Origin: a virus
Length of the DNA: 64,000 nucleotides
Virus record (IMG/VR): IMGVR_UViG_3300019487_000022
Span: 1-64,000 of that record
Reading direction: 5' to 3' (one strand)
In this document: one piece after another, positions 1 to 64,000 of the stretch
Layout: every line of letters starts with the position of its first letter
Position numbering within the stretch: position 1 is the first letter of the stretch
The notes under the pieces: model-generated
Databases searched by the model: none
Told to the model about the DNA's origin: nothing
Seen by the model: the letters and a program-made list of their open reading frames with translations, nothing else
Translations under genes and position numbers: made by a program

Positions 1-275
1 CTATAAAGATTACTGGTTGGACCAATCCAATCAGCGATAGTAAAAGATTGAGAAAAATTTGGAAGCCCGGTCCCGCTATAACCAGAATAACCACTTGGGC
101 CAGAGTATCCAGAATAACCTGATTTACCACTATAACCACTTGTTCCTGCGGCAGTTGCATTAACCCACTTGTTAGAACCAGAATCATATGTCAAGACTTC
201 TTGATCTTGTACATTAATAATTCTAACATCGCGAAGTTTAATGAGTTTATCGAATAGACGGACTAAATCTGGCAT
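1..275 (-). CDS. Collagen-like (GYSG-repeat) protein, N-terminal part, cut by window edge
   Basis: Reads on the minus strand from an ATG at 275 and stays open to base 1, so about 91 N-terminal residues are seen. It opens MPDLVRLFDKLIKLRDVRII, then has a run of Gly-Tyr-Ser-Gly / Gly-Pro-Ser-Gly triplets (about residues 47-66), then a non-repetitive part. Such Gly-X-Y runs are common in phage tail fibres and other virion surface proteins, so a fibre or fibre-associated role is inferred. The same GYSG repeat occurs in the VWA protein at 18-19.7 kb. It is the last gene of the glycosyltransferase run on this strand. Confidence 0.6.
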   Translation of the reverse strand, partial: MPDLVRLFDKLIKLRDVRIINVQDQEVLTYDSGSNKWVNATAAGTSGYSGKSGYSGYSGPSGYSGYSGTGLPNFSQSFTIADWIGPTSNLY

Positions 276-331
276 CTTAGTTATTTTCCCAAGATGATTT
301 ATAAATCCTTTAGTTTTACAGCCTTAGTGGT

Positions 332-799
332 CTACTTATTTTTAATAAGCGAAATGATAGAAGATACTACTTTTTTAGCGTCTACAAATACTTTTTCATC
401 ATAGGTTTCAGCTTCCCAACAATCGAATTGAAATCTTCTTAAATACATAGGGTCTTTTAATAAATTTATATTTGTATCATATCCGAATATAGATGGGTCA
501 GACTTTCCCCAAACTACAACCCCAGGTTTTTTATAATGAGATGCAAAATGAGGAAAGAAATTGTCAACTGAACACCATGTTGATGCTTTATCTAAAATTT
601 CTGCTAGATAATCAAACGATTGTCCTAAGATACACTCATCCGCATCAATTGGCTCCTCCCCGAAATATCCAACTTGTATAACTTTTACGTTATTCTGTTT
701 AAGTTCTTTTACTACTTCATTCCAATAGGGATAATTTTTAGGATTTTTACCTTCTCTTCGTAATGGTTTTGACCAAGGTGCAATAATAACAGACGACAT
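332..799 (-). CDS. GT9-like (heptosyltransferase-type) C-terminal domain protein
   Basis: 155 aa. The stretch around residues 75-110 (TWCSVDNFFPHFASHYKKPG followed by VVVWGKSDPS) matches the second Rossmann half of family-9 glycosyltransferases (ADP-heptose:LPS heptosyltransferase-like), where a conserved acidic residue, a His and 'kP.v.lfG.sdp' form the nucleotide-sugar site. There is no first Rossmann domain. A GT9 first-half-like segment lies at the C-terminus of the gene immediately upstream (811-1836), 11 nt away, so the two may form one split enzyme. An AAGGAT ribosome binding site precedes the ATG. Role in modifying a surface glycan is inferred. Confidence 0.6.
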   Translation of the reverse strand: MSSVIIAPWSKPLRREGKNPKNYPYWNEVVKELKQNNVKVIQVGYFGEEPIDADECILGQSFDYLAEILDKASTWCSVDNFFPHFASHYKKPGVVVWGKSDPSIFGYDTNINLLKDPMYLRRFQFDCWEAETYDEKVFVDAKKVVSSIISLIKNK

Positions 800-810
800 A
801 TTATATATCC

Positions 811-1836
811 TTACTTATACATCTCTAAAAAGGCTTGGTATAATTTACCTTTCCAATTCCTATCCCACATCCATTTGTAAACATTATATCTATCTTGACT
901 TGGATCTATTAACTGGGCTTCTGCTATACTAATAATATTTAAATCTTTTTCATCTTTAAATATTTCTGGTGTACAAAGAGCCAATGTAATCTTTTTATGA
1001 ATCTTTTTTAATTCTGGCAGAACATGTTTAAATGCAAAATGATCTCCAATTCCATTATCTAAAACAATAAGTTTTGAATCATTTAGAATGTCGTATTTTC
1101 TCAATTCTCGCCTAAATATATCTTCATCATGATCCCATAATTTTGAATCATTATAACTTCTAATACCACCTGATGGATCTCTTAAATGCCATGTTAAAGC
1201 ATTAGGCTCAACTAATAGCTTATAACCTTTCCTTTTTATCTCATATGTAAATAACGTTTCTTCTCTGTGTCCTACAGGGGATAGTACCAAATTATATTCT
1301 GCTATTCCTTTACGATATAAAAAAGTATTATGCAAATGATCAACTTCTATTACTCTATCAAACTTACTCCATTGTACATTTCCTTTTGTGCTAATATCTT
1401 CTATTTTTCCTGAACATGAAGAAAAAGGAATAACCGGATGAGAAGGAGTCCATACTAATCCTCCAACAGCTCCTATGTCTGGTTGTATTAACTTCATTAA
1501 CCTTTCCAAAACATTAGGTTCTGGTACATCATCATCATCTATTCTCCAGATCCAATCTGTGCTAGATAAAATTTGAGCCTTATGATGATTGAGAACTTGA
1601 CCTTTTCTTTCGCCATAAATTACTTGTAAATCTATATTTTTTAAATGTAAAACTGTAAATATATTTTGGTATGTTGGATCATTTCTTAAATCTTTTTGTT
1701 CTCCATCATCAAAAACAAGTATCTTTTTAGGACGACGGGTTTGATTTGCAACAGCCATTAGAGCCATAGGAAGAGTTGTATAATATCTATCCTTAGTTGA
1801 TATACTGACTGTAACAGTAGGCTCTATTTTTAACAT
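811..1836 (-). CDS. GT2 glycosyltransferase with GT9 N-half-like tail
   Basis: 341 aa. The N-terminal two thirds is a GT-A family-2 glycosyltransferase: it starts with 'TVSISTKDRY', has an 'LVFDDGE' nucleotide-binding segment near residue 42 and a DDDD metal-binding motif near residue 100 (WRIDDDDVPEPN). The last 80 residues (from about 262, 'DNGIGDHFAFKHVLPELKK') instead resemble the first Rossmann half of a GT9 enzyme, whose glycine-rich 'GigD' loop starts the fold. The GT9 second half is encoded by the next gene. This is either a GT2-GT9 fusion broken by a stop or two chains meant to pair. Substrate unknown. Confidence 0.75.
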   Translation of the reverse strand: MLKIEPTVTVSISTKDRYYTTLPMALMAVANQTRRPKKILVFDDGEQKDLRNDPTYQNIFTVLHLKNIDLQVIYGERKGQVLNHHKAQILSSTDWIWRIDDDDVPEPNVLERLMKLIQPDIGAVGGLVWTPSHPVIPFSSCSGKIEDISTKGNVQWSKFDRVIEVDHLHNTFLYRKGIAEYNLVLSPVGHREETLFTYEIKRKGYKLLVEPNALTWHLRDPSGGIRSYNDSKLWDHDEDIFRRELRKYDILNDSKLIVLDNGIGDHFAFKHVLPELKKIHKKITLALCTPEIFKDEKDLNIISIAEAQLIDPSQDRYNVYKWMWDRNWKGKLYQAFLEMYK

Positions 1837-1838
1837 AA

Positions 1839-2528
1839 TTATCTTATATTGTGTTTTTCAATAAATCTCTTATATATATCGTCAGTTCTCTTTGAAGCCA
1901 TATTCCCCTCATTTTTTACAATATATTTAATAAATTCTAATGAGTTCTTTTTTATTTTATACCCTGCTTTAGCGATTCTTACCCACATATCCCAATCTTC
2001 TATAGAGTTTAAATTACTATCAAAGTTCCCAACACTAAGACATTTTACCTTATGTAAAACGCTCGATATATAAATAAAATTGGATTTAATTAACATATCC
2101 ATTCCTGGATAAATATCAGGATTAGATATTCCATAAGGAATAGCTGGACTCCCATCCACAAATTCATTTATTGCATCAGAATAAACTAAATCACAATCTT
2201 CTATTGCTTTTAATTGAGAACTTAAATAATGTTCTCCCCATCTATCATCTGCATCGCAATATGCTACGTATTTAAAAAATGAATCTTGTCTTATTAAATC
2301 TAGTGCTGCATTTCTAGCTGAACTAACCCCACCATTTTCTTTATTTATAATTTTAACTCTTTTAGTAATATCTCGCCCCAATATATTTTGAGCTTTATTT
2401 TCTTCTTTAGATCCATCATCAATTAAAAACAACTTCCAGTTTAAATAACTTTGCCCCAGTATAGATATAACAGACTTTAATAGCAAGTCTTTATCATTAT
2501 AATAAGGCATTACTATTGCAACATTCAT
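1839..2528 (-). CDS. GT2 family glycosyltransferase
   Basis: 229 aa from the ATG at 2528, chosen because AGGATG sits just upstream and the start falls next to the stop of the preceding gene (the longer reading would need a TTG inside that gene). Family-2 GT-A features: 'VMPYYND' at the N-terminus, 'FLIDDGS' near residue 38, 'GGVSSARNAAL' near 70 and 'AYCDADD' (DxD-type metal site) near 92. The protein is short, essentially the catalytic domain. It is part of a tight operon of glycosyltransferases, presumably building or decorating a host or virion glycan. Confidence 0.85.
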   Translation of the reverse strand: MNVAIVMPYYNDKDLLLKSVISILGQSYLNWKLFLIDDGSKEENKAQNILGRDITKRVKIINKENGGVSSARNAALDLIRQDSFFKYVAYCDADDRWGEHYLSSQLKAIEDCDLVYSDAINEFVDGSPAIPYGISNPDIYPGMDMLIKSNFIYISSVLHKVKCLSVGNFDSNLNSIEDWDMWVRIAKAGYKIKKNSLEFIKYIVKNEGNMASKRTDDIYKRFIEKHNIR

Positions 2529-2529
2529 C

Positions 2530-5500
2530 CTATTTCTTTTCAATCAAAGCTAAAAATAACCCGTTATGCCATTTTCCATATGCTGTTTTGCCATCTTCCC
2601 ATTCAGAATTCAAAAGAGGTACAGGCAAATAAACTTCATGTATTATTGATATCTGATTATCTTTAATCAGATCCTTTAAAGAATCCTGCGTACCTTTTTT
2701 AACACTTGGCCACTCATAATCATCTACAATAAAGAGAAATCTCTTTGCCATAGCAGGTAGGGCAAATTTTAAAGCCTTATATTGGTCTTCGTATGTATGA
2801 TTTCCATCAAATAAATACATATTAATTGGTGGAAGATTTTGTATATCTATCTTAAAAAAATCATTTTCAATCAGCGTACAATCGTTATCTCCACCAAATG
2901 TATTAACATTATGTATTAATTCATCTTTAGCATGAATAAACTGTTTATTCTGTCTCTGAGTAAAATCACTAAATAAACTAAAATCGTCTACAATATAGCA
3001 TATACCCATTTTATTATTAGATAAAACGGAACAACAAGTACTTCCTCTCCAACAACCAACCTCCAAGTAATTTAATCCACTACAAGAACCTAAATTATTT
3101 AATAAATGCCTATTAGTTGTGCTAGACATGCCTTCTATTGTTAGAACATCAGGATTTATATTAGATATTCCTTGTTCTGCACGATATACACAATCATCAA
3201 TAAAAGCAGGAGTTAACGATGTTTGATTAGTAAACAGGTTGTCTTCTTTAGTTGATTTTTGAAATAACAGACCTTTAGTTATTAAATTAGATTGATTCTC
3301 AGATACAAAATTTGGATATGTAGAGTCTATATCAACAAATTCAAATTGATATCCTGATCTGTTAAATATATCTATCCCCTGTTCTATATTTTTATTAATA
3401 TTATCTTTATTATCTAAATCAGGGAATTTAACTTCTTGATGTGCCCAGGATTTTAATTTTTCTAAAATTACATCTCCCCCGCCCATCCAACTAAAATGCC
3501 ATCCGCCATTAGAGATTTTTTGACTCTCAGTACACTCTCTGTATCTTAAATCTGTTGTATTCAATCCAAATCTCTTCATATTTCCATACGTTGTTATGCG
3601 ACTAAATACGCCTGGCTTTATTTCATCCTTTCCTGCTTTTAAATTAAGATAAAAATTATACAAAGTCTGTTCAAAATACATCCAATCTTGTTGTGGGTTA
3701 TACTCTTTTATTTTCTCACCTCTAGGTATTTCATCTATATCAGATAGAATAATAATATCTTCATCTGAACAATTTTGCAGAGCATTCATTATATAATTTC
3801 TTTGATAATGCTCTATTACCCAAGGATCAGGATCGTAAACCAATGGTGCTATTAAATGAATTATCTTAGACTCAAAATTTTTAAATCTATCTTTATTATT
3901 CTTAAAATATAATGGCTTATGTATTCCCGTATGAGTTGTTGCCATCTCGCAAATAACAAATTTATCAACATAAGGATCTAATTCATTTAATCTTATTTCT
4001 AATAGGTCTAACTCATTAAAAAATGTAAAACAATCATATACTTTTCTTTGTGTCTTCTGCTGGGGTACAATTTGAGGTTGTGATTTATGATAAATATATC
4101 CTTTTTTATCATAATACTCCATATTGCAGAGCAAATATAAAGGATAACTATCATCTATATCAACGATTGTATATTGAATGCCTCTGTGATATAAATCTGT
4201 CGCATTTTCTAATGAATGAATAATATTATCATCATTATTAAACTGAGGTATATTTAGTTCTGTATGAACATAGGAAGTTATCTTTTGTTTTATAAACTCT
4301 TTGTCGCCGATAAAACTAAAATGCCAACCCGCGTTTTGTATTGTGTGTTTAAAATCATAGTCTCTAGTAGTACGAAAAGAATCTATATCACAATTTTTAG
4401 CTTCTGAATAAGGGAAAATTCTGGCTTTATACCATCCGTCCAAAACTTCATAATTCAATTTATAACAAAATAATCGTAAATGAAGACATGTCAATCCCAT
4501 AGAAGGTCTGTATTTATCTATAACAGAAGCCTTGGGAATCTCATCAGCGTCTGTCATAATAATAATGTCATCATCATGGCAATCTACTAAACCACGTTTA
4601 ATAGCATTTCTTTGAAATGTTTCATTAGAATACGAATCTCCAGGAGGGAATTCATCAATTACTACATGTCTAACTTTCGGTAAGAATTGTTCAAATCTAG
4701 ACAAATTTTCTGCAAAATATAATGGTTTAGGTAATCCAGAATGCGTGAATCTAGACTCCACAATAACAAAATAATCTACAGTGTTATAAAGTTCATTAAA
4801 CCTTAACTCTAAAATATCCAATTCATTAAAAAACATAAAACAGTCATATATTTTAGATCTTCTAACTCCCTTTTCAACATACCAGGAGCTGGAATAAGAC
4901 TTAACTTCTTCCCCGAATATTTCATCTACTGCTTTCTTTACATCAGCACAATAAGGATAATCATGACCTCCAATAATACCATTGGATTTTAATTTAGGTA
5001 GCCATGCTGATATATCATTTTTCACCGATTCATAATCATGACTAGCATCTATAAATATTAAATCTGCACAATTGTTTGCCAACATACTAGCTGCAGAAAC
5101 TGATTCAGTTCTAAATATAGTTAGATATTCGTTTAATCCAAACCTATCAATGTTGTTAATAAATTCTTGATATATATCTGATTTTTTAGCTTCCTCAGCA
5201 TGAGTTGTTCCACCTTTAAACGTATCAACCGCATAAACTTTTAATTTCTTTGCTTTAATTATATCTGCCAAAGAGCATAAACTTCTGCCTTTCCAATTCC
5301 CAATTTCAATTATTATTCCCCCATCAGGAACTTTAGAAACATACTCTCGATACAAATCAATATCAAGGTCAGAAAACCATCCATCCGGCAATTCTTTATC
5401 ATTAATACGTTCTAATACTGTCATACCATTATTATTAGTTAAATGCTCTTTTATACGCCAATTTTTATTACTATCTAAAAATTCATCAATCGCTCGTTTT

Positions 5501-8466
5501 AATCCTGTTCCAGGACCACCTGGCCATCCGCCATAATAATCCCCTTGCATTCCTTCTTCTGCATGAAATACTGTATCATGTAAGATAATATATTTTTTAA
5601 CCTTACCTGTATGTAATTTTAACTCACTTTTCAATTGGTCATAACAGTGAATTGTATCAATAAATAACAAATCTGTAGGCTCTATATCAGCCTCTAACAC
5701 ATCTTTTTGAATAAAACGAAAATCTATATTTTCTTCTCTCGCTAAATCTATTAACTTATCTACTTCATCTTCTTTATGCCAATCATAAGAAATTAAACGC
5801 TTAGGTTTTGCTGATAAAAACGCCAAAGTAGATTGTCCATGCCTTACACCAAATTCAGTAACATGATCGCAAATTTCCGCATATCTTTTTAATATTGGTA
5901 GGTGTTCATTTATATCACTGGAAGTATCTTGACACGCTTGTTTATATCTATAGTCAAGACTATCTTTATTTACAAGATTTACATTCTCTAAAATTGTTAA
6001 GCCGTTGTTGTTTTCATAAATTTCTTTTATTTTCCACTGGGTATTGTTTATTAAAAACTCTTCAATTGCATCTTTTAGCCCCTTATTAACAGATTCATCA
6101 AACGATAAAGATAATCCATCTCCAGATACGCTTTTATGATCGAAAGTCTTAGTATCATGCATTATAATATACTTACTTACTTTTGAAGCATGAAGATTTA
6201 ATTCTGTTAAAAGATGAGAATAAGAATGATAAGTATCAATAAATAACAAGTCGGTATTTTCTATATTTATTTTAGATGTATCCCCTTGAATAAAAGATAA
6301 TTTAATTTGTTCTCTTTTTGCAGCATCTATCGCAAATTCTATTTTTGGACAAGATCTCAAATCATATGAAACCATTGTTTTTGGCATGCCAGCCAAAAGA
6401 CCCCATGTTGAGACAACCTCACGTACTCCAAATTCTGTTATATGTTCACATTGCTGAGCATATAATTTTAATATAGGAAGATGTTCATTTATATCACTTG
6501 GAGTATCTTTATATTCTGTATACTTTCTTTCTATTGTGCTTTTAAAATTATGCTTTGCTTTAAGATAATCTAGAGAAGATTTCGTTCTTTCGTTTTTTAG
6601 TAACGGAAGATTTTGTTTTTCTCTTTCTGTGGTATCTCCATAAATACGACTAAAAGTAGCTCCACCACAATGACGAATAGGAAATATATCAAACTTTTCA
6701 TCTATCTTTGTAAATTCTGTATTATATTCTACATTATGCGGAACCTGTACTATATTATATCCAGCATTCCTAGCTCTAATACTAAAATCTACATCTTCAT
6801 AATATCCTTCTCCAAAGTTTTCATCTAATATGCCAATATTGTCAAATACTTCTCTTTTTATCATGACACAAAAGAAAAGAATATACTCTCCCTGGGCTTC
6901 ATCTAACCAAGATTTTTTTACTCCTGTTATTCCTACTTTACTGTCGCCCTTAAAAGGTTCTTCTAATAACGAAAGCCAAGTATCTTTACTTACCCATGCA
7001 TCGTTATTTAAAAGTATTATATACTCACCTGAAGATTCTTTTATACCAGCATTCGTAGGTTTTATATATCCTGCAGCATCCGGCATAACAATAACTTTAA
7101 AAGGATGCCCTAATTTATTTACATATTCTTCAGTTCCGTCTGTGCAGCCATTAGCAACAACAATTACTTCTATATTTGATAAATCTGTATATTTTTTTAT
7201 ACTTTCTAAACACGGTACTAAACAATCATGCAAATGATTATAAGTAGGGATAACTATAGAATATTTTACCTTTTGAGATATATTATGATTAACAGGCTTA
7301 TAAGCCTCAATTCTCATATTATAACCCCAATGCCATTTAAAAACAGGATCCAATTTACTGACTTTAGTAAAATTGTTACTTATTAAATGATCTTTTAATA
7401 TCTCTTCATACCAACCAAACAAATGAGGGTTACTCACATTTGGGTCATAAACTGTTGTCCCGTAAATACAATTAAGAAGTGTGTATCTTTCGTTTTTATT
7501 AGATTTTTCAAAATTACGACACAATTCTAGAATATCAGGTAATTCTAAAATGAGTTTACCACCAGGAACTAAAACCCTATTCCATTCTTTTAAAATATCA
7601 TTTGCTTGAAAACAGGAAAAATGTTCAAATAGATGAAATGCAGCAATTTCATCAACACTATTATCTGGATAATCTAAATGTCTAACATCCATTTGTTTTT
7701 GAGCAAGTGGGTTATACAAATCTATATTTACATATCCAGGTAATAAAATACTTCCGCAACCTAAATTTAACTTAAGTTTTTGACTATATCTTTCATGTAG
7801 TATTTTTTCATTTCTATCTACGATACTGTCCCATCCTTTTACGCCATGAACAGTAATACTAGATTTATGCCATATTGGAAATTGAATTTCATGGTCAGTT
7901 ATTTCTCTTTCGTTTTTAAAAGTAACATCATTAGGGACTTGTAATATACGATATCCTGCTAATCTAACTTTATGGCAATAATCTATATCTTCACCATAAC
8001 CTGGATTAAAAGATTCATCCAACAATCCGATTTCCTGTATAATTTTTCTACTTATCATTACACAGAAAAATAATAAGAAATCACATTTAGTTCCAACATG
8101 AAAATCTTTAGCAGCGCCCGTCATCCCAACTGAAGCATCTTTTGCAAAAGGATCTGACAATATTTTTAACCACAAATTTTTCTCTGAATCTAAAATAACA
8201 TTGTCATTATTTAAGAGTATTATATAATCACCAGAAGATGCTTTTATCCCCTCATTGGTTGCTTTTGTATATCCTGCTGGCTCATCAATCCATATAAGTT
8301 TTAATCCTAAAGATTCTACATATGATTTGGTTTCATCCGTACAACCATTAGCAACAACTATAATCTCTACATCTTTCAAATCAGTATTTTTAATAATACT
8401 ATCAAGACATGGCTTTAAACAGTCATAAAAGTGATTATAAGTAGGGATAATTATAGAATAGCGCAT
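2530..8466 (-). CDS. Giant multidomain glycosyltransferase/methyltransferase (GT2-MT-GT2-MT-MT-MT-GT17-GT17-MT)
   Basis: 1978 aa from the ATG at 8466, which has AGGAAG upstream; the open frame extends further 5' but would run into the neighbouring gene. Domains in order: GT2 (1-230, 'SIIIPTYNH', 'LLNND'); class I SAM methyltransferase (from about 235, 'LNLGCGS', 'EHFSC'); second GT2 (from about 400, 'IVIPTYNH'); two similar Methyltransf_24-like domains (about 640-850 and 850-1050, each opening 'INEHLPILK' and containing 'DLLFIDT'); a third (about 1050-1200, 'IEIGNWKGRS', 'FIDASHDYES'); two GT17-like domains (about 1206 and 1474, 'YDCF.FFNELD.LE'); and a last methyltransferase (about 1800, 'LEVGCWRGS'). 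GT17 is the beta-1,4-N-acetylglucosaminyltransferase family. It reads like an assembly line for a methylated glycan. Substrate unknown; internal duplications are clear. Confidence 0.85.
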   Translation of the reverse strand: MRYSIIIPTYNHFYDCLKPCLDSIIKNTDLKDVEIIVVANGCTDETKSYVESLGLKLIWIDEPAGYTKATNEGIKASSGDYIILLNNDNVILDSEKNLWLKILSDPFAKDASVGMTGAAKDFHVGTKCDFLLFFCVMISRKIIQEIGLLDESFNPGYGEDIDYCHKVRLAGYRILQVPNDVTFKNEREITDHEIQFPIWHKSSITVHGVKGWDSIVDRNEKILHERYSQKLKLNLGCGSILLPGYVNIDLYNPLAQKQMDVRHLDYPDNSVDEIAAFHLFEHFSCFQANDILKEWNRVLVPGGKLILELPDILELCRNFEKSNKNERYTLLNCIYGTTVYDPNVSNPHLFGWYEEILKDHLISNNFTKVSKLDPVFKWHWGYNMRIEAYKPVNHNISQKVKYSIVIPTYNHLHDCLVPCLESIKKYTDLSNIEVIVVANGCTDGTEEYVNKLGHPFKVIVMPDAAGYIKPTNAGIKESSGEYIILLNNDAWVSKDTWLSLLEEPFKGDSKVGITGVKKSWLDEAQGEYILFFCVMIKREVFDNIGILDENFGEGYYEDVDFSIRARNAGYNIVQVPHNVEYNTEFTKIDEKFDIFPIRHCGGATFSRIYGDTTEREKQNLPLLKNERTKSSLDYLKAKHNFKSTIERKYTEYKDTPSDINEHLPILKLYAQQCEHITEFGVREVVSTWGLLAGMPKTMVSYDLRSCPKIEFAIDAAKREQIKLSFIQGDTSKINIENTDLLFIDTYHSYSHLLTELNLHASKVSKYIIMHDTKTFDHKSVSGDGLSLSFDESVNKGLKDAIEEFLINNTQWKIKEIYENNNGLTILENVNLVNKDSLDYRYKQACQDTSSDINEHLPILKRYAEICDHVTEFGVRHGQSTLAFLSAKPKRLISYDWHKEDEVDKLIDLAREENIDFRFIQKDVLEADIEPTDLLFIDTIHCYDQLKSELKLHTGKVKKYIILHDTVFHAEEGMQGDYYGGWPGGPGTGLKRAIDEFLDSNKNWRIKEHLTNNNGMTVLERINDKELPDGWFSDLDIDLYREYVSKVPDGGIIIEIGNWKGRSLCSLADIIKAKKLKVYAVDTFKGGTTHAEEAKKSDIYQEFINNIDRFGLNEYLTIFRTESVSAASMLANNCADLIFIDASHDYESVKNDISAWLPKLKSNGIIGGHDYPYCADVKKAVDEIFGEEVKSYSSSWYVEKGVRRSKIYDCFMFFNELDILELRFNELYNTVDYFVIVESRFTHSGLPKPLYFAENLSRFEQFLPKVRHVVIDEFPPGDSYSNETFQRNAIKRGLVDCHDDDIIIMTDADEIPKASVIDKYRPSMGLTCLHLRLFCYKLNYEVLDGWYKARIFPYSEAKNCDIDSFRTTRDYDFKHTIQNAGWHFSFIGDKEFIKQKITSYVHTELNIPQFNNDDNIIHSLENATDLYHRGIQYTIVDIDDSYPLYLLCNMEYYDKKGYIYHKSQPQIVPQQKTQRKVYDCFTFFNELDLLEIRLNELDPYVDKFVICEMATTHTGIHKPLYFKNNKDRFKNFESKIIHLIAPLVYDPDPWVIEHYQRNYIMNALQNCSDEDIIILSDIDEIPRGEKIKEYNPQQDWMYFEQTLYNFYLNLKAGKDEIKPGVFSRITTYGNMKRFGLNTTDLRYRECTESQKISNGGWHFSWMGGGDVILEKLKSWAHQEVKFPDLDNKDNINKNIEQGIDIFNRSGYQFEFVDIDSTYPNFVSENQSNLITKGLLFQKSTKEDNLFTNQTSLTPAFIDDCVYRAEQGISNINPDVLTIEGMSSTTNRHLLNNLGSCSGLNYLEVGCWRGSTCCSVLSNNKMGICYIVDDFSLFSDFTQRQNKQFIHAKDELIHNVNTFGGDNDCTLIENDFFKIDIQNLPPINMYLFDGNHTYEDQYKALKFALPAMAKRFLFIVDDYEWPSVKKGTQDSLKDLIKDNQISIIHEVYLPVPLLNSEWEDGKTAYGKWHNGLFLALIEKK

Positions 8467-8525
8467 GTTTTTGTTTCTTCCTAAAGAATCGACACAAAAA
8501 CTATGGCTACTTAAGCGTTTATTAG

Positions 8526-8966
8526 TTAAGGCTCTGCTTTTTCTACTTGCGGAGTTTCTTTCTCGACTTGCTGAGTTTTTTGAACGTCGCCAAACCAAAA
8601 TTCCTCAATCCATTCATTTAAACCTAACCCCCAGAGTTTTAACCCAAATAACAAAGCAACTAAGAAAAATAAAGCCAGCATTTTAGCTCTTAATGATCTT
8701 AATTGTTCAAATATTCCTATTCTACCGTTACCTCTCAAAGCTTCATCTACAGCATCTAATTTGTTATTTATTTTATTCTCTACAGTTTGTATTTGATTAC
8801 TAGTTTCTTCAGAGTAATTTTTCAATTCATCTTTTATCTCTGAAAATCCAGTATCTATCCTTTTATCAATACGGACTAATTCTCTATCGTATTGTTCTTT
8901 AATAAGATTTAACAATGTTTGAGTATAAGGATCGTTAAAATTGTTCTTTTCTGGATCTGTTGGCAT
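8526..8966 (-). CDS. Coiled-coil protein with C-terminal membrane helix (XhlA-like shape)
   Basis: 146 aa. Residues about 25-90 are a charged heptad-rich coiled coil ('RIDKRIDTGFSEIKDELKNY'), followed by one strong transmembrane helix (about 94-112, 'MLALFFLVALLFGLKLWGLG') and a short acidic tail. Small phage proteins with a coiled coil plus one membrane helix (for example the XhlA type) often act with holins or as membrane anchors, but no sequence-level family assignment is possible here. It lies between the protease gene and the giant glycosyltransferase gene on the same strand. Confidence 0.6.
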   Translation of the reverse strand: MPTDPEKNNFNDPYTQTLLNLIKEQYDRELVRIDKRIDTGFSEIKDELKNYSEETSNQIQTVENKINNKLDAVDEALRGNGRIGIFEQLRSLRAKMLALFFLVALLFGLKLWGLGLNEWIEEFWFGDVQKTQQVEKETPQVEKAEP

Positions 8967-9053
8967 AGCGTTAGCCCACTTTAATAAATATTCGTATATG
9001 CCTCATTTCCACAAATTTAAAGCAACTTCCTATGTACTTTAAATTTATTAGAT

Positions 9054-9875
9054 CTATTTTGGTTTGTAAGATAAAGAGGTAAGTTCTGAATATATCTGAT
9101 TAGGAGTGGGTTTCTTACCATTTTTCTCTTTATTTTTCTGAATTAACAGAGATGCTAATCCTGCAATCATTGCCGTGGTTAAACTGCTTCCATTGGCTTT
9201 TGTGTATTTATTATGCAAATAAGTGGTAAAAACTGAACCCATTGGAATGGCAATTTGTAATCCCGTAGAACCAGAAACAAATTTGTTAGACTTAGTTTCT
9301 TTTAATCTTGCTACGGATAAAACTTCAGGATAAGACGACGGATATTCAATTACAGATGTTTTTTCCCCAGCAGCAGCAAATACGCATATGTTTTGCTCAT
9401 ATGCTTTCTTAATAGTATCATGCAATACACTATAGTTAGTAGGAGACCCTAAAGAAATAACAATAATATCTACTTGTTTAACAACTGCCCACAATACCCC
9501 AGCCACTAAAGAATTAAATGAAGAATCACCGTTACTATCTATTACCTTGATGAAATATAGATCTGATTCGGTAGATATACCCGTTATTGATTTAGGATTA
9601 TTTGCAGACAAAACTCCAGCTATCATGGTAGAATGACCATTATGATCTATTTTATCTCTTTCAGTTTCGGACATATCTACAGATTCAACAACATTTTTTA
9701 TGTCTTTATGATCAGGAGTGCCGGAATCAATAATTGCTATCTTTACTCCTTTACCTGTTAAATGTTGTCCTAATCCATAATCTACTCCCCTAAACACACA
9801 AGGGTTTGGAATAGAGTCATAAATCTGTTTTGGCTGTCTTTTTGATTGACTAATATGATAACTTATTTTTGACAT
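9054..9875 (-). CDS. Subtilisin-like serine protease (S8 family)
   Basis: 273 aa from the ATG at 9875, one base past the stop of the preceding gene. The catalytic triad of an S8 peptidase is visible: Asp in 'IAIIDSGTPDH' (about residue 51), His in 'DHNGHSTMIAG' (about 80) and Ser in 'GSSLTTAMIAG' (about 230, in place of the usual GTSMAxP). The oxyanion region and a C-terminal helix follow. There is no signal peptide, so it probably acts in the cytoplasm or on the virion. It sits inside the glycosyltransferase operon; target unknown. Sequence divergence around the Ser is notable. Confidence 0.85.
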   Translation of the reverse strand: MSKISYHISQSKRQPKQIYDSIPNPCVFRGVDYGLGQHLTGKGVKIAIIDSGTPDHKDIKNVVESVDMSETERDKIDHNGHSTMIAGVLSANNPKSITGISTESDLYFIKVIDSNGDSSFNSLVAGVLWAVVKQVDIIVISLGSPTNYSVLHDTIKKAYEQNICVFAAAGEKTSVIEYPSSYPEVLSVARLKETKSNKFVSGSTGLQIAIPMGSVFTTYLHNKYTKANGSSLTTAMIAGLASLLIQKNKEKNGKKPTPNQIYSELTSLSYKPK

Positions 9876-9876
9876 G

Positions 9877-10599
9877 CTATAAAATAAATTGAGAAGGTAT
9901 ACGGTACGATGTTCCAGACCCAAACATTTCCAAACGTATATTTAAATCAAATGTTTGTAAAAAATGAACTTTTTTTCTTAAAAACAAAGATAAATGAGCT
10001 ACTAATAAATCATCCGTGACAATATGTTTACACTTATTTATCTCATCCAACCGTTTAAAAATATTCTTCTTAAAAGGTATTAATCTAACCTTTATTTCAT
10101 TTAGATCTAAATTATCATTTATATAATGCTTTAGTTTACTATGGTTTATACACAATGCCACCCTGTTTTTATGAGCTTTAGTTTTAGGATAGTACTTTAT
10201 ACCATAGCCTTCTCCATTCCATATTAAACCAGCAAGTTTATAATAAACTTGAAAAATATTCATATCTGTTTTTCTTTTACCCTGTAAAATATCTGCGAAG
10301 TAACCTTTCTTTTCAAAATTAACTCCACTATTTTTCAATGATTTTACCGGAATATTATCTTGTCTAACATTAAAAGAATAATTAATTATCCAATCATATG
10401 TGATATTATTATTTTTCTCTAACTCTCCTAATGTTATGCATCTTACATTCTTTGTATATCTAAATAGAGATTGCACATCAGCATCTTTTACCAGCCATGT
10501 GATAGATGATTCAGGATGTAACTTTTTGATACGATTGTTTATTGAACTACTTATAAAACAATCTAGTAGACTATTTAAGTTTACAACCATTGTATTCAT
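9877..10599 (-). CDS. GT9-like glycosyltransferase (heptosyltransferase superfamily)
   Basis: 240 aa. The N-terminus ('VVNLNSLLDCFISSSINNRI', then 'SSITWLVKDADVQSLFRYTKN') follows the pattern of family-9 glycosyltransferases, and the C-terminal part has 'HIVTDDLLVAHLSLFLRKKV', matching the conserved 'D...H.A..l..p' region. It is shorter than typical GT9 enzymes (about 340 aa) and the Gly-rich first loop is degraded, so activity is uncertain. Its ATG overlaps the stop of the preceding gene (ATGA), implying translational coupling. Confidence 0.6.
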   Translation of the reverse strand: MNTMVVNLNSLLDCFISSSINNRIKKLHPESSITWLVKDADVQSLFRYTKNVRCITLGELEKNNNITYDWIINYSFNVRQDNIPVKSLKNSGVNFEKKGYFADILQGKRKTDMNIFQVYYKLAGLIWNGEGYGIKYYPKTKAHKNRVALCINHSKLKHYINDNLDLNEIKVRLIPFKKNIFKRLDEINKCKHIVTDDLLVAHLSLFLRKKVHFLQTFDLNIRLEMFGSGTSYRIPSQFIL

Positions 10600-11273
10600 A
10601 ACTCAGCTCGCCCTGTTCTTAAAGCTTCTGCTAATTCTTCGTCTGACATCTCATTTCCACCGCCTTGTTCACGTTCAATTGCTTTTATATCTTCACCAGT
10701 AAACTGTAAATTAACTAAACCATCATCTCCATCAAACATCTTTTCTGCCAATGCAATTGAGCTACCAACGGCTCCATCTTTAATAGTTATATCATCAAGT
10801 TGGGCATCCTTAGCAGATTGTCTTTTACTCATATATTCAGCCTTAGCTTTAGATTCTTTTTTAACTGATTTCTGCATTGTTCTATAATTAATGATACGTA
10901 AAACTTTATCTTTTAATAGTTTTCTAGCTGCAACAGAGTTTTTAAGATTTTCATGTAATTCTTCATCTATTAGCTTAACATCAGCTGGTCCCTCAAATGT
11001 AAGACCTATATCCTGTATAATTACAGAACCTTTCTTAGTACATTGTAAAAAGTACGGCTGATCTGAATCATCTTCTTGATCTATTTCTTTTATAAGCCCC
11101 TGTATAGTTTTAATAAAATCTGTTAAACTAACATCTATGATTTCCGTAATATACATTACTCTACGACTTTTGATATTAGCAACAAGTTCTTCTAATTCAT
11201 CAAATTCATATATTTTTACGCCTTTATCTGAAAAATCTTTTATAACTCTATTTTCTACGTCTACAAATAGCAT
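10596..11273 (-). CDS. Hypothetical protein
   Basis: 225 aa from the ATG at 11273, chosen because GGAG lies 7 nt upstream and the start overlaps the previous stop (TAATG). Not recognised. The N-terminal half is mixed alpha/beta ('MLFVDVENRVIKDFSDKGVK', 'RRVMYITEIIDVSLTDFIKT'); the C-terminal half is charged and helical, with Lys-rich 'KSVKKESKAKAEYMSKRQSA' and an acidic end ('MSDEELAEALRTGRAEL'). Located between GT4 and GT9 genes; it could be a virion or scaffold-type protein, but nothing decides this. Confidence 0.6.
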   Translation of the reverse strand: MLFVDVENRVIKDFSDKGVKIYEFDELEELVANIKSRRVMYITEIIDVSLTDFIKTIQGLIKEIDQEDDSDQPYFLQCTKKGSVIIQDIGLTFEGPADVKLIDEELHENLKNSVAARKLLKDKVLRIINYRTMQKSVKKESKAKAEYMSKRQSAKDAQLDDITIKDGAVGSSIALAEKMFDGDDGLVNLQFTGEDIKAIEREQGGGNEMSDEELAEALRTGRAEL

Positions 11274-12676
11274 TATACACTCCAAATCTGTTTTAATCTC
11301 TCTAATATTGAATCGACTACGGTATCTATAGAATATTCTTTTTTAACCAAGTTTTGTAATTTTTTGTTTTTTTCTTTAGCCTTATTAGGATTTTCATAAA
11401 CATATCTCATTAATTGAGAAGCACCTTCTATTGTTTTATAAGAAGTTAATACAGGAAATACTTGTTCATCCCAATAATGCACATGCATAAGTCCAGACTG
11501 AACAGGAGCAAAAGAATCTGGATCTAAAAGATAAGAATTATCGTGATTCAAAAACATAGCTTGTCCACTGCAATTTGTGGAAATAACAGGTAAACCACAT
11601 AAAGAAGATTCACATAATGGCATTCCAAAACCCTCCCCGCGTGTAAATAATACAAACGCATTACACGATCTGTATAAGCTAGGCATTTTATTCTCAGGAA
11701 TAACTTTACTACATCTGACAATATGAGGTACATTTTTACCACCATATTGTTGACAATATGAATCTATTGTTGTGCGAATAATATCATTTTTCTCTGATGT
11801 ATTGTGATATCTAGAAACTAATAAAAGAGATACGTTATCTTTATCTGTAAATGCTTTTAAATAAGATTTTAATAATACATCAAAACCTTTTCTATAACTC
11901 CATCCAAAAACGCTTACAAAAACAAAGTCTTTTAGTTCTGGACGAAATTCATATTTATCCCCTTTAGAAGTATAAGAATCTACATCAACCGTGCATGGAA
12001 AGACATATATTGGTCGTTTTAATCCTGATTTTATAAGAATATCTTTTGAAAAATCTGAAGTTACCCATATTTCCTTATAATTGTTAGCTACTTCTAAAAA
12101 TTGCTTAGGAATTGAATAGGATTCAACTGTTGTATACAGTATAGAATTTCTACCACTACTGCAATTTCCAAATGAAGGTATCATACTATCGATTCTGATT
12201 GTGTTTTTATTAGGTTTTCCTCTTAAAGAAGACATTGTATACATTTCTTCATCTGTGAGATGATTTTTATTACCCACAGATTCTATTATGACTTTTACAC
12301 CTCTTTTTTGAAGAGCAAGGGCAAGATTACGATTTACTTTAGCATAACCACCAGCTTCAAAAAAGTGACCTTTAATCAAGACCTCTAGTTCTTTTGATTC
12401 TTGATTTTCTAGACTTATATTCTCTTCTTTATTGGGAGATAATATTTTTTGTTTTAATACAGCCATTTTTTCTTTCAATCTGTAAAGGTTGTTTTCAATA
12501 CGAGTATCTTCAATACTCTTAATTTCAAAAGTTTCAGCTAAAACCATAGCCTGAAAACCTTTAGATCTTAAAATTTCATCTTCTTTTATTTCTTGCTCAA
12601 TATCGTTTAAATACGGGATATGTTTATTAATATCTGCAAGATATATAGTATTTTTACTTTTATTTATAAATTTCAT
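11273..12676 (-). CDS. GT4 family glycosyltransferase
   Basis: 467 aa. After an N-terminal extension of about 95 residues comes a GT-B fold: donor-independent domain with 'GHFFEAGGYAKVNRNLALAL' (about 102), then the family-4 C-terminal domain with 'FVSVFGWSYRKGFDVLLKSY' (about 245) and the E-x7-E signature 'EGFGMPLCESSLCGLP' (about 350), which binds the nucleotide sugar. Retaining glycosyltransferase using an NDP-sugar or phosphosugar donor; acceptor unknown. AGGA precedes the ATG. It starts the glycan operon, downstream of a strong terminator at 12.7 kb. Confidence 0.85.
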   Translation of the reverse strand: MKFINKSKNTIYLADINKHIPYLNDIEQEIKEDEILRSKGFQAMVLAETFEIKSIEDTRIENNLYRLKEKMAVLKQKILSPNKEENISLENQESKELEVLIKGHFFEAGGYAKVNRNLALALQKRGVKVIIESVGNKNHLTDEEMYTMSSLRGKPNKNTIRIDSMIPSFGNCSSGRNSILYTTVESYSIPKQFLEVANNYKEIWVTSDFSKDILIKSGLKRPIYVFPCTVDVDSYTSKGDKYEFRPELKDFVFVSVFGWSYRKGFDVLLKSYLKAFTDKDNVSLLLVSRYHNTSEKNDIIRTTIDSYCQQYGGKNVPHIVRCSKVIPENKMPSLYRSCNAFVLFTRGEGFGMPLCESSLCGLPVISTNCSGQAMFLNHDNSYLLDPDSFAPVQSGLMHVHYWDEQVFPVLTSYKTIEGASQLMRYVYENPNKAKEKNKKLQNLVKKEYSIDTVVDSILERLKQIWSV

Positions 12677-12705
12677 TATATCCTGCTATTTTATCGTATA
12701 AATAA

Positions 12706-12740
12706 AAGAACACACTTACAAAAATTGCAAGTGTGTTCTT
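12706..12740 (-). terminator. Rho-independent terminator
   Basis: A perfect 12-bp inverted repeat (arms 12706-12717 and 12729-12740, AAGAACACACTT) with an 11-nt loop. Read on the minus strand the stem is followed by TTTATTT, as expected of an intrinsic terminator ending the small-membrane-protein operon (12775-14120) before the GT4 gene. Confidence 0.75.
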
Positions 12741-12774
12741 AAAATTGACTTATGAAGATATAAGGTTGTCTAAC

Positions 12775-12891
12775 TTACTCTTCGGTATCTTTCTTTGAAA
12801 ATTTCTCTTTTAACTTTAAAAATAAGTCCTTCAATGGTTTAGAAAAAACTACACCAAGCACAAGACAAACTACGCCAACTAAAATTGTCAT
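12775..12891 (-). CDS. Small membrane protein (38 aa)
   Basis: A 39-codon frame on the minus strand from the ATG at 12891, preceded by AAAGGGAT at a good distance. The peptide starts MTILVGVVCLVLGVVFSKPL (one hydrophobic helix), continues with a Lys-rich amphipathic stretch and ends KKDTEE. This pattern (short N-terminal membrane helix plus charged tail) is seen in many small phage membrane proteins. It lies 12 nt after the preceding membrane-protein gene and before a terminator, so it is the last gene of that operon. Function unknown. Confidence 0.65.
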   Translation of the reverse strand: MTILVGVVCLVLGVVFSKPLKDLFLKLKEKFSKKDTEE

Positions 12892-12903
12892 TTTTATCCC
12901 TTT

Positions 12904-13317
12904 CTATTGTTTAGATGCTTTTAGAAGCATTGATGACAGTGTTACTTTATCATTATTTATATTACTGTTTTCAGGTGATATTTCCTTTATAGTTACTAAG
13001 TCTAAACCCTTTGTAGGTATATAATATGTTGTGTGACCTGAAGATGCAACAGGTTGAAAAGCAAAATCACTTATATTGTCTATTGATTCATCTCCTAATA
13101 AATCTAAAGTATTTACTTTGGGTTTTGCAATTTTTAAAGGTTGTTTGTTTTTAGGATTATTAGAATTAGCTAATTGTTTACAATGGTATCCCTTAAAATA
13201 TCCTTTTCTATATTCTGAATCAAAACAAAAATAAGAATATACAATTATGGATATTACAGAAGATATGAATAATAAATGTAAAAACATCTTAACCATATAA
13301 AAGTGTTCATCACTCAT
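12904..13317 (-). CDS. Single-pass membrane protein, hypothetical
   Basis: 137 aa with one N-terminal transmembrane helix (about residues 9-31, 'VKMFLHLLFISSVISIIVYS') and a soluble C-terminal part with no recognised domain ('TTYYIPTKGLDLVTIKEISP'). The orientation is probably N-in with the bulk outside. Overlaps the next upstream gene by 8 nt. Not recognised. Confidence 0.6.
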   Translation of the reverse strand: MSDEHFYMVKMFLHLLFISSVISIIVYSYFCFDSEYRKGYFKGYHCKQLANSNNPKNKQPLKIAKPKVNTLDLLGDESIDNISDFAFQPVASSGHTTYYIPTKGLDLVTIKEISPENSNINNDKVTLSSMLLKASKQ

Positions 13318-13696
13318 ATTTACCTAAACTTTGCTTAAAAAACACCGTCCAAAGCTTTTGATGCTTTTTCTCACTAAAATAATCTGACTTAATAGTTGAC
13401 AATAAGTCTGATTTCAAATATTTGGAGGCTACATCCTCGTATGTTTTATATTTTTCATCTGTTGGAGGTAACGGTAAAGGCGGGCATATATCTAAAACAA
13501 CTGCATCAAAAGTAATTATAGATCCATTATCTATTTGTATACGAGCATTAAATATATCATTTCGTTCTATATTAGGTTCTGTTTCAAAACTAAAATATAG
13601 AAGTTCTTGCATTGAAGAAAGAAAAGCTGATTGCATATTATGAATAATACGCATATTTTCTTGAGACATATTTAAAGTAAAATCTTTTTTAGCCAT
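13310..13696 (-). CDS. Hypothetical protein
   Basis: 128 aa from the ATG at 13696 (MAKKDFTLNMSQE); a longer start at 13714 is possible. Neither has a clear ribosome binding site, and translational coupling to the overlapping upstream gene is likely. Contains 'IQIDNGSIITFDAVVLDICPP', a beta-rich core, and a helical C-terminus. Not recognised. Confidence 0.55.
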   Translation of the reverse strand: MAKKDFTLNMSQENMRIIHNMQSAFLSSMQELLYFSFETEPNIERNDIFNARIQIDNGSIITFDAVVLDICPPLPLPPTDEKYKTYEDVASKYLKSDLLSTIKSDYFSEKKHQKLWTVFFKQSLGKYE

Positions 13697-14120
13697 TGAA
13701 GTTTGTTGAAACATGTTTTTTAATTTCAGTAAGACGTATAGTATAGTGTATTAAATTTTTACCTTTTAAAATCATAAATCCTAAACGTAATGTACAAGGA
13801 TCATCTAAAGGTACAATATATCCATTCTTTTTACGACACGAATCGAATAGATTTTTAAATTTTTTAAAATCACAATCTGTTCTTTTTATATCTTTTGATT
13901 TATGTATAAGACCAGGCGTGTGATAATATTTATCAAGATATTGATAAACTCTTTGAACTAAAGGTTTAAATATTAAATTAACGTCTACATCATCTTTCTT
14001 TATTTTACCACATTTATATCTTAAGTAATCTTTACAGGAATATTGAGTTATAGAATTAAATATATAAAGTAACAGTAACGTATCAACAGGATTATATTTA
14101 TAAGCTGATTTATTTGCCAT
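13689..14120 (-). CDS. Hypothetical protein
   Basis: 143 aa, basic, with many Lys and Tyr and several Cys ('YSCKDYLRYKCGKIKK', 'CDFKKFKNLFDSCRKKNG'). Mostly helical by composition. Not recognised. It is the first gene of a four-gene run ending at the terminator near 12.7 kb, and its 5' side faces the long noncoding block 14121-14642. Confidence 0.55.
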   Translation of the reverse strand: MANKSAYKYNPVDTLLLLYIFNSITQYSCKDYLRYKCGKIKKDDVDVNLIFKPLVQRVYQYLDKYYHTPGLIHKSKDIKRTDCDFKKFKNLFDSCRKKNGYIVPLDDPCTLRLGFMILKGKNLIHYTIRLTEIKKHVSTNFNG

Positions 14121-14642
14121 AACTTATCTGACTCCTATACCAGTGTTATCGTCTTTAAACATAAAGAACTTATAATTTTCTTCGCTTCGCTCGAAAATTA
14201 TGTCATACGTCGTAAACTCCGTATGACTAATCCACATACATTTGTAATTTTGATTTTGAAATAAAAATGACAGTTAATAACTTTTCTTGATATGAGTTTT
14301 TGTTATTTACTTTATATAATTAACAGTTGTTAATCTTGAGATCATTGAAGCGCAGTTACGGTTATTTATTTTTTTAATGTGTGACGAGAAAATATTGAGA
14401 ATCAAACAGTCGTCAATCTACTTGTCACGAATAATGGACTGAACGTACATCCCCTTTGCTCTTAAAGCTGCCATACCTGGAATAAACCGTTCTTTACCAG
14501 GCTAGGTAATTGGCTGCGTTCTGCCAATCTCTAGATGCTGCTGGGGCATTTTAATGCCCAAAGTAATCCATTGTCCGCTATGATTCTTATGTCAACTAAA
14601 CCTTATAACAGAACTTTTGTCACATTTAGATAAAAAGCGCAT
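14121..14642 (-). ncRNA. Long noncoding block with several hairpins; candidate structured RNA (strand uncertain)
   Basis: No convincing gene occupies these 520 bp. The DNA has many perfect stems: 14172-14201 (9 bp, ATAATTTTC/GAAAATTAT), 14202-14227 (8 bp, GTCATACG/CGTATGAC), and, in a locally GC-richer part at 14420-14580, stems GGGCAT/ATGCCC with a 4-nt loop, ATTGGC/GCCAAT and CCTGG/CCAGG. This could be a long phage RNA, a regulatory leader, or the remains of a gene: a minus-strand frame ending '...GMAALRAKGMYVQSIIRDK' (about 14425-14495) has no long open extension. No tRNA T-arm was found. Strand is given as minus because its neighbours are. Confidence 0.4.
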
Positions 14643-14915
14643 CTAAAATAACGTTAGTTGTGCTTGTTGACTTTGAAAGTCTTGTTTTTCTTTTTCTTCA
14701 TTTATACACTGTATCGTCCGCAAGAGCTGTTTTGCTTTACCCCATGCCTTAGCTCTTATTAACGCATTAAGACGTGCAACAACGGTAGGATAATAACCAG
14801 GGCACCTATAACGAACGTTATCTATTAAAACTGTCATACCCTCTGGGTTGTATCTTAAAAGAATAACCTCTGGATATCCTGCTTCAATTATAAAACTTCT
14901 TTTAAACCAGTTCAT
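14643..14915 (-). CDS. Hypothetical protein
   Basis: 90 aa. Begins MNWFKRSFIIEAGYPEVILL, with a short beta-rich N-terminal part ('MTVLIDNVRYRCPGYYP') and a helical C-terminus ending in a Gln-rich tail. Not recognised. It is downstream of the DUF5661-like gene with a 3-nt gap, so co-transcribed. The MNWF opening recurs in the helicase at 36.1-38.5 kb, probably by chance. Confidence 0.55.
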   Translation of the reverse strand: MNWFKRSFIIEAGYPEVILLRYNPEGMTVLIDNVRYRCPGYYPTVVARLNALIRAKAWGKAKQLLRTIQCINEEKEKQDFQSQQAQLTLF

Positions 14916-14918
14916 ATG

Positions 14919-15119
14919 TTACTTCTTTTTATAATAATCAGGATCTGTTGTTAAACGATCAATTGCAATTTCTTTTGCAATAGAACGGCTAAAAGTGTTT
15001 TTCATTTCTTCTTGTATACCTAAAGCGACTTGTTCTGGATCTAAATTTGTATCTTTTTTAGAAGCCAAGATATATTTCTTTAAATGACGAGAAAAATTAT
15101 TTGATTCTATCTTTTTCAT
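14919..15119 (-). CDS. Small DUF5661-like protein
   Basis: 66 aa, helical. The C-terminal 'AKEIAIDRLTTDPDYYKKK' follows the pattern of small phage proteins of the DUF5661 type ('..IA.DHL.eDP.YYt..'), which are of unknown function. The N-terminal half ('EQVALGIQEEMKNTFSRS') fits the same family. Only a motif-level resemblance was seen. Confidence 0.5.
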   Translation of the reverse strand: MKKIESNNFSRHLKKYILASKKDTNLDPEQVALGIQEEMKNTFSRSIAKEIAIDRLTTDPDYYKKK

Positions 15120-15128
15120 AAAATAAAT

Positions 15129-15683
15129 TTACGGTGGACTACCCGCATCCAGTTGTTTTGTAAAAGGTTCAAATAAGGAAAAAATATCACTACTTGCAAA
15201 TATTACAGCAAGTGCAATAATACAAGAAAATATAAATACAAATGTATATTCCTTGTAACTATCAATACCTATCTTTTTAAGATAATGTAAACGAGAAATA
15301 CCTAAGAAAATACAGAATAATATAATTAAAGAATGAACGCTAAGTTTACTGTAATAGCTTCCGCCCATTGTGAGCCAAAATACAAATTCATCGAACAATA
15401 AAGTTATACCTACTCCATAACAAAAACTAACAATTTTTAGAGATTTCTCTTTTATCTTGAAAAATAATAAAAAAGTACATAATGCTACTAATATAAATAT
15501 ACCATAAACGTAATGATGAATATGATATCCGTTTACATGTAAGAATAAAAATGACGGCAACCAACCAGACATAATCGCCATGACAATAATTCTGGATAAT
15601 ACGAATAGCGATAGCATAGCATAACATATTTGTTGTGCTATCGTACCTGATCTTTTAGCCCATCTGATTGCGGATTCGTTCAT
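15129..15683 (-). CDS. Polytopic membrane protein
   Basis: 184 aa with about five transmembrane helices (near residues 18-40, 48-75, 82-102, 112-130, 146-166). A conserved-looking motif 'GYHIHHYVYGIFILVALC' followed by 'GVGITLLFDEFVFWLTMGGS' gives intramembrane His and Asp/Glu residues, as in a group of bacterial membrane proteins of unknown function. Its start overlaps the previous gene by 29 nt. Function unknown. Confidence 0.65.
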   Translation of the reverse strand: MNESAIRWAKRSGTIAQQICYAMLSLFVLSRIIVMAIMSGWLPSFLFLHVNGYHIHHYVYGIFILVALCTFLLFFKIKEKSLKIVSFCYGVGITLLFDEFVFWLTMGGSYYSKLSVHSLIILFCIFLGISRLHYLKKIGIDSYKEYTFVFIFSCIIALAVIFASSDIFSLFEPFTKQLDAGSPP

Positions 15684-16017
15684 TCATTTTCTCTCTTACT
15701 AAATTCCAAGAATCTGATTCTTTATCAGAATGCCGAATTTTACTTTGTATCATGTCCCACCTATCCATCTCAAGAGAATGATCATAATGTTTAAAATTAT
15801 CATGTGCTATAGTTTTATTATCTAACTGATTATCTGATAATTTTGTTGGAATTTCGATGTGTTCAGATATACGAACATCATTATTCAAAATAACTGTAAC
15901 TTCTTGTTCTTCTTGATTTTGCATTTCTTCATATTCTTCTGTTTGTTCAAAAGAACATGGATCTATTCCAGTTTGCCTGAGAAATGCTTCCAACATGGTT
16001 TCTTTATTAAAAGACAT
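15655..16017 (-). CDS. Hypothetical protein
   Basis: 120 aa, acidic, probably largely disordered, with a Glu-rich part ('EQTEEYEEMQNQEEQEVTVI') and a helical C-terminus ('DMIQSKIRHSDKESDSWNLV'). No family recognised. Lies between the uracil-DNA glycosylase gene and the polytopic membrane protein gene, same strand. Confidence 0.5.
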   Translation of the reverse strand: MSFNKETMLEAFLRQTGIDPCSFEQTEEYEEMQNQEEQEVTVILNNDVRISEHIEIPTKLSDNQLDNKTIAHDNFKHYDHSLEMDRWDMIQSKIRHSDKESDSWNLVREKMNERIRNQMG

Positions 16018-16042
16018 GTTGTATGATTTCGATATTTATATA

Positions 16043-16621
16043 TTAGTTTCCTTGAGCCAATCTTTTAGCTAACAAAATATCCTTAATGACGTTATCATTA
16101 TTTTCTTTAGTATTTTGACGGAGTATAAAGGCAGGATGAAGAGTAGGAATGAATGCTTTATTTTTATAGGATTTCTGGCTTCCCCGTTCTCTAATAATAC
16201 TAATCTTAAAATCATTTGTTAATGCTTTGAGAGCGGTAGAGCCTAATGTAATAAGAACTTTGGGTTTAATAATCCAAATTTGATAATCTAAATATGATAG
16301 ACAGGACTTAATTTCTATTTCTTCTGGTATTCGATTATTTGGTGGACGGCATTTTATAATATTTGCAATATAAACGCTTTTTCTTTCTATTTTACAAGAT
16401 TCTAACCATTGATTTAATAATTGCCCAGCTTTACCAACAAATGGTTTGCCTTGTTCGTCTTCATCTTTTCCAGGGGCTTCCCTGATAAACATTATATCAC
16501 AATCTATATTCCCGGCTCCAAATACTGTTCTAGTCCTACCTTCGCATAACTTGCAGTCTTTGCATTTGGATACCTTATCTTCGCAGATGCTTAGGTAAAA
16601 TTCTTTTTCTTGAGTTAGCAT
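16043..16621 (-). CDS. Family 4 uracil-DNA glycosylase (Fe-S type)
   Basis: 192 aa. Four Cys expected to hold the [4Fe-4S] cluster are present in the order CKDCKLC (about residues 18-24), C near 96 and the RuvC-free C-rich loop 'CRPPNNRIP...IKSCLSYLD'. The catalytic region 'REAPGKDEDEQGKPFVGKAG' corresponds to family-4 motif 'GEAPGxxEd..G.PFvG.aG', and 'LHPAFILR' is the second motif. Removes uracil from DNA to start base-excision repair. A phage copy may protect its genome from deaminated cytosine. Confidence 0.9.
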   Translation of the reverse strand: MLTQEKEFYLSICEDKVSKCKDCKLCEGRTRTVFGAGNIDCDIMFIREAPGKDEDEQGKPFVGKAGQLLNQWLESCKIERKSVYIANIIKCRPPNNRIPEEIEIKSCLSYLDYQIWIIKPKVLITLGSTALKALTNDFKISIIRERGSQKSYKNKAFIPTLHPAFILRQNTKENNDNVIKDILLAKRLAQGN

Positions 16622-16633
16622 AACATTAAAAAT

Positions 16634-16948
16634 TTATTCACAGTAACCACAAAAATGTTTACCTATATCTCGACGAGTTTTACCATATTTACGATAATCA
16701 TCTTCTGAAACATGTATGCCTTCTGTCCAGGAATCAAAAATATCACCACACTGTGAACAACGTTCAAAATTATCAGGTATTATTCGTGTTATTTCTTGTA
16801 AAAACCAAATCACATCCCAAGCAAGTGTCGGAGATAATTTTGGCTTATACTTCATAGAAACTTCTTTTGGCAATTCACCTTGTAGAAATCTGTGAAGTTT
16901 ATTTATTTTACTCAACCATTTTTCTGATTTATTATCTTCTTGGTCCAT
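16634..16948 (-). CDS. Zinc-binding hypothetical protein
   Basis: 104 aa. The C-terminal half has a CxxC pair ('CSQCGDIFDSW') and a second CxxC ('HFCGYCE') about 35 residues later, with His in between, consistent with one zinc site. The N-terminal half is helical ('WDVIWFLQEITRIIPDNFER'). No specific family recognised. It is the first minus-strand gene of its operon, facing the divergent plus-strand pair at 17.1 kb. Confidence 0.55.
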   Translation of the reverse strand: MDQEDNKSEKWLSKINKLHRFLQGELPKEVSMKYKPKLSPTLAWDVIWFLQEITRIIPDNFERCSQCGDIFDSWTEGIHVSEDDYRKYGKTRRDIGKHFCGYCE

Positions 16949-17156
16949 AAAAACCTCAAAATTATTTCAATAAATATTGTAACTATCTTATGAAACACAA
17001 ATATTATTTATTTTTTCATTAAAGGAAATGTGTATAGTCTTTCGATATGTAGGTTGTAGGCATGGCAGAAGCCTAGCTTTGTATAAAGTTAAAGATCATT
17101 GTTGATCTCTGCAATAGAGTAAGTAGTAAGATAATAGTAGTAAGGAGAAAAATATC
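16949..17156. promoter_or_regulatory. Divergent intergenic region, probable promoters and 5' leader
   Basis: This 208-bp gap separates minus-strand and plus-strand transcription units. It is AT-rich on the left and holds two small hairpins in the plus-strand leader: TAGGC/GCCTA near 17055 and AGATCA/TGATCT (4-nt loop) near 17092. A GGAG ribosome binding site stands before the gene at 17157. No consensus sigma-70 pair was clear by eye. Confidence 0.4.
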
Positions 17157-18002
17157 ATGTCTATGCGTGACAAGATAGCTAATGCTATCTCGCTTATCGA
17201 AACCCATAATCAATCAGTTGAAGATCCAACAGATAAAATTGATGTTAACGATTTTCAAAAAAGACTAAAAAAAATTGGTGGAACTTCTGAAGATCTTCTA
17301 TCAGAATTAAAATGGGAAGATTTAGAAAAATGTGGACTTCCAACTCTTATAGCCAGGAAAGTAGCTACAATTTTTCGTAAACCTTCAACTGAAGACAGAC
17401 CTTCCGCTAGAAGTATTGAAGTAATGACGCCAGTAGAATTACTGGTTAATTTTAACCCTTCCCATCTTTCGTCTTTAATTGCAAAAAGATTAAAAGAAGC
17501 AACTCAAGGTAAGAAATTTTTGGTATTTAATAACGGGAATATCAATATAGATATCTCTACCAAATTACTTCAGGAGATAGTAAAAAATTATCCTCAACGA
17601 GACACCATAATTATCGATGGTAAACCTTGTAAAGTCTATGCTGTTGGAGAAAGTGTGGGAGAATTTGTTGATGAAAACCCTATATACCAGGGTCGTCCGT
17701 TGCGTCCAGATGATACTTGTGATCAATTAAATAGATCATGGTCTGGCGTTCCATTAATTGTTAGACAACTGATTTATATCTGTGTTACAAAAACTCATGA
17801 TATTCGAGTAACGCATGAAAAAGCACACGATATATTAGATTTAGCTCTAGCTTCTGATGCGGAACAAAAAATCCGTCAACGTTTTCCAAAAGCATCAATT
17901 GCTTTGGATGAATTAATTGAAGCTGGTCAAGCGCCAACTCTAAAAGTTCGTCTTGGAACTCAAAAAATTAACGATCCTTTTTATCAAAATAAAACTTACT
18001 AA
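17157..18002 (+). CDS. Hypothetical protein, partner of the VWA protein
   Basis: 281 aa. After a helical N-terminal segment ('DKIANAISLIETHNQ'), residues about 25-75 resemble a small helical bundle ('ELKWEDLEKCGLPTLIARKV', then 'ATIFR'), reminiscent of SAM- or death-like adaptor folds. The middle contains 'TIIIDGKPCKVYAVGESVGE' and the end is basic. No family is certain. It forms a two-gene plus-strand unit with the VWA protein (21-nt gap) in a region otherwise transcribed leftward, which suggests separate regulation and a shared function. Confidence 0.6.
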   Translation: MSMRDKIANAISLIETHNQSVEDPTDKIDVNDFQKRLKKIGGTSEDLLSELKWEDLEKCGLPTLIARKVATIFRKPSTEDRPSARSIEVMTPVELLVNFNPSHLSSLIAKRLKEATQGKKFLVFNNGNINIDISTKLLQEIVKNYPQRDTIIIDGKPCKVYAVGESVGEFVDENPIYQGRPLRPDDTCDQLNRSWSGVPLIVRQLIYICVTKTHDIRVTHEKAHDILDLALASDAEQKIRQRFPKASIALDELIEAGQAPTLKVRLGTQKINDPFYQNKTY

Positions 18003-18023
18003 CAATTAACTGGAGATTATTTT

Positions 18024-19673
18024 ATGAATCAAATTATACATGTAATATTAATTTTAGATGATAGTCCATCTATGTTAATGCATAGAGAAAACACAAAATG
18101 TGGAGTTAACCAAACATTAGACACGCTACGCGCAGTTACTAAAGAAACAAAACAAGATATTTTTGTCACAATTGCAATTTTTGCAAGTGAAAATTATATC
18201 GCCCCAGGATTTTATTGCACCCCTCTTAATGAGACAATAAAATTTACTGATAACAATATGCCTTCATCGGGTTCTGGAACATTGATGAATAAAGCTTTAT
18301 TAAATATTCTTTCATCTGTACCAAGTTACGAAAACAACTTGTGCTGTATATTTACAGACGGAGAAACACACGACGGAGAATTATTTCCCCAAGCATCTGA
18401 TATGATCGAGAATATAAAAGATCAAGGATATACTTTTGCATATATTGGAGCTAATCAGAATGTTGAAGAGATTGTAGAAAAATTAAATATCTCAAAATCT
18501 AATTCTATGAAATATATTAGCGATGCAAATGGTACTAGAGGGGCATTTTATCAATTATCACTTGGTATTAGAAAATATTGTGAATTTAAAGCCAAGGGAA
18601 AAAATATTAATAAGATGTTTGATGTATTAGATATTAAGAAAACAAAAATGAAAGTTCGCGGTTTAGAATGTTCTATTAATACCCCAGAAGCAAGAATATC
18701 CGATCAAAATGTTAACTATCTACCGCCTTATGCTCCGACACCAGCATATGTAGTAGATGAATATCCTGCATGTCCTGATAATTGGATGCATGGCTCAGCT
18801 AAAGCATCCTCTTATTTCGTACCTGTTAAGACAGGAAAAGGGATGTGGCTAGATTTTAATGAAGCATCTAAAAAGAGCAGACATCATTTAGCAGCGGTTA
18901 TTTCTGTTCAAGGAGTTAATCCCGTAACAGGTCAAAGAACTTCCTCAATGAGATTGGAAAAATACGAAAATAAATGTCCAATACATGACATAGATTTCCA
19001 ACAAGATAGATTCTGTTCAGAATGTGAATATAAATGGCCTGCACAAAATTATTTAGCATCCAATATGACACCTCAAGGTCAATTTTGGATAGATGGTTTT
19101 AGAAACGAAGAAGGTTTGGTAAGACAATATATCTTTACAGAAGAAGAAGAAAAACGAGGCATAGCACAAGCTATTTCAGGTGATGATAGAGTTTTTGCTA
19201 TTGGAATTGCATTTTTCCGCAGCAAAAAGAAAAAACCCATTCCAAAACCAATATACTTTGGTGGATTTAGTGGTTATTCAGGTGTCTCAGGATATTCTGC
19301 TATAAGTGGCTATAGTGGCTATAGTGGATGTTCAAGAGTGTCTGGTTATTCTGGAATAAGTGGAAGTTGGTCGACACATGGAATAATGAATGCCACCGTA
19401 GATAGTATTGGTATTGGTGCATCTTATCCAGATCAACAAATTATATTTGATGAACCGATAGATGTTAAATCTTACGAAATTGCTGCCGGGAGTAAAATAA
19501 AACAGACAGTATATGAAGATACAAATAAAATATCTTTTTGGGAAGATGAACCTTATGCAATGTTGTATATCAATTATGCAGATGAAAAATCAGTAGAGCA
19601 AATCTTAGCAAAAGGTAAACGAAAATATCGACCTGAAGGATTTTTAACTAATATTCCGGTGGGTAATTCTTAA
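18024..19673 (+). CDS. VWA-domain protein with zinc-binding segment and GYSG repeats
   Basis: 549 aa. The N-terminal 190 residues form a von Willebrand A domain: MIDAS motif DxSxS in 'LILDDSPSM' (about residue 12), Thr in 'SGSGTLMNK' (about 88) and Asp in 'CIFTDGETHDG' (about 112). The middle has a four-Cys/His cluster ('CPIHDIDF', 'FCSECEYKW'), and residues about 413-450 carry Gly-Tyr-Ser-Gly collagen-like repeats. VWA domains bind protein partners through a metal ion. The GYSG repeats link it to the fibre-like protein at the left end, so it may be a virion or adsorption component. Good ribosome binding site (GGAG). Confidence 0.8.
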   Translation: MNQIIHVILILDDSPSMLMHRENTKCGVNQTLDTLRAVTKETKQDIFVTIAIFASENYIAPGFYCTPLNETIKFTDNNMPSSGSGTLMNKALLNILSSVPSYENNLCCIFTDGETHDGELFPQASDMIENIKDQGYTFAYIGANQNVEEIVEKLNISKSNSMKYISDANGTRGAFYQLSLGIRKYCEFKAKGKNINKMFDVLDIKKTKMKVRGLECSINTPEARISDQNVNYLPPYAPTPAYVVDEYPACPDNWMHGSAKASSYFVPVKTGKGMWLDFNEASKKSRHHLAAVISVQGVNPVTGQRTSSMRLEKYENKCPIHDIDFQQDRFCSECEYKWPAQNYLASNMTPQGQFWIDGFRNEEGLVRQYIFTEEEEKRGIAQAISGDDRVFAIGIAFFRSKKKKPIPKPIYFGGFSGYSGVSGYSAISGYSGYSGCSRVSGYSGISGSWSTHGIMNATVDSIGIGASYPDQQIIFDEPIDVKSYEIAAGSKIKQTVYEDTNKISFWEDEPYAMLYINYADEKSVEQILAKGKRKYRPEGFLTNIPVGNS

Positions 19674-19981
19674 TCATCTTCTAAGATATGACGAAATACA
19701 TCTGGATGAAATCTGAAATTATCCTCTGGTCCTAATGGAACAATATAATCTGTATCAAAATAAGGATCCTGTTTCTTTCTAATAACAAACTCTATTCTTA
19801 ATCTTGCTTCAGGGTATGATTGTTCTGGAATGATACTTCTCAAAGTCTCATAGTTTGGTATATCCATTTCTATGAGATTTTGAGTTGCTTCATCTCTAAT
19901 AACAGGATCAGGATGAGATAAATTCTGTATATTAAGAAATATATTTATTTGAGCAAAGAAAATAGCAAACCATGTTGACAT
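19670..19981 (-). CDS. Short HEAT-repeat-like protein
   Basis: 103 aa. 'NLSHPDPVIRDEATQNLIEM' has the pattern of a single HEAT repeat (paired helices with 'P..R..A...L'), followed by an acidic C-terminus with no known motif. It converges with the VWA gene and overlaps its stop by 4 nt. It is downstream of the terminase-like gene by 2 nt, so probably co-transcribed. Function unknown. Confidence 0.5.
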   Translation of the reverse strand: MSTWFAIFFAQINIFLNIQNLSHPDPVIRDEATQNLIEMDIPNYETLRSIIPEQSYPEARLRIEFVIRKKQDPYFDTDYIVPLGPEDNFRFHPDVFRHILEDD

Positions 19982-19983
19982 AT

Positions 19984-20904
19984 TTAATGAAGTCCTAAAT
20001 GTTTGTTTATCATTTTTCTTATTAACTCATTAGTGTTTTTATATCCCCTCTTTTTAGAATCGTTCTTTAAGGCAGAAACTATTTCTGATTTCAACCTAAA
20101 TGTTATTTGTTCTGTTTTAACCTTTTTAAATTGAACTCCAAATTCTGTATCAAAATCATCATCTGGTAAATTAGAGAAATCTTTTCTTAATTGATCTTGA
20201 GTATATTTACTATTGAATTGCCATGTTGACAAACTCATTGCAAGTCTTTTAGGAGAAGGCTGCATCATTTGATAAAATATACTCTTCTTCTTTAAAATTA
20301 CAGGCTCTTTACGCGGAGTAGATATAAAACAAGATTTGAACCCTAAGTTTGAGTAAATGTTTATAATTGGATTAAAACAATTAATAAATTCTCTTGCATA
20401 TTTTTTAGTAACAAAAGCAAATTCATTTCCTGCTAAAAAATAGGGAGTCAATCCTAAAAGGCTTTTACAGGTATTTCTATTAATATTTACTATTCTTATC
20501 ATCTTAAATATATCATTTAATTTATTTTTATTAGCAAATGAGTTAAAATAATGGCTCTTAAGAAATGTATATTTGATGGTGCTTTCCAGTATTTGAGCGA
20601 CATGAGAAGTTGGAGCAGACAATATAGCAACACAATTGTTAAGATTTAAAGATAATATATTTTCTTTGTTTAAACCAAGAATTTTTTCATTATGTATGAG
20701 AGCAAATAATCGTCTTGTTTCAATTAATAATATAAAAGCTAATAATTGATCTTTACCACTTCTTCTTCCTATTGCAAACGCAAACTCGTTAAAAATTGAA
20801 TCGCAATCAAATATACCACATGGGTACATTGCAGATAAAATCTGTTTTTGCCCACGATTTAATACAAAACCAGTATCTTTTTCAATAAACTCTATTGCAT
20901 TCAT
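19984..20904 (-). CDS. Terminase-large-subunit-like ATPase fragment fused to a ribbon-helix-helix domain
   Basis: 306 aa. Residues about 45-55 ('FAIGRRSGKD') match the adenine/Walker A region of phage terminase large subunits; 'FLAGNEFAFVTK' (about 158) sits where Walker B (usually hhDEfA) should be, with Asn for Asp; 'SCFISTPRKEP' (about 195) matches the STP coupling motif. The RNase-H nuclease domain is absent. Instead the last 40 residues ('ITFRLKSEIVSALKNDSKKR', 'TNELIRKMINKHLG') form a CopG-like ribbon-helix-helix DNA-binding unit. It is half the usual terminase length (about 500-600 aa), so it is likely a repurposed paralogue rather than the packaging motor. Strong AGGAG site. Confidence 0.65.
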   Translation of the reverse strand: MNAIEFIEKDTGFVLNRGQKQILSAMYPCGIFDCDSIFNEFAFAIGRRSGKDQLLAFILLIETRRLFALIHNEKILGLNKENILSLNLNNCVAILSAPTSHVAQILESTIKYTFLKSHYFNSFANKNKLNDIFKMIRIVNINRNTCKSLLGLTPYFLAGNEFAFVTKKYAREFINCFNPIINIYSNLGFKSCFISTPRKEPVILKKKSIFYQMMQPSPKRLAMSLSTWQFNSKYTQDQLRKDFSNLPDDDFDTEFGVQFKKVKTEQITFRLKSEIVSALKNDSKKRGYKNTNELIRKMINKHLGLH

Positions 20905-20964
20905 ATCTTGTCTCCTATTAAAGGATTCGACAAAATATGAACGGTAACTTTATAAAGTTACGAT

Positions 20965-21186
20965 TTAGTAAAAGCCTCTTTTGCAATATATGACTATTTG
21001 ATTTTCCAGAAATGATAGTCTGTCTGTGTATATTTCTAATTTAGAGGGTTCTAATTTAATTTCGCTTGATAATGCTTTGTGTTCTTCTAGTATATCTAAA
21101 ACTTGAGGACCATATTCTACATCGTAAGTAAGTTTGCCTTTAGCTATATTGACAAAATAACCAATATCATGATTTTTGTTACTCAT
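20965..21186 (-). CDS. Hypothetical protein
   Basis: 73 aa, helical, no motif recognised ('YGPQVLDILEEHKALSSEIK'). Follows the lipoprotein peptidase gene by 7 nt on the same strand. Unknown function. Confidence 0.45.
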   Translation of the reverse strand: MSNKNHDIGYFVNIAKGKLTYDVEYGPQVLDILEEHKALSSEIKLEPSKLEIYTDRLSFLENQIVIYCKRGFY

Positions 21187-21193
21187 TGATTTA

Positions 21194-21739
21194 TTATCCT
21201 GGAAAACGTGTTTTAGATGGATTAATTATAATTATATCAGTTATATAAGCATTTGAACCATATAACTTACCAACATTAGAGACAGGAGGAAATGCTTCAT
21301 AATGTCCGTCAATTGTTCCCCTTTTCCATGACAAAGATATACCACTATACCCAGCTTTATCAAATGCTTTTATCCATGATCTACATTGTTTATCTGTGCC
21401 GGTAAAAACCACAGCATTAAACCCACGACGATTTAATTCATATTTTAACTCACTTAAGAGGAAAATATCTTTTCCTTTTTCATCAAAAATACTAGTAAAT
21501 CCACGAATAAAAGAACCAGAAATGTCTTCGTTTTTAATTAGACTTTGAGCTATAGTCTTACGAGAAGTGTTGTTGCCATACAATGCAAGTATATTTGATA
21601 CAGCAGTTGGTCCACATGAAGCTTGCGTTCCTGGACCCATACTATTCAATAAAGTGTTCGTCTTCACTTGCGATACGACGCCGCAACCCGTCAAACCACA
21701 CAAAAAAACGATTATGAACAGTTTGTATAACCAGTTCAC
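21194..21739 (-). CDS. Lipoprotein with C39-like cysteine peptidase domain
   Basis: 181 aa. Signal peptide with lipobox at the N-terminus ('LFIIVFLCGLTGC', modified Cys about 19). The mature part has 'GTQASCGPTAVSNILALYG' (about 37-55), the active-site Cys region of papain-like C39 peptidases, and 'DGHYEAF' (about 145), which supplies the His. The residue that would complete the triad lies further on ('IIINPSK'). Predicted to be anchored in the host membrane facing outwards, cleaving peptides or proteins; C39-like phage lipoproteins of unknown target are known. ATG at 21739. Confidence 0.75.
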   Translation of the reverse strand: MNWLYKLFIIVFLCGLTGCGVVSQVKTNTLLNSMGPGTQASCGPTAVSNILALYGNNTSRKTIAQSLIKNEDISGSFIRGFTSIFDEKGKDIFLLSELKYELNRRGFNAVVFTGTDKQCRSWIKAFDKAGYSGISLSWKRGTIDGHYEAFPPVSNVGKLYGSNAYITDIIIINPSKTRFPG

Positions 21740-21764
21740 AATCTTTTAATTTGTGTTAAAAGAT

Positions 21765-22091
21765 CTATTTTACCTTCTTTGCCTTTTTCTTCCAGTTAAC
21801 AAATACTCTGCCTTTGCCAGAAAGTATCAAATCTTTAAAGTCAACAAAATCAATTTCGCTCATACTGCCAAAGAATTTAGGATTATCATAATGAGCTAGA
21901 TATGCTGATTTTGCTTTCTTACTGCTATCAAATCCTAACATTACTTTATCTTCATCATATTTACCTGTTTTAGGATCATTCTGATGAACAATATAAACCT
22001 TTTCGGGTTCTTGATTTGTACCTAAATATACGTCTAAGCCTTCTCCGTCCTCACCCTTAGCTTTATAAATAAAGCCATAATCATATTTCAT
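21765..22091 (-). CDS. InPase-like (inorganic pyrophosphatase-type) domain protein, probably 5'-truncated
   Basis: 108 aa from an internal ATG. The sequence 'YDYGFIYKAKGEDGEGLDVY', 'VHQNDPKTGKYDEDKVMLGF' and 'AYLAHYDNPKFFG' matches the small pyrophosphatase-like domain found in Mu-like phage structural proteins. Reading upstream in the same frame, coding sequence continues (DWFNGKEWRVK) to a TAA near 22125 without a better start. That is where the TnpB element begins, so the 5' part of the gene was probably lost or separated by the insertion. Function in phages is not established. Confidence 0.6.
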   Translation of the reverse strand: MKYDYGFIYKAKGEDGEGLDVYLGTNQEPEKVYIVHQNDPKTGKYDEDKVMLGFDSSKKAKSAYLAHYDNPKFFGSMSEIDFVDFKDLILSGKGRVFVNWKKKAKKVK

Positions 22092-22163
22092 CTTAACACG
22101 CCATTCTTTACCGTTAAACCAATCTTACAAAAACTTGATAGATTGACATTTCGAGCCTTAACC

Positions 22164-22184
22164 GCCGTTCCTTCACCGAACGGC
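22164..22184 (-). ncRNA. Hairpin downstream of tnpB, candidate reRNA/omega-RNA and element-end structure
   Basis: Perfect 7-bp stem with a 7-nt loop, 8 nt beyond the tnpB stop codon. TnpB guide RNAs are made from the 3' end of the gene and its downstream flank, so this hairpin and the tnpB 3' end are the likely scaffold; the guide would lie in the flanking DNA to the left of it. Inferred from position only. Confidence 0.4.
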
Positions 22185-22191
22185 AAGCAAC

Positions 22192-23382
22192 TCACGCTAC
22201 TTTCAAATGTTTTCGCAAGGGGTTAATGACTACAGGCGTTGCGGCAACGCTCCTATCCCTTATTCCGAGGAACTCAGGGATTACTTTGCGTCCAATGTTC
22301 AAACTTCCGTTCACGTCGGCGTTCACGGCAAAGCCGTCCTTCGTGACGTACAATCCTCGATGCTTCCTCTTGCCTGAAAACTCGGAAACATCGTCGCCAT
22401 ACTTCGGCAGAGCGTCACGGTCGTAGAAACTCGCCTTGCTCGTATAGCTTTCTTCGGTGAAGACAACCTCGATCCCAGCCGCCAACGCTTTGTACTTGAT
22501 TTTCTCAAGCAGCAGATACGTTGGGACAGCACAGAATGCTTGGTTGGTCTTCTTGCCGAGGTTGATCCCGTTTTTCCATCCATCGTTCTTCCCAATGATT
22601 ATCGTACCGATGCCGTTGGTTCGGCATTCGGACACGATCATCTTCGAGACGTGATGGAAGTAGTTTTCCAAACGGAAGTACCTCTTACGCAGACGACTCT
22701 TACAGGGGCGTTTGTTGTACCACTGGTTGATATTCTTGACGATGCGACCGTTGACCAGTATTGGACGTGTCTGGTCTAAAGTTATCGCAGCCAAGTTGTT
22801 CAACCCGATGTCGATGGTGCAAATCTTCGCCTTGTCGAGTTTCGCCTTTTCTTTCTTCGCTTCTGGCTCACCGTCGTACTGAACTTCGATGACGAAGTCG
22901 AATCGTTTTGGGGTAATGACCACCTGTTTGTAGTTCTTGTCGCAGGGAATCGAGAAACAGTTATTGGTAGCCGTCAACTGCGTGAGCGGCTTACCCGTCT
23001 GACCGCCCTTGATCGTTTCGTTGTAGAAGATGACCTGTGCCATTTCTTCTTTGTAGTTGGGCGGCTTTGGGCATTTCACGAACTTGGACGTGTCCTTGCC
23101 GTAGGCGGTCAACGCCCTACGAAAGTTGCTCCAATCGGTCAGCACCTTGCGGACGGTCTGCTTCGCCGTCTTGGTGTTGTGTAGTTGTTTGAAGCAGTCG
23201 AGGTCTTTGACCTCTCGGATCAGGATGTTGATGTCGGGAAGTTGTGAAAATTTTGCTGGCGTTGGGGTGAACCACGCTTTTCGCATGAGGAACGTACAGC
23301 GATTGTACAGTTCCTTGGAGAGCGAGCAGAGACGGATAATCTCTGTGCTTCCCTTGTGAAAATGTCGTTCGACCATCAGCAT
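22192..23382 (-). CDS. tnpB: TnpB (RNA-guided nuclease of IS605/IS1341 family)
   Basis: 396 aa. RuvC-I is 'CTIDIGLNNLAAITLD' (about residue 190), RuvC-II region is 'TIIIGKNDGWK' (about 262) and RuvC-III 'VNADVNGSLNIGRK' (about 356). The RuvC-II site has Lys where the classical Glu stands; a Glu pair follows in 'FTEESYTSKASFYD', the arrangement of the TnpB branch with a displaced catalytic Glu. The usual zinc-finger Cys pairs are missing. TnpB proteins cut DNA guided by an RNA from the element's end. Base composition differs from its neighbours, indicating recent arrival. Confidence 0.9.
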   Translation of the reverse strand: MLMVERHFHKGSTEIIRLCSLSKELYNRCTFLMRKAWFTPTPAKFSQLPDINILIREVKDLDCFKQLHNTKTAKQTVRKVLTDWSNFRRALTAYGKDTSKFVKCPKPPNYKEEMAQVIFYNETIKGGQTGKPLTQLTATNNCFSIPCDKNYKQVVITPKRFDFVIEVQYDGEPEAKKEKAKLDKAKICTIDIGLNNLAAITLDQTRPILVNGRIVKNINQWYNKRPCKSRLRKRYFRLENYFHHVSKMIVSECRTNGIGTIIIGKNDGWKNGINLGKKTNQAFCAVPTYLLLEKIKYKALAAGIEVVFTEESYTSKASFYDRDALPKYGDDVSEFSGKRKHRGLYVTKDGFAVNADVNGSLNIGRKVIPEFLGIRDRSVAATPVVINPLRKHLKVA

Positions 23383-23384
23383 AC

Positions 23385-23763
23385 TTACCTATTTAGGGTA
23401 TGCCCTACGATTTCCTTCACAATTTTAGAGCCGTATAACCAAATGTTCATCCCCTCAAATTCGTTGTAAGTATCCTCTGGATAGGAAGGGATGTCAGATG
23501 GTTTATTACCAGATTGGCAATACGACCTCCACTCTTTTCTGCTTTTCAAGCCCAAAGTATGCACGAATACTTTGGCATCTTTGTAGTCCCGATACTGTCT
23601 AAAACGCCTCTGCTTTACATGACTAAAATACTCTGGCTTCTTCCTCATAATCTGAGACAGGCCATTGTATCCGTTCTCCTTTGCCAACCTCTCAGCGTCA
23701 GCCAAATGGGTTTCTATGAGCTTCCTGTATCTCTTCTTCTGTTCTTGGTTCTTCTTTTTTCAT
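23385..23763 (-). pseudogene. Integrase-repeat-like small protein, start frameshifted
   Basis: A 106-aa frame (23385-23705, TTG start) reads '...DAKVFVHTLGLKSRKEWRSY', then 'CQSGNKPSDIPSYPEDTY', the pattern of the short phage-integrase repeat unit found in phages and algal viruses. The same frame continues upstream with protein-like sequence (EQKKRYRKLIETHL) to a TGA at the ATG of 23763. That ATG is followed by six A; with five A it would read straight into this frame. So the gene probably starts at 23763 and has a one-base A-run frameshift, or this is a sequencing error. Base composition resembles the adjoining tnpB. Confidence 0.5.
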
Positions 23764-23791
23764 TTTGTTTTAAAAGAAAATAATGTGTTCT

Positions 23792-26700
23792 TTACGAAGC
23801 AACTTCTCCCGAATCATCCCATACATTCCCGTTCCATTGCTCAATAGTATCAATAGAACGAATCCCGTATTGGTAATCTCTGCCAAAACGATTGTTTATA
23901 ACCTTTAGCCCATCTACTCCCCTCGCATAAATCGTGTAATTACCACCATTTAACCAATTATTTTCAATAGTTATATTACTAATAGGTCCACTATCTTCTT
24001 TGAGAAAAACGGCAGCATTGCTTTTTGTCCCAGGAATATCTTTAGGAATATCAAAAAAGTTATTCCTAAAGATCATATTATTACCGTGTGTAAGCTGAAT
24101 GGCATCAGCATGCGCACTTGTATTTAATCCTAGATGATGAATCCAACAATTTTCAATAACATTGTTGTTTCGAGGATTAATCCCGTCTGTACCTGAATTA
24201 TGTATTTCTAAATTTCTGGCAGTAAAGTCCCAACCTGTTAATAATGCACCACTTGCTGATGTGCCAGAAAGTTCACCGTCTTCAATTAAGGCTGAACCTC
24301 CTTCAAATACCTTGATACCATAAGAACCGCTTGTGTTAAGAGTGAAATTTCTAATTATAACGTTCTTTGCATATACAAAAATTCTTCCTGTGATATTTAC
24401 ATTTTCAAGAACAAATCCATCCTGCGTTATATCCATATTGCCGATATTAGCAAAATTCGAAGGGTTACTGGTTGGGCCAGTATTATTAGGACCAGGTTTC
24501 GATGCTGGTTGTGGATCAGGATCTGGATTCGGGTTTGGATTTGGATTAGGGTTATTACCTGCCGGAGTTATCTCAATGAAAGCAACTTTGTTATTACTTG
24601 ATCCCGATGCGTTACTAACGGTTAATTTTCCATCTGTTACATTAACAGTAACATTACCTTCAATAAATCTATTTGTAGAGGTTGGCGTACCATTGACAGC
24701 TAAAACACCTTCAACATTAATTCTATAAATGCTATTAAAATAACTTGGATCTCCTGCAACTAACTTGACGTTATATGACCCATTAGGCAAACCTATTTCC
24801 CAAGTTCTGGTTCCATAGTTTTGCATATGATTAATTGTATCTAATCTTTGATCTGTTAATACTCCGCGATCCCTCGCATTTGGATTAGACTGATTCCAAC
24901 CGTAACTATAATTTCCTCTGTTTCCAAATACTAAACCTGTATCGGGTAAATAACCAGTGGGAACAGTTGAACCTGCTGGCAGAAAATCAACTCGTATTGT
25001 TTCTTCTGTAGGAGTTTCTGGCAAATCATTATCATCTTCTACAACCGTTAACGTTTTAGAAGTTAAATTTGGGGATGCAAATGTAAAAGATGCAGTTCCA
25101 TTTGTTGTGTCACTGTCTTCACTTGCATTAAATGTAATTACTTGAGGTTGATTCCAATTTTGGGGAGTAAATGTTACAGAGGATGAAGTAGTGGTTAAGT
25201 TCCCATCTCCGTTTTGTTTATTAATATTGACTGTAATATTGTTAGATGGTTGATTATCTAATCGTACAGAAACAGAATTACTATCTCCTTCTGCAACAGT
25301 TATTTGATTAGATGACAGAACTATATTTGGGGTTACAGGTGGAGGATTTGTATCTACATTTGTAATCTCAATAAAATTAATTTTGTTATTACTTGATCCT
25401 GCACCATTACTTAGGGTTAATCGTCCATCATTTACAACAACATTAATTGTATTATCAAACCACCGTTGAGATGTTGTTGGAGTTCCACTAATGATAGATT
25501 GTCCTTCAGCATTTATTCTAAAAACGCTATCCGTATGATTAGGATCTCCAGCAACCAATCTGACTGCATATGTTCCATTAGGAAGTTCTATCTCCCATTG
25601 TTTATTGCCGCCTTGCTGCATATGATTAAGAGTATCGAATCTCTGATCTACTGAATTAGCAGAATTGCGATCTCTAGTACTTCCTGTATTTACTTGATTC
25701 CATCCGTAATTGTAATCGCCTCTGTCTCCAAATACTAATCCACTATCTACTAGATATCCAGTGGGAATTGGAGCATTTGAAGGTTGAAAGTTAATACGGA
25801 TATATCCTTGTGGTGGAGGCGGGTTATTTGTATCATTATCATCTTCAGTCGCAGATAATGTTTGAGTTGTCAATCCAGAAGAAGCAAATGCAAATACCGC
25901 GTTGCCATCTATTGTATCTATATCTTCATTTGCGTTAATTTGTACTGATTGTGCTTGATTCCAATTTTGCGTGGTAAAAGTTAGAGTTGAGAATTGAGAA
26001 ATTAAATCGCTATCACCGTTTTGTCTGTTGATGTTAATGATTACGTTATTAGAGGGTTGCGTAGCCAAAGAAACGTTAACGGTACGATTACTTCCCTCTG
26101 GAATAACTAAGTTATTTGTTGAAAGTATAATGTTTTGTTGTGGTGGATTGGGTATAGAACCACCACGAGGATTCTGACTTGTATCTATTTGTAAAGATAA
26201 TCCGTTAGCAATTCTTTCCCACGGAATAAATTTAAAGTTTTGATTACCAGAATTAGAACCATCTTGAGTTACAAAAATCCCTTGGGAAAAACCATTGCCT
26301 AATCCTAAACTTAATACTTCAATACCATCCGAATCTGTAACTGCATCAACTGTTCCTGATCCTATATCAAAGGTTCCTAAATAAGCACCTGTATTTCTAT
26401 TATAAACAGTATATTCATCTGCTCCTTGACTGGAACAAAGCAAATATCCTGCTCCATTAGCCATTTCATAAACTGCTAATCCTTCAACGTCTGCTGTTAA
26501 ATGTCCGCTTCCACCTGTCGTATCGATTGCTACACGAGATGTTCCGGCATTTGGTTCAGCACTGTATCTCCAAATCCCTTCTTGTTCTTCTCCAACATAT
26601 AAGAAACCCTTATCATCGTCTGCAACCATTGCTTCAGTTGTTGAACCTACATCGAAGGTACGAACTATCTTTCCATCAATCTTGCCTGCGCCATTATCAA

Positions 26701-27220
26701 AAAGTTCCCATTGTTCAATGTTTCCACCATCGCTTCTGGAACTTAAAAAAGCATAAAATTTGCCGGAAGTTGGACTTTTGTAAAGAGCTACACCATAAAC
26801 TCCACCATCTAACCCTGTAGATAATGTGCGAGCTGCAATATTTTCTAATGCTCTTGTATTGGGATTGACTTTAAAAAGAGATAAACTACCGCCACTTACT
26901 CTTCTGCTGGCTGCTACTAAATCAATGGTTTCATTTCCTAATTGAAATCCATAACGAACATCTATATTATTGGTAGCCCCATTAGCAAAATAGCTAAGTT
27001 GTTGACCTTGAAGATTATATACGGCAATACCGCCGCCAGATGCTTTGTCTGTACCTATTACTGTACTTAACGATGGATTTGTAGGATGTACCCATATGGC
27101 TATATCGTCTGCAGAATCCCCGCTATGAGGTACGGGGGTTGTTTCGACACTAGCGGTAACTGTTGCAAATAATGTACGATTTTCAAGATGTTCTATGATG
27201 TGAGAATTATTCTGCGACAT
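23792..27220 (-). CDS. Secreted-type beta-propeller phytase with Calx-beta, carbohydrate-binding-like and beta-helix domains
   Basis: 1142 aa. N-terminus 'IIEHLENRTLFATVTASV' matches the LExRxLxA motif at the start of planctomycete exported proteins. Residues about 25-350 are a beta-propeller (3-)phytase: 'DDIAIWVHPTNPSLSTVIGT', 'YGFQLG', 'AMVADDDKGFLYVGEEQEG' (Ca/phosphate-binding acidic residues) and 'DVEGLAVYE'. Then come two alternating pairs of a Calx-beta-like domain ('EGSNRTVNVSLATQPSNNV'; 'AEGDSNSVSVRLDNQPSNNI') and a malectin-like ligand-binding domain ('FGDRGDYNYGWNQ'; 'FGNRGNYSYGWNQ'), a Pro/Asn linker, and a C-terminal right-handed beta-helix (about 930-1140). Phytases free phosphate from inositol phosphates. 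Clearly acquired from a bacterium. Ribosome site TGGAG. Confidence 0.8.
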   Translation of the reverse strand: MSQNNSHIIEHLENRTLFATVTASVETTPVPHSGDSADDIAIWVHPTNPSLSTVIGTDKASGGGIAVYNLQGQQLSYFANGATNNIDVRYGFQLGNETIDLVAASRRVSGGSLSLFKVNPNTRALENIAARTLSTGLDGGVYGVALYKSPTSGKFYAFLSSRSDGGNIEQWELFDNGAGKIDGKIVRTFDVGSTTEAMVADDDKGFLYVGEEQEGIWRYSAEPNAGTSRVAIDTTGGSGHLTADVEGLAVYEMANGAGYLLCSSQGADEYTVYNRNTGAYLGTFDIGSGTVDAVTDSDGIEVLSLGLGNGFSQGIFVTQDGSNSGNQNFKFIPWERIANGLSLQIDTSQNPRGGSIPNPPQQNIILSTNNLVIPEGSNRTVNVSLATQPSNNVIININRQNGDSDLISQFSTLTFTTQNWNQAQSVQINANEDIDTIDGNAVFAFASSGLTTQTLSATEDDNDTNNPPPPQGYIRINFQPSNAPIPTGYLVDSGLVFGDRGDYNYGWNQVNTGSTRDRNSANSVDQRFDTLNHMQQGGNKQWEIELPNGTYAVRLVAGDPNHTDSVFRINAEGQSIISGTPTTSQRWFDNTINVVVNDGRLTLSNGAGSSNNKINFIEITNVDTNPPPVTPNIVLSSNQITVAEGDSNSVSVRLDNQPSNNITVNINKQNGDGNLTTTSSSVTFTPQNWNQPQVITFNASEDSDTTNGTASFTFASPNLTSKTLTVVEDDNDLPETPTEETIRVDFLPAGSTVPTGYLPDTGLVFGNRGNYSYGWNQSNPNARDRGVLTDQRLDTINHMQNYGTRTWEIGLPNGSYNVKLVAGDPSYFNSIYRINVEGVLAVNGTPTSTNRFIEGNVTVNVTDGKLTVSNASGSSNNKVAFIEITPAGNNPNPNPNPNPDPDPQPASKPGPNNTGPTSNPSNFANIGNMDITQDGFVLENVNITGRIFVYAKNVIIRNFTLNTSGSYGIKVFEGGSALIEDGELSGTSASGALLTGWDFTARNLEIHNSGTDGINPRNNNVIENCWIHHLGLNTSAHADAIQLTHGNNMIFRNNFFDIPKDIPGTKSNAAVFLKEDSGPISNITIENNWLNGGNYTIYARGVDGLKVINNRFGRDYQYGIRSIDTIEQWNGNVWDDSGEVAS

Positions 27221-27239
27221 AACATAATCTCCAAAAGAA

Positions 27240-27281
27240 AAGACTTCATTTGTGCATTTATAATAATCACAATAAAGTCTT
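27240..27281 (-). terminator. Probable Rho-independent terminator
   Basis: Arms AAGACTT (27240-27246) and AAGTCTT (27275-27281) with an inner TTGTG/CACAA pair; on the minus strand the stem is followed by TTCTTTT. Separates the LamG gene upstream from the phytase gene. Confidence 0.5.
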
Positions 27282-27336
27282 ATTTAATGATTTTCTTATT
27301 ATTTATATTACTTATCTTTTCTATGTTACGGGAGAA

Positions 27337-28497
27337 TTAAATCGCAATTCCATATTTAACACCAAGATATTTCTCAATTCTTTTTCTACGACTTGCATCT
27401 AAGTCATCACGAAATAAAAGAATAGCAGCAATATATCCGGTAAAATAACCGCCTCCATTATCTGTTCTTCTCCCTATTCTAAGATTTGTGGTACTAACGT
27501 TTATTGCGCCTGTACCTAATGCTGATTGTTGCAAAATACCGTTATAATAGAATTGCAAAGCAGAATCCGATGAACTGTATCTACCTGTCCATATTTGCCA
27601 TTCGTTTGCTGTGATTATTCCTGTAGCAGAAGGGTGAACAAAACCACCAGATAAATTTGTTGGATTAGATGCACGTTGGTTGAAAATTTCTACTGAAAAA
27701 GAGTTTCCACCAGTTCCCCATTTGTGTAATAATACACTGTTTGCTATAGATACTGGCTTAACCACCAGAAAGGATACCAAAGATGTAGTAAAGTCTAATG
27801 ATGATTTGTCTGTAATTTCTAGATAATCATTGCTACCATCAAAATATAAAGAATCCAAGCCGTTTAATGTCGTACCTCTTCTAAATGTCGGTCCAGAATT
27901 AGAAGTAGTCGAATTTCCATTTCCGCTTAAATCCGTCCATACGTTAATAGTTGAACCCTCTGCAGAAGTAATTGAATCAGATTCCAACCATAAAGATAAT
28001 CCCTCAAAATCATTATCTTCAGTTATTGAAGCTGATATAACCAAATACCAATTATTACCACTTCGTCGAATTATAAAAGGTTCGCCGCCAATATGAATTT
28101 CAGATTCTTCATCTATACTAGATAAATTTACTTGATGAAGTACTAAACAACTTCTTGAAACTGCTAGTGGAATGCCGGAAAAGATGGTTTCATCATCTAT
28201 ATTAAGCTCATCTGTACTTAACGAAACTGATAATACAGATTTGTAACCTTGTTTTTTAATTGCTAATGGATTCCCATTTAGATAAACGGGTGCAACTGAG
28301 GCTTGAGTATTTTGATCTATTATTACTGCTAAAGAATATCTTCCATCTTGTTCTAAATATAACGTTAATGGTATTCCTGACACAAATATTTTTTCTGTTG
28401 TAGAAACAGAGTTGTTAGATAATATAGCACCAAGTATTAAATCGTTGTTTGACGATAAATTAGCTGATAAGAATTTTGTTCCAAATAATATTTCCAT
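27337..28497 (-). CDS. LamG (concanavalin-A-like) domain protein
   Basis: 386 aa from the ATG at 28497, just past the preceding stop. Residues about 170-385 form a LamG/concanavalin-A-like fold: 'LWLESDSITSAEGSTINVWT', 'DLSGNGNSTT', 'LYFDGSNDYLEI', 'YFTGYIAAILLFRDDLDASR', a pattern of secreted and phage-tail adhesion proteins. The N-terminal part has three related blocks ('IFVSGIPLTLYLEQDGRYSL', 'PVYLNGNPLAIKKQGYKSVL', 'EIHIGGEPFIIRRSGNNWYL'), probably small beta repeats. Likely a receptor- or glycan-binding virion protein. No signal peptide seen. Confidence 0.75.
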   Translation of the reverse strand: MEILFGTKFLSANLSSNNDLILGAILSNNSVSTTEKIFVSGIPLTLYLEQDGRYSLAVIIDQNTQASVAPVYLNGNPLAIKKQGYKSVLSVSLSTDELNIDDETIFSGIPLAVSRSCLVLHQVNLSSIDEESEIHIGGEPFIIRRSGNNWYLVISASITEDNDFEGLSLWLESDSITSAEGSTINVWTDLSGNGNSTTSNSGPTFRRGTTLNGLDSLYFDGSNDYLEITDKSSLDFTTSLVSFLVVKPVSIANSVLLHKWGTGGNSFSVEIFNQRASNPTNLSGGFVHPSATGIITANEWQIWTGRYSSSDSALQFYYNGILQQSALGTGAINVSTTNLRIGRRTDNGGGYFTGYIAAILLFRDDLDASRRKRIEKYLGVKYGIAI

Positions 28498-28498
28498 A

Positions 28499-29602
28499 TT
28501 AACTACTAACACAGGAAAATGACAGAACCTCTACCATATCTTTATCGTCAACAGAAGGGGAACTAGGATGCATAATTTTAGTCAAACGAACAGCGTTTCT
28601 AATTTGTCTGCCATTAAGAGGCTGTTTAACTAAAATATCATAACTTCCTGTGTAGTTAATACTAGCTTGTTTAAATAGATTTGCCCAAATCTTTTGTTTT
28701 GAATCATTATCCAACTTTGGATAATCTATTCTAATTGTTACTCTTGATTTTAGAGCAAAATCTAATACATCAGGGATATTGGTTGTTAAAAACATTACCC
28801 CTCTATAATAATCCATCAATCGTAAAAAGACTCCAACAATTGCTGAACGTTCTAAATCAGAATCTCTTGTTCTTAAGAAAATATCTACTTCGTCAAATAG
28901 TAACACAGCGTTCCATTTGGCTACTCTTGCAAATATAACCGATAAATTCTTTTCAACAATATCAACTTTAGTTCCTAATTCACTCATTTCCAAAACATAT
29001 AAAGGACGGTTCGTGACTTCTGCATATACTTCGGCTGTTAATGTTTTTCCTACCCCTGTATCGCCACATGCCAATATAACCAAGCCGCCATGTTTTCCCT
29101 TTATAATATCCCCCATTAATAATTCTGTTGGCGTATGAAATATATTGGTAAGCATACCTGTTATTTTGGGAGGCAATACCAACCATTTCATCGCATCATT
29201 ATCAAATTCGTAAGTTTGAATATCTCGAATATCAACATAACAGTACTGTTTATGGTCAAGGCTAAAGATTCTAACAAATGGTAATTTTGTTTCTTGTTCA
29301 CCTTTTGAACGAGAAGAATATGTTTGATTTTTGTCTAATTCTAGCGATGATTCAATTATAGCATTTCTTGCAAATGTCTTTGTTCCCAACGGGACATTAT
29401 CAAAACCTACAAAATAATTGGAATATTTTCTAGGTTGTAAAACTGAGTTAGTTACTCTAACTAACTTACCTGATTCTTCCGCTGTTCTTTCTGCATTTAA
29501 TAGTAATATATTATGTTCTGCAACAGGAATTTGCGCTTGACGAATTCCAAATACTCCTAACAAGTCTCGTATCTTACGCGGTGTTTTTTTGTCCAACACC
29601 AT
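28499..29602 (-). CDS. AAA+ ATPase
   Basis: 367 aa. Walker A 'ACGDTGVGKT' (about residue 182), Walker B 'AVLLFDEVDIFL' (about 236), sensor-1 'VMFLTTNIPDVLD' (about 274) and arginine-finger region 'SRVTIRIDYP' (about 289) define a classic AAA module. The N-terminal 150 residues are specific to this family, with no known domain. AAA+ proteins remodel other proteins with ATP. Its start overlaps the upstream gene by 29 nt, implying they work together; a role in virion assembly or host-protein remodelling is open. Confidence 0.85.
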   Translation of the reverse strand: MVLDKKTPRKIRDLLGVFGIRQAQIPVAEHNILLLNAERTAEESGKLVRVTNSVLQPRKYSNYFVGFDNVPLGTKTFARNAIIESSLELDKNQTYSSRSKGEQETKLPFVRIFSLDHKQYCYVDIRDIQTYEFDNDAMKWLVLPPKITGMLTNIFHTPTELLMGDIIKGKHGGLVILACGDTGVGKTLTAEVYAEVTNRPLYVLEMSELGTKVDIVEKNLSVIFARVAKWNAVLLFDEVDIFLRTRDSDLERSAIVGVFLRLMDYYRGVMFLTTNIPDVLDFALKSRVTIRIDYPKLDNDSKQKIWANLFKQASINYTGSYDILVKQPLNGRQIRNAVRLTKIMHPSSPSVDDKDMVEVLSFSCVSS

Positions 29603-30092
29603 CCCTGAACCAATTACGAGATATCATTGCGTACATATTCTCTGTAGTATCGCAAATACGAAGATTAATAGTTATTGTTAAAGTTTTATCTCGACCAGAA
29701 GTTGATAGACTAAAAGAAGAAAGATACCAACGGTCTTTAAGTTTTATTTCACAATTGTATTCTTTATCTAGTTTCATTAGTTCTGCTCCCATTTCGGAAG
29801 GCGAACTAACAAATGTATCAAATATTTCTGTAGGGTTAATATCTTTTAAGCTAACTCTTTCTTTAGTACGATAGAGTTGAAAAGAAATTTGTACCCTTTG
29901 ATTTGGCGTGATTCTACCATCGTCTAGAATAGCTTTTAGTAAACCATGAGGAATATTTTTTATGTCGGTATTAATTCCATCGCAACTAGGATTTGCAGCA
30001 AATTGACTGCTTATCCATTGCTTTTCAATTTCATCTAATTTACCATCTGCAGCAATTTCTTGAAGAATGTGGGACGATAACTTTATTTTCAT
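29574..30092 (-). CDS. Hypothetical protein, partner of the AAA+ ATPase
   Basis: 172 aa. N-terminal helical part ('AADGKLDEIEKQWISSQF', 'AILDDGRITPNQRVQISF') resembles paired helix-turn-helix or EF-hand-like repeats by spacing; the C-terminal part is beta-rich ('SSFSLSTSGRDKTLTITINL'). No family recognised. Overlap with the ATPase gene (29 nt) suggests a substrate adaptor or regulator. Confidence 0.55.
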   Translation of the reverse strand: MKIKLSSHILQEIAADGKLDEIEKQWISSQFAANPSCDGINTDIKNIPHGLLKAILDDGRITPNQRVQISFQLYRTKERVSLKDINPTEIFDTFVSSPSEMGAELMKLDKEYNCEIKLKDRWYLSSFSLSTSGRDKTLTITINLRICDTTENMYAMISRNWFRDGVGQKNTA

Positions 30093-30154
30093 GATTCCAT
30101 GAATAAATGTCCGTCCTAAATATCTGGAGAGGCTCTTTCAGGTTGAATAAAATT

Positions 30155-30364
30155 TTATTCGCACAAATCATATTGATGTGAAAACAAGCCAATAGCATTT
30201 CGATGATGATCACAAGAATCCGCATATTTTTGAGTCTGACGCTGAATCTGAAAATCTATTGGTAGGTTAGTAACACTAGATAAATAATGAGAAATAGAAA
30301 TACAAATTATTTTCCATTGCGCATTTTCTCCAAAACTATCCGTTACTGGAAAAAAGCCTATCAT
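30155..30364 (-). CDS. Small hypothetical protein
   Basis: 69 aa from the ATG at 30364, with TAAGGA as ribosome binding site, overlapping the nucleotidyltransferase-like gene by 29 nt. Contains 'WKIICISISHYLSSVTNLP' and a His/Asp-rich stretch 'YADSCDHHRNAIGLFSHQYD'. Not recognised. The frame is short and could be fortuitous, but the ribosome site and tight packing support it. Confidence 0.45.
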   Translation of the reverse strand: MIGFFPVTDSFGENAQWKIICISISHYLSSVTNLPIDFQIQRQTQKYADSCDHHRNAIGLFSHQYDLCE

Positions 30365-30545
30365 ATTCCTTATCTTCTAAAATAACGCGAATATCTACGT
30401 CTCGCCAATCTTGTTTGCGTAATACCGACCCAACAAGATAAACCCCACCGTGAGATCCAAAAGCTCGCCACAACGGTATACAAGCCACATCTAATTTGAA
30501 ATAAGATGTAGTTGTTAAATAGTGAGCGTAGTGTTTTTTAGTCAT
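30336..30545 (-). CDS. Nucleotidyltransferase-fold fragment
   Basis: 69 aa from the ATG at 30545. 'GGVYLVGSVLRKQDWRDVDI' followed by 'RVILED' resembles the GS...DxD core of the minimal nucleotidyltransferase fold (as in MNT- or CCA-type proteins), with the two Asp in the expected place. Only that core is present. Could be a small nucleotidyltransferase or an inactive remnant. Overlaps the next gene. Confidence 0.5.
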   Translation of the reverse strand: MTKKHYAHYLTTTSYFKLDVACIPLWRAFGSHGGVYLVGSVLRKQDWRDVDIRVILEDKEYDRLFSSNG

Positions 30546-30564
30546 TGGAGTTTTAAGATAATTA

Positions 30565-30858
30565 TTAAGGATGAGGAATATTAGCTTCTTTTCTATAAAG
30601 CTGACAACTTTCCCCACCTACCTCAAAATCCTTACAGACTGCAGGACGATGATCATAATGTTTACACTTTCCGGTAGATACATCAAGCCACATACATGGA
30701 ATAGCATCATCTGAGTATCGCACAGAATTAACATAAAGATCTATTTCTTGCTTAAATTCCGATGGTGGTTCATCTCCATCCATGTATGTAAAAGGAGGGA
30801 CATTCATATGCATACAACACATACCACAATCATTGCAATTAACTATGGGTAAATGCAT
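30565..30858 (-). CDS. YkgJ-like CxxCC cysteine-cluster protein
   Basis: 97 aa. 'CNDCGMCCMHMNVPPFTY' near the N-terminus and 'CMWLDVSTGKCKHYDHRP' then 'AVCKDFEVGGESC' give the Cys pattern of the YkgJ/UPF0153 family of small iron- or zinc-binding proteins, whose role is not settled. The family has been associated with metal clusters and with protein modification. Overlaps the phosphatase gene by 16 nt. Confidence 0.75.
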   Translation of the reverse strand: MHLPIVNCNDCGMCCMHMNVPPFTYMDGDEPPSEFKQEIDLYVNSVRYSDDAIPCMWLDVSTGKCKHYDHRPAVCKDFEVGGESCQLYRKEANIPHP

Positions 30859-31268
30859 TTTATATTCCCATGTTTGTTGAAAATTTCTTGACCCATACTA
30901 TAAGCTAATACGCATGTTCTTATTTTTCTTATCTCATCGTATATTTCTTCATATGGTTTATTCTCGGCAATAGATAGATAAGTCGCTATTACGTGTGGGG
31001 ATCTGCTTCTTCCTTGTTTGCAATGTACTAAAACAGTATGACCTTGTGATATTAGATTTTGCAAATCCTTAACTATGTTAGCAGTTTTGATTATTGCATC
31101 ATCTGCCTTATCTCGCATAGCAGACTTTACAGAAATAACTCCGCGATGATGTTCGGTAGCAAGTTCTTCTGCAACATTTAAAATTGCAGTAATTGGTGAT
31201 TTTAATATGTAAATAAGACGGGCATCGTGTTTATCACCTAAATATAAGTTATGACGTATCTTGTCCAT
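30843..31268 (-). CDS. Dual-specificity/tyrosine phosphatase
   Basis: 141 aa. The active-site loop 'VLVHCKQGRSRSPHVIATYL' (about residue 82) is the HCx5R signature of dual-specificity phosphatases; 'ILNVAEEL' near residue 32 and an Asp near 54 fit the rest of the fold. Dephosphorylates phospho-Tyr, Ser or Thr. In the same stretch of genome are a Ser/Thr kinase (33.5 kb) and a VWA protein, so a phage-borne kinase-phosphatase switch is plausible. Confidence 0.85.
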   Translation of the reverse strand: MDKIRHNLYLGDKHDARLIYILKSPITAILNVAEELATEHHRGVISVKSAMRDKADDAIIKTANIVKDLQNLISQGHTVLVHCKQGRSRSPHVIATYLSIAENKPYEEIYDEIRKIRTCVLAYSMGQEIFNKHGNIKCIYP

Positions 31269-31344
31269 ACGTATACTTACAATTTATTGCTATTATACAC
31301 CTTTATTTGATAAATAACTATATTGTATGATTGAATTTTAGATA

Positions 31345-32451
31345 TTATTTTTCCCTAAAAACTATCTTTGCAAATTTTTGTAATAGTGTTGGAGAACTAT
31401 TTTCTCGCCTCATTCTATTTATAGTTGAGTTAGTTTTTTCTGTTTTTCTAATAATATCTTTTATTATTTCATTATCACTTATTTCATCTTTTTGACTTAT
31501 ATTTGCGTAATCATCTTTAAATGAACAAAAAGCATTAACTGCCCTGGATAACTTCAAATCATCTAAGCATAAATCATCACAAAGCATCATCTTTTTATAG
31601 CCAATATCATACAACCATGCTAATTCTGAAAAATCAACTGCATCAGGTACAGAACGACTAACACAGGATAAAAGAATTCTGGAACCAACAATTGCATTAG
31701 GATCAGCCTGAATAATAGTTTTCATGGCGTTAAGAATTTGATGAGGTTTCGGAACTTCTACATACAAATCACCTCTAGCTGCCATTAAACATAAATTAGA
31801 TTGACGTTTATAACCTTTTTTAACCCAATTTAATCCTTTAATACTTTCAATTTTTGCCACGATTTCTGCGTCTTTTCCTACATATTCTCTTAACTCATCG
31901 ATATCTCTTTGGCTTTCGACATAGGATAAAACATATTTATTAAAGCCTGCTGCTTTTACTTTCTTGATTTTTTCAATTTCATAGTCTGGAAATGTCCCAA
32001 AAACTTTAAACGAATCGTCTCTTATACAAATAGATTCCCCAGTTTTTACATTAAATTTAGGAGCGCCTGGTGCAAAATGAAGAATTTGTTCTCCTGTTAT
32101 TCCATCTTGAGTAATCTTATTCAAAACCGCATAATCTTCGCCAGCTTTAAAAAGAACCGTAGTTGGAGTTTTAACCTCAATCTTATGATTTAAGATTATA
32201 CGTAAATGGTCTTCTTTTGGAATGACTTTACAGATTCTAAGTTGCCTTCCCTTGATATCATAATATAGAGGATTAGCAGTACCTTCGGATTGACGTAGCT
32301 TAACTTGTTCTAACTCTCCATCTAATTCTGATAAATCCATCATTGCGCTATTGATTCTAATTCCAGCAATACGATCATCAAAGACAAACTTTTTAAAGTG
32401 AGGCATTGATGGAGAAAGCGTAACTAATAGATCTACAGAATTAGTTTTCAT
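31345..32451 (-). CDS. Pyruvate-kinase-like TIM-barrel protein
   Basis: 368 aa. Starts 'VDLLVTLSPSMPHFKKF', like the N-terminus of pyruvate kinases ('TKIVaTlGPas'); has 'EIVAKIESIKGLNWV' (about 190, catalytic-Lys/Glu region) and 'LCLMAARGDLYVEV' (about 220, the 'vaRGDLGvEi' metal-binding motif). The C-terminal allosteric domain of pyruvate kinase is missing and the B domain seems small. Could be a pared-down enzyme feeding ATP/pyruvate, or a relative with another substrate. A phage metabolic gene of this kind is unusual. Confidence 0.65.
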   Translation of the reverse strand: MKTNSVDLLVTLSPSMPHFKKFVFDDRIAGIRINSAMMDLSELDGELEQVKLRQSEGTANPLYYDIKGRQLRICKVIPKEDHLRIILNHKIEVKTPTTVLFKAGEDYAVLNKITQDGITGEQILHFAPGAPKFNVKTGESICIRDDSFKVFGTFPDYEIEKIKKVKAAGFNKYVLSYVESQRDIDELREYVGKDAEIVAKIESIKGLNWVKKGYKRQSNLCLMAARGDLYVEVPKPHQILNAMKTIIQADPNAIVGSRILLSCVSRSVPDAVDFSELAWLYDIGYKKMMLCDDLCLDDLKLSRAVNAFCSFKDDYANISQKDEISDNEIIKDIIRKTEKTNSTINRMRRENSSPTLLQKFAKIVFREK

Positions 32452-32466
32452 ATTCTTTGCCTTTAT

Positions 32467-33492
32467 TTAATCAAGCAAAGACTTGCTGCTTTTCGAGGCT
32501 GAATCCGCTGTTCTACGAGTAATAGAAGCGCCTTTGGGACCAGGCAATTTCTTTTGAGTCTTTTTTGCATGGGGCAACCGCCCAGGTTCTCTGCCATGAA
32601 TAGTTACGAGAGATTTCATAACCACTTCAATCTTCTTTTCACCGTCCGCATCCTTTAGTTGTCTGTCTTTCAATTCGTCCTTAAATTCTTTGATTTTTCC
32701 GGTAGCTTTAGCAAAAATTCCGAAAATGACATCAACAACTCTACTTGCTTCCGGCAGTGGCGCAATATGATCTTTACCTAGTAATTCTTCCCATTGGGAT
32801 TCAATTTTGATATCTGCATCGCTCATTCGGTTTCCAACAGCGCCATAAGGCTTTCTGATGATATAAACATCCCATTTCTTAGTTAATTCCTCCATGATAT
32901 CTTTGAGAAACATGGAACTGGATGTTTTAACTTTACAGAATTTTTCTGCATGGTCTGTGTACAGTTGTGGATGAATACCTTCATCGCCAATAAAGATTAG
33001 GATGGGACGGATAGCATTTGGAGTATCACAATTCCTAGAATAGTAAATAGCGGCTAAATCATAACTTTCTTGACAAGAACCTCCACCCCCACCTTCAATA
33101 ACTAACTTCTTCAATTTCTTTTCCAGCTCTTCGCCAGAATCAAAATTCTGTACCTGCAAAGCATATTTATCACAGTAAGCATCACCTACAGCTGCAAATG
33201 AAATAGAATAATTATCTCCAAAATAAAACTTAGCTTCATGATCAAGATATGGTAGTTTAGAGAAAATTGTAGCGGGCCATTCTCCCATTGAACCAGTTAC
33301 ATCACAAACGATAACAATAGGATTTTCACTGTCTGTACTGACTCTATCTGGTACTAAATCAGTAACAGCGATGCCCTTTTTGACAGCATCATCATAACTT
33401 CTTCCTGCATGTATATCATAAGCAGCACGGGCTGATTTAAAAGTATCATGACTTGCCCAAGGCGCCGGTGTATAATCATTATCTTCTGGCAT
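32467..33492 (-). CDS. VWA-domain protein
   Basis: 341 aa. The domain occupies about residues 55-270: MIDAS motif 'IVIVCDVTGSMGEWP' (DxSxS-like DVTGS, about 62), a Gly-rich loop 'IEGGGGGSCQESYDLA' with the Thr/Ser ligand, and 'PILIFIGDEGIHPQL' with the third acidic ligand. The C-terminus is Lys/Arg-rich and probably disordered ('SITRRTADSASKSSKSLLD'). Neighbours are a Ser/Thr kinase (12-nt gap) and the pyruvate-kinase-like gene. VWA proteins next to kinases and AAA+ ATPases occur in bacterial signalling modules. Confidence 0.85.
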   Translation of the reverse strand: MPEDNDYTPAPWASHDTFKSARAAYDIHAGRSYDDAVKKGIAVTDLVPDRVSTDSENPIVIVCDVTGSMGEWPATIFSKLPYLDHEAKFYFGDNYSISFAAVGDAYCDKYALQVQNFDSGEELEKKLKKLVIEGGGGGSCQESYDLAAIYYSRNCDTPNAIRPILIFIGDEGIHPQLYTDHAEKFCKVKTSSSMFLKDIMEELTKKWDVYIIRKPYGAVGNRMSDADIKIESQWEELLGKDHIAPLPEASRVVDVIFGIFAKATGKIKEFKDELKDRQLKDADGEKKIEVVMKSLVTIHGREPGRLPHAKKTQKKLPGPKGASITRRTADSASKSSKSLLD

Positions 33493-33503
33493 TGATTATC
33501 TCC

Positions 33504-34481
33504 TTAGATTGGTAAAGGTTTCATTTTTGAAAATCTTCGCCCAAAAGATTTTTCTCTTACGTCACTTATAGATTGACATAAATCTTCTTTTTGCCAATTT
33601 GGGCGAGATAATACATTAAATTGAATCAAGTTTTTAATGAATTTACAAATTTCGTCAGGAACAGATGGTGGAACCGCTTTTGAAGTCACGTCTCCACCTA
33701 AAGCGTAAATCATCGTCATTCCCAAACTAAAAAGGTCTGACTCAGGAATTAATGGCATTCCTTTGGTTTGTTCTGGAGAAGCAAAATACGGCGTAAAACC
33801 CTTGTTTTTAGTAGTAGAATTTGGTTTAACTGCCGATAAGCCATAATCTACCAATACGACAGAATGGCGGTCTGGTTGCACAATGATATTTTGCGGTTTA
33901 ACATCGCCGTGAACTACGCCATGTGTATGTAAATATCTGAGAGCATTTAAAACACGTTCTGTAATCCAACAAACATGTTCAGGTTCTAGTTTGCCATGTT
34001 TTTCTACTATTTGTCCTAATGTCGCGCCAGGAACATAACTCATTACAATTGCTAAACTATTATCATCTAATTTGATTATTTCTCTAATTGCCGGAATAGC
34101 CCAATGTCGCAAATCCCAGATAGCCTTAGCCTCTTCTTTCATTATCTCTTCGTCTTGCAAACTAATTTGATTTGCATGCTTAATGCAAACATGTGTTCCT
34201 AATAATTCATGGCGGGCTTTATAAGTTGTTCCAAATCCCCCTTCTGCAATCGCGTCTTCTAGAATATAATTTCCAATTTTCTTTACTTTCTTAGGCGAAT
34301 TTTCCTTATCATAAGCTGAGCGTTTATCTGTGTTTAAAAGTATTTCTTTTGCTTCATTTAAGTCTTGTAAAATTTTAGGGTTAGAAGCATGTTTAAGAGC
34401 TAAAGTTCTGTATGCCATATGAATGACTTCTTGACATGCTTTAGGATTTACCTCAAGGATGTTGTAATAATTCTTTCCCAT
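33504..34481 (-). CDS. J-like domain plus Ser/Thr protein kinase
   Basis: 325 aa. Residues 1-60 look like a J domain ('NYYNILEVNPKACQEVIHMA', 'NEAKEILLNTDKRSAYDK') but the HPD motif that stimulates Hsp70 is missing (KHASNP). Residues about 65-325 are a Hanks-type kinase: Gly loop 'AEGGFGTTYKARH', Lys in 'HVCIKHAN', catalytic loop 'VVHGDVKPQNIIV' and 'VDYGLSAV' in place of DFG, then 'ASPEQTKG'. Predicted active Ser/Thr kinase, cytoplasmic. Adjacent VWA and nearby phosphatase genes suggest one signalling set. Confidence 0.85.
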   Translation of the reverse strand: MGKNYYNILEVNPKACQEVIHMAYRTLALKHASNPKILQDLNEAKEILLNTDKRSAYDKENSPKKVKKIGNYILEDAIAEGGFGTTYKARHELLGTHVCIKHANQISLQDEEIMKEEAKAIWDLRHWAIPAIREIIKLDDNSLAIVMSYVPGATLGQIVEKHGKLEPEHVCWITERVLNALRYLHTHGVVHGDVKPQNIIVQPDRHSVVLVDYGLSAVKPNSTTKNKGFTPYFASPEQTKGMPLIPESDLFSLGMTMIYALGGDVTSKAVPPSVPDEICKFIKNLIQFNVLSRPNWQKEDLCQSISDVREKSFGRRFSKMKPLPI

Positions 34482-34497
34482 TGTAAGGTGTTAGTAT

Positions 34498-35730
34498 CTA
34501 GGTTTTAGTTTCTGGAGAAAAGGTTTCTGGTATTCCAAATATCGTTTGATTTACCAGCCTTTTTGTTTTATTTTTAGATTTTGTTTCTTTAATAAATTTA
34601 TTTAAGTTTGCGTCTTCATAATCCGCTGGTACTAAATAACTAACGAGAGAAGGACGTGTAATTACCATACCGATTGTTTCAAAACAAACCAAACCTACTT
34701 TAAGATTTGGGATATTACGATCAGGATAAGTTTTTAAAGGCAAAGCAGTTTTAAAATTACCCAATTGCTTAGGGTCTCCGCTGAATAATATTCCGCCTGG
34801 ATTCATATACCTTGAAACCAAAATATCTGCATCTTTGTATTTTCCAAAACTATATTTAGGACCGACGCCTTTCATAAGATCTAAGTTATTTACTTTTGAA
34901 AAATCCCAGTCTTTCCCACGATATGTTCTCATTTCTGCGTAGTCTAATGTATGACATATCATGTATTTAACTTGGATCTGTTCGTTTACTGCATTATAAG
35001 ATTTTGCAATTAAATTCTCAGTTATTCCGCCTGTGTATTCTATTATATTTTTTGAAATATAAGCAGAGGCTCGTAACATAAAGAAAAGATGAGAATTTTC
35101 ACATTGTGCAATAGATTCGCAGGTTATTGCAGAAAGACGACGAAAAACAGACGATCTATTATGTTCTAAGTCCGATATTTTCAAAGTGGGTCTTGCAGCA
35201 ATTTGTACTGGTAATGGAAAAATTTCTTTTACATCTTTTATAACGTGAGCTGAATCCCCTTCTAAAACCAATACCGGAGAATTAGTTACTATTGGAATAG
35301 CTGCAAAATTGTGTACCGTTTCTGTTTCATCTTCCTTTTTGTCTTCTTCTGAATTTAGAACTATCATAGGAAGTGATAAACTTCTAATTTTCTTATGGTA
35401 TGATTCATTTATTTTATTTTGGATTGATGAAGGTTTTATATCCAATAACTCTTTTATATCATCTATATTTAAATCTTTTAGTATATCTGAAAAGTTATTA
35501 TGAAATCTTATTTCAGAGTGATTTATTTCGTTCGTATCAGAATCTGTGCTTTCTTTTGGTAAATTATTTTTAATATCATTTGCATAAATTTCGACACAAC
35601 TGCGAATTAAATCTACATAAGATATATCCATATTTCTTTGAAATGATAACTTTCTTGCCTCTTGTTGTATTAAAGCAATTGTTTCTGGTAAAAACCTCAT
35701 TGTTATAGGTTGCAACTCTGATTCATTCAT
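34498..35730 (-). CDS. Ribbon-helix-helix domain fused to a major-capsid-protein-like domain
   Basis: 410 aa. N-terminal about 55 residues ('ITMRFLPETIALIQQEARKL', 'YVDLIRSCVEIYANDI') resemble a ribbon-helix-helix DNA-binding unit. From about residue 165 the protein is alignable by eye along its length with the capsid protein at 53.0-53.9 kb: 'LPVQIAARPTLKISDLEHNR' against 'PTFEIGANPTVRLSEIKAHR', 'AITCESIAQCENSHLFFMLR' against 'QIKAKEAIQKEEDTHIFAAL', and 'LKVGLVCFETIGMVITRPSL' against 'LRLGWVIYEEVGIVVVNDYS'. It is therefore an HK97-fold paralogue, not in the head operon. Possible roles: minor capsid component or a regulator binding DNA. Confidence 0.65.
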   Translation of the reverse strand: MNESELQPITMRFLPETIALIQQEARKLSFQRNMDISYVDLIRSCVEIYANDIKNNLPKESTDSDTNEINHSEIRFHNNFSDILKDLNIDDIKELLDIKPSSIQNKINESYHKKIRSLSLPMIVLNSEEDKKEDETETVHNFAAIPIVTNSPVLVLEGDSAHVIKDVKEIFPLPVQIAARPTLKISDLEHNRSSVFRRLSAITCESIAQCENSHLFFMLRASAYISKNIIEYTGGITENLIAKSYNAVNEQIQVKYMICHTLDYAEMRTYRGKDWDFSKVNNLDLMKGVGPKYSFGKYKDADILVSRYMNPGGILFSGDPKQLGNFKTALPLKTYPDRNIPNLKVGLVCFETIGMVITRPSLVSYLVPADYEDANLNKFIKETKSKNKTKRLVNQTIFGIPETFSPETKT

Positions 35731-35823
35731 ATTCTTCTCCGATTACAAGATTACACGATTACATTTTTATATCGTTATATTATTGACAATTAATTTAATA
35801 TAGTGTAAATAACTTCTATTAAT

Positions 35824-36123
35824 ATGGTAGCGGTTTCATCTATATTCTATAAAGTATACTTAGATATTCCCTTATCTGAGGCTAGAAAATCTGCGCAATT
35901 GGCTTATATAGTAAATCCAGATTGCTTTGCTATTTATGTAACTCGTTCAGGGCATGCTACTTGGAAAAGAAATAACGATTCTTATGGGATGGAAGGTGGT
36001 TGGATTTGGCCATTAAAAGCAAAAATAAACTTTTATAGCGGGTCTTTTGGTCATGTTACGGAGCGTCAAGCAGTTTTAAATGCTTTATCTAACTTCTTTT
36101 CTATTAACTTTCGGTCTGCTTAA
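35824..36123 (+). CDS. Hypothetical protein
   Basis: 99 aa on the plus strand between two minus-strand genes, with no overlap and only a weak ribosome site. 'AYIVNPDCFAIYVTRSGHAT' and 'SYGMEGGWIWPLKAKINFYS' look protein-like, but no family is recognised. A fortuitous frame cannot be excluded. Confidence 0.45.
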   Translation: MVAVSSIFYKVYLDIPLSEARKSAQLAYIVNPDCFAIYVTRSGHATWKRNNDSYGMEGGWIWPLKAKINFYSGSFGHVTERQAVLNALSNFFSINFRSA

Positions 36124-36127
36124 ACTA

Positions 36128-38488
36128 TTATTGTTTTGGATGTTTAAGTATGTGTAGCTCATTTTTGGCGCGAGTATATGCAATATATTTTGCATTAGCC
36201 TCTTGTCCTAATTCTTCTTCAGATTTAGCTTTTGGATGAGGAAATAACTCATTATGTAATATAAACACTCTATTAAATTCTAATCCTTTTGAACGGTGAG
36301 CGCTTGTTAAAGTGATAAAAGATGCTGGATCCTTTTTCTTTAAAACACCAGCGCCTTCAACCGTGTCGATATTGATGCCAGCGAATCTTTGTTTTAAATA
36401 AGATATAAATGAATTAGTATCTCTAATAACAAAATTAAGTCTGCGGTCAATGAAATTTGTTCCTCTTAAATGCTCTACAATATGCGAAATGGATGCAGAA
36501 ATGTCTTGCATTTCTTTTAATTCATCTGATTTGCTTAATTTACCAGCCCACTTCTGTTCCACATCAGTCATAAATCTATCAATTTCTCGCGTAAAACCAG
36601 ATATCGGAATGTTCTTTGCAAACCTGCCTTTGCCTGTAATCATTTCTACAAATCCAACTAACTCTTGAGAGAAATCACGACCTATAATCGCAAATTCCAT
36701 ATCATTTTTCATTAATTCTAATGCAGCATCAACAAGCGGTCTATTTGTTCTGGATATAAATGCTGTTTGGTCTTTTAATTTATTACCTTGTTTCCATTCG
36801 TTAAATAAATTACCCAAAGCTTCATCATACATTGTGCCATTTGTTACCGAACCAGTATGCTTAGCACCAGCAACCAAGTTTTTAACATGGGTATTTTGAT
36901 TTACAAAATCAATAATTGCCGTTCCACAACGATAATTAGCAGGTAATTCATGTAATTTACTAGCTTGAGCAGTCCCTTGAATAGTAGTTTGAATGTTATC
37001 AAATGCTTTGGCGTCTGCCCCTCTAAACATATAAATTGCTTGATTTGGATCACCTACTGCAACTACACGAGACTGAGCTTTCAATAAATTCTCTATCATC
37101 TTCATCTGGCATTTGTTGAAATCTTGGACTTCATCAGCTAATACTACATCATATTTAGGCCAAATTAGATTAGGATTTAATGCAGTATACCATAATGTGT
37201 CATCCTGATCCCTAAAGCCCTGGAAATCTGGATTTATAGCGTTATTCGGCAAACAATAATGTAAAACATCTAATGTTTTATCAATTAGCCTGTTAGCCCA
37301 ATTAACGTTGCTAGTATGACGTTCTGTAGATAAGTCTGTATCAATTTGATATTGCTTTATAATACTTTCTATTAACGATGCAGCTTTGGCATCTTGAGGA
37401 TCTATTGCATACGCCTTACTTAACGATGCTAATCTTTTAATAGTTCTTTTTGCAGCAAAACGAACTTGACGTGGAAAAATATTATCTTCTTCCATAATTT
37501 CATCAAGAATGGCATTTATGCGTTCGCCCTTCTGGTTCCAAATATCTGTGGCAGGAGCCACGCTTTTTTGAGCATTTGTATTCAATAACTCACCGAGGAA
37601 AGAGTGACTAGTTTTGACTTCTACACCATTTGGAAAAGCACCATCACCTGTTGAAGCTTCAACTTGATTCTTCTTATTAAAGACTAAGTATAACCATCTT
37701 GCACTAGGATCTTTAAATGATGCCAAGTGTCTTAATTGGGTTGTTTTCCCCGTACCAGCTAAAGCATTAATAACTATACTATCATTTGTTTGTAAAAATG
37801 TATTTTCAATCGCCTTATTATAAGGACTCATTCTGCTTTCTGGCATCCTGCCTGGAACAATATTTTCTTCTTCAACTTTTTGTTCTTCAATAATTCTCTG
37901 ATCTTCAGGTTGTTCATTGTCAAAAAATGTAAATAAGGCAACAGGATCTGTCCCTGTCAAAGGTTTACCTTGTGTATCTCGTATGGATTTAACTAAATTT
38001 TTAATGTTGCTTGCCGGGAATACACCTTCATTACCAGAACGATCTAACCATATCCATTGATTACCATCTATTGATTTAGTTACGACTACAGGAGCATTGT
38101 CACTTATACGTTTTGACAATACCCATGTTGGAGCGCCTGGTTGGACATTCTTATTAAACCAATTTCCGCCTGTTTGTTGAGGAACAGCAGTAGGATTATT
38201 TACCGCTGGTGATGGTGAATTAATTGGTTGAGTTATTGGTTGCTGAGGGGTTTTGAATGGGATGCCAAATGATTGCAGAAGGCTTAAGGCAATAGGATTA
38301 TTAGGTATTTGATCATATTGTGATTTCCAAATTCTATTTTTATCATCCCAACGGAAGCCAGCTTGAAACAGTTGTGACCTGGATTCATATGTACCATTTC
38401 CGAATAGTCCCAGATATTTTAGACCATCTGTATCCGTAAAAACTCTACTGTTTATGTTTGCAGCCATTATCTCTTTAAACCAGTTCAT
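36128..38488 (-). CDS. UvrD/Rep-like superfamily 1 DNA helicase
   Basis: 786 aa from the ATG at 38488 (the longer frame starts with TTG). Motif I 'INALAGTGKTTQLRHL' (about residue 234), motif II 'VLADEVQDFNKC' (about 450; DEVQ), motif III 'VAVGDPNQAIYMFRGAD' (about 478), motif V 'TLTSAHRSKGLEFNRVFILH' (about 720) and motif VI 'YIAYTRAKNELHIL' (about 770) are all present. The N-terminal about 200 residues include a small domain ('ESRSQLFQAGFRWDDKNRIW') and a Pro/Gln linker. 3'-5' helicase for replication, repair or recombination. Confidence 0.9.
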   Translation of the reverse strand: MNWFKEIMAANINSRVFTDTDGLKYLGLFGNGTYESRSQLFQAGFRWDDKNRIWKSQYDQIPNNPIALSLLQSFGIPFKTPQQPITQPINSPSPAVNNPTAVPQQTGGNWFNKNVQPGAPTWVLSKRISDNAPVVVTKSIDGNQWIWLDRSGNEGVFPASNIKNLVKSIRDTQGKPLTGTDPVALFTFFDNEQPEDQRIIEEQKVEEENIVPGRMPESRMSPYNKAIENTFLQTNDSIVINALAGTGKTTQLRHLASFKDPSARWLYLVFNKKNQVEASTGDGAFPNGVEVKTSHSFLGELLNTNAQKSVAPATDIWNQKGERINAILDEIMEEDNIFPRQVRFAAKRTIKRLASLSKAYAIDPQDAKAASLIESIIKQYQIDTDLSTERHTSNVNWANRLIDKTLDVLHYCLPNNAINPDFQGFRDQDDTLWYTALNPNLIWPKYDVVLADEVQDFNKCQMKMIENLLKAQSRVVAVGDPNQAIYMFRGADAKAFDNIQTTIQGTAQASKLHELPANYRCGTAIIDFVNQNTHVKNLVAGAKHTGSVTNGTMYDEALGNLFNEWKQGNKLKDQTAFISRTNRPLVDAALELMKNDMEFAIIGRDFSQELVGFVEMITGKGRFAKNIPISGFTREIDRFMTDVEQKWAGKLSKSDELKEMQDISASISHIVEHLRGTNFIDRRLNFVIRDTNSFISYLKQRFAGINIDTVEGAGVLKKKDPASFITLTSAHRSKGLEFNRVFILHNELFPHPKAKSEEELGQEANAKYIAYTRAKNELHILKHPKQ

Positions 38489-38564
38489 TACTGTATCCAC
38501 TTTAATCAAAGTTAATACAGTTTAAATTCGTCTTTTTTACTGGTTCCCCTTTGTTTTTAAAAAC

Positions 38565-38600
38565 AGAAGACCCCTGCCGACAATGGTTCAGGGGTCTTCT
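38565..38600 (-). terminator. Strong Rho-independent terminator
   Basis: Perfect 12-bp inverted repeat (AGAAGACCCCTG at 38565-38576, CAGGGGTCTTCT at 38589-38600). On the minus strand the stem is followed by GTTTTTA, ending the ParB-like operon before the helicase gene. Confidence 0.8.
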
Positions 38601-38631
38601 TCAGGGAAGGAGGCTCAGGAGATATATTTAA

Positions 38632-39402
38632 TTATTTGGAAGCCTCTAATTTTTCTTCTGGCAATAGGAATTGTTCTTCTTCCATTCCATACAGTCTAGT
38701 GATGGGTTTCCCTTCGATAAAGTTCATCAGTGCAGCCTGAGTTTTACGATATACTTCTGCTCTAAATGGGCCAGAATGGTTGTTATTTTTAAGCAAGAAT
38801 TCTCGTAAAGTTATAGCTGCCTGATCTTTAGGAGATTCAATCAATCCAGTATCCAAAACGGTAAGGAATTTGGATAAAATATCATGATCGACACTATACC
38901 ATGCTCTTGCTAAAGCGGCAGAAACCGGAACGCGAGAAACATTCTTGCGTTTCAGCTTAGTAGTAACAAAATTAATTGCATCCTTGTGTCTTTCATAGAA
39001 TGCGATTTGTTCTGCACGGGGCATATCCCGTTTCAAATCTTTATATTCTAAAATGTAGTTTGCGATACCCAATTGTGCGTAGCCAACATCCAAACCCATT
39101 AATTGTGCTACGTCTTTTGTATTGCGAGATGCGCCTTCATCGATACGGGGCAACGAGCTTTTCTTCATCCCAAAGACAACAATGGCTTCAACTGAAATCT
39201 TTGCTTCAGAAACGGCTAAAAGACGATGTTGACCATCTGCCAATGTTCCGTCTTCGTAAAAGCCAATACCATTGTTGATAACTTCCCAATTACCTGAAAT
39301 GATGTCTTTGATATACTTTGAGATTCTATCGGGGCGAATGTCTCTATTCAAAGTATTTCGCTGACAGATGATATCCCATGCCCAATCGGGCGTAATAGTC
39401 AT
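38632..39402 (-). CDS. ParB/Srx-fold DNA-binding-like protein
   Basis: 256 aa. The N-terminal 90 residues follow the ParB nuclease-like pattern: 'LNRDIRPDRISKYIKDIISG', 'NGIGFYEDGTLADGQHRLLA' (the DGxHR motif at about residue 57). The helical remainder lacks an obvious helix-turn-helix. ParB-like proteins of this short DGQHR type are widespread in phages, with roles in DNA binding or nuclease activity that are poorly known. Followed by a strong terminator; the small gene 39424-39600 precedes it by 21 nt. Confidence 0.75.
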   Translation of the reverse strand: MTITPDWAWDIICQRNTLNRDIRPDRISKYIKDIISGNWEVINNGIGFYEDGTLADGQHRLLAVSEAKISVEAIVVFGMKKSSLPRIDEGASRNTKDVAQLMGLDVGYAQLGIANYILEYKDLKRDMPRAEQIAFYERHKDAINFVTTKLKRKNVSRVPVSAALARAWYSVDHDILSKFLTVLDTGLIESPKDQAAITLREFLLKNNNHSGPFRAEVYRKTQAALMNFIEGKPITRLYGMEEEQFLLPEEKLEASK

Positions 39403-39423
39403 TTTGACAGGGTGAGGGAAATC

Positions 39424-39600
39424 TTAATTCGATTTGTCAACCGTAATCCAATTGTTATCTTTGAAGATTACAACCGGATCTCGTACAGCTTGCGGAGCGT
39501 TGCTATGCTGAAGATGTTTATTATTGCGGAATTCTTCTGAGGCTTTCTCGATAGCCTTATGCAGCTCTCCGCTCTTCGTAAATCTCCATCGCCGACCCAT
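39424..39600 (-). CDS. Small hypothetical protein (58 aa)
   Basis: 59 codons on the minus strand from the ATG at 39600, with an excellent AAAGGAG ribosome site 8 nt upstream. The peptide starts MGRRWRFTKSGELHKAIEKA, contains 'SNAPQAVRDPVVIFKDNNWI' and ends TVDKSN. It heads the ParB-like operon. A longer frame covering the same bases on this strand (39468-39698) has no ribosome site and a biased composition, so this frame is preferred. No family recognised. Confidence 0.7.
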   Translation of the reverse strand: MGRRWRFTKSGELHKAIEKASEEFRNNKHLQHSNAPQAVRDPVVIFKDNNWITVDKSN

Positions 39601-39765
39601 AACAAGTCTCCTTTGTTGTCTTTTCTAGGATTATAAAATTTCTCACTGGAGAAACTTAAAATCCTTCTTCTACGTCTCTGATTTTGTCTAGCCCACATTT
39701 ATATGTACCTGGAGAGGTCAATCTGTGCATCTCCAGCGGAATATTTTAAAAATTTATTTGATTTC

Positions 39766-40254
39766 ATGAAGACTTTAAATTCTTGGGAAGATTTACGTCA
39801 ATACTTAAATGAAATTCACGAGAAAGAACCTGACAAATTAAAATTACCTGTTCAGGCTGGCAATCCTTCTCCAATGGAAGCAGAGCCTGTTGAAATGGAA
39901 GTAGGTGTTTGTATTGGCACATTTGATGAAATGGAGTTCTACGCTGCGCGTTCTATCACTAATAATCAATTTAACCCAAATGAATTATGTATCCTACTAG
40001 ATGGTAATCCATTTGGTAAAGATGGCGCAATCGCTTATCAGTTGGACCCTAACGATAAGAGCGAAGACAATTTTTTTGGCGAAAAAAATCCTATTTATTC
40101 TAAAACAATAGGAAAAACCCCTATTGAAACTCAATTAAATCCCAAATTACAAATTATCAAAGACGAAATACGTGATAAAAAACGGGATAAATTTTTCGGT
40201 AAAGCATGTGAAATAGAAATAATAAAAAATAGAATTGATAACTCTAAACTATAA
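39766..40254 (+). CDS. Hypothetical protein
   Basis: 162 aa from the ATG at 39766 (MKTLNSWEDLRQYLNEIHEK), or 183 aa from 39703. Neither start has a good ribosome site; the later one looks more like a natural N-terminus. Mostly acidic, with 'GVCIGTFDEMEFYAARSITN' and 'NELCILLDGNPFGKDGAI' in a globular middle and a Lys-rich helical tail. No family recognised. First gene of a short plus-strand pair divergent from the ParB-like operon. Confidence 0.55.
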   Translation: MKTLNSWEDLRQYLNEIHEKEPDKLKLPVQAGNPSPMEAEPVEMEVGVCIGTFDEMEFYAARSITNNQFNPNELCILLDGNPFGKDGAIAYQLDPNDKSEDNFFGEKNPIYSKTIGKTPIETQLNPKLQIIKDEIRDKKRDKFFGKACEIEIIKNRIDNSKL

Positions 40255-40269
40255 TTAAGGTTAATATTT

Positions 40270-40665
40270 ATGAAATGGACACATCAAATTTACCAATCTG
40301 GAACACAAATTGTAATATCAGATAATCCTAATTTCCCGCATTTTTATGTATATGGTCCAAAAGCAACTGGACCATATGATGAAGAGGGATGTTGCTTAAC
40401 TAGCTTAAAGATAAGATATTCAATGTGTAAAGATATAGTAGAATATCTAAATGAAGGTAAAAAACCAGATTGGTTCAATAAAATGAACAGAGTGAGTGAA
40501 ACAGTTTTAAGTGCAGACGATGGTTGTATGGTTTTTACAACTGGTCCTTATTACGATGCTAATCCTCCACATTTAAAATGGGATTTAAAAGAGGATGAGG
40601 AAAGTAAAAACCGTAGAAAAGGATTAATAGATTTTCTTCAGGATCAAAATAAAACTATACAATAG
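40270..40665 (+). CDS. Hypothetical protein
   Basis: 131 aa, aromatic-rich, beta-type sequence ('GTQIVISDNPNFPHFYVYGP', 'DDGCMVFTTGPYYDANPPHL') with a short helical tail. Starts after TTAAGGTTAATATT, an acceptable ribosome site. Second gene of a plus-strand pair and converges with 40655-41014, overlapping by 11 nt. Not recognised. Confidence 0.55.
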   Translation: MKWTHQIYQSGTQIVISDNPNFPHFYVYGPKATGPYDEEGCCLTSLKIRYSMCKDIVEYLNEGKKPDWFNKMNRVSETVLSADDGCMVFTTGPYYDANPPHLKWDLKEDEESKNRRKGLIDFLQDQNKTIQ

Positions 40666-41014
40666 CTATTACGCCGGTTTCTCTTCTAGATCTTCTTTTG
40701 TATATTACAAATTGCTTGATATCTTTACTAAATATCTTTTTTGCGTAACCATTCATGGTTTCTAAGTGAAAATCAATATTTTCTAAATTTGTGTGCATAA
40801 AAACACTTAAACTGTTATTATATTTGCAATATAGACTATTAACGGAATCGAAATTATATAGATAAAATCCTTCTCTGTTTTGATAAGATAATCTTATAAA
40901 ATTGCTATTTAAAATCTTATTTATATTCTGTATCTTATGTTTTACAATTTTATCTACAGGTTGATTTTTTGGAACTTCCGGCAATTCAATATGTTTTATT
41001 AATTCTATTCTCAT
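40655..41014 (-). CDS. Hypothetical protein
   Basis: 119 aa, basic. 'HKIQNINKILNSNFIRLSYQ' and 'MHTNLENIDFHLETMNGYAK' are the main segments; no motif known. Overlaps the upstream gene by 29 nt, indicating translational coupling. Unknown function. Confidence 0.5.
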   Translation of the reverse strand: MRIELIKHIELPEVPKNQPVDKIVKHKIQNINKILNSNFIRLSYQNREGFYLYNFDSVNSLYCKYNNSLSVFMHTNLENIDFHLETMNGYAKKIFSKDIKQFVIYKRRSRRETGVIAIV

Positions 41015-41360
41015 ATTTTATCTCAAAATTTTGATTATAATTTAGTGATAAACACTGTTTAGTGATTGGATATCTATTAAAATTAATATCCCCATATCTA
41101 GTCATCATGCCTTCAACAACAATATTTTCTTCTGTATCTTTATCATTTTTTATCTGTATGACACAGTGAATTATTCCATTATCATTACACGTAACATCTA
41201 TAGCATTTTTCCAATCCGCTAGACCACAACGAGCCTCAATAATCTGATTGATTTTATTTCGAGTAATATAAACAATGATATCTTTATCTACATCATTTGA
41301 TGGAGCAACATGAGTATAGGTATTCCTACCATCTTCAGATTTTGTTTGTGTAATTTGCAT
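40986..41360 (-). CDS. Hypothetical protein
   Basis: 124 aa, beta-rich ('DKDIIVYITRNKINQIIEAR', 'GIIHCVIQIKNDKDTEENIV'). No family recognised. Middle gene of a minus-strand run of four small unknowns (40655-42127). Confidence 0.5.
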   Translation of the reverse strand: MQITQTKSEDGRNTYTHVAPSNDVDKDIIVYITRNKINQIIEARCGLADWKNAIDVTCNDNGIIHCVIQIKNDKDTEENIVVEGMMTRYGDINFNRYPITKQCLSLNYNQNFEIKYENRINKTY

Positions 41361-41370
41361 AAAGTTCCTA

Positions 41371-41793
41371 TTAAGGTAAATACATTGGAAATACTTTTTG
41401 TCCAGATTTAATCTTATCCCGCAATTCTTTACATAGATGTTTATCTAAAATCTCATCTGGTTTATATGCTTTTATTTCAATACTTGATGGATGTACGTGA
41501 GGAAACTTTTTCCACTTATCTGCACATTTTTCAGCTTCCTCATATGTTTTAAATTCGGTATGAATTGAAAAAGGCGTACCAAATTTATTTTGTTGTTTTG
41601 CCATCAACTCGTCAAATACCCATTTATCTTCTTCTTGAGTTTCTCCCAGCTCGTACTTCCATCCTAGCCTATAATAGCCACTGACTTTATATATGTCTGG
41701 AAAAGATTCTGGTGAAGGTAAATTATCCCAATCTTCATTTGGATATCTTTCTTCTAAATCTTTTAAAAAGTCTTCGTCTGTCATATTCGCCAT
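41371..41793 (-). CDS. Hypothetical protein
   Basis: 140 aa, acidic, with many Trp and Tyr ('YPNEDWDNLPSPESFPDIYK', 'YYRLGWKYELGETQEEDKW'). No family recognised. Spacing to its neighbours (10 and 16 nt) indicates an operon. Confidence 0.5.
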   Translation of the reverse strand: MANMTDEDFLKDLEERYPNEDWDNLPSPESFPDIYKVSGYYRLGWKYELGETQEEDKWVFDELMAKQQNKFGTPFSIHTEFKTYEEAEKCADKWKKFPHVHPSSIEIKAYKPDEILDKHLCKELRDKIKSGQKVFPMYLP

Positions 41794-41809
41794 AATCTCA
41801 GTACCTTAA

Positions 41810-42127
41810 TTACAATCTTCCCTTATTTGCAAGGCTATCAAATGGTATTTGTACATACCATTTATCAGTTGCAAAAACATACACATTTATAAGTTGATAC
41901 GCAACATTATTGCCATAAATACTACATAAACCATTTACTATGGCTTGTCTGTCATTATGAGTCAGAGTCCATGTTTCTATGTTTAGCCCTTCAATCCTTT
42001 TCCAACCATAATCACGAAGTGCTACTTGTCTACTATCTGATGAATTGTGAGGAAGGCAAAAATCCACTGCACCAGTATGACCACCGATACCTTCTGCTTT
42101 AATAGCATCCCCTGTTTTGTTATCCAA
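41810..42127 (-). CDS. Hypothetical protein
   Basis: 105 aa; contains 'GHTGAVDFCLPHNSSDSRQV' and 'VYVFATDKWYVQIPFDSLAN'. Not recognised. First gene of a four-gene minus-strand run. The tRNA-like element lies 21 nt upstream of its start. Confidence 0.5.
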   Translation of the reverse strand: MDNKTGDAIKAEGIGGHTGAVDFCLPHNSSDSRQVALRDYGWKRIEGLNIETWTLTHNDRQAIVNGLCSIYGNNVAYQLINVYVFATDKWYVQIPFDSLANKGRL

Positions 42128-42148
42128 AATTCGCCTTGATACATAAAT

Positions 42149-42209
42149 TTAATCGATGGGATTCGAACCTATAATTCCGGTGATTTAGCACCAGCGTGTT
42201 GCCAATTAA
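42149..42209 (-). tRNA. tRNA-like element (short, D-arm missing), probably not a normal tRNA
   Basis: On the minus strand a 7-bp acceptor-type stem TTAATTG/CGATTAA (one G-U) encloses a hairpin CTGGTG/CACCGG (6 bp, loop CTAAAT), a 5-nt spacer, and a T-arm with the canonical loop TTCGAAT (stem ATAGG/CCCAT, one mismatch). The part before the hairpin (AATTGGCAACACGC) resembles a tRNA-Leu D-loop but cannot form a D-stem here. Total 61 nt, against 73 or more for a standard tRNA; the anticodon loop has 6 nt. A decayed tRNA, a tRNA-like decoy, or a minimal D-armless tRNA are all possible. Confidence 0.45.
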
Positions 42210-42428
42210 TAATCGTTTACTTTCCGTCGTGATAATGATCACTCTCACGATTTACTGATAAATGATTCCGCATAAGACAGTTTTGGCTGTCGCGCACTAC
42301 GATTAAACCTTTCATTCACTAAATAAATCATCGTCTCCAGTAACGTACTGTACAACAAATATTGGTTTAAACTGGGCAGCAGGAGATAAAGCCTGTAATA
42401 TTATAAGGTAAAATAAATCACAAATTAT
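42210..42428. other. Intergenic region with small hairpins
   Basis: No gene is supported here. A 5-bp hairpin GACAG/CTGTC lies near 42279-42294. The region separates the minus-strand run ending leftward from the plus-strand run starting at 42429 and probably holds the divergent promoters. Confidence 0.3.
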
Positions 42429-42749
42429 ATGATTCAGATACTTAATGGCATTGCGGAATTGCCACTTTATACTACAAATAAACAAATAATTGATGTTATA
42501 AAACATCGAGCATTCTTTCAAGCATACATGGTATGCCCAGGATGGAAAGAACGAATTGCAGTTTTTATTCTTGCAACAAAGATTCTTGGATACGCTGATG
42601 TAACAAAATATAGTAAACTTCCTGTTATTGTTTCTTTGTGTAAACTCTCTCCGGCAGAAAAAGAGAATGTTTCTAAATACTTTAATGACCGCAATATACC
42701 AATAACAGACATGGACTTTAGCGATTATGCTGAATCGGTGATGTTCTAA
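42429..42749 (+). CDS. Hypothetical protein
   Basis: 106 aa, helical: 'IIDVIKHRAFFQAYMVCPGW', 'RIAVFILATKILGYADVTKY'. No family recognised. Its stop overlaps the next start (TAATG), so the two are coupled. It starts a plus-strand run of six genes (42429-44898). Confidence 0.55.
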   Translation: MIQILNGIAELPLYTTNKQIIDVIKHRAFFQAYMVCPGWKERIAVFILATKILGYADVTKYSKLPVIVSLCKLSPAEKENVSKYFNDRNIPITDMDFSDYAESVMF

Positions 42750-43162
42750 TGAAAGTAAACCTTATAATTCTTCTGTGGGCGGCGGGATTATCACTACTAA
42801 TAGTGGGTATAATATATCTTTTGACAAATTATTTTGCTCAATCTAAAAATCGAAAAAAATACACAAAATACAAATCAATTATAAATCGCAAATTTGGCGA
42901 AATAAATACTCTAAAAGGGCTAAATGATCTTGAAAAAGAGCTTAGATTCTGGATACTCAGTGCTATGATGTCTAATCTCTACTTTAAACAGCATGAAGAT
43001 TTAGATGATGTTGCTGCGGCTACCCACGAAATGTCTGATATTATTCCTGCTTCAATGATATCTGAATACGCAAGAGAATTAGAGCTAACACAAGAACAAG
43101 TAAAAGAAAAATGGCAAGAAGTTGTTGATGAAGTTGAGTATGAATTTAACAACCTTACTTAA
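42749..43162 (+). CDS. Membrane-anchored hypothetical protein
   Basis: 137 aa with one N-terminal transmembrane helix (about 5-27, 'LIILLWAAGLSLLIVGIIYL') followed by a Lys-rich stop-transfer segment and a soluble helical domain ('ISEYARELELTQEQVKEKWQ'). Likely N-out, domain in the cytoplasm. No family recognised. Confidence 0.6.
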   Translation: MKVNLIILLWAAGLSLLIVGIIYLLTNYFAQSKNRKKYTKYKSIINRKFGEINTLKGLNDLEKELRFWILSAMMSNLYFKQHEDLDDVAAATHEMSDIIPASMISEYARELELTQEQVKEKWQEVVDEVEYEFNNLT

Positions 43163-43175
43163 AGGAGAAAACATA

Positions 43176-43427
43176 ATGGAAATCAAGCGTTCTAAAGGTT
43201 TTGCCAATCTTCCGGTAGATGAGCATAGGCGTATTTGCGCTTTAGGAGGGAAAAGAGCGCATGAATTAGGCGTAGCTCACAAATTTACGACACAAGAAGC
43301 CGCAGATGCTGGACGTAAGGGCGGATTTAAAGTTTCTACTAATAAAGAACATATGAGACGAATCGGAGCTCTTGGCGGGAAAAAGAGTGCATTAAAACGT
43401 AGGACTGCGATTAAACTTCCTCAATAA
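43176..43427 (+). CDS. KGG-repeat (stress-induced acidophilic repeat) protein
   Basis: 83 aa from the ATG at 43176, preceded by AAAGGAG. The sequence repeats the Gly-Gly-Lys pattern: 'ICALGGKRAHELGVAHKFTT', 'AADAGRKGGFKVSTNKEHM' and 'IGALGGKKSALKRR', as in the KGG (con-10-like) family of small, basic, probably disordered proteins induced by stress in bacteria and also found in phages. Likely nucleic-acid associated by charge. Confidence 0.65.
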   Translation: MEIKRSKGFANLPVDEHRRICALGGKRAHELGVAHKFTTQEAADAGRKGGFKVSTNKEHMRRIGALGGKKSALKRRTAIKLPQ

Positions 43428-43438
43428 GGATATTTAAA

Positions 43439-43771
43439 ATGATAAGGATGGTTTCTTTACCTGAGATAGATATAGAGATACTTGTAAATCCTAATGGATC
43501 AATCAAATTGGACGAAAAAGGCAGGACTGTTTATGAAATAAAAGAACTGAATTTGAGATGGTTTAATCTTTATGCAGTTCAAACAGTTTATGCGCATTCA
43601 GAAACATCCTCAGATAAGCCTGTTTCTGTGGTAGTATTAAACAATGGTAGTTTTCTAACAAGAGGCACACCTGAAGAAGTATCAAAAAATCTCAATAATA
43701 TGTCTTTTATGATATATTCTGATGATTTGCCTATGATTCAACCACCTGCTAAAATCATTGAGGCTCGTTAA
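43439..43771 (+). CDS. Hypothetical protein
   Basis: 110 aa. A beta-rich core: 'IDIEILVNPNGSIKLDEKGR', 'NLRWFNLYAVQTVYAHSETS'. AAGGAT precedes the start. No family recognised. Its stop overlaps the next start (TAATG). Confidence 0.5.
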   Translation: MIRMVSLPEIDIEILVNPNGSIKLDEKGRTVYEIKELNLRWFNLYAVQTVYAHSETSSDKPVSVVVLNNGSFLTRGTPEEVSKNLNNMSFMIYSDDLPMIQPPAKIIEAR

Positions 43772-44073
43772 TGCTAAACAATAATATTGAGACTATTAAA
43801 AAGAAAAAGACTCTCATGAATGTTCTTCGCAGATGGGAATGGTGGATGGATGAAGGACAACCACCTTATAGTTATAAATCTCCTTCTAATAACAAAGAAC
43901 CACAATATAAATACGATCCATATCATGATGGATTGAATAAAACAAACGATACTTACGAATTCTCTATACAGGTTTACGACTCACCAGAGCAAGATATATG
44001 GTGGGAAGGTAAATTTAGGGTCATTAACAATGTAGACGTAGAAATCCTGGAAGAACACTATTCCAATAGATGA
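43771..44073 (+). CDS. Hypothetical protein
   Basis: 100 aa, with Trp- and Tyr-rich middle ('NVLRRWEWWMDEGQPPYSYK') and acidic end. No family recognised. Overlaps the upstream stop by one base. Confidence 0.5.
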   Translation: MLNNNIETIKKKKTLMNVLRRWEWWMDEGQPPYSYKSPSNNKEPQYKYDPYHDGLNKTNDTYEFSIQVYDSPEQDIWWEGKFRVINNVDVEILEEHYSNR

Positions 44074-44088
44074 AGGTTCTTTTAAATC

Positions 44089-44898
44089 ATGTCTAAGAAT
44101 TTATTTAAGCTTCATAAAGAAGTTGCAGACACAGATATACTTTTTGCTGGATATGCAGATCCTCCATGCGTTTCTTCTTGTGTGACAGGCAACTGTATTA
44201 CTTATCCTGATGGTTGGGCATCTTCTGCTCAAGATAAGATTATTGGTTGTAAATTAGATGTGGGCGGCAATATCATTGCTTCTAGCTGGGACGAAATAGG
44301 CGGAATTATTATTGTTGGAAAAACAAAACTTTCTAATGTTGTCGAGAAAAGCTTATATGATTTATCTTTTGGATTAACTTCTCTGTGTGTAGATATTTCA
44401 TACAATTCATCCTCTTCGTCTAAACCTATTGTTGAAATATGTAAAGATGTAATTGTAAATAAATTTCTTTGCGTAATAGGAAATGAGGGATGTAATCCAG
44501 CGGGTTCTGTTATTTTTCCTGATGCTCCTAATTTTACTCGTAAATCTATAGATTATCGTGCTTGGAGATCTCTTAGACACAAAGGAGAAAATGTTCACAC
44601 AACATTTAAACAATTTTTCAATAGACCTAAATTAAGTAGTTCATCTATTAAAAAAATATTTCCGCATATAGATTTTTCTTGTAATAAAGTGCTAGAAGAT
44701 TTTGTTACCACCTCTGCCGAAAACAATAAATACGGAGTGCTTTACCGTAGATCTTTAAATGCTAAAAATTCAGTTAAAGAGATAACAAGTTTACTAAATA
44801 CGCTTAGTTACCGGAAACGTAAAGAATTCGAGAATAGTTATATTAACTCAAAATCACTTGAGCATTTGTATGCAACTATTCTAAGTTATCACCACTAA
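44089..44898 (+). CDS. Hypothetical protein
   Basis: 269 aa. The N-terminal half is Cys-rich ('AGYADPPCVSSCVTGNCITY') and beta-rich ('IIGCKLDVGGNIIASSWDEI'); the C-terminal half is Ser/Lys-rich and helical ('SLNAKNSVKEITSLLNTLSY'). No enzymatic motif seen. Last gene of the plus-strand run; converges with the next minus-strand gene with 23 nt overlap. Confidence 0.55.
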   Translation: MSKNLFKLHKEVADTDILFAGYADPPCVSSCVTGNCITYPDGWASSAQDKIIGCKLDVGGNIIASSWDEIGGIIIVGKTKLSNVVEKSLYDLSFGLTSLCVDISYNSSSSSKPIVEICKDVIVNKFLCVIGNEGCNPAGSVIFPDAPNFTRKSIDYRAWRSLRHKGENVHTTFKQFFNRPKLSSSSIKKIFPHIDFSCNKVLEDFVTTSAENNKYGVLYRRSLNAKNSVKEITSLLNTLSYRKRKEFENSYINSKSLEHLYATILSYHH

Positions 44899-45166
44899 GA
44901 ACTAACTTGCCACAAATACGTTCTTCCAAGCCTCTAGCTTTCATAATTTCTTTTGCTTGTTCTTCATCATTTGCATATATTGTTTCTCCGCATTTAAATG
45001 TTTGTCCATATTCGTCTGTTAACCAGAATTCTGTGACATAAGGTGTATCACCATACCCTGATGTCATTTCCGCAAACCAAGTAAAATATTCTTTAGACAT
45101 CATTCTTGCATTTGCAGTAAAATAATATTCACTATTATCAAAAAGTTGGGGATTAGATTTACCCAT
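44876..45166 (-). CDS. Hypothetical protein
   Basis: 96 aa ('YGDTPYVTEFWLTDEYGQTF', 'EEQAKEIMKARGLEERICGK'), small alpha/beta. Its 5' end faces the cas3 gene, so the 100-bp gap between them is a divergent promoter region. Not recognised. Confidence 0.5.
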   Translation of the reverse strand: MGKSNPQLFDNSEYYFTANARMMSKEYFTWFAEMTSGYGDTPYVTEFWLTDEYGQTFKCGETIYANDEEQAKEIMKARGLEERICGKLVLSGDNLE

Positions 45167-45203
45167 ATATTATCCTGTTCGTTTAATTTATATAAAAGGT
45201 ATC

Positions 45204-45230
45204 GTTTTCTGGAGGCAATCTCCAGAAAAC
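45204..45230 (+). promoter_or_regulatory. Perfect inverted repeat in the cas3 leader (candidate operator)
   Basis: 11-bp perfect arms GTTTTCTGGAG and CTCCAGAAAAC around the 5-nt loop GCAAT, between a TATAAA-like box (about 45190) and the cas3 start. This is the symmetry expected of a repressor site, or of a hairpin in the mRNA leader. No U-run follows, so it is not a terminator for cas3. Confidence 0.5.
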
Positions 45231-45266
45231 ATAATTCACAAAATACACGAGTAAACGGAGTTAAAA

Positions 45267-47726
45267 TTGACTGTTCAACCTTATACATACATAGAACCCG
45301 ATGGAACCCTTCGCAATTACTTATATACAGCTCATTCTGCGAAAGAAGAAAAAGGTATATCTAAACAATACTATGCAAAACATATCGTAGGACCAATTAG
45401 CCAAATAGAAAAAAAACTTTTGCTTTATAAAAATGTTATTCCAAATGATGTTTTTGAGTTTTTACATTTTATTACAATAAATGCATTTTTATATCATGAT
45501 TTAGGGAAGTTAGACGACCAGGCTCAACAAGTTTTAAATAAAAAAAATAATGATAAAATGCTAAATCATGTTGATGCCGGAGTAGCTTATCTGATCAAAT
45601 TAGCAGAAAATTCGGATAACATTCCTAATAGGAATGGATATTTATATGCAGCCTATATTGTCCATGCTCATCATATTGGGCTTATGGATTTTGAAGAAGT
45701 TTTTTCGTTAATTAATGGCTTGGATCTTAAACCTAAAAAGAAGATACGTGATGAAAAAGATCTTAATATTTATAATTTAGGTATTGGAACCGTTAAAAAT
45801 AGAATAGATAGTACATTAAATAACATAATCCAAAAGCACGAACACGATTTAAAAGATCACTATATTAACACACCATTACAATGTCCAGATATATCTCCTA
45901 ATGCTACAATTCTCAGAATGGCACTTTCTATCTTGGTGGATGCAGATCATTTTGATACATCTACACATTATCATCCAGAAATATCATTTATAACAAGACC
46001 ATTACGTATCGATGAACGTATAAAAAAATTAAAAACGTATGTTAATAAGATATATAAAAATTCATTGAGAAAACAAAATAATCACAAACGTATTAACTTA
46101 AGAAACAAACTTTTTAACATTTGTTGTAATATTAAAACTGATAAAGATTTTTATTGTTTTGATGCGCCTGTAGGAAGTGGTAAAACTGTAGATACAGAAA
46201 TCCTTGCTTTAAGAATTTGTAAAGAGCAAAACAAATATGGTATTATTCATATTGCGCCATTTCAAAATCTAGTTAGCCAACTAGCTAGTGTTTATCGTAA
46301 AACCTTAGTTCTACCAGATGAAAAAGTGGTTATTCATGATATTGTTAACGAAGTACATTCCTCTATGGAATATTCAGACATTCATTATCGACATCTTTCG
46401 AGATTGTATTATACTCCTTTTACTATCTTAACTGCGGTAGAAGCATTAGAATCTCTAACAACAAATAGACCGTCCAGAAGTAAAAAATTAAACCATTTTA
46501 TTAATAAAGTAATTATCTTAGATGAATTTCATCTTGTGCCTTATCATCTGTGGCCTTTACTTTTTAGAAATTTACAAAATTTAGTTAGAAACTTTGGATG
46601 TAAAATTATATTTTCTTCTGGATCTTTTGTCCAATTCTGGAATATTCCAGAACTTTTTGATTTGGATGAAAGAAATAGTATATCAACATTTAAAATTTAT
46701 GATGTTGCTATGGAACATCCAAAAATTTATCAACAAATGCAAAAGGAAGAAAGAAATCGTTGCAAAGTAAGATATTTAAAAGACGCTTTTCAAAGTGCTA
46801 AACAATTTAGTAATCATTTATTTCTTAAACATAATGAAAAGAATCAAAGTGTATTAATTATACTTGACACAATTGCTAACGCAAGATCAGTTTATAAACA
46901 TCTTATTGATTTAGTTGGAGAAACCAATGTAATATATCTGACTAACTCTCTTACTCCAATTCATCGTCGTCCTATTTTAAAAAGAGTGCGAAATAAATTA
47001 AAACATAAACAAAAAACGTGGTATTTTGTGGCTACGTCGTGTATCGAATCAGGTATAGATATCTCGTTTGATGTAGGATATAAGGAATTAACTTCTAGTT
47101 TTAGTGTTATCCAAGCAAAAGGGCGAGTTGCTAGACATGCTGAAAAAGAGGGGATTTTTTATGTAATGAATTTTACTCACAAAGCAGAAGAAATTACTCA
47201 TAATCCGGTACATTTTAAAGCGCGTCGGGTAGCATTTGAAGAAATCATTAAGAATTTAAATTCTAAAAAAGAATGTAAATTCGATATGAATCCAAAGAAA
47301 TCAACATATTATGCACAAAGAGAAATTCAATCTGATTCTGAAATATCAAAAAACGCAAGATTTCTTCTTGAAAATGAAAGAAAGAAAAATTTTTCCACTG
47401 TAAAATATTTCTCCAGACTTATTCACGATTTTACGTATGATGTGTTAGTTGATAAAGAACTTGAAAAAAAGATTGAAAATGGAGAGTATATTCACGCTGC
47501 TAGACTAAGCAAATATTGTTTTCAAGTCTCTATCTCCAGGTTTGAAAAAATGAAGAGATTAGGACTTGTAAAAGAACTTAGTATTCCTAATGAGAAAGAC
47601 ACTACTGTTGATAATGAAGATTTAGACAACGATAGAGAAAAAATTTATTCTTATACAGGCTTGTATTCAAAAAAAATGGGTTTCGCTGCAGAAGACAAAA
47701 TCTTTACCAAAGAGGATTGCAAATGA
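45267..47726 (+). CDS. cas3: Cas3 helicase-nuclease (HD domain plus SF2 helicase)
   Basis: 819 aa, TTG start with CGGAG six nt upstream; no ATG lies before the HD motif, so this start is needed. HD nuclease domain: His in 'TAHSAKEE' near 24, His77-Asp78 in 'YHDLGKLDD', 'NHVDAGVAYL' (about 103) and 'VHAHHIGL' (about 132). Helicase domain: Walker A 'DAPVGSGKT' (299-307), DExH box DEFH (419-422), 'FSSGSF' (motif III-like), 'CIESGIDIS' (about 598) and motif VI 'QAKGRVARH' (616-624). The C-terminal 'YSYTGLYSKK' ending is typical of Cas3. Known role: with type I Cascade, it unwinds and shreds target DNA. Here no Cascade genes are near; it overlaps the Cas12-like gene by ATGA and shares its transcription. 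Confidence 0.9.
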   Translation: MTVQPYTYIEPDGTLRNYLYTAHSAKEEKGISKQYYAKHIVGPISQIEKKLLLYKNVIPNDVFEFLHFITINAFLYHDLGKLDDQAQQVLNKKNNDKMLNHVDAGVAYLIKLAENSDNIPNRNGYLYAAYIVHAHHIGLMDFEEVFSLINGLDLKPKKKIRDEKDLNIYNLGIGTVKNRIDSTLNNIIQKHEHDLKDHYINTPLQCPDISPNATILRMALSILVDADHFDTSTHYHPEISFITRPLRIDERIKKLKTYVNKIYKNSLRKQNNHKRINLRNKLFNICCNIKTDKDFYCFDAPVGSGKTVDTEILALRICKEQNKYGIIHIAPFQNLVSQLASVYRKTLVLPDEKVVIHDIVNEVHSSMEYSDIHYRHLSRLYYTPFTILTAVEALESLTTNRPSRSKKLNHFINKVIILDEFHLVPYHLWPLLFRNLQNLVRNFGCKIIFSSGSFVQFWNIPELFDLDERNSISTFKIYDVAMEHPKIYQQMQKEERNRCKVRYLKDAFQSAKQFSNHLFLKHNEKNQSVLIILDTIANARSVYKHLIDLVGETNVIYLTNSLTPIHRRPILKRVRNKLKHKQKTWYFVATSCIESGIDISFDVGYKELTSSFSVIQAKGRVARHAEKEGIFYVMNFTHKAEEITHNPVHFKARRVAFEEIIKNLNSKKECKFDMNPKKSTYYAQREIQSDSEISKNARFLLENERKKNFSTVKYFSRLIHDFTYDVLVDKELEKKIENGEYIHAARLSKYCFQVSISRFEKMKRLGLVKELSIPNEKDTTVDNEDLDNDREKIYSYTGLYSKKMGFAAEDKIFTKEDCK

Positions 47727-50700
47727 ATAATTATGACAATTATTTGAGTGATTATCTTGCTATGTTACCACATACTAAAAGAACTGAAATTAAAAAAACG
47801 GCTTCTAAAATTTCTCGAAAATTGAATCAAAAAGAGGTAAAGAAACAAATTGAACGATCAGAGTATATTCGTAGTAACTGTGGTTATATCAATATAGAAA
47901 GACCTCAAAAAAGTTTATCATTTCTTTCATACAGCACAATTAAAAGTGCTTGTATGAGTGTAAATTTTCGCGCTTTTCAAAATCCTATTAATGATTACGA
48001 AACCGCCATTTGCAATGGTATTAACGAATGTGAACGTTTCTTCTATCAACAGATAGACAGTATATATATGAGCCAAATTATTGAACAGCTATTTGATTTT
48101 TATATAGCTTCACGGCAGCATGATATGTTTATTAACAATACAGTTGTACCATATGATGTGAATAAATTAAAATCTTATTACACGGCAAATGAAAAATATT
48201 CTTTTGAACAATTTTGCGATGATATAAAAGAATTCACTAATAAAGGGTTTACCTCTGGTGGGGTTAGCTGTATTCTGAATCTTTTTTATAAAGGATCTGT
48301 AAAAGATTCGAAAAATAAAAAAGATTATATAAAATCAGTTAAGCGATTAGAAACTAATGGCCTATTTAAAAAATTAAACATATTTGAGAAAAATGGTATT
48401 TCTAAATATTTTGCTGCGAGTACACTAAGCACATTCTTTGCTACAATTTCAAGCTGGAAAAAACAAAATGATGATTGGACTGGGGTGGCTAAAGATGGCA
48501 CTTCTCTGTTATCTAAATTAGAAAACAAAACTATTACTCTTCAATCCATTATTAAACACCATCGTGTAATCAATGAATTAGCCGTACTTATTGTGAAAGC
48601 TTATAAAGATCCTGTTAAAACCCTGAATAACTTATTTGAAGAAAGAAGCGATAACAACAACGATTTTAAATATACATGTTCAGATGACGAAGATAAATAT
48701 CCTATGTATATTAAAAGAGAGATAGCGGAGTTTGTTAAAAAACATAAAACTGTGTGGGAAGAAATTCGATATTTTGATGAATCTGATACAAAGAAAAAGA
48801 AAAGAGATAAAAAGGAAAGTTCATCAGATGATAAATCTTACTTATGTTGTGGCGATTCCTGGGATTATCTTAAGACATGGGTAAGACTTTATGGAGAATA
48901 TTATTTTTTTGATAATGCATTAAATCAATTTTTGCGCAAACCTTCTGCTTCGATGCATTTGTATACATCATTAGATTGGATTAATAAGAAGACTATATGT
49001 ATTGTCGGAGCTAATTATTATAAAATTGGAAAAGTAGAAGTTGTTGAACGTAACAATCAAAGATTTTTACTTGTTTATGTCTCTGTTCCTGAAATGGAAA
49101 ATTATATTATTATTCCGCTTCAACTCAATAAATACTTCGGAAATTTTCAATGTAAAATTTTTGAAGGTAGATTACAAGCAATTTTTAAACGATACGCAAA
49201 TTTTAATGCTCTAAAGAACAATAAACCGCAACCTTCTCCAAATATCTCTGTGCGCATTAATGAATTTCATTTTGCGTTACGCTCTTATCGAAAACAACAG
49301 ATATCAGCGGAGGATTTCTCAAAAGGGAGATTTTCTTTAATCTCTAAAATCGGCTTTCAAATGACTAACGATGAAGTTTTTGGAAGAACTCCTAGAGAAA
49401 TTGCCCTTGTTAAAGATCATCTCAGTAAAGGCTATGTTCATTTTGGATCTCAAATTATTGAAGATTCACGCAAAGAAGTGGAACAAGTTCTTAAAAAACC
49501 TATGATTTTAATGGGAGTTGATTTTGGATACTCTCCGCTTGCGTCATACAATATAAAGCCTCTACAAACGGGTAAACCAGCTACAGATTGGGTTAAAAAT
49601 CTTCACGGTAATTTCTTATGTCAAAATGTCTCTCTAGGGGAGACTATTACCGAAGGGGAAATCGGAGATGTTCCGACAGATACATATACCAGCTCAAATG
49701 AAATCTATTCTATCGCTACCTTAACGTTTCGTAATGCAGATGGTAAATTGGAAAACAGAAGTTTCTCTAGGTTTTATCACGAATTAAACAACACCTTAAA
49801 TATCATTGAACAAATTAAAGGTACTTTTAATTTTATACACTCAATCAACACACAATTTAAAGAAATAAAAGCTTTGAAAACAACTGAAGAATTTTCGTCT
49901 TACGTTAGCACTTTAACATGGGATCAATTTATTGAAGATTCGAGAAAAACAGCTCGTTACTCGAAATATTGGATTCATATTATTAATGAAAATCCAAAAC
50001 GACGTACAATTGCAACACTCAATGAAACATTAAAACTTGTAGATGAAAAACATCGTTTTACCGTGACCATACAAGAAATTTTTGATCTTGTAAAATATTG
50101 TCAACAACATGGTTATTATCCGAAGTCTAATGTTATGTCCAAATTAAGAAATCTTGCAATAAAGTTAATTAATGATTTGATCCGTTATCAAAAGATTGGA
50201 ATTCATAGCTGTTATCTAGACTTTTGTGTTCTCATTAAAAATCATATCGCTTTATTGAATTCTTCAACAGCTTTTATCATTAATTTTAGTAGGAACAAAG
50301 AAAATATTATTCGTAACAACACATCAAAGATACACTCTTTGTGGGTATACCGTGATAATTTTCGTCGCCAGATGATAAAAAATTTATGTTCCCAAATTTT
50401 AAAAATTGCTGCAAAAAACAAAGTTCATATTGTTGTTGTTGAAAAGCTTAACAACATGCGAACCAACAATCGAAATAACGAAGATAAAAATAATATGATT
50501 GATCTCTTAGCAACTGGTCAGTTTAGAAAACAACTGTCAGATCAAGCTAAATGGTATGGTATTGCTGTGGTAGATACCGCAGAATATAACACTTCCAAAG
50601 TAGACTTTATGACAGGCGAATATGGATACAGAGATGAAAATAATAAACGGCATTTTTATTGCCGTAAACAAGATAAGACTGTTTTATTAGATTGTGACAA

Positions 50701-51130
50701 AAAAGCTTCTGAAAATATACTTCTAGCATTTGTTACACAATCTCTCCTGTTAAATCATCTTAAAGTCTTAATAACAGAGGATGGAAAAACAGCGGTTATT
50801 GACTTAAGTGAAAGAACGACTGAACCGCAAAAAATAAGGTCCAAAATTTGGACTAACTCAGATGTGCAAAAAATTATCTTCTGTAAACAAGAGAATGGTT
50901 CTTATGTATTAAAGAAAGGTAGTACAGACATTAAAGAAAAAATGCATAAGGCTGTCTTGCATAGGCATGGTTCACTGTGGTATGATTATTTAAATCATAA
51001 AAATATGATTGAAGATATTAAAAATCTTCATCTTTCCAACTGCTCTTTGACAACTAGCACGAACTCTGATGTGATTAATTCACACTCTGGATCCTCTCGA
51101 TCTCTTGATAAGACAAAGACTTATGCTTAA
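47723..51130 (+). CDS. Cas12-like RuvC effector (candidate crRNA-guided nuclease)
   Basis: 1135 aa from the ATG at 47723 (AGAGG upstream, ATGA overlap with cas3; a TTG two codons earlier is less likely). A split RuvC nuclease fills the C-terminal half: RuvC-I 'LMGVDFGYSPLASYN' (Asp600), RuvC-II 'IVVVEKLNNMR' (Glu907) and RuvC-III 'LDCDKKASENILLAF' (Asp992, D-xx-A-xx-N-I spacing as in Cas12/TnpB). Between II and III, 'LLATGQFRKQLSDQAKWYGI' then 'NTSKVDFMTGEYGYRD' matches Cas12 (for example Cas12i) in layout; the zinc-finger Cys pairs are absent. The N-terminal 590 residues have no detectable similarity by eye, with a Lys/Ser-rich linker near 355-370 and a beta-rich stretch about 430-480. Length fits Cas12a/b/i (1000-1300). 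Adjacent array supports the role. Confidence 0.8.
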   Translation: MNNYDNYLSDYLAMLPHTKRTEIKKTASKISRKLNQKEVKKQIERSEYIRSNCGYINIERPQKSLSFLSYSTIKSACMSVNFRAFQNPINDYETAICNGINECERFFYQQIDSIYMSQIIEQLFDFYIASRQHDMFINNTVVPYDVNKLKSYYTANEKYSFEQFCDDIKEFTNKGFTSGGVSCILNLFYKGSVKDSKNKKDYIKSVKRLETNGLFKKLNIFEKNGISKYFAASTLSTFFATISSWKKQNDDWTGVAKDGTSLLSKLENKTITLQSIIKHHRVINELAVLIVKAYKDPVKTLNNLFEERSDNNNDFKYTCSDDEDKYPMYIKREIAEFVKKHKTVWEEIRYFDESDTKKKKRDKKESSSDDKSYLCCGDSWDYLKTWVRLYGEYYFFDNALNQFLRKPSASMHLYTSLDWINKKTICIVGANYYKIGKVEVVERNNQRFLLVYVSVPEMENYIIIPLQLNKYFGNFQCKIFEGRLQAIFKRYANFNALKNNKPQPSPNISVRINEFHFALRSYRKQQISAEDFSKGRFSLISKIGFQMTNDEVFGRTPREIALVKDHLSKGYVHFGSQIIEDSRKEVEQVLKKPMILMGVDFGYSPLASYNIKPLQTGKPATDWVKNLHGNFLCQNVSLGETITEGEIGDVPTDTYTSSNEIYSIATLTFRNADGKLENRSFSRFYHELNNTLNIIEQIKGTFNFIHSINTQFKEIKALKTTEEFSSYVSTLTWDQFIEDSRKTARYSKYWIHIINENPKRRTIATLNETLKLVDEKHRFTVTIQEIFDLVKYCQQHGYYPKSNVMSKLRNLAIKLINDLIRYQKIGIHSCYLDFCVLIKNHIALLNSSTAFIINFSRNKENIIRNNTSKIHSLWVYRDNFRRQMIKNLCSQILKIAAKNKVHIVVVEKLNNMRTNNRNNEDKNNMIDLLATGQFRKQLSDQAKWYGIAVVDTAEYNTSKVDFMTGEYGYRDENNKRHFYCRKQDKTVLLDCDKKASENILLAFVTQSLLLNHLKVLITEDGKTAVIDLSERTTEPQKIRSKIWTNSDVQKIIFCKQENGSYVLKKGSTDIKEKMHKAVLHRHGSLWYDYLNHKNMIEDIKNLHLSNCSLTTSTNSDVINSHSGSSRSLDKTKTYA

Positions 51131-51181
51131 ATACTTTGTCTCTATTAAGAAATTGATGGCGATTTTTTAGGGATGCTCGAT

Positions 51182-51226
51182 TACTCATATATAAGTAATT
51201 TTAAAATCATTACTTATATATGAGTA
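51182..51226 (+). other. Perfect 18-bp inverted repeat next to the array (leader hairpin)
   Basis: Arms 51182-51199 and 51209-51226 (TACTCATATATAAGTAAT and its complement) with a 9-nt loop. It ends one base before the first CRISPR repeat and follows the Cas12-like stop by about 50 bp. No T-run follows, so it is not a classical terminator. The right arm contains CATTACTT, complementary to AAGTAATG inside every repeat, so it could also pair with crRNA repeats. Confidence 0.6.
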
Positions 51227-51227
51227 T

Positions 51228-52053
51228 GTTGTAATGCATTACGTTAAAGTAATGTTATGCAACATGGTCCAGGCGGATTCCAAATCCATAACGTAGCTTC
51301 GTTGTAATGCATTACGTTAAAGTAATGTTATGCAACATTAGCTAAGCCAACGCAATACTAAGACAGCGCACAGTTGTAATGCATTACGTTAAAGTAATGT
51401 TATGCAACATGACTGAGCAAGGTACATCATCGGGATATTATGAGTTGTAATGCATTACGTTAAAGTAATGTTATGCAACTACCTTCGGATAATATTTGAC
51501 TGTTTAATTGTCTCGTTGTAATGCATTACGTTAAAGTAATGTTATGCAACTCTCTGATGAAATTGTTATGTAGATACTCAATAATAGCGTTGTAATGCAT
51601 TACGTTAAAGTAATGTTATGCAACTCTATTCGGATACATATGCTCTTCTTGCGCAAATGAGTTGTAATGCATTACGTTAAAGTAATGTTATGCAACAGAT
51701 AAAATGATTGCCGTTAGGCGGGTAGATATGCGTTGTAATGCATTACGTTAAAGTAATGTTATGCAACAGAGTCAGCGAAGCGTAAGGTATGATTCCGCAG
51801 CGTGTTGTAATGCATTACGTTAAAGTAATGTTATGCAACTCAGTCAAAACAATATCAACAAGGCATAATCTAACGTTGTAATGCATTACGTTAAAGTAAT
51901 GTTATGCAACAGGGTAGCATTCACAGTATTTCTCATAGTTATTCGAGTTGTAATGCATTACGTTAAAGTAATGTTATGCAACGTCCTGGTATATTGTGGA
52001 ATATGATCCGTTCCAGCGTTGTAATACATTATGTTAAAGTAATGTTATACAAC
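51228..52053 (+). CRISPR. CRISPR array, 12 repeats of 36 nt, 11 spacers
   Basis: Repeat starts GTTGTAATGCATTAC and ends GTAATGTTATGCAAC, with loop GTTAAA between; the two halves form a near-palindromic hairpin. Repeats start at 51228, 51301, 51373, 51444, 51515, 51589, 51661, 51732, 51804, 51875, 51947 and 52018. The first eleven are identical; the last has three changes (positions 9, 15 and 32), marking the leader-distal end. So transcription runs left to right, in the same direction as cas3 and the Cas12-like gene. Spacers are 35-38 nt, all different, none obviously matching elsewhere in the window by eye. Confidence 0.97.
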
Positions 52054-52236
52054 TTGATACGACTTCCATTTACGATAGACATCAATTCCTTACAATAGAT
52101 ATTTATCTATTGCGGATTGTAAAAACCATTAAAAATCTTGTACAACAACAAAGACGAAATAAAAAATATCATATAACATAGTATTATGTAATGTGCGTAT
52201 GATGAGAATCCGGAGATAAAAGATATAATTTTAATC
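52054..52236. other. Region downstream of array: hairpin and repeat-like remnant
   Basis: No gene. A perfect hairpin CAATAGATA/TATCTATTG lies at 52093-52112, a possible array terminator. At 52173-52193 ATAACAT and GTAATG occur in the order and near-spacing of the reversed repeat core, which may be a decayed repeat or a tracrRNA-type anti-repeat. This is weak similarity only. Confidence 0.35.
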
Positions 52237-52473
52237 TCAGTTATACATCAGCATGGTGCTGTTATTTTTTTTGAATATATTAGTGTATTTTTTGGTTTTT
52301 CTTTTATGAGTAATATTGGATGAAAATTGAATTTTGATTTCTTCTGGTAAAAATGTCATTAATGTAGATTGGATTGTTAAAATGCGTTTTGCGTATTTTA
52401 TAATAAATTTTGTTGGAATCGTTTGTCTACAAACTTTTTCCGGGGCAACATGGTTTTTACATAATCTTTCCAA
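52237..52473 (-). pseudogene. Possible frameshifted C-terminal part of the PD-(D/E)XK-like protein
   Basis: A 78-codon frame overlapping the 3' end of the gene upstream by 76 nt in another frame. From about residue 19 it reads protein-like ('TIPTKFIIKYAKRILTIQST', 'LMTFLPEEIKIQFSSNITHK') and basic. The simplest reading is that a frameshift near 52400-52440 split one longer nuclease. An independent small gene is less likely. Confidence 0.4.
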
Positions 52474-52859
52474 CTTTCTATAATTGGACGAACGTATTCT
52501 TGAGATAAATAGAAAACATCAACGTAGTTGTAGTCTTCAGTATAAAAAATGTATATGTGAGGAACTTCGGTTTCGTCATTTAATTTACTTTCCCAATTTA
52601 TAAAATGGTATTTATAAGATACACTTGTTGTTGTGTGTTTGATAGATTTTACTTCTGCTCCATCTAAATCTATTCCATCTTTTTTATTTTGACCATATAA
52701 ATTTAATAGTTCTGCTATAAATAGTTCCCATACTTCCGAGGTAAAAGCTTTATCTGTGGTTAAGTTACGCATTTGCCTGGACGGAATATACCAATTGGCG
52801 TACTCATAAGCTTTTAAATATATTTTATAGGCTTTTGTGGGGTAAAGTCTTATTATCAT
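52398..52859 (-). CDS. Putative PD-(D/E)XK nuclease (restriction-enzyme-like)
   Basis: 153 aa. Residues about 60-75 read 'KKDGIDLDGAEVKSIKHTTT': an Asp before and E-V-K after give the D...ExK core of PD-(D/E)XK nucleases. 'VSYKYHFINWESKLNDETEV' and 'IYIFYTEDYNYVDVFYLSQE' continue a beta-rich fold, as in type II restriction enzymes. No methylase partner is nearby. It converges on the CRISPR array and may be truncated by a frameshift (see 52237-52473). Target unknown. Confidence 0.5.
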   Translation of the reverse strand: MIIRLYPTKAYKIYLKAYEYANWYIPSRQMRNLTTDKAFTSEVWELFIAELLNLYGQNKKDGIDLDGAEVKSIKHTTTSVSYKYHFINWESKLNDETEVPHIYIFYTEDYNYVDVFYLSQEYVRPIIESWKDYVKTMLPRKKFVDKRFQQNLL

Positions 52860-52934
52860 CAGGAATTGTAATTAACATTTTAATTTTCACTAATCATCGA
52901 TTTTATATGGCAGAATGTTCAGTATTCAAAAAGA

Positions 52935-52962
52935 AAGGCGACTACCTTTCGATAGTCGCCTT
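52935..52962 (-). terminator. Rho-independent terminator after the capsid gene
   Basis: Perfect 10-bp stem AAGGCGACTA/TAGTCGCCTT with an 8-nt loop. On the minus strand it is followed by TCTTTTTG, so it ends the head-gene operon (53004-64000). Confidence 0.8.
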
Positions 52963-53003
52963 AAATTCTTATTTTCAGCTAATTATGAAGAATTTCTATA
53001 TCA

Positions 53004-53888
53004 TTAGCTTGCGCTAACTACTTCGATTTTCGACATACTATAGTCATTGACAACTACAATACCGACTTCCTCATAGATTACCCAACCCAAACGTAATTTC
53101 TTAGGATCATCGCATGGGATAACGGTGATTTCCTGACGAACAGGGAATGCACCGACGTTTTCAGCAGCAGCGAGAACAAGAACGGTGTTCTGTTCCATGC
53201 GGCTGGTTACGTGGATATCGGCAGTCCATAAGTGACCGAACAACCCAGTTGTGATAACTTCGCGCTGAGAAGCTTCGTCATAGAAGGTCTTACCAAGTAC
53301 GCGAATTGACGAGTACTGGAGAGCATTCATAACGATCTTAGCAGCTACTAAGTCGTGCTGTTCAATCAAGCGGAAAGCAGTGTTCAAAGAAGCAACGGAA
53401 AGAGTCCCGATGTTCTGAACAATTTGATCTCCACCTTCTTTGTTATCAGCAGCAGAAATCAAAGCAGCGAAGATATGTGTATCTTCCTCTTTTTGAATAG
53501 CTTCTTTAGCTTTTATCTGTGCGCGATCAACGATATAAAAGCGGTGAGCTTTAATTTCGGATAAGCGAACAGTTGGGTTTGCACCGATTTCAAATGTTGG
53601 AACGAGAATTTCTTCTGCTTCAATAATTTGATCAGGTACACCACCACGGCGGCTGATAACAGTTGCCTTAGCTGCAACGTCACGTTCGTAACGAGCAGTA
53701 GCACCCTGTGGGAGTTCGTCAACCATCAAGAGCTTGCGACCGACAGCTTGATACTCAAGAGATCGGCGAATAGGCTCTACCATTGCCTGAGCAAGAGCAG
53801 TACGACCTTCTGGAGTTTCCATAGCCTGAGCTATAATCCATTTGCGCTGTTCTTGTGTTAAACCATTTTTTACCATTGCCATTGTCAT
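53004..53888 (-). CDS. Major capsid protein (HK97-fold)
   Basis: 294 aa, with strong ribosome site TTAAGGAG. N-terminal helices ('LTQEQRKWIIAQAMETPEGR'), then 'VPTFEIGANPTVRLSEIKAH', 'SSIRVLGKTFYDE', 'TADIHVTSRMEQNTVLVLAA' and 'LRLGWVIYEEVGIVVVNDYS', the order of segments in HK97-fold capsid proteins of large myoviruses (the E-loop-like region near 80-120, P-domain helix near 125-150, A-domain beta strands). Forms the head shell. It lies in head-gene order after protease, decoration-like protein and portal. A divergent paralogue is encoded at 34.5-35.7 kb. Confidence 0.85.
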   Translation of the reverse strand: MTMAMVKNGLTQEQRKWIIAQAMETPEGRTALAQAMVEPIRRSLEYQAVGRKLLMVDELPQGATARYERDVAAKATVISRRGGVPDQIIEAEEILVPTFEIGANPTVRLSEIKAHRFYIVDRAQIKAKEAIQKEEDTHIFAALISAADNKEGGDQIVQNIGTLSVASLNTAFRLIEQHDLVAAKIVMNALQYSSIRVLGKTFYDEASQREVITTGLFGHLWTADIHVTSRMEQNTVLVLAAAENVGAFPVRQEITVIPCDDPKKLRLGWVIYEEVGIVVVNDYSMSKIEVVSAS

Positions 53889-53971
53889 TTTCTCCTTAAG
53901 ACTTCGCTAACGGCAAAGCCTTAAAATTGTTAATTTGTTAAAATTCTTGTTAATTAATCTAATAACTACGA

Positions 53972-54541
53972 TTAGACCTTGAGCAAGAACTGAATGTAAG
54001 TACCCCAAGACATATCGCCTTCAGGCGTATCTGTACCTGGAACACCGCTTCCGTATTCGCGAGGAGCTACGGTGCAAACACCGACTACCTGGCTGTTTGA
54101 GGAAGATACGTTTGTCAACTTACCGTTGGCAGATACGTAAAGTGCCTGACCTGGGACGTAAGTAATTGGAGAACCAAGATTTACTGTCTCAAAAATGTCA
54201 GTTTCATACTTACCGCCAGCATTGTAGACAGTAAGTTTACCCGATGCTGCAGTCTCATCGTGGTTAGGATCGCTTACGCGAATAGAAGTATTGACCTTCT
54301 TACCACTTGAAGAGATTACAAGACCTTCTTGGGTGTGGGTGTTGTTTTCGTTGTCAGCAGTAGATTCAACAGTAGAATCGCCTGCAACACCGATAGCAAG
54401 TGTACCGCTTGCACCAGTAGCCTTAACAGCTTGTCCTGAGCTGTTAAGCATAACAAACATACCTTCAATGATGCTTGGGTTTGTGTGTGGAGATACCGGA
54501 TACATATCAGGTACTACATGGTATTGTTCAATAAGAGCCAT
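53972..54541 (-). CDS. Capsid decoration/stabilisation-like protein
   Basis: 189 aa with an AAAGGAAT site. Beta-rich, Ser/Thr/Gly-rich: 'GMFVMLNSSGQAVKATGASG', 'VVGVCTVAPREYGSGVPGTD', 'GTYIQFLLKV'. A pattern like virion surface/decoration proteins encoded between protease and capsid genes in large phages. Position is the main argument. No signal for enzyme activity. Confidence 0.6.
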   Translation of the reverse strand: MALIEQYHVVPDMYPVSPHTNPSIIEGMFVMLNSSGQAVKATGASGTLAIGVAGDSTVESTADNENNTHTQEGLVISSSGKKVNTSIRVSDPNHDETAASGKLTVYNAGGKYETDIFETVNLGSPITYVPGQALYVSANGKLTNVSSSNSQVVGVCTVAPREYGSGVPGTDTPEGDMSWGTYIQFLLKV

Positions 54542-54572
54542 TGTATTTTATTCCTTTTCTTTATCGCTTTTA

Positions 54573-57500
54573 TTAGATGCGATTAAAACTAGATAACAAT
54601 CCAAAATCTTTGTTCTTAGCTGTTTCCTGGTTCATTTCGTCCATTTTAAACAAGCTTTGAATCTGATTTACTAACTGTTCATCAATGCTTGACTTCTTCA
54701 TTGATGAAGCTTCGTTAATAATTAGGGGCTTTTGAAGTCCCTCTGACACCGAACGGAGTCCTTTGTTCTTCGAAACAACTTGAGCAAAAACTGCTTTTTC
54801 GTAGTCTCGAATTTGATCAGGCTGATATTGAGCAAGTTGCGAGATCTTGTTTTCGAGTTGTGTTTCCTCGATAACTCCCGCTTTGAGAAGTCTTGCCGCT
54901 ACGCGGAATGCTTCCTTATTTCTTGCTGCCTTGGATTCCTCATTGCTTTTCGCAATGACAGTGCCTTTAATATCTGTTTGCTTTTCTGGGTTTAATTCAG
55001 CATCGCCTTCATGACCCATTAAAGCGCCGGATGTACCACCTTCTGGGACATCAGGATGATCTTTTGGTGACTTTGGTACGCTACCCAAAGTATCAGCTTC
55101 ATGACCCATCATTGAGCCATTTCCAGTATCTTCTGTATTGTTTGGCTTTTTGGCAGAAAAAGGTTCTTCATGCCCTAAAGCTTTTCCATTGCTGTGTGGA
55201 TTAAGATCTTCATCTTCGCTTACAGCCTTTGGAGCTTGCAATTTAGTTGCAAGTCTTTCAAACAACGCATCTTCTCTATCTTTTGAATTTCCAACAGATC
55301 CTCTCATGGATCTGAGTTCAGTTTCAAGTTCAGCAGTAATAATTTCCCCATCTTCAGATGCCTTTACTTCTGTTTGTCCAGCACCTGGGGAACCACCGCC
55401 AATTCCTACACCACCTGTAAATCTTACGTCTCCACCGCTAAGTCCAACTTCGCTTTCATGTCCCAAAGTTCCTTTATCTGATGGAATCTGTGGAAGATTT
55501 TCTTCCTTATTAATATTCTCATTCTCATGACCCATACGAGCGTCAGAGCGAGGAACAGAAGGAAGAGATGCATCAGGAATAGTTTCTGATTCATGTCCCA
55601 TTTCTCCTACTGTCTTTCCATTTTGAGGATCTCCAGCGGAGAAAGGACCAATATCTTTAGAATCCTGTACTTTTTCTTGTTGAATTTCTTTTTCGCCAGC
55701 AACCTTAAGACCAAGCTTAGCTGCTAATGCGTTGTAATCCAAACCATTCATCTTTTCTACTCCACCAACTGAAGATCTCATATAAGAAGCTTCATTGATG
55801 CTGTATTCTCCGTTTGCTACTTTTTCGGCTTGTCCATTAGCCATTACAGGATTTCCTTCTTTGAAGTTATTTATTTCACCCGGACCTTGCTGGAATCCTT
55901 CTTGTTTTTTGTGATTTTGCACATTATTTTGTTGTGCGTTACCATTTGAACAAGGTTTTGCTTCATTCATAGCTGCATTTGCACATGGTTTTGAAGTTTC
56001 AAGACCAAGTTCTGCAGGACCACCAACTTCTTGTACGAGATCATTTTCGCTCAACATTCCAGCACCATCTGGTTGTGCAGTTTCAACGCCTGGAAGTGGG
56101 TTATTTGTATCTCCAGCATTTGCATCATCGGCTGGATTAGATCCAAGTTGAGCATCCAATTTAGCGTCTAACTCTTTTGCAACTTCTAGTGGCAACTCAA
56201 GAGTTACAACTTGATTATCTTCTACAGAGTTTTCATCAAAAGGATTAAAATCATCATCTCTTGTTTCATCGATATCGGTTGGAGGACCATCATTGTTTCC
56301 ACCGTTGTCATCTCCACCATTACCGTTGTCGCCTGGATTGTCATTTCCTAAATCATCAGCAAACATTTCTTCATCGCTTGCAAGTGATGTCTTCAAAGCA
56401 GAACAAGTAATTGCTGCTTGGCGAAGAGATAGATTATTCTTAACTAAATAAACTACGCAGTCTTCTGTCCCATCAACATCCGACCAGGTTTCAGCAACTT
56501 TAAGTGCAATATTGTCTGTATAAACTTGAGCTTTCTTGAGCGAGTTACAGACGCAATCATAAATTGGTTTGCCTTCGCAAGGTCCGCTGAGAGCGAGAGC
56601 ATTCTTTCCATAGCGACGTGCTAATTTTTCGCGACAGCTTTCAATTGGGAATTTTTCGCCATAAGCAGAAGCATAAGTTTTCTTATAATCTGCTAAAACG
56701 CTTCCTTCTTTAACTGAAACGCTAGTTGATGCAAACTCTTTAATCTTTGCAAGAACCTTCGTCTTCTGACCTGGTGTCATGAGATCAAATTGATCTTCTG
56801 TAATACCAGCGTTTTTAAGAACTTTTATTAATTCATTTCTTGCTCTTCGGCATGATGGACAAACATTCTGATTAACAGGTGGAGTCCATGTCCAGCGAGC
56901 ATAAGGAGTAATAGGAGCGTCTTTAGATGCACTCTTAGCAGCTCTGAATTCGACTTCATATGGACGACCTGTATCTAAACATACCCATTTATTGTCACCA
57001 AGGCTCATTGTATTGCGAGATCCAGTAATTGGACTTACGCTACCCAATTCAATCTTGGCTTCAGCAAGTTTAGTAAGAACACCCTTATCAAGACGCATTG
57101 TTGCGGCTACTGGAAGTTCAGGGGCTTGTCCAGTATCATCGGTTGGAAGTTCAAAACCTTCTCCACCGAATTCATCTTCAACTTGACCACCATCTTTTTC
57201 GCCGCCAAAAATACCTGGCTGTTCTGTAATAATATTATGAATTTCAGTATAGAATTTTGTACCGCAATTATTACATTTGCTTTCTTTACCTACAGCATCA
57301 ACATTAGCGCTACCGCAGCCTGGACATACCGCACCAGGTGGTTTTGCCTTCTTTTCACCCTCTTCTTCAGGTTGCTCAGAAGGATCTGTTCCATCCTGAG
57401 AGAAGGTTTCAACTGGCTGTTGTTCTTGTCCTGGTGGTTGTGGAACAGTAGCGCCAGCGCCTGGGGCTTGTGCAGCACCGCCTTGACCGCCCATTTCACC

Positions 57501-60500
57501 GCCAAGCATTTGAGCTTGTTTTTCAATTTCGTGACGTGCAGCAGCGCGTTTAGTTACATTTGTTGAAGCAGAAACCGGAGCATTAGCTGGTTGAGATGTA
57601 GCAGGTGCCTGAGCAGGACCGCCCATCATAGGCTTATCTTCTTCTACACTATTATCAGTAGAATTATCTGGTGATTCTGATACATCAGAAACCTCTAATG
57701 GATCACCACCGCATGTGTCAGTGCCACCGGGCCCATTAAGCGCACCGTCAATGTTTTCGATGTTTTCTCCAAGATCTCCATCTCCAACAAATTCAACATC
57801 AACGTCTGCTGCACCGCCATTCATTTTTGCAGCAACATCTTCTAAAGCGTCAATTAACATTCTTACAAGTCCAGCATCTTGTGCTACCTTGATGGATTTG
57901 ATTTGAATATTTTCTGATTCTATCTTGGATGAAGCAAATTTTTTGCATGCCTTATTAAATGCTACCTTATCTTTTGGATCGGCACCAATTTCTGATACTG
58001 TGGCACGAATATCATATCCATCCATACCTTGGATAGCATCATTAAGAGCAGCAAATTTATCAAATTCATCTTCAATTTTATCTACAGAAGCGAGTTTAGA
58101 TGCAACTATCTTGTTAACTTTATCCATTGCTGGCTTCTGTTTCAATGAATAAAGCATTGTTTCAAATACATCTTCTGCCTTTGTTCCTGCAATAGCATTT
58201 TCTGCTACCGCAACAATTACTGCATCAAGAGTGCTTGTTTTGATTTCATTACCGGCAACTTTGTTAAAGTAATTTACGCTGTTCATTAAAGCCTTGCGCT
58301 CTTCATTTTTATGAGGCAAAGAGTTAAGAACAGTAATAAATGCTACTTTATTTAATTCAGTCGGGTTATTTAAAACAGAAGATAATACTCTCTTGATATC
58401 TTCTGGGGTTTTCTTAAATGATGCAATAGCATCAGATATAGCATTGACTGCAATTTTGGTTAGTTGAGAAACATAAGATTTGGAAGCCCAACGTTTGATA
58501 CCAGAGTCCTGGTTCTTTAACTGATCTTCAGTAATTGTTTCATATGTTCCAACAAAACGATGATCTTTCAAGAGTTTACGAAGTTGATCTTGAGTAATTG
58601 TTTCTGTCCAATCATCAGGAAGTTTAGCAGAAACCAAGTTGCTCATGTCAGTCCATTGTTTTTCAGTGATAACTTCTGGAGCATCGTTTGTACGAAGAAT
58701 ATAACCACTGGTAACTTTTGCCAACTGATCTTCAGTGATTGTTTCGTAGGTTCCAAGTCTCTTTTGTGGAGATTCAGAAGTTGTGTCATTGCTCTTATCA
58801 TCTGATCTTCCAAGTTGTTCTTTGGATTCAGTTGTTTGCTCATAGGTTTCATTCCAACGAGGGTGAAGAGCAGGTGGATTTTTGGATAATTGTTTTTCTG
58901 TAATAACTTCCTGCTGGCTTGCATTGCCCTCTGTTTGAGCAGTTTTATTGGTTGGGGTAGACATTTTACTTTCTGACTCCTTAATATTTTGTAAATAATT
59001 TTCTAAATAATTCTCTGCAGCTTTGCGAATATCAGTTTCCGCTAGCTTAGCGATGTTATCTGGCAAATTAGCAGCAGTTTTGACTTCCAATATTGAACTA
59101 CCTTTTGCCAATGCAAACATCTTGTTATTGCTACTTACTAGGACATGGTGAGAATTAACATCATCCTCATTTTCCCACACATTAACATTTTGAAAACTTA
59201 CTATATTTGAATTAGTGTCGCTTTCAATTCTAAAATCATCGCTCACGTCGCTACTCCTAGTTAAGTTATCTATCTGTTCAATCAAGTTTTTAGCGATAAT
59301 TAACCTCTTGATAAGATTATCTGCACTTTTTATAGATTCCTTCTTATTTTTACCTAAATCAGAAGACTGTTTCGGTAAAGTTATAGATCCTAAACCATCT
59401 GGTAATTCAGTTCTTGCTTCTTGTGAACTAGAAGCGTTATTTTGTGGTGCTGGTTTTGGAGCAGGTGCTTTTGCTTGTTGTGATTGCTGCGGTTCTGCAG
59501 GTTGAACAGCACCAGTTCTGGCTAATTCTGCTTGAGGTGTAGATTGAAGTTGAGCGTAACCCATCTCATTTAATTCGTCATAAGTGTCTTGTAATTTTGA
59601 CATTGCCTCAATAATTTGACCTATATATTCAGGATCTATATGTTCTCTTTGTGATAACATACTTCTAGTAACATTCTCTAAACTCTTCATTGAGTCTTTG
59701 AGCATATCTAATTCTATTTGTCCTGCTATTTTTACTTCTTCAACGGATGCAGTTTTGATAGGCATAGATAGTTTTCCATCTGAAGCTGCCTTATCGAACA
59801 TTCTTGGATTTTTTGCATGAATGAAACCAAGATCTGCAATTTGTTTTTTAAGTTCTGCAATTTTCTTAGTAACTTCTGGGGCATGCAAAACACAAGTTAC
59901 ACCACATGAATGACATGCAGGATTAACAACAAATGAATTTTCAATAAACTTAAGATCGTAATTCCATTCAAAGACTTTTTCGCTATCAATTTCATGTTCC
60001 TTGGATGAACCCTTTTTGCATCCGCAAACTGGACAATCGCATTCAGGCTTGCAATCGCTTTCGTGGAATTTACATGCGTATTTGCCGCTTTTTGTACGAT
60101 TTTTAGATTCTTTAATGTGAGAACAGAATTCTTCTGCTGTGCTGGCTTTATTGTGACATATGGAACAGCAGGAATATCCTACTGCACAACCCATACTTGT
60201 CCCTGTTGCGTATCCCTCTTCAATACTTCTAGCTAATTTAGGATATGCAATTTTATCAACTCTAGCTATTAAATTGATACCTTTATCTTCCTTAGAGTAC
60301 CAGGCATGTACGCATTCGCCTCTTGCATTTTCAATATCATCATTCTTGTGATTAGTGAAGATAGGAACACCGATAAAGGTAGAAGCTGCCTTTGCTAATT
60401 CTTCTGGGGAAAAACAGTCAGCATTATCGTTTGGTTCATTTTCTTTTATAGCAAATATTTTTACAAAGAGATCATCGGGGTGTTTTTCAAGTTCTGCTGA

Positions 60501-60656
60501 TAAAACTAATCCGCCTAAATCTTGATCATTTGATTTGCTGATTGATGCTGTTTTTATTATTTTAGGTAGATTAAATATTTCCCAACCTTTAGGAGTATTT
60601 AATGGAACCATGCGTAATTTTACATTTTGTGATAAAGCGCTTTTAGTAAATGCCAT
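54573..60656 (-). CDS. Giant prohead-protease/scaffold-like structural polyprotein (2027 aa)
   Basis: The first about 270 residues match prohead protease domains of large phages: 'FIGVPIFTNHKNDDIENARG' with catalytic His, 'SIEEGYATGTSMGCAVGY' with Ser, followed by Cys/His zinc clusters ('CSICHNKASTAEEFCSHI', 'CDCPVCGCKKG', 'CHSCGVTC'). The rest is low-complexity or repetitive: five copies of [E/T]xITxxQ[L/W] ('ETITEDQL', 'EVITEKQL'; residues about 588-712), a zinc ribbon ('CPGCGSANVDAVGKESKCNN', about 1120), an acidic region near 1450, and six copies of [ML]GHE[SNEAG] (about 1680-1880). Either an enormous fusion or a scaffold processed by its own protease. Normal prohead proteases are 200-300 aa. 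Confidence 0.7.
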   Translation of the reverse strand: MAFTKSALSQNVKLRMVPLNTPKGWEIFNLPKIIKTASISKSNDQDLGGLVLSAELEKHPDDLFVKIFAIKENEPNDNADCFSPEELAKAASTFIGVPIFTNHKNDDIENARGECVHAWYSKEDKGINLIARVDKIAYPKLARSIEEGYATGTSMGCAVGYSCCSICHNKASTAEEFCSHIKESKNRTKSGKYACKFHESDCKPECDCPVCGCKKGSSKEHEIDSEKVFEWNYDLKFIENSFVVNPACHSCGVTCVLHAPEVTKKIAELKKQIADLGFIHAKNPRMFDKAASDGKLSMPIKTASVEEVKIAGQIELDMLKDSMKSLENVTRSMLSQREHIDPEYIGQIIEAMSKLQDTYDELNEMGYAQLQSTPQAELARTGAVQPAEPQQSQQAKAPAPKPAPQNNASSSQEARTELPDGLGSITLPKQSSDLGKNKKESIKSADNLIKRLIIAKNLIEQIDNLTRSSDVSDDFRIESDTNSNIVSFQNVNVWENEDDVNSHHVLVSSNNKMFALAKGSSILEVKTAANLPDNIAKLAETDIRKAAENYLENYLQNIKESESKMSTPTNKTAQTEGNASQQEVITEKQLSKNPPALHPRWNETYEQTTESKEQLGRSDDKSNDTTSESPQKRLGTYETITEDQLAKVTSGYILRTNDAPEVITEKQWTDMSNLVSAKLPDDWTETITQDQLRKLLKDHRFVGTYETITEDQLKNQDSGIKRWASKSYVSQLTKIAVNAISDAIASFKKTPEDIKRVLSSVLNNPTELNKVAFITVLNSLPHKNEERKALMNSVNYFNKVAGNEIKTSTLDAVIVAVAENAIAGTKAEDVFETMLYSLKQKPAMDKVNKIVASKLASVDKIEDEFDKFAALNDAIQGMDGYDIRATVSEIGADPKDKVAFNKACKKFASSKIESENIQIKSIKVAQDAGLVRMLIDALEDVAAKMNGGAADVDVEFVGDGDLGENIENIDGALNGPGGTDTCGGDPLEVSDVSESPDNSTDNSVEEDKPMMGGPAQAPATSQPANAPVSASTNVTKRAAARHEIEKQAQMLGGEMGGQGGAAQAPGAGATVPQPPGQEQQPVETFSQDGTDPSEQPEEEGEKKAKPPGAVCPGCGSANVDAVGKESKCNNCGTKFYTEIHNIITEQPGIFGGEKDGGQVEDEFGGEGFELPTDDTGQAPELPVAATMRLDKGVLTKLAEAKIELGSVSPITGSRNTMSLGDNKWVCLDTGRPYEVEFRAAKSASKDAPITPYARWTWTPPVNQNVCPSCRRARNELIKVLKNAGITEDQFDLMTPGQKTKVLAKIKEFASTSVSVKEGSVLADYKKTYASAYGEKFPIESCREKLARRYGKNALALSGPCEGKPIYDCVCNSLKKAQVYTDNIALKVAETWSDVDGTEDCVVYLVKNNLSLRQAAITCSALKTSLASDEEMFADDLGNDNPGDNGNGGDDNGGNNDGPPTDIDETRDDDFNPFDENSVEDNQVVTLELPLEVAKELDAKLDAQLGSNPADDANAGDTNNPLPGVETAQPDGAGMLSENDLVQEVGGPAELGLETSKPCANAAMNEAKPCSNGNAQQNNVQNHKKQEGFQQGPGEINNFKEGNPVMANGQAEKVANGEYSINEASYMRSSVGGVEKMNGLDYNALAAKLGLKVAGEKEIQQEKVQDSKDIGPFSAGDPQNGKTVGEMGHESETIPDASLPSVPRSDARMGHENENINKEENLPQIPSDKGTLGHESEVGLSGGDVRFTGGVGIGGGSPGAGQTEVKASEDGEIITAELETELRSMRGSVGNSKDREDALFERLATKLQAPKAVSEDEDLNPHSNGKALGHEEPFSAKKPNNTEDTGNGSMMGHEADTLGSVPKSPKDHPDVPEGGTSGALMGHEGDAELNPEKQTDIKGTVIAKSNEESKAARNKEAFRVAARLLKAGVIEETQLENKISQLAQYQPDQIRDYEKAVFAQVVSKNKGLRSVSEGLQKPLIINEASSMKKSSIDEQLVNQIQSLFKMDEMNQETAKNKDFGLLSSFNRI

Positions 60657-60723
60657 TTCTTATCTCTATAAATATGTTATATTCCATTACTTATACAATG
60701 CTTTACAGTAAAAATCCTTTATA

Positions 60724-61212
60724 TTATCCTTTGACGTGACGTGGAATATTTTTATCAGTTAATACACTTTCTGGATAATTCGGAACACCTTGTGGAAAAG
60801 ATATTCCCCATTTTTCTTGGGCGTGACTAAATGCAGCATGTGAATTAGAAAAATATTCTCCACTTGGAGAATAAACTAACTTATCAGGATCATCCGGCAA
60901 TCTTTTAATTCCAGCAAAGAATCTTTTCTTTTGATCGGATGTTATAGCAGGACCAACAACAACAAAGTAATCTCCATTTGTTGTATAATCATGACCTTCC
61001 CAACGCATATATGCTGCTGGTCCTATCATTTTATCAAAGCGACGTTTGAGCGAATCAGATTTTTCTCCATATTGCTCTTTCCAGTCTATGCCCCTGTCTT
61101 TAATACGTTTTCTTCCACCACTTTTTCCACCTGGACCACTACCTGGTTTTGGACCTTTAGGAGGTTCTGGTGCTTTAGAGGATTGTGCTTGCTTTTGGTA
61201 ATTAAATGCCAT
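60724..61212 (-). CDS. Small structural-module protein, hypothetical
   Basis: 162 aa. N-terminal disordered Pro/Gly/Lys-rich part ('APEPPKGPKPGSGPGGKSGG') then a globular region ('DYFVVVGPAITSDQKKRFFA', 'AFSHAQEKWGISFPQGVPNY'). It overlaps the portal stop by 11 nt. Not recognised; position between portal and protease suggests a head-assembly role. Confidence 0.5.
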   Translation of the reverse strand: MAFNYQKQAQSSKAPEPPKGPKPGSGPGGKSGGRKRIKDRGIDWKEQYGEKSDSLKRRFDKMIGPAAYMRWEGHDYTTNGDYFVVVGPAITSDQKKRFFAGIKRLPDDPDKLVYSPSGEYFSNSHAAFSHAQEKWGISFPQGVPNYPESVLTDKNIPRHVKG

Positions 61213-63481
61213 TAATATATCCTGCTTTAACGATGTATCCTATTTCATCACTTATATCTTCTATCTCTATTGCTATATCTCCTACTGCCGCTGTTTGTAT
61301 TGTTTGTTTAATAGAAGCAAATTTAATCATACCACCACTTTGTTGAGCTGCTTTTTTTAAATCTTTTGCAGCTTCAGCAATTTGTTTTATAATTACATCT
61401 CTAACTACTGGTAAATGCTCTTTAATAGCTGTTTCGCTAAACCTGAGTATTCGCCAACCTACATTGGATAACTTTTGATCTCTTTCCTGATCTCTCGCTT
61501 TTAATTCTGGACGCTCATGAAATATCTTTCCATCTGCCTCTATTCCAATTCCTAATTCAGGTAAAGCAAAATCAAGTAAGAAAGGTTGTTTTTGTCCAGG
61601 CAAAGAAACAGTATATTGACCATAAATTCTATATGGTAAATTAAGATTTTTTAATTCGCTATATATACTAGCTTCTAATGAAGTTAATTTAAGAGGCTTC
61701 ATTGGCACAGGTTCTGGCTCTTCTTTTTTGCCGCCTTTACCTCTCTTCATTATTTTTGGAGGTGCTGAAGCTTGCGCTCCGCCTGGAGGACCGCCCATAG
61801 GCATCATACCTGGAGGCATTGGTGGAGCTCCGCCCGGAGGAGCGCCTGGTGGTGCGCCCGGTGGAGCTGCACCATCTGGACTACCCATTGGACCGCCGGG
61901 AGGTGCCCCGCCCCCGCCCATTGGTGGTGGACCACCCATTGGACCGCCTGGTCCACCTTGTTGACCACCCATAATTAATCCTGCAGCATTAGCGATCAAT
62001 TCTTCTTGGCGGCGTTTTTCTATTTCTGCATCGTATTCGTATCCTAATTCTGATACGATTGTTTGCATTGCTATACCGCCTTTATCATATACAGCAAGCA
62101 TGCTTTGAATCTTATTAGAATTATCACGAAGATTCATGTCATTCCATTTAATCTTCGGATATACATAAAATTTTCTATTGTACTTTTCTGATTTTTCGTT
62201 GTCTATAAATCCTTGCATTTCTGCTATAGGCAAAAATACATGTCTTTCCACCCAATTTTTTAATTTTGTACGCCATTGTTCTAAACGACGTATCATAATT
62301 TCAATACCAACTTGAGCTGAATTGTATCCAGCCATTTCTCCATTAAGAATAGCTTGATTTAACATCAAACCATCTAATATTTCTTTACCTATCAATTCCA
62401 TTTCTGTATTGAGCTGTACAATTTTACCATTTGCACCATACCATTCATATTTAAAAGCATGGTGAGTAACAATAGTTAAATTAGGATCGTTTGCTACTTG
62501 TCCAATTAAATTCACAACATCTTGAATATCATCTTCTACTGCAGGACGATCTTTATCTCCTATCATAATAACCCTGATTGGTAAGATCATTCTTTCAGCC
62601 ACGATCCAATTCGCCGTCATTATTTTTGTTTTATAGCTTAAAATCGTAAACAATCTACGCAACATAGATGTACCATAAGTAGCATACCCAGATGCATTAT
62701 GTTTTATATGACTTATAGATCTACTTGAAAGAGGTATTGGATGACCGGCTTCAACTAATTCTACTAACCAATCTGGTAAAGATTCATAAATTTGTTTAGG
62801 TTGTTTGCGCTGAATAACGAGCTTTAATTCTTCATCAGGAAGTAACGCAATTACTTTTTCTTTTGAAAGCACATTGTCTTGCACTTCGATGTAATCAGGA
62901 TTCATTACTCTGATAGATTCAATTATTCCACCAGGATGATTACATTGCTCTCCTGTATCGGGATCAATTTGTGATCCATTGCATTGAGGACAAGTAATTT
63001 CGGCAAATGGAAAAACATCACCCAGCAAAAAATAATCATGACTGATATAACTAAACCATTCATTTAGTTCTAAGTCTTCTACTATTTGCTCATAATATTC
63101 AAGTATCTTTGCGTTCGGGCATTCGAGTTTAAAACCATTCATAGGGAAGTTAGTGTAAAATTCAACACCAGCTGCTACTTTAGGTTCATTTTCATAAAAG
63201 AATCTTGCCCATTGATAAACTTCTCTTCTTTTAGATGCTACTTGCCAGTTTTGTGGAGTATGTAATGGAGAAAAGAACATCGGCTGTGTAAATAATACAC
63301 GAGCATCGTTTCCTAGAAATTGAGAGTTTTTAGTAATAGGAACTTGGGAAAGCCCACTTTTCGTGAAACGAGGTTTATTTTTTCCCCCAGAAGTAGGAGC
63401 GGAAAGTGATCCTATAGATGCAACTCGTTTCTGTAATTGTTGCTCCCGCCTATTCGGAATTTTTAACTGCATTATTGCCAT
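61202..63481 (-). CDS. Portal protein with C-terminal DUF559-type endonuclease domain
   Basis: 759 aa. Residues about 50-480 are a portal protein of the large-myovirus type: 'FFSPLHTPQNWQVASKRREV', 'YQWARFFYENEPKVAAGVEF', 'NWIVAERMILPIRVIMIGDK' and 'AILNGEMAGYNSAQVGIEIM'; a CxxC pair ('CPQCNGSQIDPDTGEQCNH') sits near 163. A Gly/Pro/Met-rich linker runs about 500-590. The last domain (about 600-720) reads 'IYGQYTVSLPGQKQPFLLDF', 'GIGIEADGKIFHERP', 'ARDQERDQKLSNVGWRILRF', the VSR-like/DUF559 nuclease pattern with Asp, Glu and Asp catalytic candidates. The portal is the DNA-entry ring; a nuclease there could process DNA ends. Confidence 0.8.
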   Translation of the reverse strand: MAIMQLKIPNRREQQLQKRVASIGSLSAPTSGGKNKPRFTKSGLSQVPITKNSQFLGNDARVLFTQPMFFSPLHTPQNWQVASKRREVYQWARFFYENEPKVAAGVEFYTNFPMNGFKLECPNAKILEYYEQIVEDLELNEWFSYISHDYFLLGDVFPFAEITCPQCNGSQIDPDTGEQCNHPGGIIESIRVMNPDYIEVQDNVLSKEKVIALLPDEELKLVIQRKQPKQIYESLPDWLVELVEAGHPIPLSSRSISHIKHNASGYATYGTSMLRRLFTILSYKTKIMTANWIVAERMILPIRVIMIGDKDRPAVEDDIQDVVNLIGQVANDPNLTIVTHHAFKYEWYGANGKIVQLNTEMELIGKEILDGLMLNQAILNGEMAGYNSAQVGIEIMIRRLEQWRTKLKNWVERHVFLPIAEMQGFIDNEKSEKYNRKFYVYPKIKWNDMNLRDNSNKIQSMLAVYDKGGIAMQTIVSELGYEYDAEIEKRRQEELIANAAGLIMGGQQGGPGGPMGGPPPMGGGGAPPGGPMGSPDGAAPPGAPPGAPPGGAPPMPPGMMPMGGPPGGAQASAPPKIMKRGKGGKKEEPEPVPMKPLKLTSLEASIYSELKNLNLPYRIYGQYTVSLPGQKQPFLLDFALPELGIGIEADGKIFHERPELKARDQERDQKLSNVGWRILRFSETAIKEHLPVVRDVIIKQIAEAAKDLKKAAQQSGGMIKFASIKQTIQTAAVGDIAIEIEDISDEIGYIVKAGYINGI

Positions 63482-63488
63482 TTATACA

Positions 63489-64000
63489 TTATCCATCTAT
63501 TGCCAAATCTGTACATGATTTTGTTATTTCATCGACTTTTTTTCTATATAAACTATTTGCATCATTAGGATCTACTAACTGCTTAAATTCCTTTCCTGTT
63601 AATGTATCAGTTGTGGTTGGAAAATTCTGAGATTTAGGAAAATGTCTTTTACGTATTTTCTTTTTCTCTAATAAACCTATATCCATGTTTTCTAAACTAG
63701 CTACAGTAAATCTTCCTGTCTTAGAATCAAAATAGGTATTAGACAACAAGACATTCTTTGTCGGATCTATTTCTTTTGGTTTAGATGGATCAGGCTGTCT
63801 GAGTTGGAGTTGTCCTGTTTCAGATAAATTAGAATTTAAAGGAAATCCACAATTGTGGCAAGATGTTTCCTGAGCATTAACCCTGCTATTACACTTTGGG
63901 CATACATGCTTAGTATCTAATGGTTTTTGTGGTTTTTCTCCAAATGGAGCGAGAGGCTTTAAACCGCCATTTTCAGGTGGGCGACCTTCATTAAGCCAAG
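63489..64000 (-). CDS. Zinc-ribbon protein, N-terminus beyond the window
   Basis: The frame is open to the right edge, so only the C-terminal about 170 residues are visible. Near residue 36 of the visible part 'CPKCNSRVNAQETSCHNCGF' gives a treble-clef/zinc-ribbon pair of CxxC. The rest is polar with 'LLSNTYFDSKTGRFTVASLE' and a Lys-rich part ('LEKKKIRKRHFPKSQNFPTT'). It precedes the portal gene by 7 nt, in the head operon. Role unknown. Confidence 0.6.
   Translation of the reverse strand, partial: WLNEGRPPENGGLKPLAPFGEKPQKPLDTKHVCPKCNSRVNAQETSCHNCGFPLNSNLSETGQLQLRQPDPSKPKEIDPTKNVLLSNTYFDSKTGRFTVASLENMDIGLLEKKKIRKRHFPKSQNFPTTTDTLTGKEFKQLVDPNDANSLYRKKVDEITKSCTDLAIDG

Follow-up and report, generated by a model that had tools for sequence, protein, structure and literature searches.

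A terminase ATPase-like protein with a ribbon-helix-helix tail and its capsid-derived counterparts: candidate autoregulators encoded by phages

The window analyzed here, 64,000 nucleotides long, comprises bases 1-64000 of a 123,806-base IMG/VR record (IMGVR_UViG_3300019487_000022; label G000), which may itself represent part of a larger genome. It carries a gene for a 306-aa protein in which an ATPase domain of the type found in terminase large subunits (TerL) is predicted to be joined to a C-terminal ribbon-helix-helix (RHH) domain. The features of this locus are as follows.

19984..20904, minus strand: TerL-ATPase-RHH hybrid protein, 306 aa; ORF exact and open, ATG start
20119..20904, minus strand: TerL-type ATPase domain, residues 1-262, from VIA-align and the TerL ATPase profile
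20749..20769, minus strand: Walker A motif GRRSGKD, residues 46-52, intact in the alignments
20425..20427, minus strand: Walker B position, with Asn160 replacing Asp in the alignment with full TerLs
20314..20322, minus strand: coupling motif STP, residues 195-197, from alignments; SSP in most full TerLs
19987..20115, minus strand: predicted C-terminal RHH domain, residues 264-306, from RHH_1 and NikR models, AF2 helices, and the RHH alignment
19670..19981, minus strand: 103-aa ORF directly 3' of the hybrid gene

The 103-aa ORF, which is probably cotranscribed with the hybrid gene, had no family match in Pfam, PHROGs, or PADLOC; it was considered as the neighboring toxin that a type II toxin-antitoxin pair with an RHH antitoxin would call for.

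By profile and predicted fold, the ATPase half of the 306-aa hybrid is a TerL homolog, in line with the original prediction, which had read a TerL ATPase from the Walker A and STP motifs, both of them kept. The protein scored 66.2 bits with a profile built from 23 full TerL ATPase domains (the record's own TerL and 22 relatives), and the best of 1,000 shuffles of the protein reached 6.0 bits; of the record's 162 ORFs, none but the hybrid and the true TerL (568 bits) scored, the third-best ORF standing at 1.4 bits. The hybrid also matches PHROG phrog_9, "terminase large subunit" (E 4.4e-4), and at 7/7 Walker A positions it has the residue commonest among 28 full relatives. Its AF2 model (pLDDT 80.8, pTM 0.76) found the P74-26 TerL ATPase as the top Foldseek match in the PDB (E 3.5e-8), and VIA-align superimposed the two with a Z of 20.9 and an rmsd of 2.3 over 210 residues. 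TerLs fill rows 1 to 21 of the VIA-align results, including the Avs3-bound TerL (8dgc; Z 15.0), and DEAD-box helicases follow only after them, with a Z of at most 13.6, so that descent of the ATPase half from another P-loop family is out.

The departures from a working terminase that had been predicted were also found. At the Walker B position, Asn160 stands where 28/28 full TerLs, and a second TerL hybrid from another phage (L195, described below), have Asp; the Glu that follows (Glu161) is retained, and the exchange could be plain decay of activity. No part of the protein aligns to the nuclease domain, the RHH domain ending the protein after residue 262. Because it misses two defining features, the Walker B Asp and the nuclease, we do not class the hybrid as a terminase. 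Among the 86 near-invariant columns (conserved in at least 26 of the 28 full TerLs), 39 are kept in the 306-aa hybrid and 56 in the L195 hybrid; the former retains TW, residues E, G, and F in the EFG segment, and residues S, P, and R in the SSPR motif. Both TerL hybrids have lost GHSN, a segment that precedes Walker B and is otherwise near-invariant, as well as the N-terminal segment common to full TerLs.

The search for the true terminase, suggested for comparison, located a TerL of 658 aa at positions 76357-78333 of the record (minus strand), in the conserved structural/packaging block. It carries Walker A, SSP, and a Walker B of the form ILDE, the nuclease aspartates can be made out by eye, and it matches phrog_9 with an E of 3.1e-19. 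Its presence bears on a split terminase, in which the 306-aa hybrid would be one half and the nuclease would be encoded elsewhere: ATPase-sized terminase entries do occur in BFVD (e.g., 235, 313, and 331 aa), but the full-length TerL refutes this arrangement for the window, and we regard it as very improbable. Simple duplication of the phage's own TerL, as originally proposed, is not supported either. In blastp the best matches of the hybrid were TerLs of other phages (E 6e-14), with the own TerL weaker (E 1e-4), a ranking that rules out a recent copy, and in trees the hybrid could not be placed, its branch being too long. The L195 hybrid groups with the ordinary TerLs L196, L199, and L200 at 96/91 and for this reason may have arisen separately; a single origin of the two TerL hybrids (p-AU 0.196) is neither established nor rejected by the trees. 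Alignment A5 took in 28 of 71 TerL loci, filtered by length, motifs, and similarity, and both the TerL profile and the trees excluded TerLs cut by contig ends (L234, open at the 5' end; L180, L181, and L227, open at the 3' end) and intein-like TerLs with open frames of ~780-1425 aa. The latter (e.g., L106, L198, and L215) are interrupted either near residue 591 or within Walker A, where the break corresponds to residue 143 in the own TerL, and the interruptions are probably inteins.

A C-terminal RHH domain had been predicted as well, and the tail of the hybrid reads as one; the contrary outcome, a C-terminus without this domain, did not occur. Pfam RHH_1 gave an E of 0.0026 at 18.1 bits, below the cut-off of 20.5, NCBIfam NikR models gave E values of 0.0042 and 0.028, and a search of PDB sequences with the tail returned NikR (1q5v; E 0.11), the three other matches being unrelated and at E values of at least 1.5. 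The AF2 model places helices at residues 273-285 and 291-305 with good confidence and a strand at residues 263-270 with a pLDDT of <50, as expected of a strand left unpaired in a monomer. In the strand pattern Q-I-T-F-R-L, the residues Q, T, and R point to the same side, as they do in Arc. Below the Pfam cut-off and with a low-confidence strand, the tail is by itself weak ground for the regulatory reading proposed below. In our view it is very probably an RHH domain, the signal being suggestive alone and strengthened by the comparison with other fused RHHs given below. RHH_1 matches 4/5 domains of the fused and related set at an E of ≤0.1 (best E 4.8e-5). A search of the whole record for RHH_1, using family PF01402, gave no match.

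A second hybrid in the window joins an RHH domain to a paralog of the capsid protein.

34498..35730, minus strand: RHH-capsid hybrid, 410 aa, with a predicted N-terminal RHH (residues ~7-55) and a major-capsid-like region (residues ~150-365)
53004..53888, minus strand: true major capsid protein, 294 aa, the comparison gene

Here the original prediction had placed a capsid paralog, at 34.5 kb, with a DNA-binding tail; the kinship stood, and the RHH domain proved to be N-terminal. The hybrid matches phrog_2522 with an E of 4.4e-13 (the true capsid protein gives 2.3e-64) and NCBIfam capsid_Caudo_2 with an E of 1.8e-15, and across 215 residues it shares 20% identity with the own capsid protein; its AF2 model was poor (pLDDT 53) and was left out of the analysis. 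The true major capsid protein shares 53% identity with gp27 of Bacillus phage G, a level that marks the record carrying the hybrids as a relative of the phage-G group. In an all-versus-all comparison of the 162 ORFs, the substantial paralog pairs were TerL, capsid, and a VWA pair, with two other weak pairs involving short ORFs. The VWA protein at 18024-19673 has collagen-like GYSG repeats, and its VWA part is paralogous to positions 95040-95798 of the record. Downstream of the RHH-capsid gene, after 16 bp, lies a gene for a DnaJ protein with a Ser/Thr kinase domain (33504-34481), followed in the same row by a gene whose product looks VWA-like by eye (32467-33492) and one for a pyruvate-kinase-barrel-like protein (31345-32451); the row at 31345-35730 is possibly one operon.

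The original prediction took two such cases in one genome as a sign of a common theme, and two further hybrids in two other phages bear this out. The first IMG/VR scan, with a TerL ATPase alignment headed by the 306-aa hybrid, gave 71 loci, in all of which (71/71) the matching frame was inspected. With the exception of L195 (IMGVR_UViG_3300009702_001278; 65.8 kb), these are ordinary TerLs, including some that are extra-long or truncated at a contig end. L195 encodes a 314-aa TerL-ATPase-RHH hybrid with the RHH domain at the C-terminal end, which aligned to residues 8-306 of the 306-aa hybrid (E 8e-16), has an intact Walker B, and scored 198 bits with the TerL ATPase profile. Because its frame starts at the first base of the contig, its N-terminus may be incomplete; no other TerL was found within the 65.8-kb fragment. 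A second scan, with L195 and the 306-aa hybrid as the query, returned nine loci: L195 and eight terminase-like proteins without a detected RHH.

The RHH of L195 and that of the RHH-capsid hybrid in the window are mutual best non-self matches among 18,926 ORFs (E ~0.002 each way). A scan with RHH segments only, using three segments (from L195, the window RHH-capsid hybrid, and a stand-alone RHH of L260), gave 43 candidate stretches, of which two were confirmed, L195 itself and the following gene on L266 (IMGVR_UViG_3300009529_000013; 45.3 kb).

L266:3980-5035: RHH-capsid hybrid, 351 aa, with an N-terminal RHH and a capsid-like remainder

The RHH of this protein is 47% identical to that of L195. 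With the capsid profile the protein scored 30.2 bits (31.2 without the RHH; the best of 1,000 shuffles reached 3.2), and it matches phrog_2522 at an E of 9.8e-4 and, on the RHH side, phrog_876, "transcriptional repressor," at an E of 0.01; a full TerL is also present on the contig. The scan was not fully blind, as the window capsid hybrid had supplied one query segment, but confirmation came through the RHH of a TerL hybrid. By sequence, the RHHs of L195 and both capsid hybrids are thus detectably related. The RHH of the 306-aa hybrid failed to find those of L195 and the capsid hybrids among the 18,926 ORFs and aligns with the other fused RHHs only in a profile. Altogether, three phages carry four hybrids, and an RHH of the same kind occurs twice as a stand-alone protein (L260 and G010). 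Stand-alone RHH proteins related to the fused ones are encoded at L260:10643-10822 and L275:1492-1779 (both minus strand); the one on L260 lies beside an IS200/IS605-like transposon (by eye) and 2.9 kb from a TerL gene.

The hybrids are rare or patchy, with the qualification that most of the related records are fragments. A profile of the RHH domains found matches in 4 of 55 records, namely G000 (two), G051, G054, and G010, where the match is a stand-alone 95-aa protein; L195 and L266 belong to G051 and G054, which were fetched because of their hybrids, and the profile was built from hybrids, so that these matches arise by construction. Fifty related records were searched with the hybrids themselves (50 of 82 loci, all but one from contigs of at least 30 kb). 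The 306-aa hybrid matched in 37/50, in frames of 588-1425 aa except for one 79-aa frame with stops, and the capsid hybrid matched in 49/50 in a capsid-length frame (248-323 aa), with two more weak matches in short frames of G010. Apart from the three hybrid-bearing records, no hybrid was detectable in the 52 other related records, most of them fragments. Searches for relatives elsewhere also returned no match: the 306-aa hybrid in the phages collection or, as a single sequence, in viral_contigs; the true TerL as a single-sequence query in viral_contigs; alignments A3 and A8 in genome_contigs; alignment A7, used for capsid hybrids; the fused RHHs of L195 and the window RHH-capsid hybrid in the phages collection or PDB sequences; and RHH alignment A9 in PDB sequences.

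This distribution bears on whether the 306-aa hybrid is a decaying remnant or arose when a TerL fragment and a stray RHH gene were joined by chance. Its very long branch, the retention of 39/86 conserved columns, and the occurrence of the exact protein in one record only would fit decay, but the 306-codon frame has stayed open at ~25-30% identity with 7/7 Walker A residues intact, the same architecture occurs in L195 and its mirror image on the capsid paralogs of two phages, and operator-like repeats lie upstream. We consider decay unlikely.

Both window hybrids lie within a variable accessory region, outside the packaging/structural block. This region is bracketed by the capsid gene at 53 kb on one side and by genes at 9-12.7 kb on the other, and it spans ~1 kb in G007, ~11 kb in G014, and ~47 kb in G003; in the window, ~40 kb of accessory genes (12700-53000) separate the conserved gene at 11273-12676 from the capsid gene, and these include genes for uracil-DNA glycosylase, a kinase, and VWA proteins, a CRISPR array, and Cas3-like and Cas12-like genes. 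The CRISPR locus (45267-52053) comprises a gene for a Cas3-like HD-helicase (45267-47726), one for a 1137-aa Cas12h/TnpB-like protein (47717-51130), and an array (51228-52053) in which 11 spacers separate 12 repeats of 36 nt. The pairing of type V with Cas3 is unusual, and a comparison of the 11 spacers with 179 records, the window among them, gave a full match only at the array's own place, other matches covering at most 21 bases. A TnpB-like gene at 22192-23382 was probably acquired recently, because its GC3 is 0.68 against 0.19-0.37 in seven other measured genes. The 1142-aa phytase-like protein at 23792-27220 resembles planctomycete surface proteins at its N-terminus by eye, which we take to be a hint at the host. 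Placement in a variable region that also contains CRISPR-Cas genes, together with Asn160, which suggests that hydrolysis is lost, would suit a dominant-negative weapon, a motor-dead TerL and a divergent capsid copy that poison the packaging or head assembly of a coinfecting phage. We hold this to be quite unlikely: Walker B is intact in the L195 hybrid, so motor death is not common to both; the RHH would be left without a reason; and the divergence from any known rival is strong.

The regions upstream of the hybrid genes contain repeats that could serve as operators.

20944..20961, no strand: candidate operator of the 306-aa hybrid gene, a perfect palindrome of 18 bp (GTAACTTTATAAAGTTAC) lying 40-57 bp 5' of the start codon
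35740..35763, no strand: three tandem 8-bp boxes TGTAATCG TGTAATCT TGTAATCG (gene's strand), candidate operator, 5' of the ribosome-binding site of the RHH-capsid gene

The palindrome sits in the 60-base gap before the start codon and is unmatched in length across the 162 upstream regions (p 0.0007 per 70 bp; the p-values of the palindrome and box tests are post hoc, both repeat types having been noticed in the sequences before testing), with two perfect 18-bp palindromes observed in the window against 0.5 expected. The boxes, which lie just before the RHH-capsid start codon at 35730, are the only period-8 triple with at most two mismatches in the window (0 in 40 shuffles) and rank 1 of 162 upstream regions. 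On L266, ATGTAATC ATAACATT ATAACATT lies directly 5' of the ribosome-binding site of the hybrid gene, with an exact period-8 doublet (post hoc p 0.001) and the same TGTAATC box as the RHH-capsid gene of the window (post hoc p 0.012). Tandem arrangements of this kind have a precedent in ParB of pSM19035, an RHH protein described as binding contiguous short repeats (PMC9499535). The palindrome and the 8-bp boxes have in common only a GTAA core and do not imply a single recognition code, and the two stand-alone RHH genes have no such tandem repeats by eye. A role of the palindrome as a terminator was set aside, no terminator-like site being found there or elsewhere in the upstream regions of the 306-aa hybrid and RHH-capsid genes; in neither region did the strand of the gene show a promoter-like site.

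Sequence comparison, profiles, and predicted folds show a hybrid of two domains, the recurrence of this architecture in other phages, and a full TerL elsewhere in the genome. Our preferred reading, to which we give about even odds (roughly 0.5), is that the 306-aa hybrid is a self-regulated, nonpackaging RHH autoregulator whose virion-derived domain binds a ligand as bait or sensor. Its RHH would repress its own gene at the palindrome just upstream, and the RHH-capsid hybrids would likewise repress theirs at the 8-bp boxes; the TerL-like half would bind what normally binds TerL, either a host immune sensor or the phage portal, TerL, or procapsid; and the ligand-bound hybrid would leave its own operator, so that its output would track the amount of ligand. 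Regulation by the hybrid RHHs has moderate support, and repression of the hybrids' own genes is supported, short of proof, by the upstream repeats; the role of the virion half as the ligand-binding part, and the choice of ligand between host immune sensor and assembly partner, we infer. With this, the observation behind the original prediction is confirmed and its interpretation partly upheld: the suggestion of regulators has gained from the candidate operators, and simple duplication of the own TerL is unsupported.

As the ligand, we lean slightly toward a host sensor, with the hybrid as a self-titrating decoy, because of the accessory-gene setting, the high divergence, the kept ATP-binding core and fold, and the copying of two virion proteins that are sensed by defense systems. 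Capsid proteins trigger other bacterial defense systems. Avs1 to Avs4 are described as sensing TerL, portal, or another phage protein (PMC12931631); this sensing concerns whole TerL, whereas the 306-aa hybrid has the ATPase domain alone. It is conceivable, if doubtful, that large phages encode a class of such decoys, in which an RHH repressor is carried on paralogs of the terminase motor and the major capsid protein; each decoy would shut down its own gene until host immune sensors, or rival assembly parts, pulled it away from the operator, and its output would then track how much sensor the cell contains.

An assembly partner as the ligand leads to the rival that we place close behind, an assembly-coupled regulator or packaging adaptor in which the phage's own portal, TerL, or procapsid would be the docking site of the TerL-like half and phage DNA the target of the RHH, either to feed assembly status to transcription or to choose DNA as a small terminase would. 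The retained ATP-binding core and ATPase fold are consistent with it, as is the suitability of RHH domains for sequence-specific DNA binding, and the capsid hybrid would likewise report on capsid assembly. We rate it possible but on the doubtful side, since ~20-30% identity to the own TerL and capsid makes common assembly interfaces questionable, the gene lies outside the conserved packaging block, hybrids went undetected in the 52 other related records, and GHSN is missing from both TerL hybrids. The dominant-negative, decay, and split-terminase explanations are less likely than either the self-regulated hybrid or this rival.

Virion proteins are usually viewed as structural parts. The hybrids, which involve two different virion proteins, related DNA-binding domains, and three phages, suggest that virion folds have been reused as information-processing modules, turned into regulators or decoys. 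As Avs immunity is known to respond to TerL, a single small gene would suffice for a direct test of the decoy model, and the assembly-sensor model, if true, would link late transcription to the building of capsids.

In the titles and abstract openings that were searched, with subscription papers mostly outside that scope, we found no description of TerL-RHH or capsid-RHH fusions. Small proteins of PICI, and Tab, are described as interfering with head, packaging, or tail assembly (PMC10884400); unlike the hybrids, those described in the available part of that source are not RHH-fused TerL-ATPase or capsid paralogs. Candidate anti-defense proteins of archaeal viruses are described as containing HTH or RHH domains (PMC11065993). 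The likeness of the hybrids, which are known from sequence, to autoregulated phage decoys and anti-defense proteins is one of possible role, and unlike phage anti-defense proteins they have no match in PADLOC (0/4). With TerLs of the phage-G lineage the 306-aa hybrid shares the ATPase fold, Walker A, STP/SSP, and the TW and EFG motifs; unlike them, it has Asn in Walker B, lies outside the packaging block, has gained an RHH, and is without the N-terminal subdomain segment, GHSN, and the RNase H nuclease, a C-terminal domain described as a universal feature of TerL in Caudovirales (PMC7824862). Unlike RHH regulators of the CopG/MetJ/Arc/NikR type, the hybrids would owe their effector or ligand part to a virion protein, and the 306-aa hybrid misses the Pfam cut-off; the likeness to these regulators lies in the predicted strand-helix-helix, the Thr and Arg of the strand, and the repeats 5' of the own gene.

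Follow-up and report, generated by a model that had tools for sequence, protein, structure and literature searches.

We found that a phage G-like giant phage carries, besides its major capsid protein (MCP), a second and strongly diverged copy of this protein as part of a larger fusion. Residues ~156 to 365 of the 410-aa product are confirmed, by sequence profiles and structure modeling, as a diverged MCP paralog with a predicted HK97 fold of the phage G type. The evidence also strongly supports the view that the paralog is a duplicate turned accessory gene and no bulk shell protein. The gene lies in a 64,000-nucleotide stretch of DNA (here called the window), which is part of a 123.8-kb virus record. 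The relevant features of the protein and the comparison gene are as follows.

34498..35730, minus strand: capsid-paralog fusion protein (P0001), 410 aa; open reading frame with matches to phrog_2522 and to an MCP profile
35563..35688, minus strand: N-terminal helix pair (residues 15 to 32 and 38 to 56) predicted by AF2, ribbon-helix-helix (RHH)-like by eye only, with no family or fold match
34615..35283, minus strand: HK97-fold, MCP-homologous domain plus flanks, about residues 150 to 372 (profile match at 156 to 365)
53004..53888, minus strand: MCP, used as the comparison gene

The reading frame of the paralog is intact from ATG to stop (410 codons). In a PHROG profile search, phrog_2522 ("major head protein") matched residues 168 to 363 with an E value of 4.4e-13 (2e-64 for the MCP), and a search of the phage's own 123.8-kb record with the paralog as query recovered the MCP (E = 1.5e-9). 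A profile of ~80 related MCPs scored 74 bits on residues 156 to 365, and none of 1,000 shuffled copies was reported. The sole phmmer match in the PDB was 6WKK, the gp27 capsid protein of Bacillus phage G (E = 2.9e-7). The full AF2 model was poor overall (mean pLDDT of 57.5); given an alignment of MCPs, AF2 predicted the A/P-domain core confidently (pLDDT of 80 to 94 in parts), including a long spine helix at residues 185 to 225. Since the input alignment consisted of MCPs, this model cannot count as independent evidence beside the sequence result. Foldseek placed mainly HK97-fold capsids at the top of its PDB matches (probability of 1.0; TM-scores of 0.2 to 0.4, which are low because the domains of the model are loosely placed), and phage G gp27 was the first match in BFVD. 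A reading of the sequence alone had proposed that the protein is homologous to the MCP from about residue 165 and sits far from the head operon. Sequence profiles, the match to a solved structure and the fold search bear out the homology, the predicted fold being HK97-like, and the distance was confirmed to be about 17 kb; the head operon, with its decoration protein and protease, holds the other copy, the MCP. As judged from its sequence, the paralog thus belongs by descent to the phage G capsid family (PHROG 2522). The MCP itself is 53% identical to phage G gp27, which places the phage among the phage G-like giant phages.

Tailed phages normally have a single, tightly conserved capsid gene. 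The paralog shares with gp27 the homologous stretch of residues ~156 to 365 and the same HK97 A/P-domain core. However, the two are only about 20% identical, and the paralog differs in having a new N-terminal region with the predicted helix pair and a C-terminal tail, in lying outside the head operon, in having lost most of the invariant residues and in lacking the codon bias of the MCP. Only 35 of 144 near-invariant residues (positions at least 95% conserved across 75 MCPs) are kept by the paralog, compared to 66 of the 144 in the distant MCP of LR745208 and 50 in the MCP of a Bxz1-type phage; for phage G gp27 the figure is 106 of 149, counted on slightly different positions. The N-arm and E-loop, whose residues are used between subunits, have lost the most (10 of 55 near-invariant residues kept). 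In its codon usage the paralog resembles an ordinary gene (GC3 of 0.20; codon correlation of 0.908), whereas the MCP is deviant (GC3 of 0.366; correlation of 0.514) and the decoration gene also has a raised GC3 (0.36). This indirect evidence gives no sign of bulk expression. Due to both the retention of just 35 residues and the absence of MCP-type codon usage, the paralog is probably not a bulk shell protein, and as it fails the genomic and conservation features of the capsid family, capsid protein is not a fitting name for its function. The suggestion that it might form a separate compartment likewise found no support, given the lost N-arm and E-loop residues and a codon usage unlike that of bulk shell genes. 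In a tree, the branch of the paralog was very long and saturated, so that rooting it and establishing its exact origin failed. It matches MCPs of its own clade much better than remote MCPs, which agrees with a duplication in this clade or close to it.

The N terminus had been read from the sequence as resembling a CopG/MetJ-type fold, and of this reading only the helix pair was borne out, as a prediction. AF2 predicts helices at residues 15 to 32 and 38 to 56 both in the full model and when the N terminus is modeled alone without an alignment (pLDDT of about 72 to 82 for the pair in the latter case), so a helical pair is indeed predicted within the first 56 residues. Residues 8 to 13 are extended before the pair, and no strand was assigned in the AF2 monomer. 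The RHH identity was not recognized by any profile or fold tool. Pfam and PHROG searches of the N terminus gave no match, the PF01402 profile was absent from the window's record, and a Foldseek search returned nothing significant (the RHH protein NikR ranked third with an E value of 2.2). A small profile built from seven classical RHH domains scored the N terminus no better than shuffles, 708 of 1,000 of which reached as high a score; this negative result is weak, as the profile, itself weak, recovered MetJ and FitA poorly in leave-one-out runs. The assignment as RHH by profile or fold was therefore set aside as unsupported. The N-terminal domain is RHH-like by eye only, its modeled helices being only compatible with a DNA-binding RHH domain.

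Tandem 8-bp boxes are the binding sites of MetJ-type RHH proteins, and autoregulation is common among RHH regulators. The leader of the paralog contains the following feature.

35741..35763, minus strand: three tandem 8-bp repeats (TGTAATCN x3), a candidate operator just upstream of a GGAGA ribosome-binding site

The 93-bp gap to the divergent gene includes TGTAATCG TGTAATCT TGTAATC, which ends right before the GGAGA site. The triple repeat has 0 mismatches, and such a triple match would not arise by chance (shuffle mean of 0.01); exact triple 7-mers with periods of 7 to 11 occur at two loci only in the 123.8-kb record, this one included, versus none in ten Markov resamples. Because the repeat was noticed after the fact, and because Tandem Repeats Finder, run with a low threshold, reported 31 rows for the window, it is suggestive only. 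No second site was found in the 123.8-kb record. A promoter scan of the leader gave nothing on the minus strand, and the region was no richer than shuffles in intrinsic terminators or sigma-70 promoters. The paralog resembles MetJ/CopG-type repressors in a predicted helix pair that follows a short extended stretch and in leader repeats reminiscent of met boxes, but it differs from them in lacking any profile or fold match and in being fused to a capsid domain, and its DNA binding is hypothetical.

The paralog is the first gene of a cluster, with gaps of 16, 11 and 15 bp leading to the next three genes. The cassette region spans positions 30843 to 34481 of the window and was compared with loci L119, L127 to L143 and L120.

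33504..34481, minus strand: J-domain/Ser-Thr kinase fusion, 16 bp downstream of the paralog (PF00226, 2e-8; PF00069, 5.5e-35)
32467..33492, minus strand: vWA-like protein (phrog_2971), 11 bp downstream of the kinase; the name vWA comes from a weak Pfam match
31345..32451, minus strand: pyruvate-kinase (PK)-barrel-like protein, 15 bp downstream of the vWA-like gene (PF00224, 1.3e-8)
30843..31268, minus strand: dual-specificity phosphatase-like protein, after the PK-barrel gene (PF00782, 2.7e-15)

At least 10 further contigs of huge phages, and LR745208 as well, have the order kinase, vWA, PK barrel; Bxz1-type phages have the kinase-vWA pair. The phages that host the cassette differ in capsid type and include some without a detected PHROG 2522 capsid. 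None of the other cassettes compared has a capsid paralog in front: LR745208.1 shares the same downstream genes in the same order, but neither there nor at the Bxz1-type mycobacteriophage pair does the paralog precede them. A conserved operon of paralog and kinase cassette was therefore rejected, and the recurrence of the cassette without the paralog identifies the cassette as a module of its own and the paralog as a private addition. Elsewhere, the kinase-vWA pair adjoins an adenylosuccinate-synthetase-like gene in other phages.

Searching 50 related virus records with the paralog yielded only their MCPs, plus two trivial partial matches in one record (G010), and a PHROG capsid profile run on 23 records gave a second capsid-domain match only in the window's record. 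Phage G, LR745208 and the Bxz1-type phage have one capsid copy each and no paralog; relatives with the same shell, among them phage G and records of 296 to 548 kb, do not have the second copy. In the relative G001, the UvrD helicase and head genes are collinear with those of the window, yet positions 20 to 60 kb of G001 contain neither the paralog nor the kinase cassette. Searches for orthologs in IMG/VR, GTDB genomes, phage records and plasmids, using the whole protein, the capsid domain and the N terminus, returned only MCPs or nothing; the IMG/VR and GTDB scans use short exact peptide patterns, so orthologs below about 70% identity could escape them, and they may omit records very near the window's genome. 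Since most virus records are fragments and these scans need near-exact peptides, the rarity of the paralog is supported, not proven. A search of open-license papers turned up no description of a capsid/RHH fusion or comparable capsid paralog. The paralog can be compared with T4 gp24 and similar capsid-vertex paralogs, which are second HK97-fold copies beside the main capsid protein. Yet gp24 is a conserved structural gene, whereas the paralog, an accessory gene placed before a signaling cassette, is unconserved: conservation among phages with the same shell, a trait of the vertex type, is not seen, as the 50 records and phage G hold no comparable second copy. A related 476-kb phage (G039) encodes, far from its real MCP, a stand-alone MCP fragment detected by profile search.

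L217:4589-5002 (G039:C1:193.6 kb): MCP N-arm/E-loop fragment of 137 aa

Several other features of the window and its relatives were recorded. A Cas3-like HD/helicase gene (PADLOC Cas3c, 4.5e-84) stands directly before a gene for a 1,137-aa Cas12-like nuclease (Cas12h, 1.2e-15; Cas12f1-like TNB domain), beside a CRISPR array of 12 36-bp repeats (window 45267 to 51130, plus strand, and 51228 to 52053). A pairing of Cas3 and Cas12 on a phage is unusual; the spacers of the array had no match in the comparison loci. Separate from the Cas12-like gene is a TnpB-like gene (OrfB_IS605/Cas12f1-like TNB; 22192 to 23382, minus strand). A 2,027-aa giant protein (54573 to 60656, minus strand) starts with a head-maturation-protease-like domain (phrog_18299, 1.9e-9) and adjoins the decoration and MCP genes, and a 2,022-aa protein (2530 to 8598, minus strand) combines several glycosyltransferase and methyltransferase domains in one chain. 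Many proteins of this phage group that are otherwise unrelated begin with a shared tag, either MNW[FY]K... (at least 11 open reading frames in 40 kb of G001) or MR[TV]IRT.G[YW]K (about 5 there). Carriers lie in loci L237 and L238 (both G001), L239 (G025) and L084 and at positions 36128 to 38509 and 14643 to 14915 of the window. By analogy with the capsid-targeting sequences of T4, the tag resembles a common targeting or packaging peptide.

What might such a duplicate do? Our preferred explanation, to which we assign a probability of only about 0.3, is that it was repurposed as a low-abundance accessory protein, regulatory or adaptor, that acts on the leader repeats and senses capsid. The paralog would no longer build shell. 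Its N-terminal helix pair would form dimers that bind the triple 8-bp repeat of the paralog's leader, and this binding would control both the paralog and the kinase cassette behind it. The target of the capsid-like domain would be capsid protein or shells in the course of assembly, and the arrival of capsid protein could then change the expression or activity of the cassette. The triple repeat and the position of the gene as the first before the kinase cassette fit regulation, and we favor such a role because of the ordinary codon usage, the lost shell residues, the saturated branch and the absence from the collinear G001. Against it, no profile or fold search recognizes an RHH domain and DNA binding is presumed; the repeat was found after the fact and has no other target site in the record; the cassette occurs without the paralog in at least 10 other phages; the gene is a singleton, with no relatives showing a conserved operon or operator; and the promoter scan of the leader was blank on the minus strand. 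The more specific version, a transcription regulator that uses a retired capsid protein as its sensor, reads the capsid state and switches the kinase cassette through the 8-bp tandem operator, we consider doubtful.

Two serious rivals have to be weighed. It is conceivable, as a minority view, that the paralog is a capsid decoy or assembly poison whose diverged domain binds capsid-sensing host defenses or is built into the shells of related competitor phages and stalls them, serving as an accessory weapon or shield. This is plausible because bacterial immune systems are reported to be directly triggered by capsid proteins (CapRel, PMC9712102; a TIR system, PMC11312562) and virion assembly is a target of defense by inhibition (PMC10884400). 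An accessory, fast-diverging gene missing from relatives agrees with such a role, as do the CRISPR array and Cas3- and Cas12-like genes of the same window, which constitute an arsenal, and the stand-alone fragment of G039. However, the low codon adaptation is unfit for titrating an abundant capsid, the case for co-assembly is weakened by the loss of most of the conserved N-arm/E-loop residues, and the extra N-terminal domain is left unexplained.

The other serious rival, which we hold to be somewhat unlikely, is a minor virion component present in few copies in the shell, for example at a special site, with its N-terminal domain inside and touching DNA. General precedents exist: an N-terminal extension of an HK97-type capsid protein can point into the shell, as the HK97 delta domain does, and T4 gp24 illustrates that capsid paralogs can serve as minor shell parts. 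The HK97 fold is retained according to the profile, AF2 and Foldseek. Nevertheless, the gene is remote from the head operon and missing in relatives whose shell is the same, such as phage G and the records of 296 to 548 kb, the interface regions are the least conserved, and MCP-type codon bias is absent.

The tight gene spacing would also suit an adaptor or pseudo-substrate of the adjoining J-domain kinase and vWA proteins that couples phosphorylation or chaperoning to capsid assembly, and help in virion assembly has been proposed as a role of the J-domain and MoxR-vWA proteins of jumbo phages (PMC7824862); we regard this as improbable, as the cassette is found without the paralog, also in phages without a detected phrog_2522-type capsid. 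Least probable of all is that a duplicated capsid gene became fused by chance and now drifts as a neutral by-product with no function; this would agree with a singleton on a very long branch, but a 410-codon frame, ordinary codon usage and a recognizable fold after such divergence suggest selection.

A duplicate that keeps its fold, loses most of its shell residues and is placed before a signaling cassette would represent a viral shell protein exapted inside the virus. It also draws attention to the J-kinase/vWA/PK-barrel cassette, which recurs in unrelated huge phages. If the paralog senses capsids or interferes with them, it would offer a concrete way to learn how giant phages keep watch on assembly or compete over it.
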